Shown here one piece after another: positions 1 through 64,000 of a stretch of DNA of 64,000 nt. The translations under genes and the position numbers were made by a program. This DNA is from Humulus lupulus. Taxonomy: Eukaryota > Streptophyta > Magnoliopsida > Rosales > Cannabaceae. The notes under the pieces were generated by a model. That model made no database searches. It was not told the DNA's origin and worked only from the letters and a program-made list of their open reading frames with translations. The stretch spans positions 147,680,397 to 147,744,396 of the forward strand of contig NC_084800.1 in the NCBI RefSeq assembly GCF_963169125.1, given 5' to 3'. Each line of letters starts with the position of its first letter. Position 1 is the stretch's first letter.

Positions 1-551
1 ACATAATTTATAAACGTACCATTAGCTCGCTAATCAAGGTTTTATGTTAAAAAGTGTGGTTAAATTGAAATAAAGACTCATTGACAATGTTGAATATAAA
101 AACCTGGACATTCATTAAAATCATAACAGTTATACATTTGAGATCCCAAAATATTGTTTGAAGATGTTTCACAATTCAGAAAGTGAATACAGTCGACCTA
201 AGTGACAAAATCAATCATTGCAACATATTCCTCCAAATAACCCTGGCCGTGGCAGCCAAGTAGGCCAAACATTTACATGTCGCTCCACGCTCTCCAACTC
301 ATGGTTGGTCAATCTTTCCCTTGCCATTACCTGCACCATAGAGCACCCATGAGCCGAAGCCTAGCAAGAAAACTCAATGCATAACATATATAGTTCAATT
401 AAGTAATCAAACAGCTCAAGCAGTCAACAAGTTAAATATATAGCGGCCTACGCCGACCGGGTGGAAACAGCACCCTAAAGGGTCTCACCCTAGCAGTCTG
501 CACTCAGCATTCTTAACACCGATCCTAGCAGATGCTGTTCTCGGCCTTCGC

Positions 552-655
552 TGTAACGCCCCACGTCACTATGGCTGCTTCCTGTAATGGCGACTTTCCC
601 TACAAACCAACACAAGTCTTTCCAGCATGCAGCCATAGTGACGTGGGGCGTTACA
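552..655. repeat. Perfect 27-bp inverted repeat forming the TRIM left end
   Basis: Bases 552-578 and 629-655 are exact reverse complements, beginning TGTAACGCCCC and ending GGGGCGTTACA, with a 50-bp loop. The loop matches the reverse complement of the 3' LTR interior (about 1025-1075), so 552-628 is U5 in reverse and 629-655 is U5 forward. Confidence 0.9.
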
Positions 656-657
656 AA

Positions 658-670
658 TGGTATCAGAGCC
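658..670 (+). other. Primer-binding site (initiator Met tRNA) of the TRIM
   Basis: TGGTATCAGAGCC complements the 3' end of plant initiator methionine tRNA. It lies 2 bp after the TTACA end of the left terminal segment, the standard place for first-strand priming. Confidence 0.85.
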
Positions 671-808
671 TTGACCCAACCGAAAGTGTGGCCGACGGGG
701 ACATCGGGCCCGTAAGGGGGGGTGATTGTGATAGTCAGAATCCTGTGATCCGTAAGGGGAAAGATCGGGTAAAGCTGTGCAATCCCACACCGCCTGGGGA
801 AGGTTAAG

Positions 809-1099
809 TGTGATGATTCTAAGATTGTGTAGGTATGGGACTACACAGTTGAAGAGGGCTTAAATGGATTGATGGGTACTACCTATATCAACAAGATGCA
901 TCTTCTTTTCGGTAGCCCATCACTTGAGAACTCGAAAGTTAAGCATGCTTGACCTAGAGTAATCTCAAGATGGGTGACGTCCTGGGAAGTTATCTCAGGA
1001 AGCATGCAAGTGAGGACAAAGCACGCTGGAAAGAGTCGTGTTGGTTTGTAGGGCCAGCCATCATTCTAGGAAGCACCCATAGTGACATGGGGCATTACA
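809..1099 (+). mobile_element. 3' LTR of the TRIM
   Basis: Begins TGTGATGATTC directly after a purine-rich tract and ends GGGGCATTACA at the right target duplication. About 291 bp, within the range for Cassandra LTRs. Contains the 5S-derived segment at 916-990. Confidence 0.75.
916..990 (+). promoter_or_regulatory. 5S rRNA-derived segment with pol III A-box and C-box
   Basis: Runs from a cccatcac start through agttaagcatgcttga (A-box position, 938-953) to gatgggtgacgtcctggg (C-box position). The order and spacing follow plant 5S rRNA. The part equivalent to the 5' third of 5S is diverged, so this is an internal promoter remnant in a TRIM and not a 5S gene. Known family biology: Cassandra LTRs carry 5S promoters. 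Activity here is unknown. Confidence 0.8.
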
Positions 1100-2681
1100 T
1101 TCGCTGTTGTTGGCCCTTTGCCGGCCCTTTTTCATTCTCGGCCTTCGTCATTCATTAATAAGCATGCACATAATAACATAATATTTACAAGTAGTCACAC
1201 ATACATTAAGCACAATTATAGGGGCCATGCCCTGAAACACAAAAAATAGGGCCATGCTCTGCTCTACGGGCACCAACAGTTTTCTTCCCTGTGTCCTGAG
1301 CTGAAAAATTAACACGATCCTAAGCTCGACCTCCTAAATCCGAGCTTTGATGTAAAACCTAGTCACAACGCCATAACAAATAGGTATCCATCAAGCCATA
1401 ACCAATTAAGAACTTCGGATTAAAATAGTAGCCTTCGAGACCTTGAATTCTACTAAGCCAGGTAGTAGAAATACTTCCCAAGCCTTAACATTTAGGTTAC
1501 CAAGCCTAAAACCTTTAATTGGAAATTTCCCCCTAATTTGAGCTGCGACCCGCCCTCTAGGGTCGTGGTCCATTGCAAGTCAGAGAGCACAACTCTCTCT
1601 ACTGAAGGACATGGGCCGCAACACACCTCGCTTGCGCCGCGACGCTTGGGCAACCTCAGAGGCTTCTCAGGCCTCTTCGTACACACGAGCCGAGCGCCTA
1701 AAGTATAGGTTCGTGGCGCGAGCCCTAAAAACCCAGAACTCCATGCATTTCTACTGCATTTTTCCCAGCCAAACTTATAAATCCTCATTCAATTCAACTG
1801 CTATACTCATAATTAAACCCAGAATTCATATCACAATAGCATAACTAACCTAAATACCCCAAAACTTATTCCACCAACTCATCAAAACTCAAAGATCACA
1901 TCCCATAGTTTAACCCCAAAAAACCTCAAAACCATAGTTGAAAACTCTATAAAATCTACAGAATTTTATACCTTAGCTGGCTAACTCCAACCTCCACAAG
2001 CTTTAGATTTCTCCAAGATTTAGCCAACTTTCCAAAGAGTTCCTTAAATTCACCAAGCTTCTAAGGCAGCAAAGAGAGGGAGAGAGACCAAAGATAGAGA
2101 AGGAGGAATAGGCTGAGAGTTTCTATTTGTTTCTCCTTAGTTCTAGTATATTGGTCTAACTCTATCCTTAATTGCATAAGTTCCAAAAATGCCCCCAAGT
2201 GTAACCTTAATGCCTTAATACCACCAAGGGAAATCCTGTGATTTGGCACATCCCGCTAATTCCTCGAGTGTTCTTATAATTCCCCATTTAATCCCTGACA
2301 TACTCAAACAATCACTAAATTGCTACCAATTACACGACAATCCAAAACTCACATAATTTTCCCTAGGTTCACCCCAAGTAAGGAATTCGGCCCCGTTGTG
2401 GCCATTTTGCTATTCCGCTCCCTAGGACTGTCTCGGATCACACATCACAAATATATCACCACAATCTTGTGGTATAAAGCACAACACACATATAATTCAC
2501 ATTAATGCCCTCAATAGGCCAAAATTACAATTATGCCCCTATTAACCGAAATGGGCCCACATGCATATTTAATTCACCTAAACTTGCATTTCTAATCACA
2601 TAATCATTTAATAGACATATTAACATAATTAAATCAATTATTTCCCTCCTGGCACGCTAATCAAGGCACTAAGCATGTCAC

Positions 2682-3540
2682 AGGATGGGGCCCACGTGCT
2701 TTTTGAATGCGTTTCCAATGATCATAAAATGACTATATTGGTCGGTCGACCGTCTGCTCCAATAAATAGACACACTTCTAGACTTAAACAAGATATAATA
2801 ATAGTATTAAGCTTGAGAAAAGTGTTCTAAGCTCTTTCCTTGTGTAAATCATTCCAAACAACTTTTAACACACTTGAGCCAAAAGTATAAGGATTTATTT
2901 GCAAGTGTGTTCATCTCTCTCTAGGTTCTCAACTAGTATTTATCATCCTTAGAGAGAGTGGAAACCATTATACTCCACTTTTCTATTTATCTTTATAAAG
3001 TGAGATTGAAACTTCAACAATCTGCAAGAGATGTGAGGTTGGCATTGGATTCACAACAACTCAACATTGGTGAGGTTGGTACCAGAAGCACAACAACCCA
3101 ACGTTGGTGAGATTGGCATCGAACAAAAAATTTGTGTAAGAGGTTTGGATATACCTTGGTGAAAATTCTCAGATTTTAAAAGGATTAATCAAGTCCTTTA
3201 ACTTGGCTCGTTACTAGAATTCAAAGCTTAGCTTAGCTTAACTTTGAAGACCAGTTATGCTTAGCCAATACTGTAATTATACATATAGTATACTCGGATT
3301 AATTATGGCACTCATAATTCTTTATTATTATTTTGGGCAGTTTGGTCATTTTCAAAATCATTTGTAAGGATTAAAGATCCTTATTTAGTTTTAAACCCAT
3401 TTCAAGAAATTCATAAGCAAAAAATTGAGACTAAACCCTAGGTCTCGGGGAAACCTTTCCTGTGGTCCCGATACCTAGGCTCGAGTATCGCAATAGTATT
3501 TATCATATTATGGAGAAAATCTTATTCTTTAAAAAAATTT
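2682..3540. other. Unassigned repeat-like DNA between two LTRs
   Basis: No sustained reading frame. Holds a palindrome ggtcggtcgacc near 2741, a CT-rich stretch near 2910-2930 and a short 37-bp tandem repeat. It resembles the transcribed leader of an LTR element, but I could not match it to another copy in the window. Confidence 0.3.
3034..3121 (+). repeat. 37-bp tandem repeat, about 2.4 copies
   Basis: Units begin tgaggttgg at 3034 and 3071, with a partial third (tgagattgg) at 3108, exactly 37 bp apart. Units one and two differ at several positions, so the duplication is not recent. Confidence 0.75.
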
Positions 3541-5555
3541 GTTATTAACCCGTACTTTCAACAAGTTGGTTAAATATATAAAATATTTTAGCCGGTATTA
3601 TATCCAAAAAGTACTAATTAAATTCCTCAATTATTTTTCAAGAAAATAATCTCTTAATTTTCCTTTTATTTTTCTTATGGTTTTAATATCTAAAAACAGT
3701 TTTAAGAAAAATAGCCTAATTTTAACTTAATTAGGAAAAATCATTAACAATTTCTTATCTTGACTAGTTAATTCCCTAAAGTCAATTAATCAAGTTTACT
3801 CACAAAAAGTAATTTACTTAATTATTTTCTCAAAATGTCGGGTTTTAAACCCTCTTTTAATTTAATAATAAATTAAATCAATTATTTTTAGAAAGAATAA
3901 AAATAATTCTCACTAAGTGTGAAAACCTCATTTTTCACATTTTTAACTACATAGTTTGTTAGGTCGTAACATGAAATTTACTTAACAAATTGTTTCCAAA
4001 ATTTCCTAATTAAATATTTGGTATGCCATTTAGGTCTCTGTGAAATCTTAGGTCAAAAGAAGCATTTTTCAAACATTGAGGTAAAAATGACCTTATTTTC
4101 AAGTCCTTATTTTTGAAAACTTTGGCAATTAATAACTCTCAAACCATTTTGTATTTTGTTAGAAATTTTTACAGAGGCATACTAGGTTATGCCAAGAACA
4201 TCTCCACATAATTTTAGCAATAATGGGGTTCATTTTTCCTATACATTGGATGTTCAAACTTGGTCCCGGAATTAAGAATAAGAAAAAACAGTTTTTTACC
4301 TAAACTTCTAAATAGCATAACTCACTCATTTCTAAACGTTTTTTAGTGTTTCAAATGCTCAAATCCATGTAATCCATCTCAAAAACATCACATATAATTT
4401 ACTTTAACAAAATCAATTATATAGTTAATGCTTGACCCTTTGGAAGTCAAGGGTCAAAACCCTTTTGTTTTTTCGATTTTAGAGTTTTCAACAAAACCCT
4501 TAGGGATTTTGTATCCTAATTTTCACAATCAACATAAAAGCAACATAAAGATTATCAAGAAACTACCATATCCTTATTATATCACCAATACGAAACTTTA
4601 AGCATTAAATACACAAAAAAATGCTTAAAAAAAACCATACAAAAACAACCATAAAAAGTAATCTTTTTACCTCTTGTTGTTCTTGCTTTAGGTTTTGATG
4701 TTTCTACAAGCTTTAGAACCTTCAAAACTCTTTCAAAACTTTAAACCAACTCCCCCAACAAAATATATAGGTAGTTATGAAAGATCTATGGTTATAAACT
4801 TTATAAAAATCAAGTTTTTGAAACTTTTACCTTAGGGAAACTCTTCCATGATCAAGGCTTCAGCTTCAAAGGTTTCTTAATGTTTTTGGTAGTTGAATAT
4901 GGTGAGAGAAGTTTGTTGAACAAGATGAGAGTGAGGGAAGAGGAGGGGGTTTGGTTTTGGGGAGGGTGGAAGAACCTAGACAACACAAAAAAATATCTAA
5001 AACACTTAAGTGTTTTTACTTTATTTCACTTTGTGTCATTAACATTAATTTGATGTGATTAAAGCTTAAATCAATTTTCTATACCATTTTTCACTCTTAT
5101 AATGTTTAAAAAAATTGCACATAATAAATGGCTCTCACGTTTAATTTAATTAATCACACAATACAATTTAACAAAAGGTCCATTTATGGAATAAAATTCT
5201 ACAATTAGGCAAAAATTTAAGCATTTAATACAAAATGCCCTTAAATTTCCATTTCCTCTTATGTTTATTATTTTTGACCAAAATTTAATTTTTAGGAATG
5301 TATTTTATGCCTAAAATATTTTTTCCATAGTTTATCATTTTATTTTTTGAGATTTTTACTCGATTAGGGTTTTTGTGTCGGTCCAAGAGCGAAAGTCTTA
5401 TCTTGACTTTTAATCATACAATTCATAATTTGGCTTGCAATAACTCATGGAAATAAAATCCAACAAATATAATATTACTTAAAATAATATTCTTAACTCA
5501 GGGAAAACAATCCTGATCCGAGTCATTTAACGGTACTCGAAACGCAGGGCGTTAC
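3541..5555 (-). mobile_element. Probable minus-strand LTR abutting gypsy gag
   Basis: The right end gggcgttaca at 5546-5555 is the reverse complement of an LTR start TGTAACGCCC, as in other LTRs of the window. On the minus strand it contains a CT-rich leader around 4900-4980 and an AAGGTAA donor-like site near 4830, matching the layout of the plus-strand LTRs. AT-rich, no coding frame. The left boundary could not be fixed and 3541 is a guess. Confidence 0.5.
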
Positions 5556-6297
5556 ATAGAGGCTAAAAATTCAACATGCACCCTAGGAGAGACTTTGAAA
5601 TATGGCTGATCTGCAACAGATGTAACAAACGTCATCAGGGCGAGTGCAAGTGTAGAGCTTGTTATGCGTGCGGTAAAAATGAACACTAATCAAGAGAATG
5701 TACGAATGTTACAAGTTAGAGGGGCGAAAATTGATAACAGAAACCAATAGGACCCCCACCACGTGTATTTGCTCTTACTGAAGGTGACAAGGGAGCTAGA
5801 CAATCAGAGATGGTGTCATGTCAGATTCGTATCGCTCGAACCTCAATATATTCATTGATGAATACTAGTCCATCTCATTCTTTTATAGTTGCTTCATTTG
5901 TTGAGAAAATAGATAGAATACCTGAGCCAATGTCTAATGTTTGTGGGGTATCCTTACCCTAGGGAGAGGACATGCTGATACAGTCATGGGTTAGAGCCTA
6001 CCAGTCTTGGCAGAAGGTCGTGAACTGATAGTCGATTTGTTAGTTTTAGATTTACATGAATACGACATCATATTTGGGATGGACTAGTTGACCAAGTATG
6101 GGACCATTGTGAAATGTAAACGAAGAAGAGTAGCCTTGAATCTGGCAGGAGAGGAACCATTCGCCTTTCAAGGCACAACCAAAGAAAAGAAATATGCCAC
6201 AATCTTTGCAATGAAGGTGAGAAGGATACTGGATGATGGATGTATCAGGTATTTAGCTAGCATTGTTGACAAGGACAAGGAGACAAAACTACAATAG
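5556..6297 (+). pseudogene. P1 gypsy gag C-terminus and protease, degenerate
   Basis: Reading from 5596, a gag tail carries a zinc-knuckle-like segment, CYACGKNEH then a stop, then SREC (C-x2-C-x4-H-x4-C), preceded by a basic Cys-rich stretch. From about 5810 a retropepsin-like domain follows: SHSFI is present but the catalytic DSG is replaced, and the later GMDxLxKYG and GTI motifs (about 6075-6110) sit in another frame. Multiple stops and at least one frameshift. The 5' part of gag is missing, cut by the LTR ending at 5555. Typical order for a Tekay-like gypsy polyprotein; non-functional. Confidence 0.75.
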
Positions 6298-7140
6298 TAT
6301 GTAAATTTCCCGAGGTGTTTCCCGAGGAACATCCTGGGATACCACCTAATCGAGAAGTCGTATTCGAGATAGAGTTGATCCCGAGAGCAACACCAATTTC
6401 GAAAGCTCCGTATTGGATGGCACTTGCAGAACTTAAGGAGCTACAATCATAACATCAAGATTTTTTGGATAAGAAGTTCATCATACCGAGCCATTCTCCA
6501 TGGGGAGCAACAGTCTTGTTTGTGGAAAAGAAGGACAAATCCATGGAAATATGTATCGACTATCGAGAATTGAATAAAGTAACAATCAAGAACCGATACG
6601 CGCTACCGAGAATCGATGACCTATTTGATCAACTTCAAGGAGCACCAATATTTCTAAAGATTGATTTCCGATTGGGCTAACACCAGTTGAAGATACAAGA
6701 GTAAGATATTCCAAAGACGACTTTCCAAACACGGTACAGTCACTACAAATTCATATTGATGTCCTTTGCATTCCCCAATGGATCTCATGAAAAGGGTAAT
6801 TAGTGAGTATTTTGGTAAGTTCATCATCATGTTCATAGATGATATTCTTATCTACTCGTGGGGCGTAGAAGAACATGCAAGTCACTTGGAACTAGTTATG
6901 CAAAGGTTGAAAGAGAAGAAGTTATATGCCAGGTTTTCTGAGTGTGAATTTCGGCTGGAGAAAGTGAGTTTCCTCGAACATGTGTTGTCAGGGAATGAGA
7001 TATCGGTGGTTCCTACCAAGATCGAGGCTCTTAAATGGTGGAAACAACAGAAGAATGCACAAGAAGTTTGAAGTTTCTTGGGGCTAGCGGGGCATTATTG
7101 GCGATTCGAGAAGGTTTTTCTAAAATAGCATTGCCAATGA
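6298..7140 (+). pseudogene. P1 reverse transcriptase, degenerate
   Basis: Recognisable RT landmarks in order: [34 protein letters not shown] and [13 protein letters not shown] in the frame at 6465-6680; then FIDDILIYS (the catalytic YxDD-type box, both aspartates kept) and the LYARFSECEFRLEKVSFLEH segment at 6766-7071. Stops and frameshifts separate these pieces. Gypsy-type RT copying element RNA; dead in this copy. Gene order continues directly into RNase H. Confidence 0.85.
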
Positions 7141-7620
7141 CCTTTCTCACATGGAAGAACATCAAGTTTTAATGGACAGATAAATGTCAGAAAAGATTTC
7201 AAGTGTTGAAGACGAGGTTAACAACTGCTCTAGTACTTACAATCCTGAACGGCACAGAGGGCTTTTCCATTTATAGTGATGCATCAGGACAAGGATTAGG
7301 GTTGGTATTGATGCAGCAAGACAAGGTGATAGCCTATGCTTTGCGAAAATTAATGAACTACAAAAGGAACTACCATACGCATGATTTGGAGTTGGCAGTG
7401 ATAGTTTTTGCACTAAAAATCTAGAGGCATTATCTGTATGGAATTCTTTGCGACATCTGCATCAACCACAAAAGCCTCAAATACTTCTTTACTCAGAAGG
7501 AGTTGAATATGAGGTGGCGACGATGGATAGAATTATTTAATAATTACAACTATGACATCCTATACCACCCGAGAAAAGCCAACAAGGTGGCCGATGCACT
7601 AAGTTGATAGCCAAGGGCAT
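7141..7620 (+). pseudogene. P1 RNase H, degenerate
   Basis: Frame 7203-7424 gives [18 protein letters not shown], the first RNase H aspartate motif, then [16 protein letters not shown]. Further on are a hydrophobic HYLYG-like segment, the DH-equivalent region changed to [10 protein letters not shown], and ADALS at the connection to integrase. Two or more stops. Confidence 0.8.
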
Positions 7621-8790
7621 ACATGCTGATAGTGAAAGAGATACCACAAGAGCTGCAAACCAACATCTCCACTACGAATTTGGAGATTATGGTTGGAAAA
7701 CTAGCAAACCTCTCTATATAGCCAACCATTTTGGAGCCTATTTCGGGAGGACAACTTGTTGATCTGTGGTTTCAAAGGCTAATTCATGAGGTGAAGAAAG
7801 ATATGAGGTCAGGGTTTGATATCTCAAAGGATGAGGTGTTAGGATTAAAAGGTAGAATCTGTGTTCCGGATGACAATGAGATCAAGAAGCAAATTTCTAC
7901 GAGGCACACAGCACCCCTTACACTATGTATCTAGGCACCACAAAAATGTACCAAGATTTGAAGAAATATTTTTGGTTACCGAGAATGAAACAATAGATAG
8001 TAGAGTACGTAGCACACTGCCTGACTTGTCACCAGACCAAGGCTGAGCATCAACGACCGACGTGTTGATTACAACCATTGGAAATTTAAGAATGGAAATG
8101 GGAGATTATTACTATGGATTTTTTCACTGATCTACAAACCACTCCAATGGGGCACGATGCGATTTGGGTTATTGTGGATAGGCTAACCAAATCAGCGCAT
8201 TTCTCTCAAGGTTCGTGGAATGCAAAATTGCCATTGATAAAGTTCGCTTACAACAACAAATACCATGATTCCATTAAGATTGCTCCATACGAACTACTGT
8301 ACGAGAGGAACTGTCGATCACCTATTCATTGACATGAGGTTGGTGAAAGAAAGTTTTTGGGATTAGATAAAGTTGATCAGGTCATTGAGGATATTAGACA
8401 GATACGCCGGAGAATGTAGACCTTGGTGGAACGACAATGCAAATATGCAGACTGGCACATGAGACATCTAGTATTGGACGTTGAGGACAAGGTACTACTG
8501 AAAATATCTCCACTGCAAGGAGAAATATGATTTGGACAGAATGGGAAACTTAGCCTAAGGTTCATCGGACCTTTTGAGATTTTGGAAAAAATTGGGCAAG
8601 TAGCATATCAGCTGGCTCTTCCGCCAGCCTTATCTCAAGTCCATGACATGTGTTCACATGTCATTGTTTAGAAAGTATGTGACCGATACGAGACATGACA
8701 TTAGCTACGAACAACTAAGCATGGACCCTCAACTAATTTATGAAGAGAGGCCGGTAGTAATTCTGGACTAGAAAGAAAAAGTGTTGAGGA
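7621..8790 (+). pseudogene. P1 integrase, core deleted
   Basis: N-terminal scraps (CLTCHQTKAEHQRP near 8015-8055, the zinc-binding end) lead to the first catalytic region [30 protein letters not shown] (given by position 8114-8205; see key residues MDF and [10 protein letters not shown]). The frame then jumps to [26 protein letters not shown], so the middle of the core with the second Asp and the Glu is deleted. The C-terminal part has FIGPFEILEKIGQVAYQLALP, the usual end of Tekay-like pol. No chromodomain is evident. Confidence 0.8.
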
Positions 8791-9500
8791 ATAAGAAAAT
8801 AATTTTTGTCAATTTGTCTAAGTTTGATCAATTTAAGTAAGATTAATTTGGAATTTATCAAAAGGAATTTAGGATGTAAGTGGGTAGCAGAAAGGGTGGT
8901 GAATTTTGTAATTTTGTGTCCAAATTTTACCAACTATAAGTAGTAAAAATTCAACCAAAGTCTTCATTTTTCACATAAGTTTCTCTCTCAAGAATTCTTT
9001 TCTCTCAAATTCTCTTCCTTCTCTCTAGTTTGGTCGAGTACCCCATGTTCTCTCTTTGACTAGGGGGTTCTTAGACCCTTTTTGGGATTGTGTGGTAGGT
9101 ACCCCACCTATGTTAGAAAAGTGTAGACGGTTTCTACCTTTGACATTCTTTTAGTCTGGTTCGAGACTATGACGATTATTATCAGCCTGGTTTAGGTCTG
9201 TGACGATTATTATCGGCCTGGTTCAAGTCCGTGACAATTATTATTGGTCTTATTCAAATCCGTCACAATAATTATCAGATCTCTTCAAGTCCGTGAGAAT
9301 TATTATCAGTCTGGTTTGAGTCTGTGAAAATTACTATTAGGTTTAGTTCAAGTCTACGACCTCTAGTCCGGTTCAAGTCTGTGACATCTAGCTATGGGTT
9401 AAGCATACTAGTAAAGACCTAGAAGTCTCAATGAGCAGGTGCTTTTTGAATGGTTAGTGACACCATAGTCATATATTGTATATAATCAAAACAAGAGTGA
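8791..9500 (+). other. P1 3' noncoding or LTR DNA
   Basis: After pol the sequence turns AT-rich, with a TATA-like ctataagtag near 8933, a CT-rich leader (8975-9030) and a minisatellite. This looks like LTR sequence joined directly to pol without a clear polypurine tract. No frame of note. Confidence 0.4.
9152..9395 (+). repeat. 31-bp minisatellite, about 7 diverged copies
   Basis: Units of the type tagtctggttcaagtctgtg followed by acgattattat recur with 31-bp spacing (for example starts at 9183, 9214 and 9245). The last units are shortened. Lies in the presumed LTR of P1. Confidence 0.8.
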
Positions 9501-9779
9501 TGACCACTTTGAGTTAACAGTCTCAACAATCGAATCTCATCTTCCTATCGCTGAAGTCTTGCTTGCATTTCTGCAAACATTTGTTGCCAATTTTGCGAGG
9601 CAGGTGGAGGGTTCTAGTCTTGATTAGAATCTCCGGCCTTGATATACTCGCCACAGAGTCTGTTTGATTGCCTTGGACGCATAAGTTCCACATATGTGTA
9701 CAATGAATGACTCGGCATATCAAGCAATGATAACATATCAATATTCCTTCTCAGGGTCTAAATTGAAGAAAATAGAGCA
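9501..9779 (-). pseudogene. Minus-strand gypsy gag N-terminal scrap
   Basis: The sequence aligns with M1 gag start and leader at 29860-30060: both share a minus-strand stretch around the segment gttgccaattttgcgaggcag versus gttgccagttctcaggagct, and the downstream leader. The LTR at 9780 begins immediately to the right. Either it is a target in which M1 landed or a separate element with a deleted leader. Too short for function. Confidence 0.55.
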
Positions 9780-11015
9780 TGTAACACCTTGAATAGTCAA
9801 GACAGTTACACTGTGTGTTAAATATAGTGCTTAACTCGTTAAGTGATTCATTTTGACTTAAAAAGTGTAATTAAGGTTAAACGACAATTTGGTGTTAAAA
9901 GTTTTTGTCAAAAAGTTGAACTAATCATTAAAAGGTTTGAATAGTTACAAGGGATCCCAAAAGTTTCTAAATAAAATACAAGTTTATAAAAGTTATAGAC
10001 TTATCCGACATTAGTGGAAAATTTAAGCTAATGACTCATGTCCTTCAAAATATCTTGACCATGGCGGTCGAGCCGGTTGAGTATGTACACCACCCCTACA
10101 ACTCAAAAACTCATGGCTGGTCTAACTTTCCTTTGCCCTTACCTGCACCTCGAAGCACTCGTGAGCCATGGCCCAACAAGAAAACCCCAAGCAAACACAC
10201 AGATAATAAAATGAACATTAACATGTATTACATATTTTATAACCACAATTGGTTCATGTAGATTTTCCAAACAATATAGTTAATGAAAAAATATATGACT
10301 CATGCTGAGTAGATGGATGTCACATCTCACAATGACCCTGCCACTATGGCGGATATTGCATCCAGGTCATGGACTTGCCACTATGTCATACATTATGCAT
10401 GTAATGTTGATAACAACCTCCAAACCAAGCGATTAGTACAAACAAGTATAACAACATAGATTCAAACAAAGCAGACATTCAACTATAAAAGGATTCAAGG
10501 CACTGTCATTCGTGTGCCCTATAATTGGGGCACATGCGTTAAACTCAGTGTAATTGTCAGTTTTCTTTCCTCAAGTCCTCAATGATAGGGTAAAGCAACA
10601 ACAAGCATGATCCTTTCCTCTCGAGCCTTGCGATACCCCTAGTCACAACATATTAATGGATATCCATCCACAACTAAACAAATTAAGAGTTTCAAGATTG
10701 AGTCCTAGCCTCCGGGACTTGGAATTCTACAAAGCTGAAAAGTAGAATCCTTTCCGATCCCTTAAGTTTGAGTCCCCGCAACTCAAAATCCTTATTTGGC
10801 CACTTTCCCCAATTAGAGCTGCGGCCCGCCTTTGAAAGGTCGCAATGTGTCTCTAGCCCTAGAGCCCCAAACCACAAGGGCATAAGACATGCATTGCGAC
10901 ATTGCATCGCCAAGGAGGTTCAGAGGAACCCCCAACGCCTCTATGTTCATGTGGGCAACGTCACTCCAAGAACAGCGCCACAGCATAACCTTGCAAACCC
11001 AGAAATTCAGCGATT
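9780..11015 (-). mobile_element. M1 3' LTR (minus strand, truncated)
   Basis: Starts at TGTAACACC (the minus-strand LTR end) and matches the M1 5' LTR at 32598-32982 closely over its first ~390 bp, including cgttaagtgattcat versus cgttaagcgagtcat and ttacaagggatcccaaaag. Contains the conserved gagccatggcccaacaagaaaac block near 10162 and a GC-rich block near 10815-10930. Its U3 end is lost where it joins RT at 11015/11016. Confidence 0.65.
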
Positions 11016-11421
11016 ATAGAAATCACCAAATGACATCACCAAAAACTCATAATGTCCATTTCTTAGGCGAAAGGTCATTTTTGAAATATCCTCATCTTTG
11101 ATCTTCAACTAATGATAACCAGATCCAAGATCAATCTGTATGAATACGGTCCTACCCTACAATTGGTCAAATAGATCATCAATCCTTGGCAGTGGGTACT
11201 TGTTCCTTATAGTCATCTTGTTCAACTCCTTGTAATCGGTGCATATCCTAAATGTCTCATCTTTCTTCTTAACAAATAAAATTGGCACAGCCCATGGTCA
11301 GAAGCTAGGTCTAATAAATCCCAAATCCAGTGACTCTTGTAACTGTATCTTCAATTCCTTCAACTCTACCAGAGCCATTCTGTATGGTGCTCTTGATACT
11401 GGTTCTATCTCTGGTGCCAGC
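11016..11421 (-). pseudogene. M1 reverse transcriptase fragment
   Basis: The minus strand reads through [54 protein letters not shown], an IDLGSGYH segment and YEFLVMSFG, with in-frame stops. This is the N-terminal half of a gypsy RT. It stops before the YxDD box, where it is joined to an LTR. The start (11421) continues the frame of the protease-RT junction at 28402, across the LTR and Tat1 insertions, so both pieces belong to the same element. Confidence 0.85.
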
Positions 11422-12006
11422 TGTAATGCCCTGGTTAGCCAAGACCATTACACTGTGCATTTTAAATAGTGCTTAACTCACTAAACGAGTCATTAGGCCA
11501 TAAATGTCCATCTAAGTGAGATTACTGGTCCAAGGTTAAAAATTTTGGTTAAAAGGAATGGATGTTTCATTTAAAAACATTAAACTGTACATGGGATCCC
11601 ATAAGAATGTTTACAAAGTTATTTATAGTTCCATAACGGTCATTACAACTCAAAAGTTACAGCCCACTGACCTAAGCGGCAAAAATAGGGTTAAACCTTA
11701 GTTCCTCTGCGAAAGCTTGGCCGTGGTGGTGAAGCAGCCGCATATGTACACATCACTGCCTAAGCTCTCCAACTCATGGCTGGTCCAGCTTTCCTTTCCA
11801 TTTACCTGCACCACGTTGCACCCATGAGCCAAGGCCCAACAAGAAAACTTAATACAAGTGCATGAATAATATATACAGATTCAGATGTATATCTAGCACG
11901 ACTAGTAGTGATAACCCACACATGCATGCATACAGGTACAAATAAATGATTATGGAATCATTTTGGAGCTTGTGGCCCTGATCTGATGACCATAGAGTCA
12001 TGTCAC
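11422..12006 (-). mobile_element. LTR C, 3' part (minus strand), split by Tat1
   Basis: Begins TGTAATGCCC (the minus-strand LTR end GGGCATTACA) and carries the block gagccaaggcccaacaagaaaac near 11827. It is cut at 12006 by the Tat1 LTR. The other end of the same LTR lies at 28105-28396. Flanks are CCAGC (11417-11421) and CCACC (28397-28401), a 4-of-5 target duplication. Confidence 0.65.
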
Positions 12007-13448
12007 TATGGATGCTATGAATTCTGCACCGATGAAAGACCTGCATCATGTGTCTAAAGTCCTTTGAAGGTCCAAAATAGGCACATGTGCCTACACCCCT
12101 AGACGTGTCTTGGGAAGCCTTGCCAGGCAAAGCCCCGCTAGCAACATCGTGCCTTATCTAACCAAGTTGCAGCACCTCGCGAGACCCTCATCTCACGCCA
12201 GTACCTCACGCGCCAAGAAGCTGCCCTCCCGCGAGACCTTCGTCTCGCGCATTGCGCGTCTGTCCAGATCTGTCTCACGCCATGCTCTTTATGAGGAGGG
12301 CCTCACGCGTGCATCGGGATGTGCTTCAGACCCCCATCTCACGAGGTGGCTTCATGAGCCAAGCAATTGCCCTCCCACAAGACCCTCGTCTCATGCATCG
12401 CACGCCCGTCAGGATCCGTCTTGCGCCATGCACCATCTGAGGAGGGCCTCGTGCGTGCATCGGGTCTTTCTCCCACCAAGAAGCTACCCTCCCGCAAGAC
12501 CCTCATCTTGCACCTCGCGCGCCTTTCTGGAAGCATCGTACCAGGAACACCTCGGCCACACGAAAGTGCCTCGCACCCCACTCAGCCACATAGTTGGTGC
12601 CTCGTGTTGCCATCCTGCCTCGGCCACACGGCAGGCACCTCGCATGCGACTTAGCATCTTGCTCCTCGACACAAGACTTCAGACCTCGTTCGTCTGGTTG
12701 CGAGGCCCCCCATGAAGAGAGGCGCCTCCCATGCAAGGCACTACATTCCGAAACGCTGAGAAGCACATCAACCACAAAGGAGGCCCATTTCTTCACACCC
12801 TACGCCGCGAGGCTGATACATAGCAGGGGCTCACTACGCAAGGCCTATTTCCCAAAAATGCCTCAACGTTGAGGCCGTGTACAAGAAATCTACTCTATGT
12901 TAGTGAGGAACCCACAATGTTCTCCAACACTTAGCAAAATGTAAAGAAGCTTGGAGAGAGTTTATATCTTTTAAATAAAAGAAGTACCATCAGGTACAAG
13001 GCATGCCCATGAGTACAAGATGTACGATCCTTAGGAGGAAAAAGGCATGACTTTGACATTCGTGCCTGGCAAGTAGTGGAAGTACGAGGAGTGGTGGCAT
13101 GACCTGCATGTCTTTGACCACGAATAAGTATCGACACCACAATCCTCTGCTCCACCACGACCTGTGCCACTACCATGATTGTGTACTCGTGTACCTACTT
13201 GTCCCCTAGGACCACCTTATATCAGGGGCCATTAGAGCCAAGCTATAAATAGACCTCCACCCCTCATATTAAGGGGTTGGAAAATTCTTGTAATGCCAGG
13301 ATATTCAAAAAGAAATATTTATGTGTTTCTTCCATGACTCTTTTGCAATTTTCTCTAAGTCTCCGTAAATTTTGCTAAGTTCATAAGTTCCTGGTTAAGT
13401 TTTTGAATTTTCTGACCTTAATTCGTTAACGAGTTCTCACCATCAATA
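12007..13448 (+). mobile_element. Tat1 5' LTR, GC-rich
   Basis: Start fixed by alignment with the 3' LTR (27833, TGTGGATGC versus tatggatgc here). End fixed by the catcaata|gtttt junction that mirrors Tat2 (atcaaca|gtttt). Unlike its surroundings, 12150-12860 is strongly GC-rich. It contains imperfect direct repeats around gagaccctcgtctcgcg and a 'gaggagggcctcgcgcg-like' segment, about 118-146 bp apart. The 201-codon frame at 12110 lies in this repeat and is not considered coding. A TATA-like ctataaatagacc stands at 13240-13252, a plausible LTR promoter. Confidence 0.7.
13240..13248 (+). promoter_or_regulatory. TATA box of Tat1 5' LTR
   Basis: CTATAAATA followed by agacctcc, about 200 bp before the LTR end and the gag leader, in the usual position for an LTR transcription start. 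Confidence 0.55.
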
Positions 13449-13469
13449 GTTTTGTGCCATCTATGGGAA
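13449..13469 (+). other. Tat1 primer-binding-site region
   Basis: gttttgtgccatctatggga corresponds to gttttgtgccgtctgtggga in Tat2. Both resemble the TGGCGCCGTCTGTGGGAA region that follows the 5' LTR in Tat-lineage elements. The priming tRNA cannot be assigned from this diverged copy. Confidence 0.6.
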
Positions 13470-13516
13470 GAATAAGTGTCAATCCACTGTTCTTCTCTTG
13501 ATTCCGGCAGAGAAAG

Positions 13517-15322
13517 ATGCAAAGGCGTTCTAAGCATCTGCAAAAGCCGCGAGAGGTTGAGGTCTACTTAGATAGAGATAAACTGAAAGCCTCCATGATG
13601 AATCCTCCACCACCCGAAAATGTGGATGCACCAAAGGAGCCCAGGGCTCCTGAAGATGAAAGGGATGCTTCATCCCCAACCATTAAGCCAAAACTGGAAG
13701 CTACCCCTAAGGGGGGTGACGAAGCGTTTCCACCCCCAAGGTCGCCACAAGTGCTGAACTTTAGCGACAAGATCTGGGTCCATCAATGCGTAGACCTAAC
13801 AAGAGTCCCTGAGTACATTCCATAAGCTCGAGCTCTAGGAGATACGAGAGCTACACTGAAAGAATCAAAGGCTAGAAACCACCTTAGAAAATATTCAAGT
13901 GATGTTGAATGGCCTACTATGGGGAAAGTTAACCATGCAACTTCCTAGACGAAAGGAAAAAGGCCAAGAAGGAGGAGAGGCCACAGTCCCTGTAGATGAC
14001 GGGAGGACTCGACTCTCCACTAGCATTACCCCTCAGCCGAAGCAACATGAACGTTCTGAATAGGCAAAGCAGCCTAAGAGGCAAGAGTGGGGGAACAGTG
14101 CTAACCCTTATAACGAAGTTGAGGTCACTTCAAGGGAAACACCCCCAGACTTGAGGTAAAAACTCAACAGGAAAAGGACAAATGAGAGGACCACACCTCA
14201 TGTGGCTCCCTAGAAAGACAAAAGGAAAGGAAAGGCCAACCCATCCAACTTGAGAAACTCCTTGAACAAAAGGAGGTAAGACTTAGACACCGAGATGAGG
14301 AGCCTACGAAGCAAGATAATCACCGCTTATGGGGGGCACGCTATCGACAATGAGTTTGATTACAAGGGAAATACAGATCCAAAATACCATCTTGATGAGT
14401 TTAATGACCTAATGAAGTTAAGGGGAATTACTAGCTGAGCAAAATGCCACTGTTTTGCTGTCACGTTAAAGGGTCCCGCGTAGAAGTGGTTTAAGAGACT
14501 ATGGCCGGGGTCCATCAGGTCTTGAAAACAATTTTCTGATGAATTTCTTCAGCAACATCACGCTGTGCGTGATTACATCATGCCAGGCACCAACCTTGCT
14601 AATGTGAAACAAGGAGAAGAAGAGTGCCTGAAGAGCTATATCCACAGGTTCAATATGGAAGCAGCCAAAGTAGAACCCTAACCCGTGGGGAGTTAAAAAT
14701 GGCCATTATAGCCGAGGTGCGCTCGAGTAGTAAGCTGTGGAATAAAAAGATAAAGAGGGAGGTCACTGACTTCGATGATTTCTACAAATGGGCACAAAAG
14801 TACATTCGTGTCGAAGACGGCCATGAGAACCTGAAGGCATCACTTGTCAAGCCCTCAGCCCCTAAAGGTTCGAATGACGCAAAAAAGAAATGAGTGTACG
14901 AAAGGCCAAGAGATGACCACCAGAGGAAGCACAAACATAGTGGTAACCCTAGGCAAACATCCCACACCTTCTACACTAACCTAACACATACTAGGGAACA
15001 TATCTCCATAGCGAACGAGAATCAGGTCCCCTTCAAGAGACCCCCACCAATGAAGAGAGATCGGACAAAGAGAGATCTCGGAAAGTACTGTCAGTATCAT
15101 AAAGACATTGGCCACGCCACGACGGAGTGCACTCATTTAAAGGTGGACATTGAAGAACTCATACACAGGCGACACTTGGGTAGATACGTCCGAAGAGAAA
15201 ATGAAAGACCGGATGATAGACCACCCTCGCCACAAGCACGGGATATAGCCCTAGAGGTGCAAGGAGAGGTGAGGAAAATCTTTGGAGGACCAGGATTCGG
15301 AGGAGAATCGAGAAAGGTGTGA
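13517..15322 (+). pseudogene. Tat1 gag, interrupted
   Basis: Starts MQRRSKHLQKPREVEVYLD with a Pro/Glu-rich N-terminus parallel to Tat2 gag (PPPPENVDAPKEP here, PPPPRDAEAPKEP there). Then LDTEMRSLRSKI, the capsid-type core at about 14330-14690 (KWFKRL, SDEFLQQHHAVRDY, LANVKQGE), and a zinc knuckle of the Tat type, CQYHKDIGHATTEC (C-x2-H-x4-H-x4-C), at 15088-15130. Several in-frame stops (13823, 14059, 14157, 14436 region) and frame changes make it non-functional. Gag forms the particle that packages element RNA. Confidence 0.8.
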
Positions 15323-15850
15323 GATAGATATGCCAAGGAAGCAAGAAGAAATCCACACCCATGCATGTTAAGCTTAGAACAACGACCCCCGAAAAACATT
15401 AAAGGGGAAAACGATTCAATAACCTTCACCAAATAAGACGTAGGGGGTGTGCATTTTCCACTCAATGATTCCTTGGTATTAAGTGTACAACTGGCTAACA
15501 TGAAGGTGCATCGGGTTCTAGTAGTCAATGGGAGCTCCGTCCTATATCACCTAGCATTAGAGAAGATGGGACTGGGTATCAGGAACCTAAAGCCCTGCAA
15601 CACCTCCTTGTATGGGTTTACAAGAGACTCGATACAACCCCTGGGCACAATCGAGTTAGCCCTCACCATGGGAGAGCCGCCCAAACAGACCGCTGTAATG
15701 ACACACTTTGTCATAGTAAGTTGTTCCTCGGCCTTCAATGCGGTATTATGGAGACCCTCCTTGAGAGAATTGAATGCGATAACCTCAGTAAACCACTTGG
15801 CCATAAAACTCCCAACTCCTTGGGGGGTAGCAAGTATTAAAGGGGAATAG
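15323..15850 (+). pseudogene. Tat1 aspartic protease, active site lost
   Basis: Homologous over most of its length to the Tat2 protease (LEKMGLGIRNLKPC, FTRDSIQPLGTIELALTMGE, and SLRELNAITSVNHLAIKLP). Where Tat2 keeps LIDNGSSVDIL, this copy has VVNGSSVLYHL, so the catalytic aspartate is replaced by valine and two residues are lost. Ends TPWGVASIKGE at 15850. Processing of a polyprotein by this copy is not possible. Confidence 0.85.
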
Positions 15851-16221
15851 AAAGAATCAAGGGCATGTTATAACACGTCCCTTCGCATAGTCATGAGACC
15901 TCCATAACCTATAGCGATGGTAGAGCATGGGAGCATAAAACTGCATGAGTTAAACCCCTAAGTTACTGCGGGGATCAGAATCGATGGTTGTGCATACGTT
16001 CCTAAGAAGGAACATCGGGTAAAGCTCCAGTTTTAGTACGATAAATAACAAGGGTACCATAGTTAGCCTCTCAACATAGTTGCGAGTCCTCCCCTTAGAA
16101 GCAGCTATGAATTCGAGGGGTAACCTAGATGCCTTGGTATGTAGTAAGAAGAATGTCTCCATAGATACCTATGTACTCTACTCATTTTTAATGAATATGT
16201 TTCTTATTGGCATGTTACACT
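15851..16221 (+). other. Spacer between Tat1 protease and tandem array
   Basis: Short decayed continuation of the polyprotein (a stretch resembling the post-protease linker of Tat2) up to about 16050, then noncoding DNA. No RT or integrase motif can be found in any frame. The pol genes were lost between here and the array. Confidence 0.5.
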
Positions 16222-19200
16222 CCTCATTTACGTGAGGACGTATCTAACTCTCGTGTACCTATGACCAATAGGAATTATCAAAGTTCATAAGCAATATGAT
16301 CTAAGTGCCCAACGAGATAAATCTCGCCAACCACTTGGGAGGCAGAGTATACAGCCAAAAAAGGTCTTAAAAGAGACCTATATAAAAAAATAAAAATAAA
16401 TAAAGAACAGAACCTTGCAAGGCATCTCTTGAGTTCACGAGGATTAGCTACCCTTATGATCATAAAGGGAGTCAAGAGGTCCTACAGGAAGAACCTCCTA
16501 ACAAGGGCTGGTAACTCCATGAGAGGAAAGACCTCAGGAAGAGCATCCACCAATAAGCCTAGAGCGGCCACGAAGCTGTCTAGCCAAAAATGGCCCAAAA
16601 AGAGACCCTTGTCGAAATAGTACTATGCATAATGACGAGAAGGACGCTTCTCGCAAAAAATAACAAGCGCGCACAAAAATATATAAAAGAATAGCTAGAA
16701 CACAAAGGGTAAACATATCCTTACAAATATAATCAAGGTGGACCAAAGAGGCCATTGCTATCGGTCAAAATAAAGTATCAACGAGTTATTAGAAAAAACA
16801 GAGACCTATCGAGCCCCTTTGGCTCCTGCATACAGAAGTGGGCTAAGAAAGACCTCAAGCATAATGAAACAAAAACAAATGATCACATATATGTATAAAG
16901 GAAGAAAAATGTGATAATGTTGCAGGATAAAGTTGGCACCAACCACAACAGGGCTTAAAAAAGTTTCTGAAGGAAAGAGAAAAAAACCAGGAGAAACCTC
17001 ATTCACATGAGTATGTATCTAACTCTTGTGTACCTATCACCAATTGGAATTATCAAAGTGCTTGAGCAAAATGATCAAAGTTTCCAACGAGATAAATCTC
17101 GCCAACCACTTGGGGGCAGAGTATACAGCCAAAAAAGGTCCTAAAAGAGACCTATAAATAAAAAAAGAAAAGAAATAAAGAAGAAAACCTTGTAAGGCAT
17201 CACTTGAGTTCAAGAGGATTAGCTACCCTTATGATCATCAAGAGAGTGAAAAGGACCAATAGGAAGAACCTCCTAATAAAGGCTGGTACCTCCACGAGAG
17301 GAAAGACCTCAGGAAGAGCATCCACTAATAAGCCTAGAGCGACCACCCAGCTGTCTATCCAAAAGTGGCCCTAACAGAGACCCTTGTAAAAATGGTACTA
17401 TGCAAAATGAAGAGAAGGACGCTTCTGGCAAAAAATAACAAGTACTCGCAAAAATATATAAAAGGATAGCTAGAAGCCAAAGCGTCAACATATCCTTACA
17501 AATATAATCAAGGTGCCCAAAAGAGACCATTGCTACCGGTCCAAATAAAGTATCAAGGAGTTTTTAGAAAAAAAAAGAGACCTATCTAGCCCCTTTGGCT
17601 CTTGCATATAGGAGTGGGCTCAGAAGGACCTCAAGCATAAAGAAACAAAAATAATTGATCACATAAATATATATATATATATATTAAAGAAGAAAGTTGT
17701 GATAATGTTGCAGGATAAAGTCGGTACCAACCACAACAGGACTTAAAAAAGTTCCTGATGGAAAGAGCAAAAAACCAAGAGAAACCTCATTTACGTGAGC
17801 ACGTATCTAACTCTCGTGTACCTATCACCAAATGGAATTATCATAGTGCATGAGCAAAACGATCAAAGTGCCCAACGAGATAAATCTCGCCAACCACTTG
17901 GGGGGCCGAGTATACAACCAAAAAAGAACCTAAAAGAGACATATATATAAAAAAAGAAAGAAATAAAAAAGAAAACCTTGCAAGGCATCACTTGAGTTCA
18001 CGAGGATTAGGTACCCTTATTGTCATCAAGAGAGTGAAAAGGCCCTAGAGGAAGAACCTCCTAATAAAGGCTGGTACCTCCACCAGAGGAAAGACCTCAA
18101 GAAGAGCATCCACAAATAAGCCTAGAGCAGCTACCAAGCTATCGAGGTAAAAGTGGCCCTAACAGAGACCCTTGTAAATATAGTACTATGCAAAATGACG
18201 AGAAGGACACTTCTCGAAAAAAATAACAAGCGTGACCAAAAATATATAAAAGGATAGCTAGAACCCAACGGGTCAACATATCATTACAAATATAATCAAG
18301 GTGCACCAAAGAGGCCATTGCAACTAGTCCAAATAAAGTCTCAATGAGTTATTAGAAAAAATAGTGACTTATCAAGCCACTTTGGCTCCTGCACATAGGA
18401 GTGGGCTCAGAAGGACCTCAAGCATAAAGAAAAAAAAACAACTGATCACATATATATAAAAGAAGAAAATTGTGATAATGGCTCAGGATAAAGTCAGCAC
18501 CAACCACAATAGGACCTAAATTTGTTCCTTAACGAAAGAGCAAAAAACCTGTAGAAACCATATTTATGTGAGCACGTTTCTAACTCTCGTGTACCTATCA
18601 CCAATTGGAATTATCAAAGTGCATGAGCAAATTGATCAAAGTGCCCAACTAGATAAATCTCGTCAACCACTTGGGGGCAAAGTCTACAACCGATAAAGGT
18701 CCTAAAAGTGACCAATTTAAAAAAAAAAAAAGAAGAAAACCTTGAAAAGCATCAGTTGAGTTCACAAGTTTTAGCTACCCTTATGATCATAAAGAGAGTG
18801 AATAGGTCCTTCAGGAAGAACCTCCTAATAAAGGCTGGCACCTCCACGAGAGGAAATACCTCATGAAGAGCATCCACCAATAAGCCTAGAGCGTCCACCA
18901 AGCTGTCTAGCCGAAAATGGCCCTAAGAGAGACCCTTGTAAAAATAGTACTATGCATAAGGACGAGAAGGGCGCTTCTCACAAAAATAACAAGCACGCGC
19001 AAAAATAAATATAAAAGGATAGCTAGAAGCCAAAGGGTCAACATATCCTTACAAATATAATCAAGGTGCCCCAAAGAGGCCATTGCTACAGGTCCAAATA
19101 AAGTATCAACGAGTTATTAGAAAAAATAGAGACCTATCGAGCCCCTGTGGCCCCTGCATACAGAAGTGGACTCAGAAGGACCTCAAGCAAAAAGAATCAG

Positions 19201-22200
19201 AAACAAATGATCACACACACACATATATATATATAAAAGAATGAAGTTGTGATAATGTTGCCGGATAAAGTCGGCATCAACCACAACAGGATATCAAAAA
19301 GTTCCTGAAGGAAAGATAAAAAAACCAGGAGAAACCTCATTTACGTGAGCACGTATCTAACTCTCGTGTACCTATCACTAGTTGGAATTATCAAAGTGCA
19401 TGAGAAAAATGATCAAAGTGCCCAACGAGATAAATCTCGGCAACCACGTCGGGGGCATAGTTTACAGCCAAAAGAGGTCCTAAAAGAGACCTTCATAATA
19501 AAATAAAATAAAAATAAAGAAGAAAACCTTGCAAGGCATCACTTGAGTTCAACAAGATTAACTACCCCTATGATCATCAAGAGAGTGAAAAGGTCCTACA
19601 GGAAGAACCTCCTAATAAAGGTCGGTACCGCCACTAGAGGAAAGTCCACAGGAAGAGCATCCACCAATAAGCCTAGAGTGGCGACCAAGCTGTCTAGATA
19701 AAAGTGGCCCTAACAGAGGCCTTTTATAAATAGTACAATGCAAAATGGAGAGAAGGATGCTTCTCGCAAAAAATAACAAGCGCGCGCAAAAATATATAAA
19801 AGGATAGCTAGAACCCAAAGGGTCAATATTTCCTTATAAATATAATCTAGGTGCACCAAAGAGGAAATTGCTACTTCTCCAAATAAAGTATCAACGAGTT
19901 ATTACAAAAAATAGAAACCTACCGAGCCCCTTTGGCTCCTGCATACAGGAGTGGGCTCAAAAGGACCTCAAGCATTAAGAAACAAAAACAAATGATCACA
20001 CACACATATATATATATAAAAGCAGAAAGTTGTGATAATGGGTCAGGATAAAGTCGGCACCAAACACAACAGGACTTAAAACAGTTCCTAAAGAAAGAGC
20101 AAAAAACCAGTAGAAACCTCATTTACGTGAACACGTATCTAACTCTCATGTACCTATAACCAATTGGAATTATCAAAGTGCAAGAGCAAATTCATCAAAG
20201 TGCCCAACGAGATAAATCTCGCCAACCACCTGGGGCCAGAGTATACAGCCAAAAAAGGACCTAAAAGAAACTTATTTAATAAAAAATAAAGAAGACATCC
20301 TTCCAAGGCATCACTTGATTTCACAAGGATTAGCTACCCTTAGGATCATCGAGAGAGTGAAAAGGTCCTATAGGAAGAACCTCCTAATAAAGGCTGGCAC
20401 CTCCACGAGAGGAAAGACCTCATGAAGAGCTTCCACCAATAAGCCTAGAGCGTCCACCAAGCTGTCTAGCCAAAAATGGCCGTAAAAGAGACCCTTGTAA
20501 AAATAGTACTATGCATAATGATGAGGACACTTCTTGCAAAAAATAACAAGCATGCGTAAAAATATATAAAAGGATAGCTAGAACCCAAAGTGTCAACTTA
20601 TCCTTACAAATATAATCAAGGTGCACCAAAGAGGTCATTGCTACCGGTCCAAATAAAGTATCAAGGAGTTATTAGAAAATGGAGAGACCTATCGATCCCC
20701 TTTGACTCCTGCATGCAGGAGTGGACTCAGAAGGACCTCAAGCATAAAGAAACAGAAACAAATGATCACATATGTATATATATATAAAAAAAAAGAATAA
20801 TGTTGTGATAATGTTGCCGGATAAAGTCGACATCTACCACAACAGGATATCAAAAAGTTCCTGAAGGAAAGATCAAAAAACCAGGAGAAAGCTCATTTAC
20901 GTGAGCATGTATCTAACTCTCGTGTACCTATCACCAATTGGAATTATCAAAGTGCATGAGAAAAATGATCAAAGTGCCCAATGAGATAAATCTCTCCAAC
21001 CACTTGGGGGGTAGGGTATACAGCCAAAAAAGGTCCTAAAAGAGACCTATAAAAAAAATAATAAAGATGAAAACCTTACAAAGCATCACATGGGTTCACG
21101 AGGATTAGCTACCCTTATGATCATCAAGAGAGTGAAAGGTCCTACAGGAAGAACCTCTTAATAAAGGATGGTACCTCCACCAGAGAAAGACCACAGGAAG
21201 AGCATCCACCAATAAGCCTAGAGCGGCCACCAAGCTGTCTAGACAAAAGTGGCCCTAACTGAAACCCTAGTAAAAATAGGACTATGCAAAATGACGAGAA
21301 GGACGCTTCTCGCAAAAAATAACAAGCGCTCGTAAAAATATATAAAAGGATAGCTAGAACCCAGAGGGTCAACATATCCTCACAAATATAATCAAGGTGC
21401 ACCAAAGAGGCCATTTCTACTGCTCCAAATAAAGTATCAATGAGTTATTAGAAAAAATAGAGACCTATCGAGCCCCTTTGGCTCCGGCATACAGAAGTTG
21501 TCTCAGAAGGACCTTAAGCATAGAAAAAAAAACAAATGATCACATATATATATATAAAAGAAGGAAGTTGTCATAATGGCTCAGGATAAAGTCGGCACCA
21601 ACCACAACGGGACTTAAAACACTTCCTGAAGAAAGAGCAAAATACCAAGAGAAACCTCATTTACGTTAGCACGTATCTAACTCTCGTGTACCTATAACCA
21701 ATTGGAATGATCAATGTGCATGAGAAAATTGATCAAAGTTCCCAACGAGATAAATCTCGCCAACCACTTGGGGGCAGAGTATACAACCAAAAAAGTTCCT
21801 AAAAGAGACTTATTTAAAAAAGAAAAAAGAAGAAATCCTTGCAAGGCATCACTTGAGTTCACAAGGATTAGCTACCCTTATGATCATCAAGAGAGTCAAA
21901 AGGTCCTACAGGAAGAACCTCCTAATAAAGGCTGGCACCTGCACGAGAGGAAAGACCTCATGAATAGAATCCACCAATAAGCCTAGAGTGTCCACCAAGC
22001 TGTCTAGACAAAAGTGGCCCTAAAAGAGACCCTTGTAAAAATTGTAATATACATAATGACGAGAAGGACTCTTCTCGCAAAAAATAACAAGCACGCGGAA
22101 AAATATATTAAAGCATAGCTAGAACCTAAAGGGTCAACCTATCCTTACAAATATAATCAAGGTGCATAAAAGAGGCCATTGCTACCGGTCCAAATAAAGT

Positions 22201-24752
22201 ATCAAGGAGTTATTAGAAAATGGAGAGACCTAACGAACGCCTTTGGCTCCTGCATACAGGAGTGGGCTCAATAGGACCTCAAGAATAGAAAACAGAAACA
22301 AATGATCACAAATATATATATATAAAAAAAAGAATAAAGTTGTGATAATGTTGCAAGATAAAGTCGGCACCAACCACAATATGTCTTAAAAAAGTTCCTG
22401 ATGGAAAGAGCAAAAAACCAAGAGAAACCTCATTTACGTGAGCACGTATCTAACTCTCGTGTACCTATCACCAATTAGAATTATCAAAGTGCATGAGAAA
22501 AATGATCAAAGCGCCCAATGAGATAAATCTTGCCAACAACTTGGGGGGCAGAGTGTACAGCCAAAAAAGATCCTAAAAGAGACCTATATATATAAAAAAA
22601 AAGAATAAAGATGAAAACCGTGCACGGCATCACTTAAGTTCACGAGGATTAGCTACCCTTATGATCATCAAGAGAGTAAAAGGGTCCTACCAGAAGAACC
22701 TCCTAATAAATGCTAGTACCTCCACCAGAGGAAAGACCACAGGAAGAGCATCCACCAATAAGCCTAGAGCAGCCACCAAGCTGTCTAGCCAAAAGTGCGC
22801 CTAATAGAGACCCTTGTAAAAATAGTAATATGCAAAATGACGAGAAGGACGCTTCTCGCAATAAAAAACAAGCGCGAACAAAAATATATAAAAGGATAGT
22901 TGGAACCCAGAGGGTCAACATATCCTTACAAATATAATCTAGGTGCACCAAAGAGGCCATTGCTACCGGTCCAAATAAAGTATCAACGAGTTATTAGAAA
23001 AAATAGAGACCTATCGAGCCCCTTTGGCTCCTGCATATAGGAGTGGGCTGAGAAGGACCTCATGCATAAAGAAATAAAAACAAATGATCACACACATATA
23101 TATATATATATAAAAGAAGAAAGTTGTAATAATGGCTTAGGATAAAGTCGGCACCAACCACAACAGGACTTAAAACAGTTCCTGAAGAAAGAGCAAAAAA
23201 CCAGTAGAAACCTCATTTACTTGAGCACGTATCTAACTCTCGTGTACCTATAGCCGATTGGAATTATCAAAGTGCATGAGAAAATTGATCAAAGTACCCA
23301 ACTAGATAAATCTCCCCAACCACTTGGGGGCAGAGTATATAGCCAAAAAAGGTCCTAAAAGAGACTTATTTAAAAAAAATAAAGAAGAAATCCTTGCAAG
23401 GCATCACTCGAGTTCACAAGGATTAGCTACCATTATTATCATGAAGAGAGTCAAAAGGTCCTACAGGAGGAACCTCCTAATAATGGCTGGCACTTCCACG
23501 GGAGGAAAGACCTTATGAAGTTCCACCAATAAGCCGACAGTGTCCACCAAGCTGTCTAGCCAAAAATGGCCGTAAAAGAGACCCTTCAAAAAATAGTACT
23601 ATGCATAATGACGAGAAGGACGCTTTTCGCAAAAAATTATAAGCAGGTGTAAAAATATATAAAAGAATAGCTAGGACCCAAAGGGTCAATAAATCCTTAC
23701 AAATATAATCAAGGTGCACCAAAGAGGCCATTGCTACCGGTCCAATTATAGTATCAAGGAGTTATTAGAAAATGGAGAGACCTATCGAGCCCCATTGGCT
23801 CTTGCATACAAGAGTGGACTCAGAAGGTCCTCAAGCATAAAGAAACAGAAACAAATGATCACAAATATATATATAAAAGAATAAAGTTGTGATAATGTTG
23901 CAGGATAAAGTCGGCACCAACCACAACAGGACATAAAAAATTTCCTGAAGGAAAGAGCAAAAAACGAGGAGAAACCTTATTTACGTGAGCACGTATCTAA
24001 CTCTCATGTACCTATCACCAATTAAAATTATCAAAGTGCATGAGCAAAATGATCGAAGAGCCCAATGAGATAAATCTCGCCAACCACTTGGGGGGCAGAG
24101 TATATAGCCGAAAAAGGTCCTAAAAGAGACCTATATAAAAAAAAATAAAAAAAAGATGAATACCTTGCACGACATCACTTGAGTTCACGAGGATTAGCTA
24201 CCCTTATGATAATCAAGAGAGTGAAAAGGTCCTACCGGAAAAACCTCCTAATAAAGGTTGCTACCTCCACCAGAAGAAAGTCCATAGGAAGAGCATCCAC
24301 CAATAAGCCTTGTGCGGCCACCAAACTGTCTAGCCAAAAGTTCCCCTAACAGAGACCCTTCTAAAAATAGTACTATGAAAAATGACGAGAAGGACACGTC
24401 TCGCAAAAATTAACAAGCGCTTGCAAAAATATATAAAAGGATAGGTAGAACCCAAAGGGTAAACATATCCTTACAAATATAATCAAGGTGCACCAAAGAG
24501 GCCATTGCTACCGGTCCAAATAAAGTATCAACGAGTTATTAGAAAAAATAGAGACCTATCGAGCCCCTTTGGCTCCTGCATACAGTAGTGGGCTGAGTAG
24601 GACCTCAAACATAAAGAAACAAAAACAAATGATCACATATATATATATATAAAAGAAGAAAGTTGTGATAATGGCTCAGGATAAAGTTGGCACCAACCAC
24701 AACTACACTTAAAATTGTTCCTGAAGGAAAGAGAAAAAAACCAGTAGAAACC
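16222..24752 (+). repeat. Tandem array of eleven ~775-bp units inside Tat1
   Basis: An anchor of the form gagataaatctcgcc occurs at 16314, 17089, 17877, 18650, 19427, 20209, 20983, 21747, 22520, 23303 and 24067, that is every 764-788 bp. Each unit starts near ctcatttacgtgagcacg and ends near ccagtagaaac. Each includes a short variable TA run (longest near 17661 and 23095). From unit 3 on, odd units share aatggctcagg and ccaccagagg; even units share aatgttgc, cacgagagg and gtccaccaag. The pair period is about 1540-1560 bp. A single related unit is in Tat2 at 39541-39960. Small frames inside units are not treated as genes. Confidence 0.9.
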
Positions 24753-27060
24753 TCTCCGGTATAATAAGGTTCGAATTTGCATACAACAAAAATGTAGTGA
24801 AAAATAAATACTATAGAAACGAAATCTTTAGGCCAACTGCCACGATCATTCCACTCTGCCGCCTTGGCAACGGCATGGTCACCAGAGGAGGAACAGTCAA
24901 AACGAGGATTCTGCCTCCACATTCCTTAAAGGGTGCGCTCTACGGACTTATACTCAACCTCTACTAAATGTGCCACCAGGAGAGTGACCCTCTCCCTCAA
25001 CACCCCTGCCTTATCTTCTGTTGTCTTCTTCTTTTTGGATGATGAAGAGGCCTTTGCCAGGGCTTTCTCCAGCACGAGGTTGACATCGCCAAGTTGTCCC
25101 TCAATCTCCTGAACTTTAATCGTTAGACGATCCCTTTCAGCATTGGAGGAAGATAGGTCCTGTGTCGAGTCTACAAAGTTCTGAGCCTTCAGAGAAGTCT
25201 GCAAGGAAGCCAAAAGTGAGCAAATAAGGAACGTAAAACACAAAAATTACCAATGTAAGACGCATGAACTGACCCCAGTTGTGGAGAGCACAAGGGTCTC
25301 CCCAAGCTCTGCCATGGTAAAATTCTCGAAACCTCTCCACTTGGTCTCAGGGATACCCTCAGCAACTCGGGCATACCTTCGCACATAAGGGCCTGATGTA
25401 TGACCCATCCAGAATGTCCCCTCCCAATCAGGAGTGCCTGAGTGGGCAGGGACAGATGACCCACTCACTGAACGAGGAGGAGGCACAAGAACATCAAACG
25501 AAGGGTACCTCGAATAGTCATGACTAGCGAGGGCACAAGGAAGATTACAAAAATCATCAAAGGAAGGTAGAACGAAGCAACCTTGGATGGTCTATGGAAC
25601 GTGGGAATGAGAACTCGTGCCGCGGTCCGTTGGAGCAGAAGAGGGGCGTCCCTTGGAGGCTAGACATAGCCAAGCTAGATGTTTAGATTCAGGAGAAGCC
25701 TTCTCATGCACCAATTCAACATCACCCTCGTCCGAGTGAGGTTCTGCCGGAGTTGCCTTCTTCTTTCGCTCATAAATGTGCCATAGGAGGTTGGGCTCCA
25801 AAACCCTAGATATACCATAGTGATTGAGGTTGGCCACAGCAAAGAGGTGGGCAGCCATTTTCGTTGCAGAGTTTGCGTCAAGGAAGACATCTACCAGCGC
25901 CACCTCCGACTCAGGAATGTCATTGATACTAAAATCTTTGAACAATCAACTCAGTTATCAATATGAGTATAAGTTCCACAATAGCAAACTCAATATAAAA
26001 GGAAACACATGAAGTACTTACTTGGAGATGAGCGAATATGTTCTCGAATAGAAATGGGACCTTTCACAATGAAAAAGTCCAACTTCCATGAACTTGGGTT
26101 AGAAACGGAACCCTATATTAAGGAGACCTGAGAGTTGGCTTTTGTAAAAAGTAGAAGCCCTTAGATTTAGGAGTGGGCATGAGATTGTACATGAAATGCA
26201 CATCCTGGGCCGTGGCGACATGACCGTTAAGCTTCATGAATGCCATATACATGCATCTTAAGGTCAACCAGCTGCTAGGTCCCAGCTCAAGCGGAGCAAG
26301 GTCAAAGTGATTCAGGACCATGACGAAGAATAAGTGTAAGGGAATGGTCCCACCTGCATTCAAAATATGTTTGCTCATAGTGACATATCCCTGGGGGGAT
26401 TATCAGCCCGAAATTTATTGGAGGGTACATACAACTTGTACTCCTTACTAATGTGGTATTTCTCAGACTACTCTAGTAGCCTATTTTCTGATACGTGGGA
26501 AATGATGGTGGATGCCAATAAAGGACCGAAGTCTGGCTTCTCGGGAGTGACCTATTGTCTCATTCTCTTTGACATGTCTGTAAAACTAAAGGAAAATGGT
26601 GAGGTTAAAATAGAGCACTTTACCCTCCATTTTCTTCTTCTTGCTTGAGTTTTCCGCCAAGAAATTGGGTGTGGAAGCATCAAACATGGGTGGATTAACG
26701 ACAAGGGTTTAGGGTAACCAGGGGTGACCTTGTGGCTACTATAGGGAGAACACAGGGGTGAGGTTCAGGAGGGAGGTTTCCCTCCATGAACTCTAGCTCC
26801 ATTTGTAGGTCAAGAAGGCTCACTCTAAGGCTTATAATGTGATCATTACGATCAAAGGAGAAAGGAACTCCATCACCCCTCAAAGTCGAATCTAACTCGT
26901 TCTCCACCACCCAGATTTTATGCCTAATCTCTGCCATGTGTTCAAGGTGACATATATGGGCCTTCCTCAAGGTGTTGTAGTTTTTGGGGGACGTCGAGTC
27001 TGAGGATACGTCTACAAACTTGACTGACGAAGGAACGCTAGGCAACCCCTCACATGCCAT
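24753..27060 (-). pseudogene. Tat1 antisense gene (coiled-coil protein), decayed
   Basis: Lies opposite to gag. Starts MACEGLPSVPSSVKFVDVSS at 27060; the N-terminal ~110 residues match the Tat2 antisense protein (EGNLPPEP here, a stop then NFPPEP there). Further on, 26118-26378 reads PLHLFFVMVLNHFDLAPLEL and later YNLMPTPKSKGFYF, resembling the plant 'putative gypsy-type transposon' (Transposase_28-like) domain from memory. 25592-25945 is an acidic/basic linker, 25490-25560 holds FVLPSF (FVIPSF in Tat2), then a candidate intron and a coiled-coil exon. Several stops and frameshifts. Function unknown. Confidence 0.65.
24926..25198 (-). pseudogene. Coiled-coil exon of Tat1 antisense gene
   Basis: Reads TSLKAQNFVDSTQDLSSSNA, then a heptad-like region rich in Leu, Glu and Lys (VQEIEGQLGDVNLVLEKALA), a Lys tract and VEVEYKSVERTL before a stop. 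VERTL recurs at the same place in Tat2. A candidate 75-nt intron (25199-25273, GT...AG, ending cttccttgcag on the minus strand) joins it in frame to the preceding exon ending ETLVLSTTG. Confidence 0.6.
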
Positions 27061-27369
27061 AAAACCGTGTCTCGTTGGTGATATGTGTGCAAGTGTATGT
27101 GGAAAGTGTACTACAAAACACAAAGGAATAAGCTCCAAACTTCTAGACACAATTGCTCGAAATGACCAACTACAGAATGCAAGGGAGTTTATATATACAA
27201 AAGGGTGCATATACATAAATTAGCACACGAGGAGCTCCGGCTGAGACAACCATTCCCAAGTAATGCTAATTTAGAACCATTAAGCACAAGAAAGGGTGAA
27301 GCATTCCTTGTGCGGGTAAAGTCACGCACTGTCACAGCTGCAGAAATACCAGGGGTCGAAAGTAGACGC

Positions 27370-27486
27370 CTACAAAAATAAAGGAGACAGATGTTTTAGT
27401 CTCCTAGTACATATACATATATTTACATATAAAAAAAAAAGAGAAAAGAAAGACAAAGTGTCCTTGTGAGGGATAGAACCACTCAC
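27370..27486 (-). other. Candidate 5'-leader intron of Tat1 antisense gene
   Basis: On the minus strand, ccaagag|gtgagtgg at 27486 and ttatttttgtag|gcg at 27370 form a strong donor and acceptor with a pyrimidine-rich 3' half; length 117 nt. Tat2 has a candidate intron (87 nt) at the corresponding place. Confidence 0.5.
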
Positions 27487-27563
27487 CTCTTGGAAGCTTT
27501 GAAGACAAAAGTACCACTAAGCTAAGAGGAGCAAGTGTAGAAATTATCCTTGAGAAGAAGACC

Positions 27564-27571
27564 TATTTATA
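27564..27571 (-). promoter_or_regulatory. Antisense promoter TATA box in Tat1
   Basis: Minus strand TATAAATA, preceded by tcaatggct (CCAAT-like) about 30 nt upstream, and 504 bp before the antisense ATG. Tat2 has ccaatggct and TATAAATA with nearly the same spacing and a 534-bp distance to ATG. Confidence 0.6.
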
Positions 27572-27832
27572 GGAGGCTTAAACTCATTGTAGCCATTGAA
27601 TTCAATATTTGATCTTTGGTCAAGAATGAAGCAAAACACCTTCATTGGGATCCGCAAAGCCAAATGATAGGTTCACATTTACTCTCAAGGAATGATGTGG
27701 ATCACCATCCCAAAGTGTGTTACTTAACACTACCAAGGAAAATAAACACATTAACACTATAAAGGGTTTGAAGACACCATACCGAAGAGTCTACAGAGCA
27801 CATAAAGGCCCTCTCATGGACTAGGGGGCAAG
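27572..27832 (+). other. Tat1 3' noncoding region with polypurine tract
   Basis: No gene. Ends with ctagggggcaag (27821-27832), a polypurine tract directly before the 3' LTR start TGTGGATGC. Confidence 0.6.
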
Positions 27833-28104
27833 TGTGGATGCTAAGAATTCCACACCAGTGAAAGACACAAATCATGTGTCTGAAGTCCCTTGAAGGACCA
27901 AAATACGCACATGTGCCTACACCCCTGGACGTGTGTTGGGAAGCCTTGCCAGGTAATGCCCCGCTAGCACCGTGGTGCCTCATCTAACCAAGCTACAGCA
28001 CCTCGCAAGACCCTCCTCTCAAGCCAGGGCCTCGTGCGCCAAGCAGCTCCCCTCCCGTGAGACCCTCGTCTTGCGCCTCGTGTGTCTGTCCGGATCCGTC
28101 TCTA
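27833..28104 (+). mobile_element. Tat1 3' LTR, truncated
   Basis: Aligns with the first ~265 bp of the 5' LTR (gaccaaaatacgcacatgtg here, ggtccaaaataggcacatgtg there) and stops at about gatccgtctc. It is joined to the second part of LTR C. The missing ~1.2 kb was removed by a deletion that also took the middle of LTR C. Confidence 0.8.
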
Positions 28105-28396
28105 TAACATATATGCCAAATATATCCACATAATTATGTGGTCCCACACATATATCACATATATGCCAAATATACCCATAATGGGCCAAATTATAAAAAT
28201 TGCCCTTCTAATAAGAAACGGGCCCACATGCTTAATTAATACACCTAAATATGCCTATCAAGTCATATAATAATATAACTCACATAATCACATAATTACA
28301 CGTATATAAATAACATAAACATGTAATTTCCATAATTTTCCATCCTGGTCCACTAATAAAGGCCTTAAGACTTATTAGGTAATTTGGGACATTACA
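28105..28396 (-). mobile_element. LTR C, 5' (U3) part
   Basis: On the minus strand begins TGTAATGTCCCAAATTACC, pairing with the GGGCATTACA end at 11422, and continues with aataagtcttaaggcctt as in other LTRs of the window. Contains two copies of catatatgccaaatata. Its missing middle lies in the deletion at the Tat1 right end. Confidence 0.65.
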
Positions 28397-28401
28397 CCAC
28401 C

Positions 28402-28990
28402 TCTATAACAAACCCAATCTATCGCTAGGGCAGTAACCCCGATAAGTCCTTTAGAAATACATCCAAAAACTCACAGACTAATCTGGTCTTTGTCGGCCCA
28501 ACTGGCACATTCCTTATGGTATCCACTATGCAATCTCCTTGAAATAGGTATTTAGCCTTCAGTGTTGAGATCATAGGAATACGAGGCACATTCATAGTGC
28601 TCACCAACAAAAATGATTCCTCTCCCTCGAGCTCAAAGGTCACCATCCTCATTTTACAATCTATGGTTGCCCCATACTTGGCTAACCAATCCATGCCCAA
28701 AATCATGTCAAAATCCTCCATTGCTAGCTCAACCAGGTCTACTAACAACTCTCTACCATCCACCTCTACTAGCAAGAATCTAATCCATCTCCTAAAAACT
28801 ACTAGTTCCCCAGTAGACAATAAGGTCTCGAACCCCACAGCATAAAAATCACAAGACCTACAAATTCTACCAATCACTATACTAGAAATAAACGACTGAG
28901 TAGGACCAGAATCAATCAATACAGTGTAAGTAGAGCCAATGCTAGAAATTTGATCTATCACTACCGAGGGACTAGCCTCAGCCTTTGACT
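28402..28990 (-). pseudogene. M1 aspartic protease and start of RT linker
   Basis: 178-codon open frame from 28961: VLIDSGPTQSFIS keeps the catalytic DSG, followed by MEDFDMILGMDWLAKYGATI and CKMRMVTFELEGEE, the usual Tekay-like protease. It runs into LVCEFLDVFLKDLSGLLP, the linker before RT. After a stop the frame continues IGFVIEV to the LTR C junction at 28401 and resumes as [15 protein letters not shown] at 11421. This is the best-preserved part of M1. Confidence 0.85.
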
Positions 28991-29870
28991 TGATCAGCGT
29001 GAACGCTCGGGCTGGCGTTAGACTATGGCCTTTCTTTTGTTCCTCTCTCTTTAGTTGCTGGCAATCCCTCAGAAAATGTCCAACTACCCTCCAATGAAAT
29101 TATCCCACATGGTGTCCCCTGCACCTGGCGGCCACCTTGAGAACTCCAACCCCTCTTGTTAGGACCAAGAGTAGCAGAAGTGTTAGGGGTCTCCCTCTTC
29201 TAGTCACTAGGGCTTCTACCCCTACCAGATCCAGTAAATAGAGGTACCATCATCCTAGCATCACTTTTTGTGGTGCTCTCGCCCGAATCCTATCCTCTAC
29301 GCCCTCAGTAGTAAGGGCCTTCTCAACTACTTGTTCATATGTAGTAACTCCAGGCATTGAGGTGATCCTAGCATCTCATGTTATCATGGGGTTTAATAAC
29401 TGAACAAGCCTGTCTCTCCTAATGGCATCGGTTGGCACCAAGTGAGAAGCAAACATGGCCAACCTATCAAACTTCAAGGCATACTTAGTCACAGTCATGT
29501 TTCCCTGAACCAATTTGGTAAACTCATCTGCCTTCGTAGTTTTAACTGCATCGTTGTAATATATCGCGTTAAAAAAATTTGAAAACTCATCCCAACTCAA
29601 TGCAGCGATGTTTTGGGTTTGAGATACAACCTCCCACTGGATACAGGCATCCTCTCGAAACAAGTACATGGCACATGCCACCCTCTCACTACCTAACACA
29701 CTCATATAATTGTTCATATAATTGTTCCCATCAATTCCTAACCTTTGGCTACTGGTGTATGGCTAGTACTAAGGCAGCAGGTGGTACTACTTGCAAAACG
29801 TTCCCTGCTGGATCCTATTGCTGTCTCAACTGACGAATTTCTTCTTCTTGTCTCTATAGTCTGGCTAGCA
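28991..29870 (-). pseudogene. M1 gag, interrupted
   Basis: The 113-codon frame at 29376-29717 has the retrotransposon gag core: RVACAMYLFREDACIQWE, WDEFSNFFNAIYY and LVQGNMTVTKYALKFDRLA. Downstream pieces with stops include a basic region and a decayed zinc knuckle near 29090-29130 (CRGHHVG). Upstream codons to about 29870 are also broken. Confidence 0.8.
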
Positions 29871-30228
29871 TTTCAATAAACGTATGTTGCCAGTTCTCAG
29901 GAGCTGGCGGAGGGTGTTGAACCTGGTTATCATCTCAAGTCTAGAATTCAGCACTGACTAGTATGTTTGATCACCTTGGAGGCTTAACTCTCCAAGTATA
30001 TATGCAATCAGCGACTCAGATAATCAGGAAATGATAATAGATTCCACAACTTGCCCACGGTTCACAACTGAGCCAATAAGGAGCACTCACAAACATAATG
30101 CTATTTGACATTCCACATGCATCATCAACGTTCACAAGCATAAATTCTCATAGTCACCTAACAGTCAAGGGCCAGGACCTATAATTATAACCCATGATCC
30201 TTAATCAAGCATACACGTATGGCATATA
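29871..30228 (-). other. M1 leader, proximal part
   Basis: Noncoding leader of M1 between gag and the solo LTR insertion. Its minus strand contains ggtcctggcccttgactgtt, also found in the leader of the LARD-like element (ggggctgggcccttgactat near 53752), showing common ancestry. The remaining leader is at 32462-32597. Confidence 0.6.
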
Positions 30229-32456
30229 TGTAGCATCCCAAATTTGCTAATAAGGCTAGGGCCTTGATTAGTGTGCCGAGAGGGAAATAATTGATTTGAT
30301 TATGTTAATATGTGAATTTAATGATTATGTGATTAGAAATGCATTTTTAGGTGAATTAAATATGCATGTGGGCCCCATTTGGCTATTAGGGGCATATTTT
30401 TAATTTGAACCCGTTAAGGGTATGATTTTGAGTTATGTGTGGCGTTTTCGGCATGAGGAGATCCTGTCCCATGGTGTTATTATAGAGTCACAAAATTGGT
30501 AACCATTAGTAACTTGAGGTTGGTGTTCTTACTAGAATAATAAGTTAAAGGTGGCATTTTTGCAAAAGGATGAAAGGACCTAAATACTCTTATGGGTTAG
30601 CCCATAACTAAGTTAGAGGGAAGGGTAGAATAGTCTTTTCGGCAGTAACTAGATAACCTTTGGCTGAAGGAAGCCATACACGTTTAACACTCTTCCATTC
30701 ACCCATTTGGTTCTTAGGAGCTATAGAAGGAAAAACCAACAACAAGCTTGAGGCAGCTGGATTTTTGAGGAATTGGAAGTGAAGTTCAAGTTGTGGAACG
30801 AGATTAATAGACATTTACACTTAGGAATCTCAGAAATTAAGAGGAGTTAAGGATTTTACTTCTGTGGTTTAGGTCCTTTATGTTGTTCTAGAGAAATATG
30901 ATTTTGATTTTTGAATTTGGGGTTTAGGATGAAGTTGTGAGGAACTTGAGCTTTGGAGTTTGAGTGTTGAAGCTTGGAGTGGCATTGGAGGAAGCCTAGG
31001 GTCGAATTCCTCTCTAAAGGTAAAGATTTTTGGCCCTTAATTGTCTTGAGATTTCTGGTTTTTAGTTAGTGTTCTCGAGCTTCAAAGCTCAGTTTTGACT
31101 CTTGTTTTTGGTGTAGTTTTAGCTAAGTTTTGATGTTACTATGTTGTTTTGGGTGAGCTATAGTGATTTTTGGGCTCAATTATGTGTTTGGCCGATGATT
31201 TGGGAGGATTTTTGGAGCTTTGGCTCAGGGAGATTTGAAGAGAGAAACCCAGAAAATCGCATTTCTGGTATCAGCACTAGGTTGGCAGCGCTACAGCGCT
31301 AGGCTGCGATTTTGGGGACTAGAGTCTCTGAGTCTAGCGCTGTAGCACCCAACTGGTAGAACTGTAGCACTACTCAGCTTTCAAAAAATGATTTTTGGGT
31401 ACTTCTTAGGGTTTTTGTCTAGGGGATCGGGGGTCGATTCCACCACCCTGTTTGGTGGAATTGGAGTTCCCAAGAGCATGGGATTGGTTTATGGAATGGA
31501 ATTATAATGAGGGTGCTATTTTTGGTTTGTGACTAGGTGACCGCTTGGGTTTTGGGACAGGATCATACTCGGAGGGCCATCTCTTGAAATCTAGGGCTTG
31601 TGAAGAAGGTAATAAAATTGTTGTACCCGTACAACAAGGCGTGGCCATATTATTTGTATTGAAGGGAATGGCCTTATGTGATTCAGTTGCAAGGAGTAGC
31701 CATATTACTTATATTTAATATATGTTGATTTTATGATGTGTAATGCATATTTGTGAATGAACGGCAAAGGCCAAGAATGGCGAGGGTCGGGAACGGCGAG
31801 GGTCGGGAACGGCGAAGGGTGAGAACGACAGAAAGCCGAGTACGGCTAGGGGCCGAGAATGGCGTTGAGCACGTGGAGTGGGAGTCGTTAGGGTGAAACC
31901 CTCCTAGGATGCTGGAGTCATCCTCTCGGTGAAGACCGTGAACCCAGGGCCTGGTAAAGTGCCTGGAATGGCATGGCTGCTATATGTTTAGTCGTTGGCT
32001 ATTTGTTATATACTGTGGATTTCCATATATATGTTATGTGCTTTGTGTTAAGTTTTCTTGCTGGGATTCAGCTCACGAGTGCTCTATGGTGGAGGTAAGG
32101 GAAAAGGAAAGGTCAACAAACCATGAGTACGGAGAGCATGGTGCGACGGGTACATGTTCGGCCTACCTGGCTGCCACAGCCAGGGGTATTTTTGGGAAAT
32201 GCAATGTATAGACTTGAATTTGTTGCCTATTTGACCTTAAATGTATTGTGTTGAAGAGTATTTTTTAAACAGTATTTTGGAATCCCAAATGTATAACGCT
32301 TTAGGATTTCAATGAATGGCTATATTTTATACCTAACATCTTTAAACAACTTTTATTTCAGTTTAGTTACACTTTTATCCTAAAACCTTGATTAGCGAGC
32401 TACTGCCACATTTTTAAACTCACTTAGTAACGACTCTAAGGAAGTAGGGCATTACA
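30229..32456 (+). mobile_element. Solo LTR with ATATA target duplication
   Basis: Starts TGTAGCATCCC and ends GGGCATTACA, 2228 bp, flanked by ATATA at 30224-30228 and 32457-32461. No internal region or second LTR accompanies it, so it is the product of LTR-LTR recombination. Internal landmarks: AAAGGTAAAG near 31016, a GC-rich block (31260-31375), an 'aacggc' minisatellite, and ttttcttgctgggattcagc near 32053. Interrupts the M1 leader. Confidence 0.9.
31760..31870 (+). repeat. Short minisatellite of the solo LTR (ggcgagggtcgggaac type)
   Basis: About six imperfect copies of 15-17 bp around gagaatggcgagggtcggg and gccgagtacggctagg. The same kind of array sits at the same relative place in the LARD LTRs. 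Confidence 0.7.
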
Positions 32457-32461
32457 ATATA

Positions 32462-32597
32462 TATTTCATTTAACCAATTAGACACATAATCATAATATCT
32501 GTTACCAAACCCTGAGTCGAGCTTATCTTTAGTTGAGAGTGTACATGCCCAGTCAATCTTCAGGAACTAATAGACCTTGGCAGATCTTATTCCAATT
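32462..32597 (-). other. M1 leader, distal part, with decayed primer-binding site
   Basis: On the minus strand, directly after the LTR end: aattggaataagatctgcca, a diverged form of TTGGTATCAGAG...CCAAGG. The following sequence (ctgaagattgactgggcatg, ctcgactcagggtttg) matches the LARD leader at 53590-53645 (ctggagattgaccgaacatg, cttgactcagggtttg). Confidence 0.65.
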
Positions 32598-32982
32598 TGT
32601 AACACCCTGAATAGTGAAGACCGTTACACCGTGTGTTCAAAATAGTGCTTAACTCGTTAAGCGAGTCATTTGGACTTAAAAGTGTAATTAAGGCTAAACG
32701 ACAGTTTGGTGTTAACTATATTTTAAAAGGGTTGAATAGTTACAAGGGATCCCAAAAGTTTCTAAATAAAATAAGAGTTTATCAAAATTATAGACTTAGC
32801 TGACCTAAGCGGCAAATATCAGTTAATGATTCATGTTCATCAAAATATCTCGACCGTGGCGACCGAGCAGGCTGAGTATGTACACGCTGCCCCTATAGCT
32901 CTCCAACTCAAGGTTGGTCTAGGTTTCCTTTGGCCTTACATGCACCACGAAGAACCCGTGAGCCAAGGCACAACAAAAAAAC
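32598..32982 (-). mobile_element. M1 5' LTR, R-U5 part
   Basis: Starts TGTAACACCC and matches the M1 3' LTR at 9780 over its full length. Stops at gcacaacaaaaaaac where the LTR of element N starts, so the rest of this LTR should lie beyond N, outside the window. Confidence 0.65.
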
Positions 32983-33709
32983 TGTAGAATTAGCTAGATA
33001 GTTATAAGTAGTTATAGCATTTTAGATTTATTGGATTTTGGTTCAAACTGAGACTTAGTTGGAAACTCATAACAACAATTATGGATTTTATAAGTTTAAC
33101 CTATAGTCTAAGAATATTAATTATAACATAAGGTTTGATTAATATTATTGGTCCTAAATATATTATTTACTATAACCTAAGGTTTAGATAGAGCCAATAA
33201 GAACATTACACTTGTCATAAGCACGATTATTAAGGAATTAAGTATTTTGATGATAAAATAAAGAAATAGAAGCTTTAGCACCTACCAAAAATGGTTAGGG
33301 TCGTATTATGACTCAGTCAAAGCAGTTATTCCATTCAAATTATGCTGAAAAAGTGCAATTATGTGTTTAAAATATTCACGTATGCCGATATATCGCAGCA
33401 TGGGAATCGATATATCGCCTGACAGAGGATACGAAAAACATGTTGACGTTGCAAGAACGTATGAACGGAGGCTCGGGACTAGGGCAGAGACGCTATATCA
33501 CCATATAGGGGAGATATATTGCCCTTGGTGGGTTAATTTTTAATTTCTTTGTTTTTTTTTAATTTAAAAATAAACCTTAACTACTTAGACCTACCTCTGA
33601 ACGTTTTGACCGAGTCTTAAGCCTTTGATTGATGAGTATTTAAATATTTTTCAAATATATTCATTATTTTTATTCAAATCAAAAAGGGGTTAGTTTCACT
33701 TCTTACCTC

Positions 33710-33718
33710 TATAAATAA
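33710..33718 (+). promoter_or_regulatory. TATA box of element N LTR
   Basis: TATAAATAA followed about 30 bp later by cctctcattcttcaagc, typical of an LTR transcription start in plants. Confidence 0.6.
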
Positions 33719-34270
33719 GACCTAGTACCCAGCCCTTCCTCTCATTCTTCAAGCTATGATCAGAGACTTCAAGGTGCTAGTGCTACCATAGAGTGATAAA
33801 CACTTGGGTTGGGAAACAACTTTGTCATTCTTAAGCTTTATAAAATACTTGGGAAGTGATGTTTAGTGTATTTCGGTATTGAAGTTAGACCAATCAATAA
33901 GGTCAACTAAGGTATTTCTATTCTCTTAGTCCAGTTCTTTAAACTACTTTAGTTTTTCTGTAGTTCCTTTTATTCAGATCCTAACGTTTGATATTTGTTT
34001 TGATTAGGTTCTTGAAACTAAAAGAACTTTCTTGGTAAGTTTCTTCTTGAAGGTTTAGTTCCACATTTATTCTTTACTCTTTAGAAGTACTAACCATTCT
34101 TATTGTTAGTTTTAGGAGTGTTCCAAGTCCCGCATTTGTTCTCAAATATCCCAGTTTTGGTAAGGAAAATAGGATAGAACTTTATATGTTTATATGATAT
34201 GTTATATTATCTAATGTTATGTTATCTTATGTTTAGTAATGTTTACATTATAGTATGTTTATAGACCTTC

Positions 34271-34385
34271 GGCATATGACTTGTCTAGTTAGCAAGCCCC
34301 AATAATTTATGCGCATATGACTTGCTTGGCTAGCAAGCCCCACAAATCTATTGGGCATATGACTTGCCTAGTTAACAAGCCCTAA
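34271..34385 (+). repeat. ~41-bp tandem repeat, three copies
   Basis: Units around gcatatgacttgcctagtta followed by gcaagcccc start at 34272, 34313 and 34355. Occupies the same LTR region as the aacggc minisatellites of the other LTRs. Confidence 0.75.
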
Positions 34386-34863
34386 GTAGTATAATGGACA
34401 TTGTAGTATTATATGACATATGTTTTTAGTATATGTGTTTATGATATAATTTATGTATATGTTTTATGTTGTTAGTAGTTTTTCTTTGCTGGGCATTAGG
34501 CTCACTCCTTTACTTTTAGTGTGATGTAGGAAAATAGATACCAAGGCATAAGGATTCTTGGAAGCTTGGCATGTGTGTTGAGGTGAATGGAGTGGATGGG
34601 CTGCATGTCGATTCGAGGACAACGTTATTTTCTTTAGTCTCTTTAAATTACGTTTTTATGTATTTTCCGCATTTAGCTTTGTAAACAATTTCATTTAAGG
34701 TTATGTTTTATTTTAAAACAATTAGCTCATTTAGGTATTAAAAATATTATTTTAAAGTTTCAATAAAGTTATAAATATTTCTCATGTATGTTCTCTTCAA
34801 AGTAGTAGTTATGTATAGTAGTTATAATGGTCTAAGTCTTAGAAATAGTTGGGTCCTTATAGT

Positions 34864-34874
34864 TGGTATTAGAG
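34864..34874 (+). other. Primer-binding site of element N
   Basis: TGGTATTAGAG, one substitution from the initiator-Met match TGGTATCAGAG, 2 bp after the LTR end. Confidence 0.7.
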
Positions 34875-35014
34875 AAAACAGTCAATTTGCATGAAGTTCT
34901 CAATCATACACACGCTCAAGTTTCGAATCTAACAGCCAATGTAAGTATTTATGTTTTAGTCATTATATTTCTGTGTGTTTACCTAACGTTTTAGTCTTAT
35001 GTTTTTAGTTAAGA

Positions 35015-35443
35015 ATGGATGGAGCTTTAACATATAACGATATTCGAGCCATCAAGGCCTTAAAAAGGATTAGAGAACCAAGAAATACAGTAGGAATATT
35101 GGAAAGAATCACTCGGAGATTCCTTTTATTCTATAATCAAATAGTTCATCTCCAAACGACTAAGCAAATAATGGTGAGAGCTACGGAACAATATATTTTA
35201 GTAATTAGGATTTTTAAAGATTTTCCTTTTGTAATTGCTGTATTGGAAGAAATATGGGAGACAATAGATGTAGAAGATGAAATACCAGTGGCGATGAGAT
35301 ATTATTTTCTCATAATTAGGCTTACCTCTAAGATGGAATTTCAATTCACAAGAGAACAAAAGAATAGAATCTTTTCTAATCTTCACCGAGGAAGTTTTGA
35401 GGCTCACGAAAATGATAATTATGAAGAGATAGATGATGACATG
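35015..35443 (+). CDS. N ORF0, 5' part (155-codon frame split by Tat2)
   Basis: An intact frame of 143 codons from ATG 35015 to the Tat2 junction. It starts 140 bp after the primer-binding site. Joined across one copy of the target duplication ACATG it runs on at 47161-47199 without a frame change, giving 155 residues and a TAG stop. The protein is helical-looking with basic and aliphatic stretches (IRAIKALKRIREPR, ITRRFLLFYNQIVHLQ) and a very acidic tail. No zinc knuckle, protease or RT motif; I do not recognise it. It sits where gag is expected in a simple element, but a separate gag begins at 47736. Could be an extra ORF of N, or a small gag-like protein of a non-autonomous element. Confidence 0.6.
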
Positions 35444-36505
35444 TGTTGACGGAAAGAACTCGTCAATGATTAAAGGTTAGAAAAATCAAGTTTTTATAAC
35501 GATTAAAGCTTAGAATCAGATGGAAAGAAATTGAATCAACAGAAAAACCAGAGCTACAATAGAACAAAGATCATATATTTCTTAAGCGTCTTTCATACAA
35601 TCAGTTTTCCAACCCATCAAATTGAGGGGTTGATGCCTATTTATAGGTGGACTCTATTGGCCCCTGATACAAACAAGTCCCAGGAGGCAGGGACATACGC
35701 AGGTACACTGATAGAGTAGTGGCTCAGGGCATAGTACTATCGGCTCTGGTGTATGGCCGGGGGTGTTCAAGTGGTGCCTCTACTCTCCATATAAGTTTGT
35801 ACTGCCACTACTTCTCAGACGCAGATGGCAGGGCAACGCCTCTATCCTCTTCGCAACTGTACATCTCGTGTCAGTACACATGCCTTGTACCTACTCATAC
35901 CTATCAATTCATGTTAGACACCTAAGGGTTATTTGACATACCTTTTTGGTATCTTCAAGTATTCCTCGTACGTATATTGAGGAGCCTCCCAGCTTTATGG
36001 GTCCTGAGAAGCCAAGGCGCATGAGTGTCTTGTTGGTGGCACCTACCCCTTGAAAGGTACCAGGGCCTCTTCAACAAGACACAAGGGGTTAGTGGTGTGA
36101 CACGTCATATACGGGAGGCTTCGCCCTCGCATAGCGAGGCTGCCTGGCTGCCTTAGGATCGTGCACGGAGACAAGGTGTGAGACACAAAGACAAGGCGCA
36201 TAGCGAGGCCGGCTGTGTGGGGACGAGGCGCGAGACATGAAGGCACCGCGAGGCTATACCCTCGCATAGAGATGCGGGCTTGTGCGTGAGTAACCTGCTG
36301 AGGGCCCTCGCATGGCGAGGGTGGCTCTCTTAGCCAAACCTCTCTGATGCTATGTGATGCCCTTGTCCCTTTATGCGTGTAGAAAGTGTCCAAGTGGGGC
36401 TCCCGCCCCTTCATCCCTCTAACATGTGTCTCTTAGTCTTTAAGGGACCTCGTAGCGTAGAGGTTTGCCTGAACAAAATTCACCAAGGAAGAATTCCTAC
36501 ATTCA
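35444..36505 (-). mobile_element. Tat2 3' LTR
   Basis: 1062 bp, bounded by tgttgacgg (low end) and cctacattca (high end). Matches the 5' LTR at 46010-47153 except for about 80 bp of repeat-associated indels. Has ctatttataggtgg, a reverse TATA (TATAAATAG on the minus strand near 35637). Confidence 0.9.
36121..36321. repeat. Hairpin-forming ccctcgcatagcgaggg repeats, 3' LTR of Tat2
   Basis: Short near-perfect palindromes such as cctcgcatagcgagg (36125-36139) and ccctcgcatggcgaggg (36305-36321) with 3-nt loops, plus partial copies between them. Confidence 0.8.
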
Positions 36506-36516
36506 CATTTCCCCCC
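36506..36516 (-). other. Tat2 polypurine tract
   Basis: Minus strand GGGGGGAAATG directly upstream of the 3' LTR start, the standard plus-strand primer. Confidence 0.8.
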
Positions 36517-36810
36517 GAGTCTATAAGTACACTTTTAAGTGTGTTTGTAGACTCTTTCTTTTTCTCTTGTTTGATGTGTACGGCCAACTTCGGTGGACTC
36601 AACCTTTGAGCGCTACCCAATGTCGCTTGAAGAAACACAAAGTGGGTCTTGAAATTGTGTTTCTTTATTGTGTCCAAAGAAACATAAAGACCATCTAACT
36701 TTTGGGGGATCCATGAATATCCCTAAGATTGCATAAGGACCAATCATTTTCACTCGCGGATCCCAAGGCTACCCATACTCTTGATCTCCACCATTCATAT
36801 GGATTTGAAT

Positions 36811-36846
36811 CCAATGGCTCAGGGGCCTTGACTTTCCTTATAAATA
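36811..36846 (+). promoter_or_regulatory. Antisense-gene promoter of Tat2 (CCAAT and TATA)
   Basis: CCAAT at 36811 and TATAAATA at 36839-36846, oriented against the element. The ATG of the antisense gene is 534 bp downstream. The same pair, same spacing and similar flanks occur in Tat1 (27564-27571 and upstream). Not inside an LTR, so it would give a transcript independent of the LTR promoter. Confidence 0.65.
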
Positions 36847-36959
36847 CCCCAAGGCTTGAAGCCATTTCTCCACACCAAAACTTGCCTAGCCTAGTGGTGT
36901 TCCCACCAAACCACATTCAAGAGTTCAAAGGTTCCACCCTCCATGAAAGCATTCTTGAG

Positions 36960-37046
36960 GTAATTTTCCTTCCATTTCAATTATTCATCCTCTTTTTTTT
37001 TAATTATTTTTCCTGATTCTTTTGCTCTTCTTTCTGTTTTTTCTAG
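36960..37046 (+). other. Candidate 5'-leader intron of Tat2 antisense gene
   Basis: ttgag|gtaatttt and tttttctag|catt enclose 87 nt with a long pyrimidine run. Corresponds in position to the 117-nt candidate intron of Tat1. Confidence 0.5.
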
Positions 37047-37372
37047 CATTGTGGTGACGCTAGGCATTCTTTCGCTCCTACGGTCTTGCCTTTGCTTATC
37101 ACTCAACCGACCCTATGCCTCCATAAGTCTATCCTTGCACACCTTCGACTTCATACATATACCCCCAGGTATGCCTCCCTCCTCTTTTTTTTATACTGAC
37201 TATGTGGGGGTAGAATTAATGGTTGCACGACACTCATTCTTCAAAGTTTGTCATTCTTTTCGTATGGCCTTTCCAGTACATATGCATAGGCCCTTTTCTT
37301 ATACCCATCCCACTCATGTTGTAGATATACGGTTACCCTTACGCATATACGACCTCGAGTCTTAGCTGGTCC

Positions 37373-38591
37373 ATGGCGTCTAGGCGATGTCCAAAGCATC
37401 CGACCAATGTTGAATTTATTGAGTTTTCATTCTCCGACTCGGAGGCCGACGTACGTAGACCCTCTAACTGCGGGGGTGTGCGGACGCTCGACCTCCGGAG
37501 ATTGTCCTACCTCAGAAAGAAAGCGTGCGACGCGTGCGACCTAGAGAGGGAGCTAGAATCCAATACTAGGGACGCGGGTTTAGGTTTCTCCCCCCAGCAT
37601 GCGACATACATTTCCCATCTACAATCAATCCTCCAGGATTGCCTTTTTGAAATTGCTTGCCTAGAATAAAACTTTCCCCCTGAGCCTTTTTCCTTCCGTC
37701 GTGACGAGTCTCCCGGTCATAGGGATCCCTCCTTTGAAGGCGGTAGACGTGAATTGGTTGAACCGGCAACCGAACGCTCGTGACGAGTGATGAAAATCCT
37801 GGCCTTGTCGAGTGACTGTAAACAAGCCAGCGCCCTTTCTACAGAGAGCAACCTTCGCTTGTACAGGCTGCTCATCCTGAATCATACCGTCACTTTATGC
37901 TCCGTTTCCTCCGAACCTGCGAGCCTATGCCCTGCCTCATTTGAATCGGCGGGTCCACGCCCTATGTCACCTGAACCTGTGGATCTGTGCCCTGCGCCAC
38001 TCGAACCTGCGGATCCATGCCCCCCCTCACCTGAACCTGCGGTTCCGTGGCTATACGGACACGATGAAGGTAATTATAACGTGGTATCCGATAGGGACTA
38101 TGTCTACCCTTCGGGCGATCATATGGATGTTGAGGAGACAGTGGTATCTGAGAACTACTCGTGCTTTCACTCTATTGCCGGCATGGCTGGGGGCGTGGTC
38201 GATGAACGTCATACTGGTGGTGTTAGCTCTTGGATGTCACTGTCGATGCTTGGCGGCGAGTTTGCATTTGATGCCTCTGTCCCTCACCCCTCCGTGCCTA
38301 AAAGGAATTTTGTTATTCCTTCTTTTGCTGGGGCTCCTCAACCCCCTAGGAGGCGTTCTAGGGGGGTGCCTTCAGGCACCTCTTTACCCAAGGAGATGAC
38401 TCCGTGTTCTTCTGCTCCCCGCACAAATGCAGATGGATCAGGACCTTCTCGGTCCCCATCCCTGACAAAGCGTGCCTCGGCAAGAACACGCGCCTCCCCC
38501 GGCCAAGCTTATGTTTCTGCTTCGAAAGATCATCCTCGGGCGAGCCAGTATGGGGAAGCCATGAGCCATCATCTGGGAAACTTTCCCAAAG
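37373..38591 (+). pseudogene. Tat2 antisense gene, first coding exon
   Basis: One frame from MASRRCPKHPTNVEFIEF (37373) with only two stops: TAA at 37667 (Gly in the Tat1 homologue) and TGA at 37778. After these it is open to 38635. Content: an N-terminal domain shared with Tat1, helical segment HATYISHLQSILQDCLFEIA, a Pro-rich 10-residue repeat (37903-38050), an acidic stretch, FVIPSF shared with Tat1, then a Ser/Arg/Pro-rich basic region. A donor cccaaag|gtgagt ends the exon at 38591. Product and function unknown; no enzymatic motif seen. Confidence 0.65.
37903..38050 (+). repeat. 30-bp coding minisatellite in the antisense gene
   Basis: About 4.5 copies of a unit coding the motif SPEPxxLCPA (variants SSEPASLCPA, SPEPVDLCPA, SPEPAVPW). 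In frame, so the number of copies can change without breaking the reading frame. The shorter Tat1 homologue does not show it. Confidence 0.8.
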
Positions 38592-38763
38592 GTGAGTGGG
38601 GGGCCTTGTATAATGTCTCCAAGGCTGAGCTTTAAAACGCCCATATGCGAGCCTCTTTGCAGGTACTTGTCGAGATACTCGGTTTATTCATTTATGATAG
38701 ATATATATTTTTTGATATCACCTAACCCTCGAGGCTTTATTCCATGTCCTCGCCCTTACCTAG

Positions 38764-39140
38764 GCTTCCATCTTGAGTCATCGGCTGATCGACTCCAACT
38801 CCTCATCGACCCAAAATGTGAGCTTGAGGAGGCCATGGGGAACCTATCGGTGACCAAGGCGGGAAAGGATGTCTTGTCAAGTCAACTAACCGAGGCAATT
38901 TTCCAGAGGGACGTCGCCTTAGCCCAAGCTGCATCAATCTCTCACACCAACACTCAGCTGGAGGCTACCATCCAAACTTTAAATGAGAGGATCATTGTTC
39001 TCGAGGCTGAGCTTCTGAATGTTGAGAATTGCATAGTCGAGCGCACGTTGCACGCTGTCTGGATGACCAACCCCACCGTTGACCCTACGAAGTTTCACTG
39101 TTCCCTGGGATTGGCTTTGGGCTTTTTCTGCACAGCTTAG
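38764..39140 (+). pseudogene. Tat2 antisense gene, coiled-coil exon
   Basis: After a candidate intron (38592-38763; an alternative acceptor tttgcag lies at 38662) the frame gives GFHLESSADRLQLL, then heptad-type helix LTEAIFQRDVALAQAASISH, QLEATIQTLNERIIVLEAEL and ENCIVERTL, and ends FFCTA at 39140. The splice would be in frame (AAA G|GC). The Tat1 counterpart has the same coiled-coil then VERTL. Suggests an oligomerising protein. Confidence 0.6.
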
Positions 39141-39540
39141 GTGGAAGGCGAAGAAGACCTCCTTCCGGGAGGGCCCGAGCCATCAGCGAGATACCACTCT
39201 GGAAGAGCTAGAATTCTAACCTTGTGTCAGGACCTACAGGCCAAGGGACAGTCTCAGGTAGACAGTTTCTATGAGGTGTAGGCCTCCCAAAACTCGACTC
39301 CCTTTGGAGATTATGCCATCGAGAAGATTTCTGAGTGGAAGGGTCAAGATGGAGATTTGTAGGTTCCTTTGTATTCGACCTATGTATGTTATTGCTATGT
39401 AATCCCTCACATTATTTCCCTTTTCTCTCCTTTTTTCTTTTGTGTTCATCAAACTTAAGGGACTTTAGTAAGTCCCTCTTATAATTATTATTATTATTAT
39501 TATTATTATTATTTATGGATTACATATATTTTCCTTAATC
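39141..39540. other. Noncoding DNA downstream of Tat2 antisense gene, with an (ATT)n run
   Basis: Decayed continuation of the antisense frame to about 39360, then noncoding. A perfect (ATT)n microsatellite, about 10 units, lies at 39484-39512. Confidence 0.6.
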
Positions 39541-39960
39541 TGATGGTGATAATCTTTCTGGTGCACTTTGATTATACTCGTGGACACGTTAACCCATTTG
39601 GCTCTTGGGGTCCTTTTATATTCTTTGTGCGCGATTGTTACTTTTTGCGAGAAGCATCCTTCTCGTCATTATATATAGTACTATTTCTTCAAGGGTCTCT
39701 TGTAGGACCCTTTTTGGCTAGCCGGCTTAATGGTCGTTCTAGACTTATTGAGAGACTCCCTCCTTACGGCCTCACCCCCTGGGATGTCGGCCTTTGGTTG
39801 GAGGTCATCCGTTTAAACTATTCCCTTGACATTCATAAGGGTAGCTAATCCTTTTGAATATAAGAGGTTTTATTTATACTCGTGCCTCCTGTCCTACCCC
39901 CCAAGTGCTTGGTGAGATTTACTTTGGCAGTCACTTTGGTTGATGCTCGCATAGAGAAGT
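39541..39960 (-). repeat. Single Tat2 copy of the Tat1 array unit
   Basis: Reverse complement of the array unit of 16222-24752: shared segments include gcgagaagcatccttctcgtcat, gggtctcttgtaggacc, gcttaatggtcgttctagac and ccccccaagtgcttggtgagattt. Present once, between pol and the antisense gene, the same relative place as the array in Tat1. Confidence 0.85.
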
Positions 39961-40123
39961 AAATAACATACGAAGTGGTGAACAGTTTCATTCATAGTAG
40001 TCAGATTACAATGATATATATAAAAAGGTTTACATCTACTTGGGAGGTTATCTAGGAAACCTCTTTGATTCTCGTCTACTAAGATAACATAACTTGCAAC
40101 AAACTAAACACAGATACTGCTTG

Positions 40124-41258
40124 CATTGGATGTGGAAGTCTTACTGGCAATACTTCCTGAGGTGTTCCGCATTCCATGCTCGAGGTATGATGGTGTCGTC
40201 CATGTGCGCCAGCTTATAGGTGTTTGGTGGTATGTATTGAGCGACTTGGTAGGGCCCCAGTTCGCCCCAAGCACCCCCGCCCCCGGGTCTCGCGTGTTGG
40301 GGAGTACTTTTCTTAATACCAGGTCACCTATTCTGAACGTTCTCTCTTGCACCCTCGAGTTGTAATACCTTGCTGCCCGCTGCTGGTATACCGCCACCCT
40401 CATTTGCGCCTTTTCCCTTCTTTCTTCTAGCATGTCCAAGCTTTCGGCCATTGCCGCATGGTTGACCTGGTCCTCGTATGCCTGTATCCTATGCGAGTTA
40501 ACCTTCATCTCAATCAGGAGGAAAGCCTCACATCCATAGGCTAAGGAGAAAGGGGTCTCTCTAGTGGTTGTGCACGGAGTGGTTCTGTAGGCCCAAAGCA
40601 TGTTAGGTAACTCCTCAACTCAAGCACCTTTCATCTTCTCTAGCTTTGTTTTTAAGTTCATCTTAACGATTTTGTTAATGGTCTCCACCTGCCCATTGGC
40701 TTGTGGATGCACAACAGCCGAGAAGCTTCTCCTTATGCCTCTTTCCCTAAAGTACTCCTCGAACGTTTCCCCTTCAAATTGAGTGTCGTTGTCAGAAATA
40801 ATCTTGTAGGGCACTCCATATCTGCAGACAATGAACTTATTTACAAAGGTGGTGATATGCTTGGCCGTTATCTTCACTAGAGGTTCTGCTTCAACCCACT
40901 TGGTGAAGTAATCTTTGGCTACCACCGCGTACTTCGCTCCACCTCTTCCTGGGGGAAGGGTGCCAATCAGGTCTATCCCCCAAATAGCAAAGGTCCAAGG
41001 GCTGGTCATGTTGGTCAATTAATTCGGGGGTTTTCGGGAGTAGTTTGCATGCCTTTGGCATTTGTCACATCTCCTTACGAAATCATTTGCATCTCTCTCC
41101 ATGGAAGGCCAGTAGTACCCTTGCCTCATGGCTTTTCGAGCATGGTTGCCGCATTCACCCTCATGTATTTCATATAGTACCTTCACAGCTTCTTCCTCAC
41201 CAACACATCGCAAGAGTGGCACAAAAAACTCCCTCTTGTATAAGATCCCATCTACCAA
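40124..41258 (-). pseudogene. Tat2 integrase
   Basis: From 41258: zinc-binding HEGECGNHARKAMRQGYYW and CDKCQ (HHCC), core aspartates in IWGIDLIGTLP and ISDNDTQFEG, and the glutamate in NGQVETINK; then MLWAYRTTP, YGCEAFLL and RIGDLVLRKV. All three catalytic residues are kept. Lesions: TAA at 41019, TGA at 40617, and a small deletion after GANWG that shifts the frame; in the other frame the proper end (PRAWNAEHLRKYCQ) is readable to about 40124. Inserts element DNA into the genome with 5-bp duplications. Confidence 0.85.
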
Positions 41259-41264
41259 GGTGTA

Positions 41265-42035
41265 TCAGACCGCCTTATAAACTAGCCTCTGAGCCTCCCT
41301 CTTGTCTGTTGGCACCACTCCATCCTTCAGGTAGCTTATAATCGGGCTGGCCCATGACTCCTTTGGGATGCTGACCATGTGAACGTCTGGATTGACAATG
41401 GTTGGCCTTGGTAAGTATTCCACAGGCACTGATTCAAGGGTATTCCCATCTTTAGTGGAAGCCAACTTTGCGAGGGCATCAACATGGGTATTCCTCTCTC
41501 TCGGGATTTGCTCTATGGTATATTCCACCAACTGCTCCAAATAGCCTCTTACCCTTTCCAGGTATGTAGCCATCTTGGGACCACTCGCTTGGTACTCCCC
41601 TTTCACCTGGAATACCAACAACTGTGAGTCACTAAAGATGTGTAGATGCGTTACCTTCAGCCCCTGGGTCAACCGCAACCCTGCTAGAAATGCTTCGTAT
41701 TCTGCCTCATTATTCAAGGCTTCGAACCCAAACCGTATCGTGCTATACATCCTGTGTCCTTCGGGTCCAGTCATCACGATACCTGCTCCAGATCCTCCTT
41801 CATTGGATGCTCCATCCACGTGCAGGCTCCATTCCTCAGAACTCCTTGGCTTCCCTTCTGTGACTGATTGTCCCTCTTCTTCATCTCCTCCTCCATTCGG
41901 TCGATAGGTGAATTCCACTATGAATTCTATGAGCACTTGCCCATTGATGGAGGTCCTTTGAGTATAAGAGATGTCGAATTGACTCAACTCGACCAACCAC
42001 TTCTTCAGTCTTCCCGAGGTTTCAGGTTTATGCAA
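41265..42035 (-). CDS. Tat2 archaeal-type RNase H region of pol
   Basis: An uninterrupted 256-codon stretch of pol. It opens with LKKWLVELSQFDISY, the end of the first RNase H region. From about residue 85 is a second RNase H: WSLHVDGASNEGGSGAG (first Asp), EAEYEAFLAGLRLTQGL (Glu), IFSDSQLLVFQVKGEY (second Asp) and NTHVDALAKLAS (third Asp). This dual RNase H is the hallmark of the Tat lineage. It is part of the pol polyprotein, and runs into integrase at 41258 after one stop. Confidence 0.85.
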   Translation of the reverse strand: MHKPETSGRLKKWLVELSQFDISYTQRTSINGQVLIEFIVEFTYRPNGGGDEEEGQSVTEGKPRSSEEWSLHVDGASNEGGSGAGIVMTGPEGHRMYSTIRFGFEALNNEAEYEAFLAGLRLTQGLKVTHLHIFSDSQLLVFQVKGEYQASGPKMATYLERVRGYLEQLVEYTIEQIPRERNTHVDALAKLASTKDGNTLESVPVEYLPRPTIVNPDVHMVSIPKESWASPIISYLKDGVVPTDKREAQRLVYKAV

Positions 42036-42305
42036 GACCTACCTTAAAGGGCTATTGGTGAGTACTTCGATCGCATGGGCATGGAAATAGGGCCTCAATT
42101 TCCTTCAAGCCACAACTAATGCGTATGCCAACTTCTCTGTCTCTGGGTATCGGTTCTTCGCATCTACTAACCGTTTACTTATGTAGTACACAGGTTGCTG
42201 GTGTTTCTTCTCTCCTATAATGAGGGCAGCACTTATGGCATGCTCGGATACTGCCAAGTATGTGTATACCCTTTCGCACCTTTCAGGTTTTTCCAACAAG
42301 GGTGG
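42036..42305 (-). pseudogene. Tat2 first RNase H / connection domain
   Basis: Reads YTYLAVSEHAISAALIIGE, QPVYYISKRLVDAKNRYPET and KLAYALVVA, the gypsy RNase H without its first aspartate, as usual for the degenerate first domain in Tat elements. Interrupted by stops at 42297-42305, 42102 and 42036, each a single-base change. Confidence 0.8.
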
Positions 42306-43150
42306 CTACCCTAAGTGCTCCTTCAGCTTGACAAATGCATCCTCACATTCTTCATCCCAAGCGAACTTTTTGCTCCCTTTTAGGATTTTGAAGAAGGGGA
42401 GACATTTGTCCGTAGACCTCGAGATCAACCTATCCAGGGCTACCACCCGTCCTGTTAGACATTGCACCGCCTTCCTATTCTTGGGGGGAATCATTTCTAT
42501 TAGGGCCTTTATCTTATCAGGATTAGCTTCGATGCCTCTAGAGTTGACCATGAAGCCTAAGCACTTTCCCGAGGATACACCAAAAGTGCACTTGAGTGGA
42601 TTCAACTTCATTCGGTACTTCCTGAGTGTGTCAAACATCTCCCCTAGGTCTTTGCCGAGTTCTGCGACCATTTTGGTCTTCACCAGCATATCATCAACGT
42701 ATACCTCCATGTTCCTCCCTATCTGGTTAGCGAACATTTTGCTCACCAATCTTTGATAGGTGGCACCCGCGTTCTTTAATCCGAAAGGCATCACCCTATA
42801 ATAGTAAAGCGCTTTCTCTGTTATAAATGATGTATGCTCTTCGTCGTCCGGGTTAATAGGTATCTGGTTGTATCTAGAATGGGCATCCATAAAGCTAAGT
42901 AACTCGTCCTCGGACGTTGCATCCACCAGCTGATCTATCCTTGGGAGTGGAAAACTTTCCTTAGGACAAGCTTTATTGAGGTTTGAGAAGTCAATGCAAG
43001 TCCTTCATTTTCCATTTGGTTTCGGGACTAGCACTGGGTTCGACACCCATACAGGATAGAAGGACTCACGGATGGACCCATTGGCCTTCAACTTGTCCAC
43101 CTCCTCCTTTAGGGCTGCGTACCTCTTTGGATCAAGCGCTCATCTTTTCT
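42306..43150 (-). pseudogene. Tat2 reverse transcriptase
   Basis: From about 43150: YAALKEEVDKLKANGSIRE, PVWVSNPVLVPKPNG, one stop, CIDFSNLNKACPKESFPLPR, then the open 206-codon frame from 42926 with MDAHSRYNQIPINPDD, MPFGLKNAGATYQRLVSKMF and the catalytic YVDDMLVKTK. Followed by the thumb and connection (CLTGRVVALDRLISRS). Catalytic residues intact; one premature stop near 43006. Gene order continues into RNase H. Confidence 0.85.
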
Positions 43151-43502
43151 GCCTGACGGGCCTTGCCTTAGGGGTGATATTCAAATGGTTGCACATGATG
43201 GCTGGATCTATTCCTACCATGTCTTTGTGACTTCAAGCAAATACATCCAGATTGTCATTCAAAAACCTTACCAACTTCTCCTTCGCGTCGCTTTGAAGGC
43301 TTTTTCCCACCTTTAATTTTCGCAATGGTTCTTCCATCAGTACAATCTCCTCTACCTCCTCCACAGGCTCAGCCCCTGGCTCTTCCATGATTCTGGGGTC
43401 TAGTTCCTACGGTTTTGTGCCCCCATGCACCACCATCGCCATCGGTTCTCGCAGTTTCACAGACGTGCGAAGGGAGGTGTTATAACACTCCTTTTCCTCC
43501 CT

Positions 43503-44141
43503 TTATTCTCCTTTCATACTCGCTACTCCACCAGGAGTTGGGAACTTGATGGCAAGGTGATATATTGAAGTGATCGCTTTCAATTCTCTCAGGGACGGTC
43601 TCCCCAATACCGCATTGAAAGCTGAAGCACAATCTACTACGACAAAATTTGCCATGACTGTGGTCTGTCGGGGTTGCTCTCCCATGGTTAGTGCCAATTT
43701 GATTACCCCTAAGGGTTCTATCGAGTCACCCGTGAACCTGTATAAGGAGGATTGACAGGGTTTCAAGTGTTTAACGCCCAAACCCATCTTCTCCAAGGCG
43801 GGGCAATATAAGATATCTACGGAACTTCCGTTGTCTATGAGGACCCTACGTACCCGCTTGTTGGCCAACTGAACTATCAACACCAAAGGATCATTATGGG
43901 GAAAGTGCACCCCTCGTGCATCCTCCTCTGTGAAATTGATCGAGTCATTTTCTCCCTTAATGCATTTCAGGGGTCGCTGCTCCAAACTCATGACACACAG
44001 TGGTGGACCCCGACTGGCTTCTCTTGCGTAATTGTCTCGACCCTTCTTGGACTCTCCCCCAAACCCCGGACCTCCGAAGATTGTTCTCACCTCCCCTTGT
44101 ATCTCTGGGGCTCCACCCTGTGTCCGAGGTATCACCAGCAC
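43503..44141 (-). CDS. Tat2 gag C-terminus and aspartic protease
   Basis: 212-codon open frame. An APEIQGEVRTIFGGPGFGGE segment shared with Tat1 leads to the protease: VLIDNGSSVDILYCPALEKM carries the catalytic Asp, with SAFNAVLGRPSLRELKAITS as the flap-distal half. Ends PGGVASMKGE. The 350 bp between here and RT (43151-43502) are a linker with stops in this copy. Releases mature proteins from the polyprotein. Confidence 0.85.
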   Translation of the reverse strand: MLVIPRTQGGAPEIQGEVRTIFGGPGFGGESKKGRDNYAREASRGPPLCVMSLEQRPLKCIKGENDSINFTEEDARGVHFPHNDPLVLIVQLANKRVRRVLIDNGSSVDILYCPALEKMGLGVKHLKPCQSSLYRFTGDSIEPLGVIKLALTMGEQPRQTTVMANFVVVDCASAFNAVLGRPSLRELKAITSIYHLAIKFPTPGGVASMKGE

Positions 44142-45930
44142 ATTGTCCGATTTCTATTTCTCCCTTCTAACATATCGGCCCAGGTGTCCCCTTTTGATGA
44201 GCTCTTCAATTTCTTCCTTCAAATGGGTACATTCTGCCGTGGTATGGCCGATATCCTTGTGGTATTGACAGTATTTTCTAGGGTCCCTCTTGGACTGATC
44301 TTTTCTCATCGGTGGGGGCCTCTTGAAGGGAACCCAGTCCTCATTTGTGAGGTAGATATGCTCTCTGGTGTCCATCAGGCTCGTATAGAAGATGTAGGCC
44401 GTTTTCCTGTGGTCGCTTCCGCGTTTGGTCCTTCTATGTTGGTCATCCCTCAACCTTTCATAAACCTTCTTCTTCTTCGCTCCATTCGACCCTTCATTGG
44501 TTGGGGGATTTATATGGGACTCACTTTTTCTTTCCTTTAAGTTCGCATGGCCATCCTCCACACGAATGTACTTTTGCACCCTCTCATAGAAGTCATCTAG
44601 GTCAATGACTTCCCTTTTGAGCATATTATCCCACAATTTTCTTCCCTGACGCACTCCGGCTGTTATGGCCATTTTTAACTCCCTACGGGTCAGGCTCCCT
44701 ACTTTGGTTGCCTCCATGTTAAACTTGTGGATGTAGCCCTTTAGACTCTCATTTTCTCCCTGCTTCACATTGGCGAGGCTGGTGCCCGACATTGTGTAAT
44801 CATGCACGGCGTGATGTTGTTGGAGAAATTCATCAGAAAACTACTGCCAGGACCTGATGGACCCTGGTCAAAGTCTCTTGAACCATTTGTACGCAGGTCC
44901 TTTCAATGTGACAGCAAAGCAATGGCACCTGGCTCCGCTACTAATCCCCCTTAACCTCATCAGGTCGTTAAACGTGTCCAGATGGTACTTAGGATCTGTG
45001 TTTCCCTCATAGGGAGTCATATGTGGCTCCTTGAAGTTGGCTGGGAGCTGGATAGCTTGGATCTCTTTAACGAAGGGTGATTCATGGTCGAACTTGTCCT
45101 GACGGCTTGTCCCCCAGATGCGGTGATGATCTTGCTCCGTAGGCTTCTCATCTCTGTGTCTAGGTCTTGTCTCCTCTTCTTCAAGGAGTCTTTCAACGTG
45201 GAGGGGCTTGCATTTCCCTTTCCTTTGCCTTCCCAGGGTGCCATAGGAGGTGTAGTCCTTTTATCTTCCCTTTTCTTGTTGAGTTCCTCTCGTAGATCTG
45301 AGGATGTCTTCCTTGAAGTGACCTCGACGTCGTTATGAGGGCCAGCGTTGTTCTTCTGCTCTGGCCTCGAAGGCTGCTTTGATGGTCCCGGACATTCGTG
45401 CTGCTTCTCCCAGGGGGTGTTACTGGTGGAGAGTCGAGTCCTCCCATCATCTACTAAGATAGTGGTCTCTGCCCCCTCTCGGCCTCTCTCTTTTCGCTTA
45501 GGGAGTGATATGTTTGACTTCCCTTGCAATAGGCCATTCAACACCTCCTGCATTTTCACTAAGGTGGTTTCAAGCCTGTGGTTCTTGCGGTGTTATTCAC
45601 GTACCTCCTCTTAATAGAATCGAGAGCTTGAGCTCGAGCTCACGGAATGGACCCGGGGATGCTTGTCAGGTTTGTTGGCCGGAGTTTGGCACCTATGGCA
45701 GCCTTGGTGGTGGGAACTCGTCGGCATCTTTTGTAGGGGGAGCTATTGACCTTGGATGATTCTCATCGGGAGGGATGGCCGGGGATGAAGCCTCCCTCTC
45801 TACTTCGTGAACTTCGGGTTCCTTTGGGGCTTCTGCGTCTCTGGGCGGAGGAGGGTTCTTCATGGAGGCCTTCAACTGATCTCCATCAAGGCGGACCTTC
45901 ACCTCTCATGACTCTCTCACTTGTTTGGAA
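44142..45930 (-). pseudogene. Tat2 gag
   Basis: Frames 45902-45693, 45559-45017 and 44807-44154 cover most of gag. N-terminus LDGDQLKASMKNPPPP, a charged low-complexity region, LDTEMRSLRSKI, a core piece around 44810-45010 (frame broken), then SGTSLANVKQGENESLKGYI, EVIDLDDFYERVQKYIRVED, and the Tat zinc knuckle CQYHKDIGHTTAEC (C-x2-H-x4-H-x4-C). Several stops separate the frames. Homologous to Tat1 gag throughout. Confidence 0.85.
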
Positions 45931-45987
45931 TGTCTAGGCATTTCTTCCTGCCAGAACTAATGGAAGAACAGTGGCTTGACACTTATC

Positions 45988-46009
45988 CTTCCCACAGACG
46001 GCACAAAAC
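45988..46009 (-). other. Tat2 primer-binding-site region
   Basis: Minus strand gttttgtgccgtctgtggga directly after the 5' LTR end ...catcaaca. Matches the Tat-type cgccgtctgtgggaa signature with small changes. Confidence 0.65.
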
Positions 46010-47153
46010 TGTTGATGGTAAGAACTCATCAATGATTAAAGGTTAGAATACTCAAGTTTTTATACTAAGGATAGCTTAGAATCAAATGGAAAGAACTTGA
46101 ATCAACAGAAAAACCAGAGCTACAATAGAACAAAGATCATACATTTCTTAAGCATCTCTCATACAATCAGTTTTCCAACCCCTCAACCTGAGGGGTTGAT
46201 GCCTATTTATAGGTGGGCTCTATTGGCCCCTGATACAAACAAGTCCGAGGAGATAGGGACGTACGCGGGTACACTGATAGAGTAGTGGCTCAGGGCATAG
46301 TGGTGTCTACCCTGACAATGCCAGAGTAGTGGCTTAGGGCATAGTACAATCGGCTCTAATGTATGGTCGGGGGTGTTCAAGTGGTGCCTCTACTCTCCGT
46401 ACAAGTTCATACTGCCACTACTTCTCAGAGACAGATGGCAGAGCCACACCTCTATCCTCTTCGCAACCGTACATCTCGTGTCAGTACACGTGCCTTGTAC
46501 TTGCTCATACCCATCAATCCATGTTAGACACCTAAGGATTATTTGACAAACCCATTTGGTATCTTCAAGTATTCCTCATACGTATATCGAGGAGCGTCCC
46601 AGCTTTATATGTCCTGAGAAGCCAAGGCGCATGAGTGTCTCGCTGGTGGCACCTACCCCTTGAAAGGAACCAGGGCCTCTTCAACGAGACACAAGGGGTT
46701 AGTGGCCAGACAGGACGTATACGGGAGGCTTCTCCCTCACATAGTGAGGGTGCCTCACATAGCGAGGCTGCCTGGTTGCCTTAGGATCGCACGCAGAGAC
46801 AAGGTGCATATGAGGGGCCTCACCCTTGCATAGCGAGGCTAGCTGCGCGGGGATGAGGCGCGAGACACGAAGGCACCACGAGGCTATACCCTCGCATAGC
46901 GAGGGTGCCTCGCATAGAGATGCGGGCTTGTGCATGAGTAACTTGCCGAGGGCCCTCGCATGGCGAGGGTGGCTCTCTTAGCCAAACCTCTCCGATGCTA
47001 TGTGATGCCCTTATCCCTTTATGCGTGTAGAAAGTGGCCAAGTGGGGCTCCTGCCCCTTCGTCCCTCTAACATGTGTCTCTTAGTCTTTAAGCGACCTCG
47101 TAGCATAGAAGTTTGCCTGAACGAAATTCACCAGGGAAGAATTCCCACATTCA
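46010..47153 (-). mobile_element. Tat2 5' LTR
   Basis: 1144 bp, tgttgatgg to cccacattca. Longer than the 3' LTR because of a duplicated agagtagtggctcagggcat segment (46280-46345) and extra tagcgagg repeats (46735-46770, 46885-46910). Elsewhere the two LTRs differ at a few percent of positions. Confidence 0.9.
46735..46969. repeat. Hairpin-forming ccctcgcatagcgaggg repeats, 5' LTR of Tat2
   Basis: Palindromes ccctcgcatagcgaggg (46889-46905) and ccctcgcatggcgaggg (46953-46969), plus cctcacatagcgaggc-type copies. More copies than in the 3' LTR. Confidence 0.8.
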
Positions 47154-47160
47154 CGACATG

Positions 47161-47199
47161 TTAGATGAAGGATCTAATGTAGAAGATCCCGATTTTTAG
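47161..47199 (+). CDS. N ORF0, 3' part (12 codons and stop)
   Basis: Continues the frame of 35015-35443 after removal of Tat2 and one duplication copy: LDEGSNVEDPDF then TAG. The acidic composition matches the tail of the first part, supporting a single original frame. Confidence 0.6.
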   Translation, partial: LDEGSNVEDPDF

Positions 47200-47735
47200 A
47201 ATAAATTAGTTTCTTTATTAATTTTATTTATTATTTCGCCTTTATGATTGTACTTAGTGAAAACTGTTTTGCCAAATTAATATCATTGTTATTCTTGTTG
47301 ACATGTATGAGTTTGATTTTCTTTTGCAATCATAATAAATAATCAATTTAATAAATAATGACCAAGTTCGGTGATGGTGGATACAAATCAATGGACCAAG
47401 TTTCTATATTGAGAGTTAGGGGGCCATAGTAGGGGGAACGATTTTACTGATCCCAACCCTCCCTCAATATGGTTAACTTTGGAACAACGATGAGTTTAGA
47501 GCCTGAGAATTTAGTCATATAGGATGATTAGAAACAGACTTAGAAAATAATAAAGGTGGCTTATTTTTTTAAGTATAGAAATGCATCCTAACTAAAAAGA
47601 AGGCTTAAATAATTCTTTTCATAAGAAGTCATAATTAATAGGTCTGAGTTATGCTTGCTTAGCTTAAGTTTTGTTTTAGAGGCTATTAAGGTAAGTTCTA
47701 ACATGTTTTTCTCAACTGTCAGAACTCTGCTGAAG
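47200..47735 (+). other. Noncoding stretch between ORF0 and gag of N
   Basis: AT-rich, no frame and no LTR end or primer site visible. Contains an inverted pair around tatattgagagttaggggg and ccctccctcaatatgg (47416-47470), a purine run gtaggggga, and aaggtaag at 47688, a donor-like site. Confidence 0.45.
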
Positions 47736-48945
47736 ATGTCGCTCAGAAGGTCTGCTCGCACCAATGGCTCCAGCGCCGCTTCTGAGAGCAATGAAGCCCC
47801 TCCAGTTTGCAGAAAGGGAGTACGTTCTATTTCCAATCGAAATGTGCCATCGCTACTGCCACCGGTTGACAACACTGCGGAAATTGCTAGGCTACGACAA
47901 CAAGTTGAGGAATTACTGCAGCAATAGCGACAACAGGCTCAGACTTAGCCTCAGCCGCAATCATAGCCTCAGCAAATGGCTCCAGCAACCCAGCAAGTTG
48001 GTCTTTATGGGGGATGGCCAATGGAAAACTATGCACCATACCCAGCTCAACATATGGAGCCTATCTATTAGTGGTTTCATAAGCAACACGCTCCAAACTT
48101 TGAACGAACAACCGATCCCTTTTGAGGCAGAAGAATGTCTAAGAAATGTAGGGCCGATCCTAGTATACGTGAATCTTGGCAACGCGGACCGCATATCCTG
48201 CGTTTCGTCTCTACTAAAGAAGGATGCTAGAATATGGTGGGACTTAGTTCAGCATACTCACGATATCACCACCATGACTTGGACCAGATTTGTGGAGTTG
48301 TTCTACAAAAAGTACTACAACTCGGCAGTCATTGCCGCAAGGGTCGAGGAGTTCGCTGGTCTGAAGCAAGGGAACTTATCAGTAGCCGAATATGCTTGGC
48401 AGTTCGACCGATTAGCCAAGTTTGCATCAGAAATGGATCCAACTGAATTTCTAAGGGTGACTAAGTTCATTAGAGGATTTTGACCAATGATTGAGCTAGG
48501 GGTTAAACTCACAAAACTGGGAAATACTACTTATGCCAATGTCCTAGAAACGACAATAGAAGTAGAAAGGCTTCAGGAGAACGTTAGTAAAGAAGAGGCC
48601 AGTAAGCCTGAGCCTAAACATCAAAGTCAGCCTAAGAATGGTCAGAACAACTACAATAACAATCAGTCCAGCAACAATAGTAATGGTCAAAAGAGATGGC
48701 ATCCTGACAACAAGCAGTCTGATAACGATATAAGGGCACGGACGAACAATGGAAGTAATAGGCCGGGTTATGTTGAATTCCCGCAATGTGTTAAGTGCCA
48801 AAAGAAACATCCTAGTGAATGTTGTGCCAACACCAAGGGATGCTTCAACTATGGTCAGGAAGTACATCGGAAGAGAGAATGTCCCTTGCTCAAGCCAGAG
48901 GGAAAAGGGACGACAAGATGGTTCCTGCCAAGGTATTTTCCTTAA
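47736..48945 (+). pseudogene. N gag
   Basis: Starts MSLRRSARTNGSSAASES, with NTAEIARLRQQVEELLQQ (short coiled coil). One frameshift near 48120 leads to the gag core: VNLGNADRISCVSSLLKKDA, RIWWDLVQ, FVELFYKKYYNSAV, LKQGNLSVAEYAWQFDRLA. After a TGA at 48481 an Asn/Gln-rich linker runs to a zinc knuckle CFNYGQEVHRKREC, where the second Cys is Tyr. Gypsy gag, broken in at least three places. Confidence 0.85.
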
Positions 48946-49500
48946 CCTGATGAGAAGCTGACACTAGCAATAAACTAGTTACAGGTCAGGTTTCTATCCT
49001 CCATAATGGATGTTCTGTATTATTTGATTTGGCAGCCACTCATTCGTATATCTCGTTAGGAATGATAGAGAAATTATACAAACCTTGTGAAAAATTTAGA
49101 ACTAGGATTGTAACCGAGTTTCCTTCGAGCGAAGAAGTCCTATCATCTTGGATAGTGCGAGGCGTACTGATAAAGATAGAGGACATAGAACTAGAAGGAG
49201 ACCTGATAGAACTGGAGATTAAAGACTTCGACGTGATACTTGGAATGGATTGGCTAGCAAGGCATGGTGCAACCATCGATTGCAAAGGTAAGTGAGTGAT
49301 ATTCGAGACTCCAGACGTTCAGAAGCAATGCTTTATGGGACAAGTCTCAGGACTACAAAACATTGCTTATTTCATCTCTCAAAGCTCAGAGGATGATAGA
49401 AAAAGGATGTCACGCATTTCTAGCCAGCATCACGAATGTGGTAAAGGAGACACCACTGAAGGTTGGAGACGTCCATATTGTAAAGGAATTTCCTGAAGTA
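48946..49500 (+). pseudogene. N aspartic protease
   Basis: VSILHNGCSVLFDLAATHSY shows the active-site Asp, but the DSG triad is DLA. Later IKDFDVILGMDWLARHGATI and CKGK then a stop; the tail frame 49296-49496 continues the family linker. Catalysis unlikely. Confidence 0.8.
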
Positions 49501-50093
49501 TTTTAGACAACCTACCAGGGCTACCACCGACTCGGGAAATTGAATTTACAATCGAGCTAAATAAGGTGACGATAAAAAATAAACACCCGCTACTTCGAAT
49601 TGACAACTTGTTTGATCAACTCCGAGGAGCGACCGTGTTCTCAAATATTGATTTAGTTATGTCGTTCGGTCTTACCAACGCTCCAGCCGCGTTTATGGAT
49701 TTAATGAATAGGGTCTTTAAGGACTACTTGGATAAATTCGTTGTAATGTTCATTGACAATATCTTGGTGTGCTCAAAGGACGAAATCGAGTGTGAGAAAC
49801 ATTTAAGGTTGATCTTGTTACGACTAATGGAGAATCAACTTTATGCAAAGTTCAGGAAGTGCAAATTTTGGCTTTCACAAGTAGTATTCCTCAGCCATGT
49901 TGTATCCAAGGACGGAGTTGCAGTAGACCCATCTAAAGTAGAGACTGTGAAGGATTGGCCAGGACCAAAGAACGCGTCTGAAGTAAGAAGTTTTCTGGAA
50001 CTAGCAAGCTACTATTGGAGGTTCGTAGAAGGCTTTTCTAAGATATCCACTCCGCTCACCAACCTAACTCGGAATCAGCAGAGGTTTAACTAG
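49501..50093 (+). pseudogene. N reverse transcriptase with two internal deletions
   Basis: The N-terminal part jumps from the EFTIELN-like linker straight to [20 protein letters not shown], losing ~60 residues of fingers. It then jumps from TVFSNIDL to [20 protein letters not shown], losing the SGYHQ segment. The catalytic box is [10 protein letters not shown], so the second Asp is Asn. Continues [19 protein letters not shown] and ends with the [12 protein letters not shown] segment. Confidence 0.85.
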
Positions 50094-50520
50094 AATGATA
50101 AGTGTGAAGAGAGTTTCCAGTTGCTAAAGGATAACCTATGCTCAGTACCAGTACTTTGTGTAACGACACCCAATGACAAGTTTGTAGTCTATTGTGATGC
50201 GTCGAAGCAAGGGTTGGGTTGTGTCTGATACAGAATGACAAGGTGATAGCCTACGCCTCAAGGAAGCTAAAGGAATATGAGCAACGCTATCCAACACACG
50301 ATATGGAGTTGGCAGCAGTGGTCTTTGCGTTGAAAATCTAGGGCCACTATCTTTATGGAGAATGGTGTGAGATTTATACAGACCACAAAAGCTTAAAGTA
50401 TTTCTTCACTCAGAAGGAGCTCAGCACAGGTGGTAAGAGCTTGTGAAGGATTATGAGTGTGAAATTCTATACCGTCTGGGAAAGGCAAACGTATTTGCTG
50501 ATGCGCTAAGTAGGAAGATT
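50094..50520 (+). pseudogene. N RNase H
   Basis: [13 protein letters not shown] (first Asp motif, frame broken just after), [31 protein letters not shown], a stop, then [23 protein letters not shown] and FADALSRK. Stops at about 50092, 50228 and 50339. Confidence 0.8.
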
Positions 50521-51346
50521 TATGGAAGTCTAGCAGCATTAGCTGGAATAGAAAAGCCGCTACATCAGGAGCTGATCAATGCTGGAATAGAGGTAGTCAT
50601 TGGTAAATTGGCTAACTTGTCCATACAGTCAAGACTGTTAGAAAAGATACAGATTGGACAAGGGCATGATGACACATTAGTAGTACATATGGATGCAGTT
50701 AAAGAAGGCAAGGCCACAGATTTCTCGATATCAGGACAAGGGTTCTTGAGGTATAAGGATCGGGTATGCGTGACGAATGATAAAGAGATTAAGACGAATA
50801 CTCTAGAAGAAGCGCACAGCAACCCATACTCAATTCACCCAGGGTCGACCAAGATGACTCACGATCTTAAAGCACTATATTGGTTGCCAGGAATGACGAA
50901 GGATATAGCGGAGTATGTGTCTAAATGCTTAGTATGCCAGCAAGTAAAAGCAGAACATTAGTGGCTTGCAGGCTTATTACAACCGCTTAGCATTCCAGAA
51001 TGGAAATGGGACAACATAGCCATGGATTTTGTGACAGGACTTCCACGAACAAATAAACAGCATGACTCGGCTTGGGCAGTTGTAGATAGACTAACCAAGT
51101 CAGCTCTTTTCCTGCTTGTCAGAACTACATTCACAGCAGATCAATACGCTGACGTTTATGTCTAAGAAATAGTATGACTGCATGGAATCCCTAAAACAAT
51201 AGTATCTAATAGAGGATCGGTGTTTACATCAAGATTTTGGGGAAGTTTGCAGCAGGCCACGGGTACCAAGTAAAGTCTTAGTATAGCATTTCCATCCTCA
51301 GACAGACGGTCAGTCCGAGCGTACCATACAGATTTTAGAAGATATG
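50521..51346 (+). pseudogene. N integrase, part 1
   Basis: Zinc-binding segment AHSNPYSIHPGSTKMTHDLK and CLVCQQVKAEH, one stop, then the core: WKWDNIAMDFVTGLP (first Asp), [13 protein letters not shown], then VSNRGSVFTSRFW where the second Asp is Asn, and a frameshifted PSSDRRSVRAYH equal to HPQTDGQSERT (Glu). Stops at the point where the LARD-like element entered (51347); target duplication ATATG at 51342-51346. Continues at 60332. Confidence 0.85.
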
Positions 51347-53555
51347 TGTAACGACCTGAATTCACTAATAAGGCTAGGAGCCTTGATTAGTGTGCCTGGA
51401 GGGCAATAATTGTTATATTGCATTAATTTATGTGAATTTAATGAATATGTGATTAGTATGCATGTTTAGGTGAAATAAATATGCATGTGGACCCCGTTTG
51501 TATGAGAGGGGATAAACTGGTAATTTGGGCCCGCTGAGGGCATATATGCAATAATTGTATAATGTGATTTGTACCACGTGAGGGTGGTGTTATTATTGTG
51601 ATGCAAGTGCCGAGACGGTCCTGGAGAGCTAGTTAACTCAAAAGTCAAAATGGGATTTTATACCCGGCTCGGGAGGAGCCTAGGGGTATTTCGGGGATTT
51701 TGTAACTTAGTTCTTGAGAGAATATGGTAACTTATGTAACTGTTAGTAACCATGGAGAGTAATAAGTTTAGATGGAGAAATGGTAGAATTGTAATGTATA
51801 GGAAATGACAAGTGAGCCCTTGGGGCTTAGTTATGAAGGGATAGGTAAGGAAGGGTAAAATGGTCATTTGGCAAGGGGTTTAGATAAATTTGAGCTGTGT
51901 TATAGGGGTACACGTTTTGGGCTTGGTCATTGTTGGTTTTGATAAAATTTGAAGAGAAGGAAAGAAAACTAGAAGGAGAAAAGCTAGGGCAAGAAGAAGA
52001 AGAAGAAGAAGAAGAATAGAAGTGGCTGAAGTGGGAGTTTAGGAGGAGAATCAAGGGAGCTTGGGGTGAATTCTCCATTTGAGGTAAGAAGTTTTATGCA
52101 AATTTAAGGCTTGTTTCTGTTTTGATTTGAGAAATTTAAAGCATGAGTTATGTTTTTAAGTTTTGTATGAGTTGCTGAAATTAGAAATCTAAGGTGTGGA
52201 TTTTTTGGGTGTGATTATGTTTTTGATCTTGATGATAGTGTCTATAGGTTGTTAGATGGTTCATTTGAGGTTTCGATTTGGTTTTGGGGTTGAGATATGC
52301 GTTTGGGCTGGTTTAGAGGTGTTTTGGATGAGGGAATTGAAGGAGAAAAACCCAGAAATTCTGAGTTCGCGAAGGAGCACCGCGGCCGTGTTCTTAGGCA
52401 CCGCGGCGTGAGGCTGTTTACAGTTAGGGGAAATTTCTGACTTCTCTAGGCGCCGCGGCCCTTGCGGGTAGCGCCACAGCGCTACGCCTTTTTCAGGATA
52501 GGAAATTTTGCATATTCGGGCATTTGTTCCAGGGGTTCGGGGGATGTTTCCAATGATTTGTTTTAGGAATTTGGGAGTCCCGAGAGTGTGGAATTGGTTT
52601 CGGGAAGTGATTTTGAATTAATTAGTATTAAAGGATGTTTTGTACGTGTTGTGACTAGGATTTCGGAGAGGCTCGTGCTTGTGGCCTTGGTGCATCGGAA
52701 AGCTCGGGATATAGGTAAGAAAACTGTAGCACTCGAGAACAGGGCATGGGCCCATAGTGTTATTGCAGGGCATGGCCCTAGATTGTATTATGTGCTAATG
52801 TATAACCTTAAATGACTTATTATATGTTGAATGATTATTCCGAAATGTATTATATGTGTAATTATAGTGGAATGAACGGCTAAGGCCGAGAGCGGCAAGG
52901 CCGAGAACGGCGAAAGGCCGAGAACGGCAGCGAGGCCGGAAGTAACACTTAGCACATGGGATGCTTATAGTCAGGGTAGGACCCAGTGGATACATGTGAT
53001 ATCCTTACGGTGAGGACCGAGACCCCAGGCTTTGGTAAGGCTTCTGGGGCGGCATGGCCGTGTTTGCTTAGTCTAATGGTTGACCTGTTTATCCGTGGAC
53101 TATCTGATATGATTAACTGTATAATTTGCATATGTTATGAGCTGCATGAGTTTTCTTGCTGGGCTTCGGCTCACAGGTGCTCTGTGTGCAGGTAAGGGCG
53201 AAGACTGAGTCAACCAGCCATGAGTACGGAGAGCGTGAAGCGACGCGTACATGTTTGGCCTACCCGACTGCTTTGGTTGGGGGTTTATTCGAGAAATGGC
53301 TGTAATAGTCTATGATTTTTATAACTAATCAACTGTAAACTTATTTCAAGATGTAAATAGTTTTCAAACCTTATTTTGGGATCCGAGATGTTTAATACTA
53401 GAAGTTTTTATTGAAACAACGCATTTTCAAAGATTACAGCCTTAACTTTTGATTAGTCACACTTTCATTTTAAAAACCTCGGTTAGCGAGCTCTTTGCAC
53501 ACAGTTTTGTCTTAAAACTCACTTGGTAACGGCCCTCAGGAATTAGGGCGTTACA
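51347..53555 (+). mobile_element. LARD-like element 5' LTR
   Basis: TGTAACGACC to GGGCGTTACA, 2209 bp. Contains a (GAA)n run (51991-52017), GAGGTAAG at 52080, a GC-rich block with caccgcggc (52375-52490), a cggc minisatellite (52874-52932) and ttttcttgctgggcttcggc at 53152. Differs from the 3' LTR by about 12 bases in the first 320 and by indels in the repeats. Confidence 0.95.
52874..52932 (+). repeat. ggccgagaacggc minisatellite, 5' LTR copy
   Basis: About four units of aaggccgagaacggc type. The 3' LTR has two additional atggagccgagaacggc units at the same place. Confidence 0.8.
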
Positions 53556-53558
53556 ACT

Positions 53559-53570
53559 TGGTATCAGAGC
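53559..53570 (+). other. Primer-binding site of the LARD-like element
   Basis: TGGTATCAGAGC, exact match to the complement of initiator-Met tRNA, 3 bp after the LTR end. Confidence 0.9.
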
Positions 53571-56500
53571 GAGCCAAGGTTTATTGGTTCTGGAGATTGA
53601 CCGAACATGTACGCTCGCTGTCAGTGACAAGCTTGACTCAGGGTTTGTTGGTATGAATGATTGACATGCTTGAACATATGTTTGAATGCCCTGTTTGCCT
53701 GCTTATTTATATGGAGCATGAGGAATGAGTTGACATATGCATAAGATACTGTTGGGGCTGGGCCCTTGACTATTGCATGTTGAGATTGATGCGTGCTGAT
53801 TAACATTATTATGTATGTGGATGAATATTGGGATAATGGTTTGCATATTGAGTGTATGTGGTTAATTGTCTAAATTGAATTCGTATGTAATATCCGTTTA
53901 ATTGCTTGTATGAAGCATGTTGGGACCTGGGTATACTTAGTGATGTTAAATCTGGTAGCTAAATGTATATCATTGTGGATTTGGCCTATATATGCATTGT
54001 GTGTGCACGCTAACTGTGGTTATTTGGATCTAGTTGTGGTTTGGTTCAGAGTATGAACCACAGAGCTCAGGAGTTTGGTCAGTTTTGACAGATGAACTCG
54101 AGTTGTTTGTTCCTAGAAGGGTTATGTGGACCTGTAGTGTGTTGAAAGGGGGATTCTAGATATAAGTTGGAGTTGAGGTCTCCAGTTATCCCGAAAAGCA
54201 GCAGAGGGTCACTAGTGTGAGTAAGCTGTGGAGTTTGTTAGTTGAGATGGGATAGAAGAACAGCGAATTTCTTTGGGGAAATAGCTGCTTTGTATGCTTT
54301 AACAGTAAGGTTACCAGTTTTGGTTTATTGTGAGGGTATGGACAGATAAGGGTATTATGTAAAAGGCTTAAAAAGGGTGTTATCCCTTGATTTTGAGGAT
54401 AGTTAGGGTTGACAAAGAATCCATCAGTGGATGGGCAAGGTTAATTCCACCCTTGGTTATAAGGGGATAAGAGCCCATGATTAAAGGGTTGTGTTAAATA
54501 TTGTGGCAGAGGGATGCCTGGATATGGTACTCGAGCTGAGATATTGGCATGATGGGTTGGAAAGAACTCAGATGGTGAATTGATAAGAAAGGGGGTTATA
54601 GAGATATGGTTTGAATTGTGGAGACTGGTGGGCTTATAAGCTTGGTTTGGAGTGATAGGGTAACAACAGTGTAAATCAATGGGTTTGGTGAATTGGGTAA
54701 TTCATTTTGGATATTGATACTGACAGATGTATTTGGAATTGATGGCGACCCATTTAAGGGTTGAACTTTGGAATAGTCCAATGTATTTGGGCAGCTCTGA
54801 TGTATGAACTTATCATCTGTATGTGGATGGCGGAGCGGGCATGTTGTTCGAAGAACTGAGGAATGACGCATAGAGCATAAGTGCCAGAACTGCAATGGCA
54901 GTGCTTCCTTTGATGGAGTTAGTGAGGATAGATTCTTGGTAATCGAGGTAAAAGAACCCCGGTTAGTTCTGTGGCTTCTGGTTTTGCCAGAAAAGAGGAA
55001 AAGTCTGATTGATAAGATGGTAATTCTATTGATAGAATTCAGCAAGGGCGGATTCTTAATTTTTGGGATAGAAGGACCCCAGATAGTGCTAGGACACCTA
55101 ACTGTGATTGGAAAGAAGCCTGATTGAAAAGGCAGTTATCAAGATGGTGACAAGAACTAGGGAGGTTATTTTGTATGCACATGAGGGAGAGGATGCCACC
55201 TGAGAGGAGGTCAGGTGAGGGCATGACTTCTACATAGAATGACTCGATATGTTAGGATGGATTTCCCATGGTGAGGGAAACAGAAAATTAGAATGCCTCG
55301 CTACATTTGAAGTTCGAGGCTGATTCCTTGAGGATGAGTATTTAACTGACTGGTTTATGCTTTGGTCATGTAACGAACTGGAAGAACTCTGTGTTGAGAA
55401 TGTTCCGAGAGGGAGTTAGACATAGAGAGTTGCCTCAAGAGTGCCATATGAGAGGCTGAAGATAGTAATACTTATTGAGAAGGAATTAGAAACTTCTGGC
55501 AGATGAATTGGGAAGCAAATGATTATGAAATTCATAGTGAGAAAGTTAATCAGTTAAGAAATAACCATGGATTGTAAAGGATATCAGCTGGAGAATGTTA
55601 ATGAGAATGAATGGAAATTGAGTTGACCAGTGGGAAAATTATATGGGTATATAAGGAAAGATTGGGGGTACTTCAAGGTCGGACTACAGATAGGAGTGGT
55701 ATCAGGAATGTTGAGAAAGATAGTAGTTGACAGAAAGAATTATTGAAGCAATCGAAGAAATTTAACCTTGGAATAGCCAGAGCATTTTACTGCAGGGACT
55801 GTTAGCATTGTCGGTTAAGAATATAAAGTTTGATGTTGGGTACGAGATGGGACAATGTCTCCAGGAGTTGATCTATGACCTGGTTATTAGCAGCTGGGAA
55901 TCAAGAAAAGAGACATTTCAGGAATTTTGTTTTGTACTAAGTAAGGTGTGAGGAGTTGGTAACAAAGATTCTAGATTGGTTCAAGCTACAGCAGCACAGG
56001 TAAGTTCTCAAGTAGAAAATACAAGAAAGGTATAGTCAAGTCCCCTTCAAGTTCACGAGCAGTATATGAGGATTACTTCCAGATGGAAATGGAGAGCAAA
56101 TGACTATTAAGTTGAAGACGTTAGTACCCAGGAGGTAAGGTCACATGTAAGGTTCTAGGAAGTGTCAGTTTGGGTTTCGCTAGGAGTACTCAAAGTAAAG
56201 CTACAAGAAGAAAGGACAGGTATGAGGAGAATTGATCTGAAGCCACAAAAAAGCTAATGAAGACTATCTGAAGAAAAGAAAGCATAACAGGACTGGTAAG
56301 CGCGTCATCTATTGCATAAGTATCTCCGGAGACAACTACATCAGAGATGAGGAGAACAGTAAAACTTGAGGATTAGACGGAATGAGTGGTGTCAAATCAG
56401 AAAGAAATTCAGAAGACAAGGTAAGAATTGATTGGTATCTGGCGATGCTGTAATATGTGTGTGTTATGGTTAAGTACAGAGTGATGGCATAAAGGACCTG

Positions 56501-58093
56501 ATCTATGATGTGGATATGTAATTGTGGGAGTGCATCACGGGTTGGGCACGCCCAGGCGCAAATTGACGAGAGGATGGATTGAACCTTGCGGGAGATGAAA
56601 GAATGGATCATGGTTGATATCCTTGGAACGTTAAGTCGACGGTTGCGCATATCAAAAGGTGCTTGAGTACTGAGTATTAGTAAGAAAGATAACGTTGAGA
56701 CCCAGATTTAGTGAAAAGTAACAGACAAATGATCAGTGTTTGAAATTCTCGATTGAGCGAGGGGAAATTTAATTGGAGGCGGAACTCCTAACTGAGAGGC
56801 GTGTGTCAATCAGGGAATAACACCATAGATTGTAATGGAGTGGACAAAGCAACGACTGAGTTCGGCATAACGCTAGTGGGTAATGATTAGCTGATAAGTG
56901 TCACTGAACTATGGAATCGGAAGTGTTAGCTTTGGTTGAAGCAGGGAGGAACCCTGCCAAGGTGGTACAAGTTAAAGATACCAGGATTGGATGAAAGATC
57001 CAATTAGATTTGGTTTATGAATGGGAAATTTGAATGGATATCATTCCACCTCCTAGGGTACGTGGTACCGGGAGGGTTGGTCGGATGACGGAATTTAGTG
57101 AATTCTTTTGGACACTGAGGGGTTAAGTGATGTGGTGGTGTATCGTGAGAATAGACCACATTAGACCTTAAGTAAGGTGTTTTGACATGAAAAGTTTTAA
57201 CCCAGTTGATGGGGTTAATGTAGTTGGTTCAAGAGAACTGGTTTCAGGGTAGAACGTCAATGATACTGAATTGAGACCCTATAGTATTTTAAATTTTTGG
57301 AATGGATCTAGTGAACGAAAAGAACAGAGTGGGAATCTGGAATTATCAGTTGATTGCAAGTGGAATAGCAGTCTGAAACTTTATCAGATATCTTAAAGAA
57401 TTAAGCATTGACTATGCGAATACTTGAGGTGTTGAGGGAAGTGTAATCCCTGATAAGTTAGTCGTGGTGGAAAATGCTGGCGCCTTGTTAAAGTAACACG
57501 AAATAGGACATGGTTTGAGGCGAAGGATAATGAATACTACGATTTGGCTTTGGTTCAGAGAGAAAGCCGAAGAGGTTGTTGGAACTCTTAAGGCAGGAGT
57601 GTCTTCCTATCTGGAAGAATAAAAGAGCTTATAAATTGTTAAATTCTGAGAAAATAAAGTCCAAGATGAAAGATTTGTATCTCCCTGTGTGATATCAGAC
57701 AAAGGATTAGTATGGTGTTCGAAGAAAGAAGGGAGAGTTCTGACTCTTGATTCATCATAAGTTTTGAAATTGTACCAAGGGTTAGGCCAGGGGCCTATAA
57801 ATTGATCCCACCTAGTAGAGGTGATGACTTTTGGGTATCTCTGGAATCAGGATTAAGACAATGTGGTGGTCATTGTAATCTAAGCAGACCCTGAAGCTTC
57901 AGCAGGGTTGCGGTGTTAACGAGGGGCTAACGAGAGTATGGCTGCTAGACAAGATCTGGTGGGGCAAGATTGTTACTCCTGTAAGAGTGTTGTTGGGAAG
58001 TAAAGTTAAGGCGGTGGGCCTTGGGAATTATGGTCAGAATTGTGGGTTTACTGACTGAGGTGTTTCGGTAAATTTCGAGGATGAAATTTTTAT
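53571..58093 (+). other. Noncoding internal region of the LARD-like element
   Basis: 4.5 kb in which I find no gag, protease, RT, RNase H or integrase motif on either strand. The longest open frame is 149 codons on the minus strand and does not look like a protein. The first ~200 bp match the M1 leader (gccaaggtttattggttctg, cttgactcagggtttg). Unusually rich in A and G on the plus strand (many agaag, ggaat, tgagg runs). Confidence 0.75.
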
Positions 58094-58107
58094 GAGAAGG
58101 GGATAGT
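58094..58107 (+). other. Polypurine tract of the LARD-like element
   Basis: gagaaggggatagt directly before the 3' LTR, preceded by tttcgaggatgaaattttta, a typical 3' end for Tekay-like gypsy elements. Confidence 0.8.
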
Positions 58108-60331
58108 TGTAACGACCTGAATTTACTAATAAGGCTGGGAGCCTTGATTAGTGTGCCTGGAGGGCAATAATTGTTATATTGCATTAATTTATGTGAATTT
58201 AATGAATATGTGATTAGTATGCATGTTTAGGTGAAATAAATATGCATGTGGACCCCATTTGTATGAGAGGGGATAAATTGGTAATTTGAGCTCGCTGAGG
58301 GCATATATGCGATAATTGTATAATGTGATTTGTACCACGTGAGGGTGGTGTTATTATTGTGATGCATGTGCCGAGACGGTCCTGGAGAGCTAGTTAACTC
58401 AAAAGTTACAACGGGATTTTATACCCGGCTCGGGAGGAGCCTAGGGGTATTTCGGGGATTTTGTAACTTAGTTCTTGAGAGAATATGGTAACTTATGTAA
58501 CTGTTAGTAACCATGGAGAGTAACAGGTTTAGATGGAGAAATGGTAGAATTGTAATGGATAGGAAATGACAAGTGAGCCCTTGGGGCTTAGTTATGAAGG
58601 GATAGGTAAGGAAGGGTAAAATGGTCATTTGGCAAGGGGTTTAGATAAATTTGAGCTGTGTTATAGGGGTACACGGTTTGGGCTTGGTCATTGTTGGTTT
58701 TGATAAAATTTGAAGAGAAGGAAAGAAAACTAGAAGGAGAAAAGCTAGGGCAAGAAGAAGAAGAAGAAGAAGAAGAAGAATAGAAGTGGCTGAAGTGGGA
58801 GTTTAGGAGGAGAATCAAGGGAGCTTGGGGTGAATTCTCCATTTGAGGTAAGAAGTTTTACGCAAATTTAAGGCTTGTTTCTGTTTTGATTTGAGATATT
58901 TAAAGCATGAGTTAAGTTTTTAAGTTTTGTATGAGTTGCTGAAATTAGAAATCTAAGGTGTGGATTTTTTGGGTGTGATTGTGTTTTTGATCTTGATGAT
59001 AGTGTCTATAGGTTTTTAGATGGTTCATTTGAGGTTTCGATTTGGTTTTGGGGTTGAGATATGTGTTTGGGCTGGTTTAGAGGTGTTTTGGATGAGGGAA
59101 TTGAAGAAGAAAAACCCAGAAATTCTGAGTTCGCGAAGGAGCGCCGCGGCCCTGTTCTTGGGCGCCGCGGCGCGAGGCTGTTTACAGTTAGGGGAACTTT
59201 CTGACTTCTCTGGGCGCCGCGGCGCTACGCCTTTTTCAGGATAGGAAATTTTGCATTTTTGGGCATTTGTTCTAGGGGTTCGGGGGATGTTTCCAATGAT
59301 TTGTTTTAGGAATTTGGGAGTCCCGAGAGTGTGGAATTGGTTCCGGGAAGTGATTTTGAATTGATTATATTAAAGGATGTTTTGTACGTGTTGTGACTAG
59401 GATTTCGGAGAGGCTCGTGCTAGGGGACCGTGCTTGTGGCCTTGGTGCATCGGAAAGCTCGGGATACAGGTAAGAAAACTGTAGCACTCGAGAACAGGGC
59501 ATGGGCCCATATTGTTATTGCAGGGCATGGCCCTAGATTGTATTATGTGCTAATGTATAACCTTAAATGAATTATTATATGTTGAATGATTATTCCGAAA
59601 TGTATTATATGTGTAATTATAGTGAAATGAACGGCTAAGGCCGAGAACGGCAATGGAGCCGAGAACGGCAATGGAGCCGAGAACGGCGAAAGGCCGAGAA
59701 CGGCAGCGAGGCCGGAAGTAACACTTAGCACATGGGATGCTTATAGTCAGGGTAGGACCCAGTGGATACATGTGATATCCTTACGGTGAGGATCGAGACC
59801 CCAGGCTTTGGTAAGGCTTCTGGGGCGGCATGGCCGTGTTTGCTTAGTCTAATGGTTGACCTGTTTATCTGTGGACTATCTGATATGATTAACTATATAA
59901 TTTGCATATGTTATGAGCTGCATGAGTTTTCTTGCTGGGCTTCGGCTCATGGGTGCTCTGTGTGCAGGTAAGGGCAAAGACTGAGTCAACCAGCCATGAG
60001 TACAGAGAGCGTGAAGTGACGCGTACATGTTTGGCCTGCCTGACTGCTTTGGTTGGGGGTTTATTCGAGAAATGGCCGTAATAATCTATTATTTTTATAA
60101 CTAATCAACTGTAAACTTATTTCAAGATGTAAATAGTTTTCAAACCTTATTTTGGGATCCCAGATGTTTAATACTAGAAGTTTTTATTGAAACAACGCAT
60201 TTTCAAAGATTACAGCCTTAACTTTTGATTAGTCACACTTTCATTTTAAAAACCTCGGTTAGCGAGTTCTTTGCACACTGTTTTGTCTTAAAACTCACTT
60301 GGTAACGGCCCTAAGGAAGTAGGGCGTTACA
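58108..60331 (+). mobile_element. LARD-like element 3' LTR
   Basis: 2224 bp. Compared with the 5' LTR it has a 14-bp insertion (aggggaccgtgctt region near 59421), lacks about 21 bp in the GC-rich block (59215) and has extra minisatellite units (59630-59711). Ends GGGCGTTACA before duplication ATATG. Confidence 0.95.
59630..59711 (+). repeat. ggccgagaacggc minisatellite, 3' LTR copy
   Basis: Six units, including two atggagccgagaacggc units missing from the 5' LTR. Confidence 0.8.
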
Positions 60332-60648
60332 ATATGTTGCACGCTTGTGTACTTGATTTCAGAGAACCATTGAGTAAGTACTTGCCGCTTATAGAATTCT
60401 CCTATTGTAGTCGCTACCAGTCAACGATCGGGATGGCACCTTACGAGTTACTTTATGGAAGGAGGTGTCAATCGCTATTGCATTGGGATGAGGTAGGAGA
60501 AAGGCAACAACTTGGAGCCAAAGCTGTTAGAGAAGCTCAGGAAACAGTAGCACTGATTAGAAAACGTATGCTCGTTGCTCAAAGCCGTCAGAAAAGTTAT
60601 GCAGATGCCAAATGGCGTTTTGTGGAATTCAAAGTTGGAGATCAAGTC
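60332..60648 (+). pseudogene. N integrase, part 2
   Basis: Open frame resuming right after the LARD-like insertion: MLHACVLDFREPLSKYLPLI, EFSYCSRYQSTIGMAPYELL and YGRRCQSLLHWDEVGE, then MLVAQSRQKSYADAKWRFVE and FKVGDQV. The second part of the integrase after the catalytic Glu. Cut at 60648 by a solo LTR. The next codons (FLKI) are at 63094-63105. Confidence 0.9.
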
Positions 60649-63088
60649 TGTAACGACCCAAAATTACTAATAAGGCTAAAGGGCATTGATTAGTGTGTCG
60701 GGAGGGTATAATTGGAGGTTAAGAGAATTAATGGTAAGAAAGAGTGAATATGGGTATTGAATAAGTATGCGGGACCTGTTTGGTTGGTAAGGGCATAATG
60801 GTAATCTTGGCCCGTTTGGGCATAAATGTGAATGTGTGTGATAAATTGTTGAGACCACATTATTATGTGGGTAGATTGATAAATATATATGTGTGTACAG
60901 GTGTGTGCATTTGTAACTATCGGCACAAGGCGATCCTAGGGAGCAGGTAGCGGGTAAAGTCACAACGGGGCTTAATAGTTGGCTTTGGATAAGTCAGGGA
61001 TATTGTAGGTATCGGGTAGTTATTTAGACTATCGGGTTATGAAAATAAATATATGGAGATATATTCGAGGTTATGCCTAGGTGGAAATATTGGGGGATTT
61101 TACCACTTTGGCCTCAGGGACGTTTCCGGCACCCGAGCCTTGGGCTTGACCTAAATGATAAGGTTAGACTTACTAAAAATAGGAAACAGTAGAACCACAA
61201 ATAAACCGACCTTTTCTTTCTCAGCTCTCTTCTCACTCTCAAGGGAAACACAAGGGAAATAAATAGAGAAAATCCAGTGGGATTTTGAGGGGATTGAGCT
61301 AAGGATTTCTGGGAATTGAAGAGGGGATTTTGAGGTTTAACTCAAGGGTTCTCCAAGGAACTGAATCAGCACTAAGGTAAGCAGTAAATTCCTTTCTTTT
61401 GGTTAGAGAATTCTGAGTTCTAGCTGGGTGTTGAGATAATTGTAACTTTGATATTTAAGGTTGAATTTGAGCTGAAATCTTAGGAACTAGCTGGGGTTTG
61501 GCTTAGAGAAGGTGCTCAATGGAAGAGGTAAACTCTAATTCATGATTTAAAAGTTTAAATTTATGTTTCGACTGGTTGGTTTTGGGTGTTTGTGTTCTTG
61601 GGTTTCAGAAATTGAAGATGGGATTTCTATGAGTTTTAGGCTTTGTTTTCTGTTGAATTATGTTGCTAAAGTTGTTCTAAAAGTGTTGGGAATGATTGAT
61701 AATGAAATATGGAGCTTTGGGATGATTTTGGGTGAGGTTTCAAGCTTAGAAATGGTGTAAATTCTGGGTTCAAAGGGAAGGGTCGCGGCTTTGTTCTAGA
61801 GCACTGCGACCCTAGCTTGCAAAGGAGCCAAGGAGGCTCGGCCAAAGCCAAGCGCTGCGGCGCCCAAAGCAAGGGCCGCGGCGCATGTTCCCCTTCAGGT
61901 GTGGTGTTGGCTCTGTTTGGAGAAGGGCCGCGGCTAAGCTTCAAGGGCTGCAGCCCTTGGTTGTACACATAAAAATTTTTAGGGTTTTATGCACGGGAAG
62001 GTAGTCTAGTGCGCTCGGGATTGGTTTCACCACCGTGGTTGGTGGAATTCGGATTCCTGGAAGTTAGTTTTATAACCAGAAACCTATATCCGAGTATTAA
62101 TGGAATTCATTATCTTGGTTGTGACTAGGTGATAAGCTAGGGCTCGGGAATGGATCGTGCTCGGGGGTCGTCCTCTCTAATTAAAGCACTTGGAATCAAG
62201 GTAAGAAAACTGCACCTGTGTATGTGGATAGGATGGGACTAAGTGTTCCCTATAATCGTATGAATGTCATAAGGTCGTATTATGCCACGGGGACATGTGG
62301 TAACGGCCTAAGGGTGCCGAAATCCACACTTGCGCATATGGCGCGGCTCAGACACTGGTATCCGACGACAGCTTATTATTCACTGAGCTCGGTTAAGCTG
62401 GTCGGAGTCAGTGAGCATGTCACTGGAGTTGGCCTAAGCGAGCCAAAGGCAGTGAGTTAAACAGAGGGTGCGGCCTATGGGCGTTAACCCTAGTTATTGC
62501 TTGATATGTGTTATTGTGGGTTATTGTCTGTCATTTAATGAGTATCTGGAGCTAGATTAATGGTTATTGATCGGTGTGTTGCATTGATTGAACTTTATGG
62601 TTTGATGGAACCGAATAGTATTTTGTGGTTATTGGACTATGCTCTGTGAACTGTTAGCTATTAATACTGTTATGATATTATGTTTTCTTACTGGGCTTCG
62701 GCTCACGGGTGCAACATGGTGTAGGTAAGACAAGTTGGCCATGGGTTGGGGAGCTCTGGGGGCGAGGTGTACATTGTCAGTTGCTCGGCCACCATGGTCG
62801 AGGATTTGTACAGGAACGGGAACCTAAAACGTATGTTTTTCCATTAGAGTGGCTCGATAACTTACTTGTAATCAACAATTTTGTATTTACATTAGTTAAA
62901 CCCTAATTTGGGATCCCATGTATTAAACATCCAATTTTAATAAAGTTTAATCGTTTATAACCAAAATTCTTTGAAACCTATTCTGCTTGTGTCATTTGGG
63001 ACACATTTTGAATTAAATGACTTGATTAGAAAGTCTTGCACTATTCCAAACACACGTTGTAACGGTCTTGGTTATCCTGGGCGTTACA
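60649..63088 (+). mobile_element. Solo LTR with AAGTC target duplication
   Basis: TGTAACGACCC to GGGCGTTACA, 2440 bp, flanked by AAGTC at 60644-60648 and 63089-63093. No internal region, hence a solo LTR. Internal: ACTAAGGTAAGC at 61374, a GC-rich block with gcgctgcggcgcc (61780-61960), AAGGTAAG at 62199 and ttttcttactgggcttcggc at 62686. Related to the LTR at 63106, not to the LARD LTRs in detail. Confidence 0.9.
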
Positions 63089-63093
63089 AAGTC

Positions 63094-63105
63094 TTCCTAA
63101 AGATA
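63094..63105 (+). pseudogene. N integrase, 12-bp remnant between two LTRs
   Basis: ttcctaaagata encodes FLKI, the continuation of VGDQV in gypsy integrases (VGDxVFLK). It shows that the LTRs at 60649 and 63106 entered the same gene separately. Confidence 0.7.
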
Positions 63106-64000
63106 TGCAACGACCCAAATTCACTAATAAGGCTTAAGGGCCTTGATTAGTGTGCCAGGAGGGCATTATTGGAATAATTGTGATTTAATGAGTTATTATA
63201 TGTTTCATGATGTTTATATGATAATTGATTATATTATGTGGTAATATGATATGTGATATATGCGAGAACCACATTATGATGTGGATAAATCTGCAGCCGG
63301 CGACTTGAGGCGATCCTAGGGCTAGATAGCAGGAAAAGTCACAACGGGGCATTATAATTGACTTTGGACAAGTCAGGGGTATTTTAGGTATCGGGTAGTG
63401 GTTTAGACTATCGGGTGATGAAAATAAATAATTGGATATATATTTGAGGTTAGGATGTCTAGGCGGGATTATTGGGGGATTTTACCGTTTTGGCCTCGGG
63501 GACGCTTCCAGCACCCCGATCTTTGGGATTAGTTTAATAAAATAAGGGTATACTTGGAAGACTTAGGAAAATATTAGACAGAAAATTATAAACCGACCCT
63601 AACTCTCTTTCTCTCTCTCTTTTCTCTTGGCTAAGGAAGAACTTCTGAATTTGAGAGGAAATAGCTGGAATTGAGCTGTGTTTTAGGGAATTGAAGGGAA
63701 TAAATAGGAGGATTAACTCAGGAACTGATCAAGGTCTGAGCTAGTGCTAAGGTAAGTATTGAATTTTCGTTTCTAAGGTTAGGAATTCAAAGAAAATGGC
63801 TGAATATTAAATATCTGTGGTTTTTGGAATTTAAGGTGGGATTGAGGCTTGAAACTTTGAAGATAGGTCAGGGGACTCTTGGAGAATCGATTCTACAGCT
63901 GAGGTAAGGTTTAATTCAAAGTTTGATGGTTGAATTTGAGAGTTTTCATGGCTGGTTTTGGGTTCTATGGGTTTGAAATTTCAGAAATTGGAATTGAGAT
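63106..64000 (+). mobile_element. LTR running off the right edge
   Basis: Starts TGCAACGACCC (C for the usual T at position 3) and follows the 60649 LTR closely: ggcgatcctagggctag, aagtcacaacggggcatta, gacaagtcaggggtatttta. Has a CT-rich leader (63605-63630) and GCTAAGGTAAGT at 63747. Whether solo LTR or a full element cannot be seen. Confidence 0.8.

Follow-up and report, generated by a model that had tools for sequence, protein, structure and literature searches.

Two Tat elements with antisense frames

The window analysed here is a 64,000-nucleotide stretch of the hop (Humulus lupulus) genome (contig NC_084800.1, positions 147,680,397 to 147,744,396), and contains the LTR retrotransposons Tat2 and Tat1, each of which has a frame running against gag-pol between pol and the 3' LTR (Table 1). 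Tat2 is bounded by a 5-bp target site duplication identified by eye (ACATG, 35439-35443 and 47156-47160), and its LTRs share only 85.9% and 91.4% identity over the two main blastn pieces, which points to an old insertion. The RVT_1 and RVT_3 matches exceed the Pfam cut-off and the gag match falls under it, and we place Tat2 in the Retand/Tat lineage of Ty3/gypsy elements on its LTR pair, target site duplication, RVT_1 and RVT_3, where an extra RNase H (RVT_3) alongside gag and RT is taken by us as the mark of the lineage. The region between pol and the 3' LTR that holds the antisense ORF is long, extending from 36508 to ~40104.

Tat1 lies on the plus strand, starting at ~12,007 and with its 3' LTR match ending at 28102, and all statements made about it here refer to this one copy of the family. 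Most of its pol is missing, and the corresponding region (~15966 to ~27832) is again long, with an array of approximately eleven 775-bp units (16222-24754) having a mean pairwise identity of 87.5% (ten units). The gag-protease part of Tat1 matches Tat2 as far as ~43387-43395 in the latter (protease is presumed from a motif; Pfam gave no protease match), and the Tat2 RT-RH-INT region had no match anywhere in Tat1 at E 1e-3.

The antisense frames of the two elements are collinear, as the initial annotation of this DNA had proposed, with a tblastx sum E of 1.65e-17 compared with 4e-5 for the best opposite-strand set from the pol-to-3' LTR regions. The related N-terminus (30% over 86 codons) and the FV(I/L)PSF motif described there were likewise recovered in both elements. 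The C-terminal coil is also homologous (37% over 70 codons), but the coil exon had been thought to end in VERTL, and we find that the Tat1/Tat2 homology extends beyond the Tat1 in-frame stop after this motif and that in siblings the conserved frame continues to 39360. In DNA sequence, the N-terminal exon is no more similar (146 of 303 aligned bases equal, 48%) than the leader (298 of 621, 48%; the coil comparison lost register and was left out), so that the case for N-terminal homology is one of protein comparison. The antisense protein diverges fast, with 30-37% identity between Tat1 and Tat2 compared with 61-81% for the gag-protease part (six of its first seven blocks; the remaining one, which is short, has 36%).

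A search of the same genome (2.48 Gb) gave 897 first-look candidates and 40 scored copies including the window copy, and the 39 others are referred to as siblings. The long-branch copies L028, L030, L032 and L046 stay in all counts, and the counts for the deletion scar, TRP28 and a 213-bp stretch refer to the first 20 siblings.

Table 1. Coordinates of the Tat2 and Tat1 features in the window, with the evidence for each.
Feature	Position	Strand	Evidence
Tat2 3' LTR	35444..36507	-	blastn LTR pair; repeat families D12, D13, D16
Tat2 5' LTR	46010..47155	-	blastn LTR pair; repeat families
Tat2 gag-pol (element sense strand)	40104..45559	-	Pfam
Tat2 RT (PF00078)	within 42309-42926	-	Pfam
Tat2 RNase H (RVT_3)	within 41268-42035	-	Pfam
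Tat2 antisense promoter-like block (CAATGGCT 36812-36819, TATAAATA 36839-36846)	36812..36846	+	common to Tat1; siblings
Tat2 candidate leader intron of the initial annotation	36960..37046	+	GT in 32/38, AG in 31/35 siblings
Tat2 exon A remnant (ATG and N-terminal region, in-frame stop 37667)	37373..37766	+	tblastx to Tat1; sibling codons
Tat2 deletion scar (TRP28 part of exon A, intron 1 and start of exon B gone)	37766..37768	+	sibling comparison
Tat2 exon B (linker with FVIPSF motif, in-frame stop 38633 in the window copy)	37768..38662	+	stop depletion; proteins P0001-P0003
Tat2 putative intron 2 (101 nt in the window copy, phase 0)	38663..38763	+	GT/AG in siblings, phases
Tat2 exon C (coiled-coil-like C-terminus, interrupted by 39085-39297)	38764..39359	+	phase 0 open in siblings
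Tat2 213-bp stretch (window copy only, contains stop 39138-39140)	39085..39297	+	missing from 20/20 siblings
Tat2 exon C stop codon in siblings	39360-39362	+	reached by 15/39
Tat1 promoter-like block (CAATGGCT from 27598, TATAAATA 27571-27564)	27564..27598	-	common to Tat2
Tat1 antisense N-terminal frame (ATG 27060)	26698..27060	-	frame and tblastx
Tat1 TRP28 / Transposase_28 (PF04195)	26121..26399	-	E 1.5e-7, 31.9 bits vs cut-off 26.2
Tat1 intron-2-like gap (phase 0)	25199..25273	-	by eye; same place as in Tat2, 10 residues past AEL motif
Tat1 exon C (coil; in-frame stop after VERTL)	24829..25198	-	sequence match to Tat2

Exon structure of the antisense gene and its promoter-like block

Our gene model is based on the number of stop codons per frame along the 39 siblings, together with counts of splice sites and phases. 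Successive open frames were found on the antisense strand by the stop count. The ATG of exon A (Tat2 37373) is kept in 31/39 siblings, and the exon, which covers the N-terminal region and TRP28, is followed by a GT donor in 35/39; the candidate intron 1 is 107 nt long in 31/39 and has its AG in 31/39. Intron 2 has GT at 38663 and AG at 38762 in every sibling (39/39 for both) with a median of 103 nt, and exon C then begins at 38764. The phases match across both introns: exon A ends with one base of a codon (12/39 open; the other readings 2 and 0) and exon B begins with an offset of two (20/39; the others 1 and 1), while at 38663 exon B ends with a complete codon (22/39; 0 and 1), matched by an exon C without offset (18/39; 0 and 0). 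The total of the commonest exon lengths, 1072 (12/39), 926 (8/39) and 393 nt, is a multiple of three, giving 797 codons, and exon A is fully open in only 2/39 copies. From our reading of the junction, the database gene model of the protein P0003 has the same intron 1, and in the diverged Tat1 the place and phase of intron 2 recur, as does a donor resembling that of intron 1 (CCAA|GTAAG at 26021), both seen by eye. This suggests a family-level gene with three coding exons and introns of ~107 and ~103 nt, the splicing of which is supported by the conservation of sites and phases. We also considered, and rejected, an additional intron separating the N-terminal region from TRP28, as two copies are open across this interval without a break, and the frame change in the stop profile can be attributed by eye to an indel in L009, the reference copy.

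The antisense frame of Tat2 in the window is a decayed, TRP28-deleted gene copy with stop codons. In 18/20 siblings the matches reach the scar (37766/37768) from either side and are separated by 780-829 bp (824-829 bp in 15/18), and in 19/20 the missing stretch (~826 bp in most) encodes TRP28 by similarity to P0003; it is because of this deletion that the window copy is without TRP28, and PF04195 is found in the antisense frame of Tat1 and of 19/20 siblings and not in the window copy. The initial annotation had taken the Tat2 frame as the gene and given it a layout without TRP28, neither of which survives now that the first intron and TRP28 are seen to be missing from the window copy and PF04195 to be present in Tat1. 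Nor does the proposed end of the frame at 39140 hold, since the stop used lies in the 213-bp stretch that none of the 20 siblings has, and the 39 other scored matches stop short of it. The TAA at 37667 does align with a Gly codon in Tat1, as had been noted, and in 34/39 siblings with one identical sense codon which is not Gly; with the in-frame depletion of stops described below, this upholds the earlier claim that the ancestral frame was open.

Stops aside, the window copy reads as a gene with an N-terminus, an FVPSF exon and a coil exon, and a copy of this type is easily mistaken for one encoding a TRP28-less protein. Such a gene would use a donor at 38592 whose context, AGGTGAGT, is present in 33/39 siblings, but in the siblings one base of exon B is left over at this donor (25/39 open), and exon C starts in phase 0. 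The donor fits in the window copy because of a 7-base length difference which belongs to that copy, with 38/39 siblings having exactly the longer length, and the same difference led us to replace a candidate acceptor at 38777 with 38763. Of the second intron placed earlier at 38592-38763, the acceptor is kept and the donor moves to 38663. With TRP28 in all but one of the siblings examined and in Tat1, we consider a true TRP28-less gene highly improbable.

Three database proteins, P0001-P0003, match the linker in exon B. Two of them (P0002 and P0003) carry the name of hop (H. lupulus), and PF04195 is precomputed for P0003. A protein database search with the N-terminal region yielded 376 candidates, limited in their lengths, and none at E <= 10, and a scan of viral contigs with P0003 confirmed no relative (records near its own genome were possibly excluded). 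A PDB profile search gave no match at E <= 1, and the AlphaFold model of P0003 and three relatives was unusable (pLDDT 34). A coiled-coil C-terminus is plausible by eye, with all Pfam coil matches to it below cut-off. It should be noted that gene finders seeking a single long ORF would split a gene of this structure into pieces.

A promoter-like block in which TATAAATA lies downstream of CAATGGCT precedes the antisense frame in both Tat2 and Tat1, ~260-330 bp inside the edge of the 3' LTR, and TATAAATA was present in both leaders in 0/2000 dinucleotide shuffles. The CCAAT-like box and TATA of the initial annotation are confirmed in both elements along with the 534 bp between TATA and ATG in Tat2, and the equivalent distance in Tat1 is corrected from 504 bp, which had been counted from the last TATA base, to 511 bp. 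The TATA 8-mer is kept in 30/39 siblings and 52/715 leader 8-mers are kept better, and its conservation is high and not exceptional. Leader introns of 87 and 117 nt had also been suggested, and these have GT/AG ends, but the donors of Tat1 and Tat2 are out of alignment with each other and GT/AG retention in siblings is about that of other GT and AG pairs in the same leader, which leaves both introns possible and unproven. Of the earlier proposal, a separate antisense gene with a promoter-like region of its own is supported, splicing has the support of conserved sites and phases, and the exon layout is contradicted; overall, its observations are partly confirmed and its interpretation is partly supported.

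Constraint on the frame and two structural forms

In-frame stop codons are depleted in each of three blocks, with 42/5003 in the N-terminal region, 35/10,101 in the linker and 20/4073 in the coil (40 rows including the window copy), compared with 142-644 stops per block in the five other frames (298-644 for the linker). Pairwise dN/dS in the same blocks is 0.56 (0.46-0.70), 0.67 (0.57-0.81) and 0.49 (0.35-0.71), respectively, with the other frames giving 0.59-0.95, 0.64-0.76 and 0.60-0.72; the N-terminal block has one reverse frame (0.59) near the in-frame value, and as the linker is no lower than its other frames there is no frame-specific linker signal. The first ~24 coil codons are out of register in the siblings in the stop and dN/dS tests and in all N/S tests apart from the pooled one below, owing to the 7-base difference, and a coil row for block integrity (0/39), made unusable by the same difference, was left out. 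Chance open frames without function would sit comfortably with the stops in the window copies and with most siblings being broken, but would not give one-frame stop depletion in three blocks, protein similarity across families or the signal of constraint described next, and we regard chance as barely credible.

Constraint was also examined by comparing the ratio of non-synonymous to synonymous variants (N/S) among variants shared by at least 4 copies with that among singletons, which is 3.2-4.1 across the antisense-gene blocks. The N-terminal region gave 1.46 for shared variants compared with 4.07 for singletons (p 1.2e-4; p 0.032 when read off by +1 and p 0.77 by +2) and the coil 0.97 compared with 3.31 (p 0.0011; p 0.42 and p 1). 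The shared value for TRP28 was 1.73 (p 0.009; p 0.014 off by +1, p 0.59 off by +2) and for the linker 1.77 (p 0.002; 1.36 vs 2.73, p 4e-4, off by +1 and p 0.067 off by +2), and in this test the linker is not frame-specific and TRP28 hardly so. Among non-coding controls, two leader blocks gave 2.66 vs 2.83 (p 0.89) and 1.98 vs 3.23 (p 0.10), and intron 1, with few sites, 1.87 vs 3.06 (p 0.51). For RT the ratio was 0.32 vs 2.48 (p 3e-10; the 9/20 copies with RT, variants shared by two or more), and in the 20-copy antisense subset, again with variants shared by two or more, the N-terminal region gave 1.34 vs 3.32 (p 7.5e-4) and TRP28 (p 0.3), linker (p 0.14) and coil (p 0.068) were not significant. 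The lower proportion of amino acid changes among shared variants indicates that the antisense gene was constrained; this past constraint is weaker than that on RT, and the case for it comes mostly from the N-terminal and coil exons.

These results also bear on whether the antisense transcript could itself be the product, pairing with the sense genomic RNA, feeding small RNAs and dampening the element, with the frame being secondary. The position of such a transcript would make it overlap the sense RNA in its 3' part, the promoter-like block is common to Tat1 and Tat2, and control mediated by antisense RNA has been discussed for such genes (PMC7264820). However, an RNA product gives no reason to expect that stops are depleted, that intron phases match or that the N-terminal and coil exons are under frame-specific constraint, and we consider this explanation rather unlikely.

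The siblings occur in two structural forms. The 3' end of pol is matched in 17/39 and unmatched in 22/39, where the antisense region is kept; on the far side, 9 of 20 siblings have RT, 10 have gag and the 5' LTR instead, and L015 matches no part of Tat2 there. All ten pol-less siblings share a junction at Tat2 43384, the other side of which is seen at 40145-40161 in 8/10, which means that RT, RNase H and integrase have been lost and that the antisense gene is retained together with gag and the protease region. The break in Tat1 (~43387) is at nearly the same point. Both forms are intermixed in the antisense-gene tree, which requires 10 changes compared with a mean of 13.0 with shuffled labels (34/500 label shuffles were as low as 10, and 6 changes are forced by starred branches), so the hop genome has many copies in two structural forms whose antisense genes are mixed on one tree. 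A single pol deletion may have spread through template switching, with repeated loss as the alternative. When the four blocks were pooled, omitting the out-of-register coil codons and using variants shared by three or more copies, N/S was 1.28 vs 2.68 with pol (p 2.3e-6) and 1.59 vs 3.07 without (p 6.1e-7), two signals which are not independent because the groups share ancestry.

Known antisense genes and a possible role

We think it very probable, in both identity and architecture, that the Tat2 gene in the window is a decayed and TRP28-deleted copy of the antisense accessory gene found between pol and the 3' LTR in Retand/Tat elements. The Retand antisense TRP28 ORFs (PMC11963269) are alike in position, in being on the opposite strand and in PF04195, and Retand elements are also described there with a long POL-3'LTR region, frequent tandem arrays and some elements without pol domains; they differ in that the Tat2-family gene is modelled here with two introns and a coil exon, and in repeat units of 8-100 bp compared with ~775 bp in Tat1. 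TRP28 ORFs are reported from 97% of recent Retand clusters, DNA binding is predicted for the protein, and its role is treated as an open question (PMC11963269). By description only, Alopecurus myosuroides clusters 2 and 3b (Table 1 of PMC11963269), with GAG and AP, TRP28 and no RH/INT, resemble our pol-less siblings. The maize Grande GENE23 can be likened in the same way, being an accessory gene in antisense orientation, located between pol and the 3' LTR, which is reported to be transcribed from its own promoter and to encode a nuclear protein (PMC7264820), whereas the Tat2 gene is known here from sequence; ORF4 of the Silene latifolia Retand is also antisense with a transposase 28 domain (pfam04195; PMC7264820, likened by description). 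Antisense retroviral genes such as HTLV-1 HBZ provide an analogy without homology, as 3'-end antisense genes of LTR elements encoding nuclear regulators (PMC7264820, PMC11963269), and differ in that the HTLV antisense promoter is in the 3' LTR (PMC7264820) and the promoter-like block of Tat1 and Tat2 is inside the element.

The kind of gene is therefore known, and the own promoter and the accessory or regulatory role suggested by the initial annotation were already in print for Retand/Grande (PMC7264820, PMC11963269). We found neither the two-intron architecture nor a selection test for antisense TRP28 genes in the available text of PMC7264820, PMC11963269, PMC11728184, PMC12371157 and PMC3091746 (in the main text of PMC11963269 'intron' and 'selection' are absent and 'splic' is restricted to the reference list); Gomez-Orte 2013 and Steinbauerova 2011 may describe introns, and the 2013 Grande paper may report splicing.

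As modelled at family level, the antisense gene encodes a protein with an N-terminal region, TRP28 (PF04195), a long linker and a coiled-coil-like C-terminus, and has two short introns, with RNA polymerase II probably starting at the internal TATA region near the 3' LTR. An element which moves through RNA would not usually be expected to carry spliceosomal introns, and these might be taken to indicate a captured host gene carried by the element. Against this, a homologue is found at the same place in two diverged families and no similarity to TRP28 is reported outside transposable elements (PMC11963269), and we consider capture very unlikely. In an element gene of the kind we favour, the introns may persist through rounds of retrotransposition, since they could not be spliced from the genomic RNA, which is of the opposite strand.

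The product might be a nuclear oligomer binding DNA or chromatin, which would regulate or protect transcription of the element family in trans and in cis, and we give such a regulator or protector of element transcription somewhat less than an even chance. More tentatively, the three-exon gene, with introns protected by their strand, could have been moved by template switching between autonomous and pol-deleted copies (gag and the protease region being kept), acting in trans or on its carrier and being under purifying selection in both. The two-intron model would allow stranded RNA-seq to show expression and splicing directly, and Retand elements have been reported from hop centromeres (PMC12371157).

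Tat2-family copies lacking the 3' end of pol

The 3' end of pol is missing from 22 of the 39 sibling copies of Tat2 in the same genome (L009–L047), and all ten of these that were examined share one common junction, at which RT, RNase H and integrase have been removed and gag plus the antisense gene retained. Copies with and without the pol 3' end are intermingled in the antisense-gene tree.

Coordinates of the junction and repeat features
Feature	Position	Description
Common junction	43384 / ~40147	Tat2 numbering
Linker tandem repeat	37913-38046	30-bp unit, 4.5 copies
Exon C stretch	39085-39297	213 bp (71 codons)
Tat1 array	16222-24754	~11 head-to-tail units of ~775 bp
Tat1-unit segment in Tat2	39611-39750	~140 bp, single occurrence
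Repeat pair, ~2 kb each	51341-53298 and 58102-60074	near another gag-pol element

Variation within the antisense gene

The linker of the antisense gene includes a tandem repeat which encodes a Pro-rich stretch, and the exon C stretch inside this gene was found in the window copy only. The hop protein P0002 matches a piece of the linker over residues 2–130, joined to a different, coil-rich C-terminus, and may be a chimeric product of two families of antisense genes.

Repeats in Tat1 and elsewhere

The Tat1 array adjoins the antisense gene at its 3' end, with a mean identity of 87.5% among the ten units compared, and part of the unit also occurs in Tat2. These units are longer than those of Retand arrays, for which PMC11963269 gives 8–100 bp. 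The 2-kb repeat pair has a spacing of ~6.76 kb and 95–98% identity in the two-copy blocks listed.
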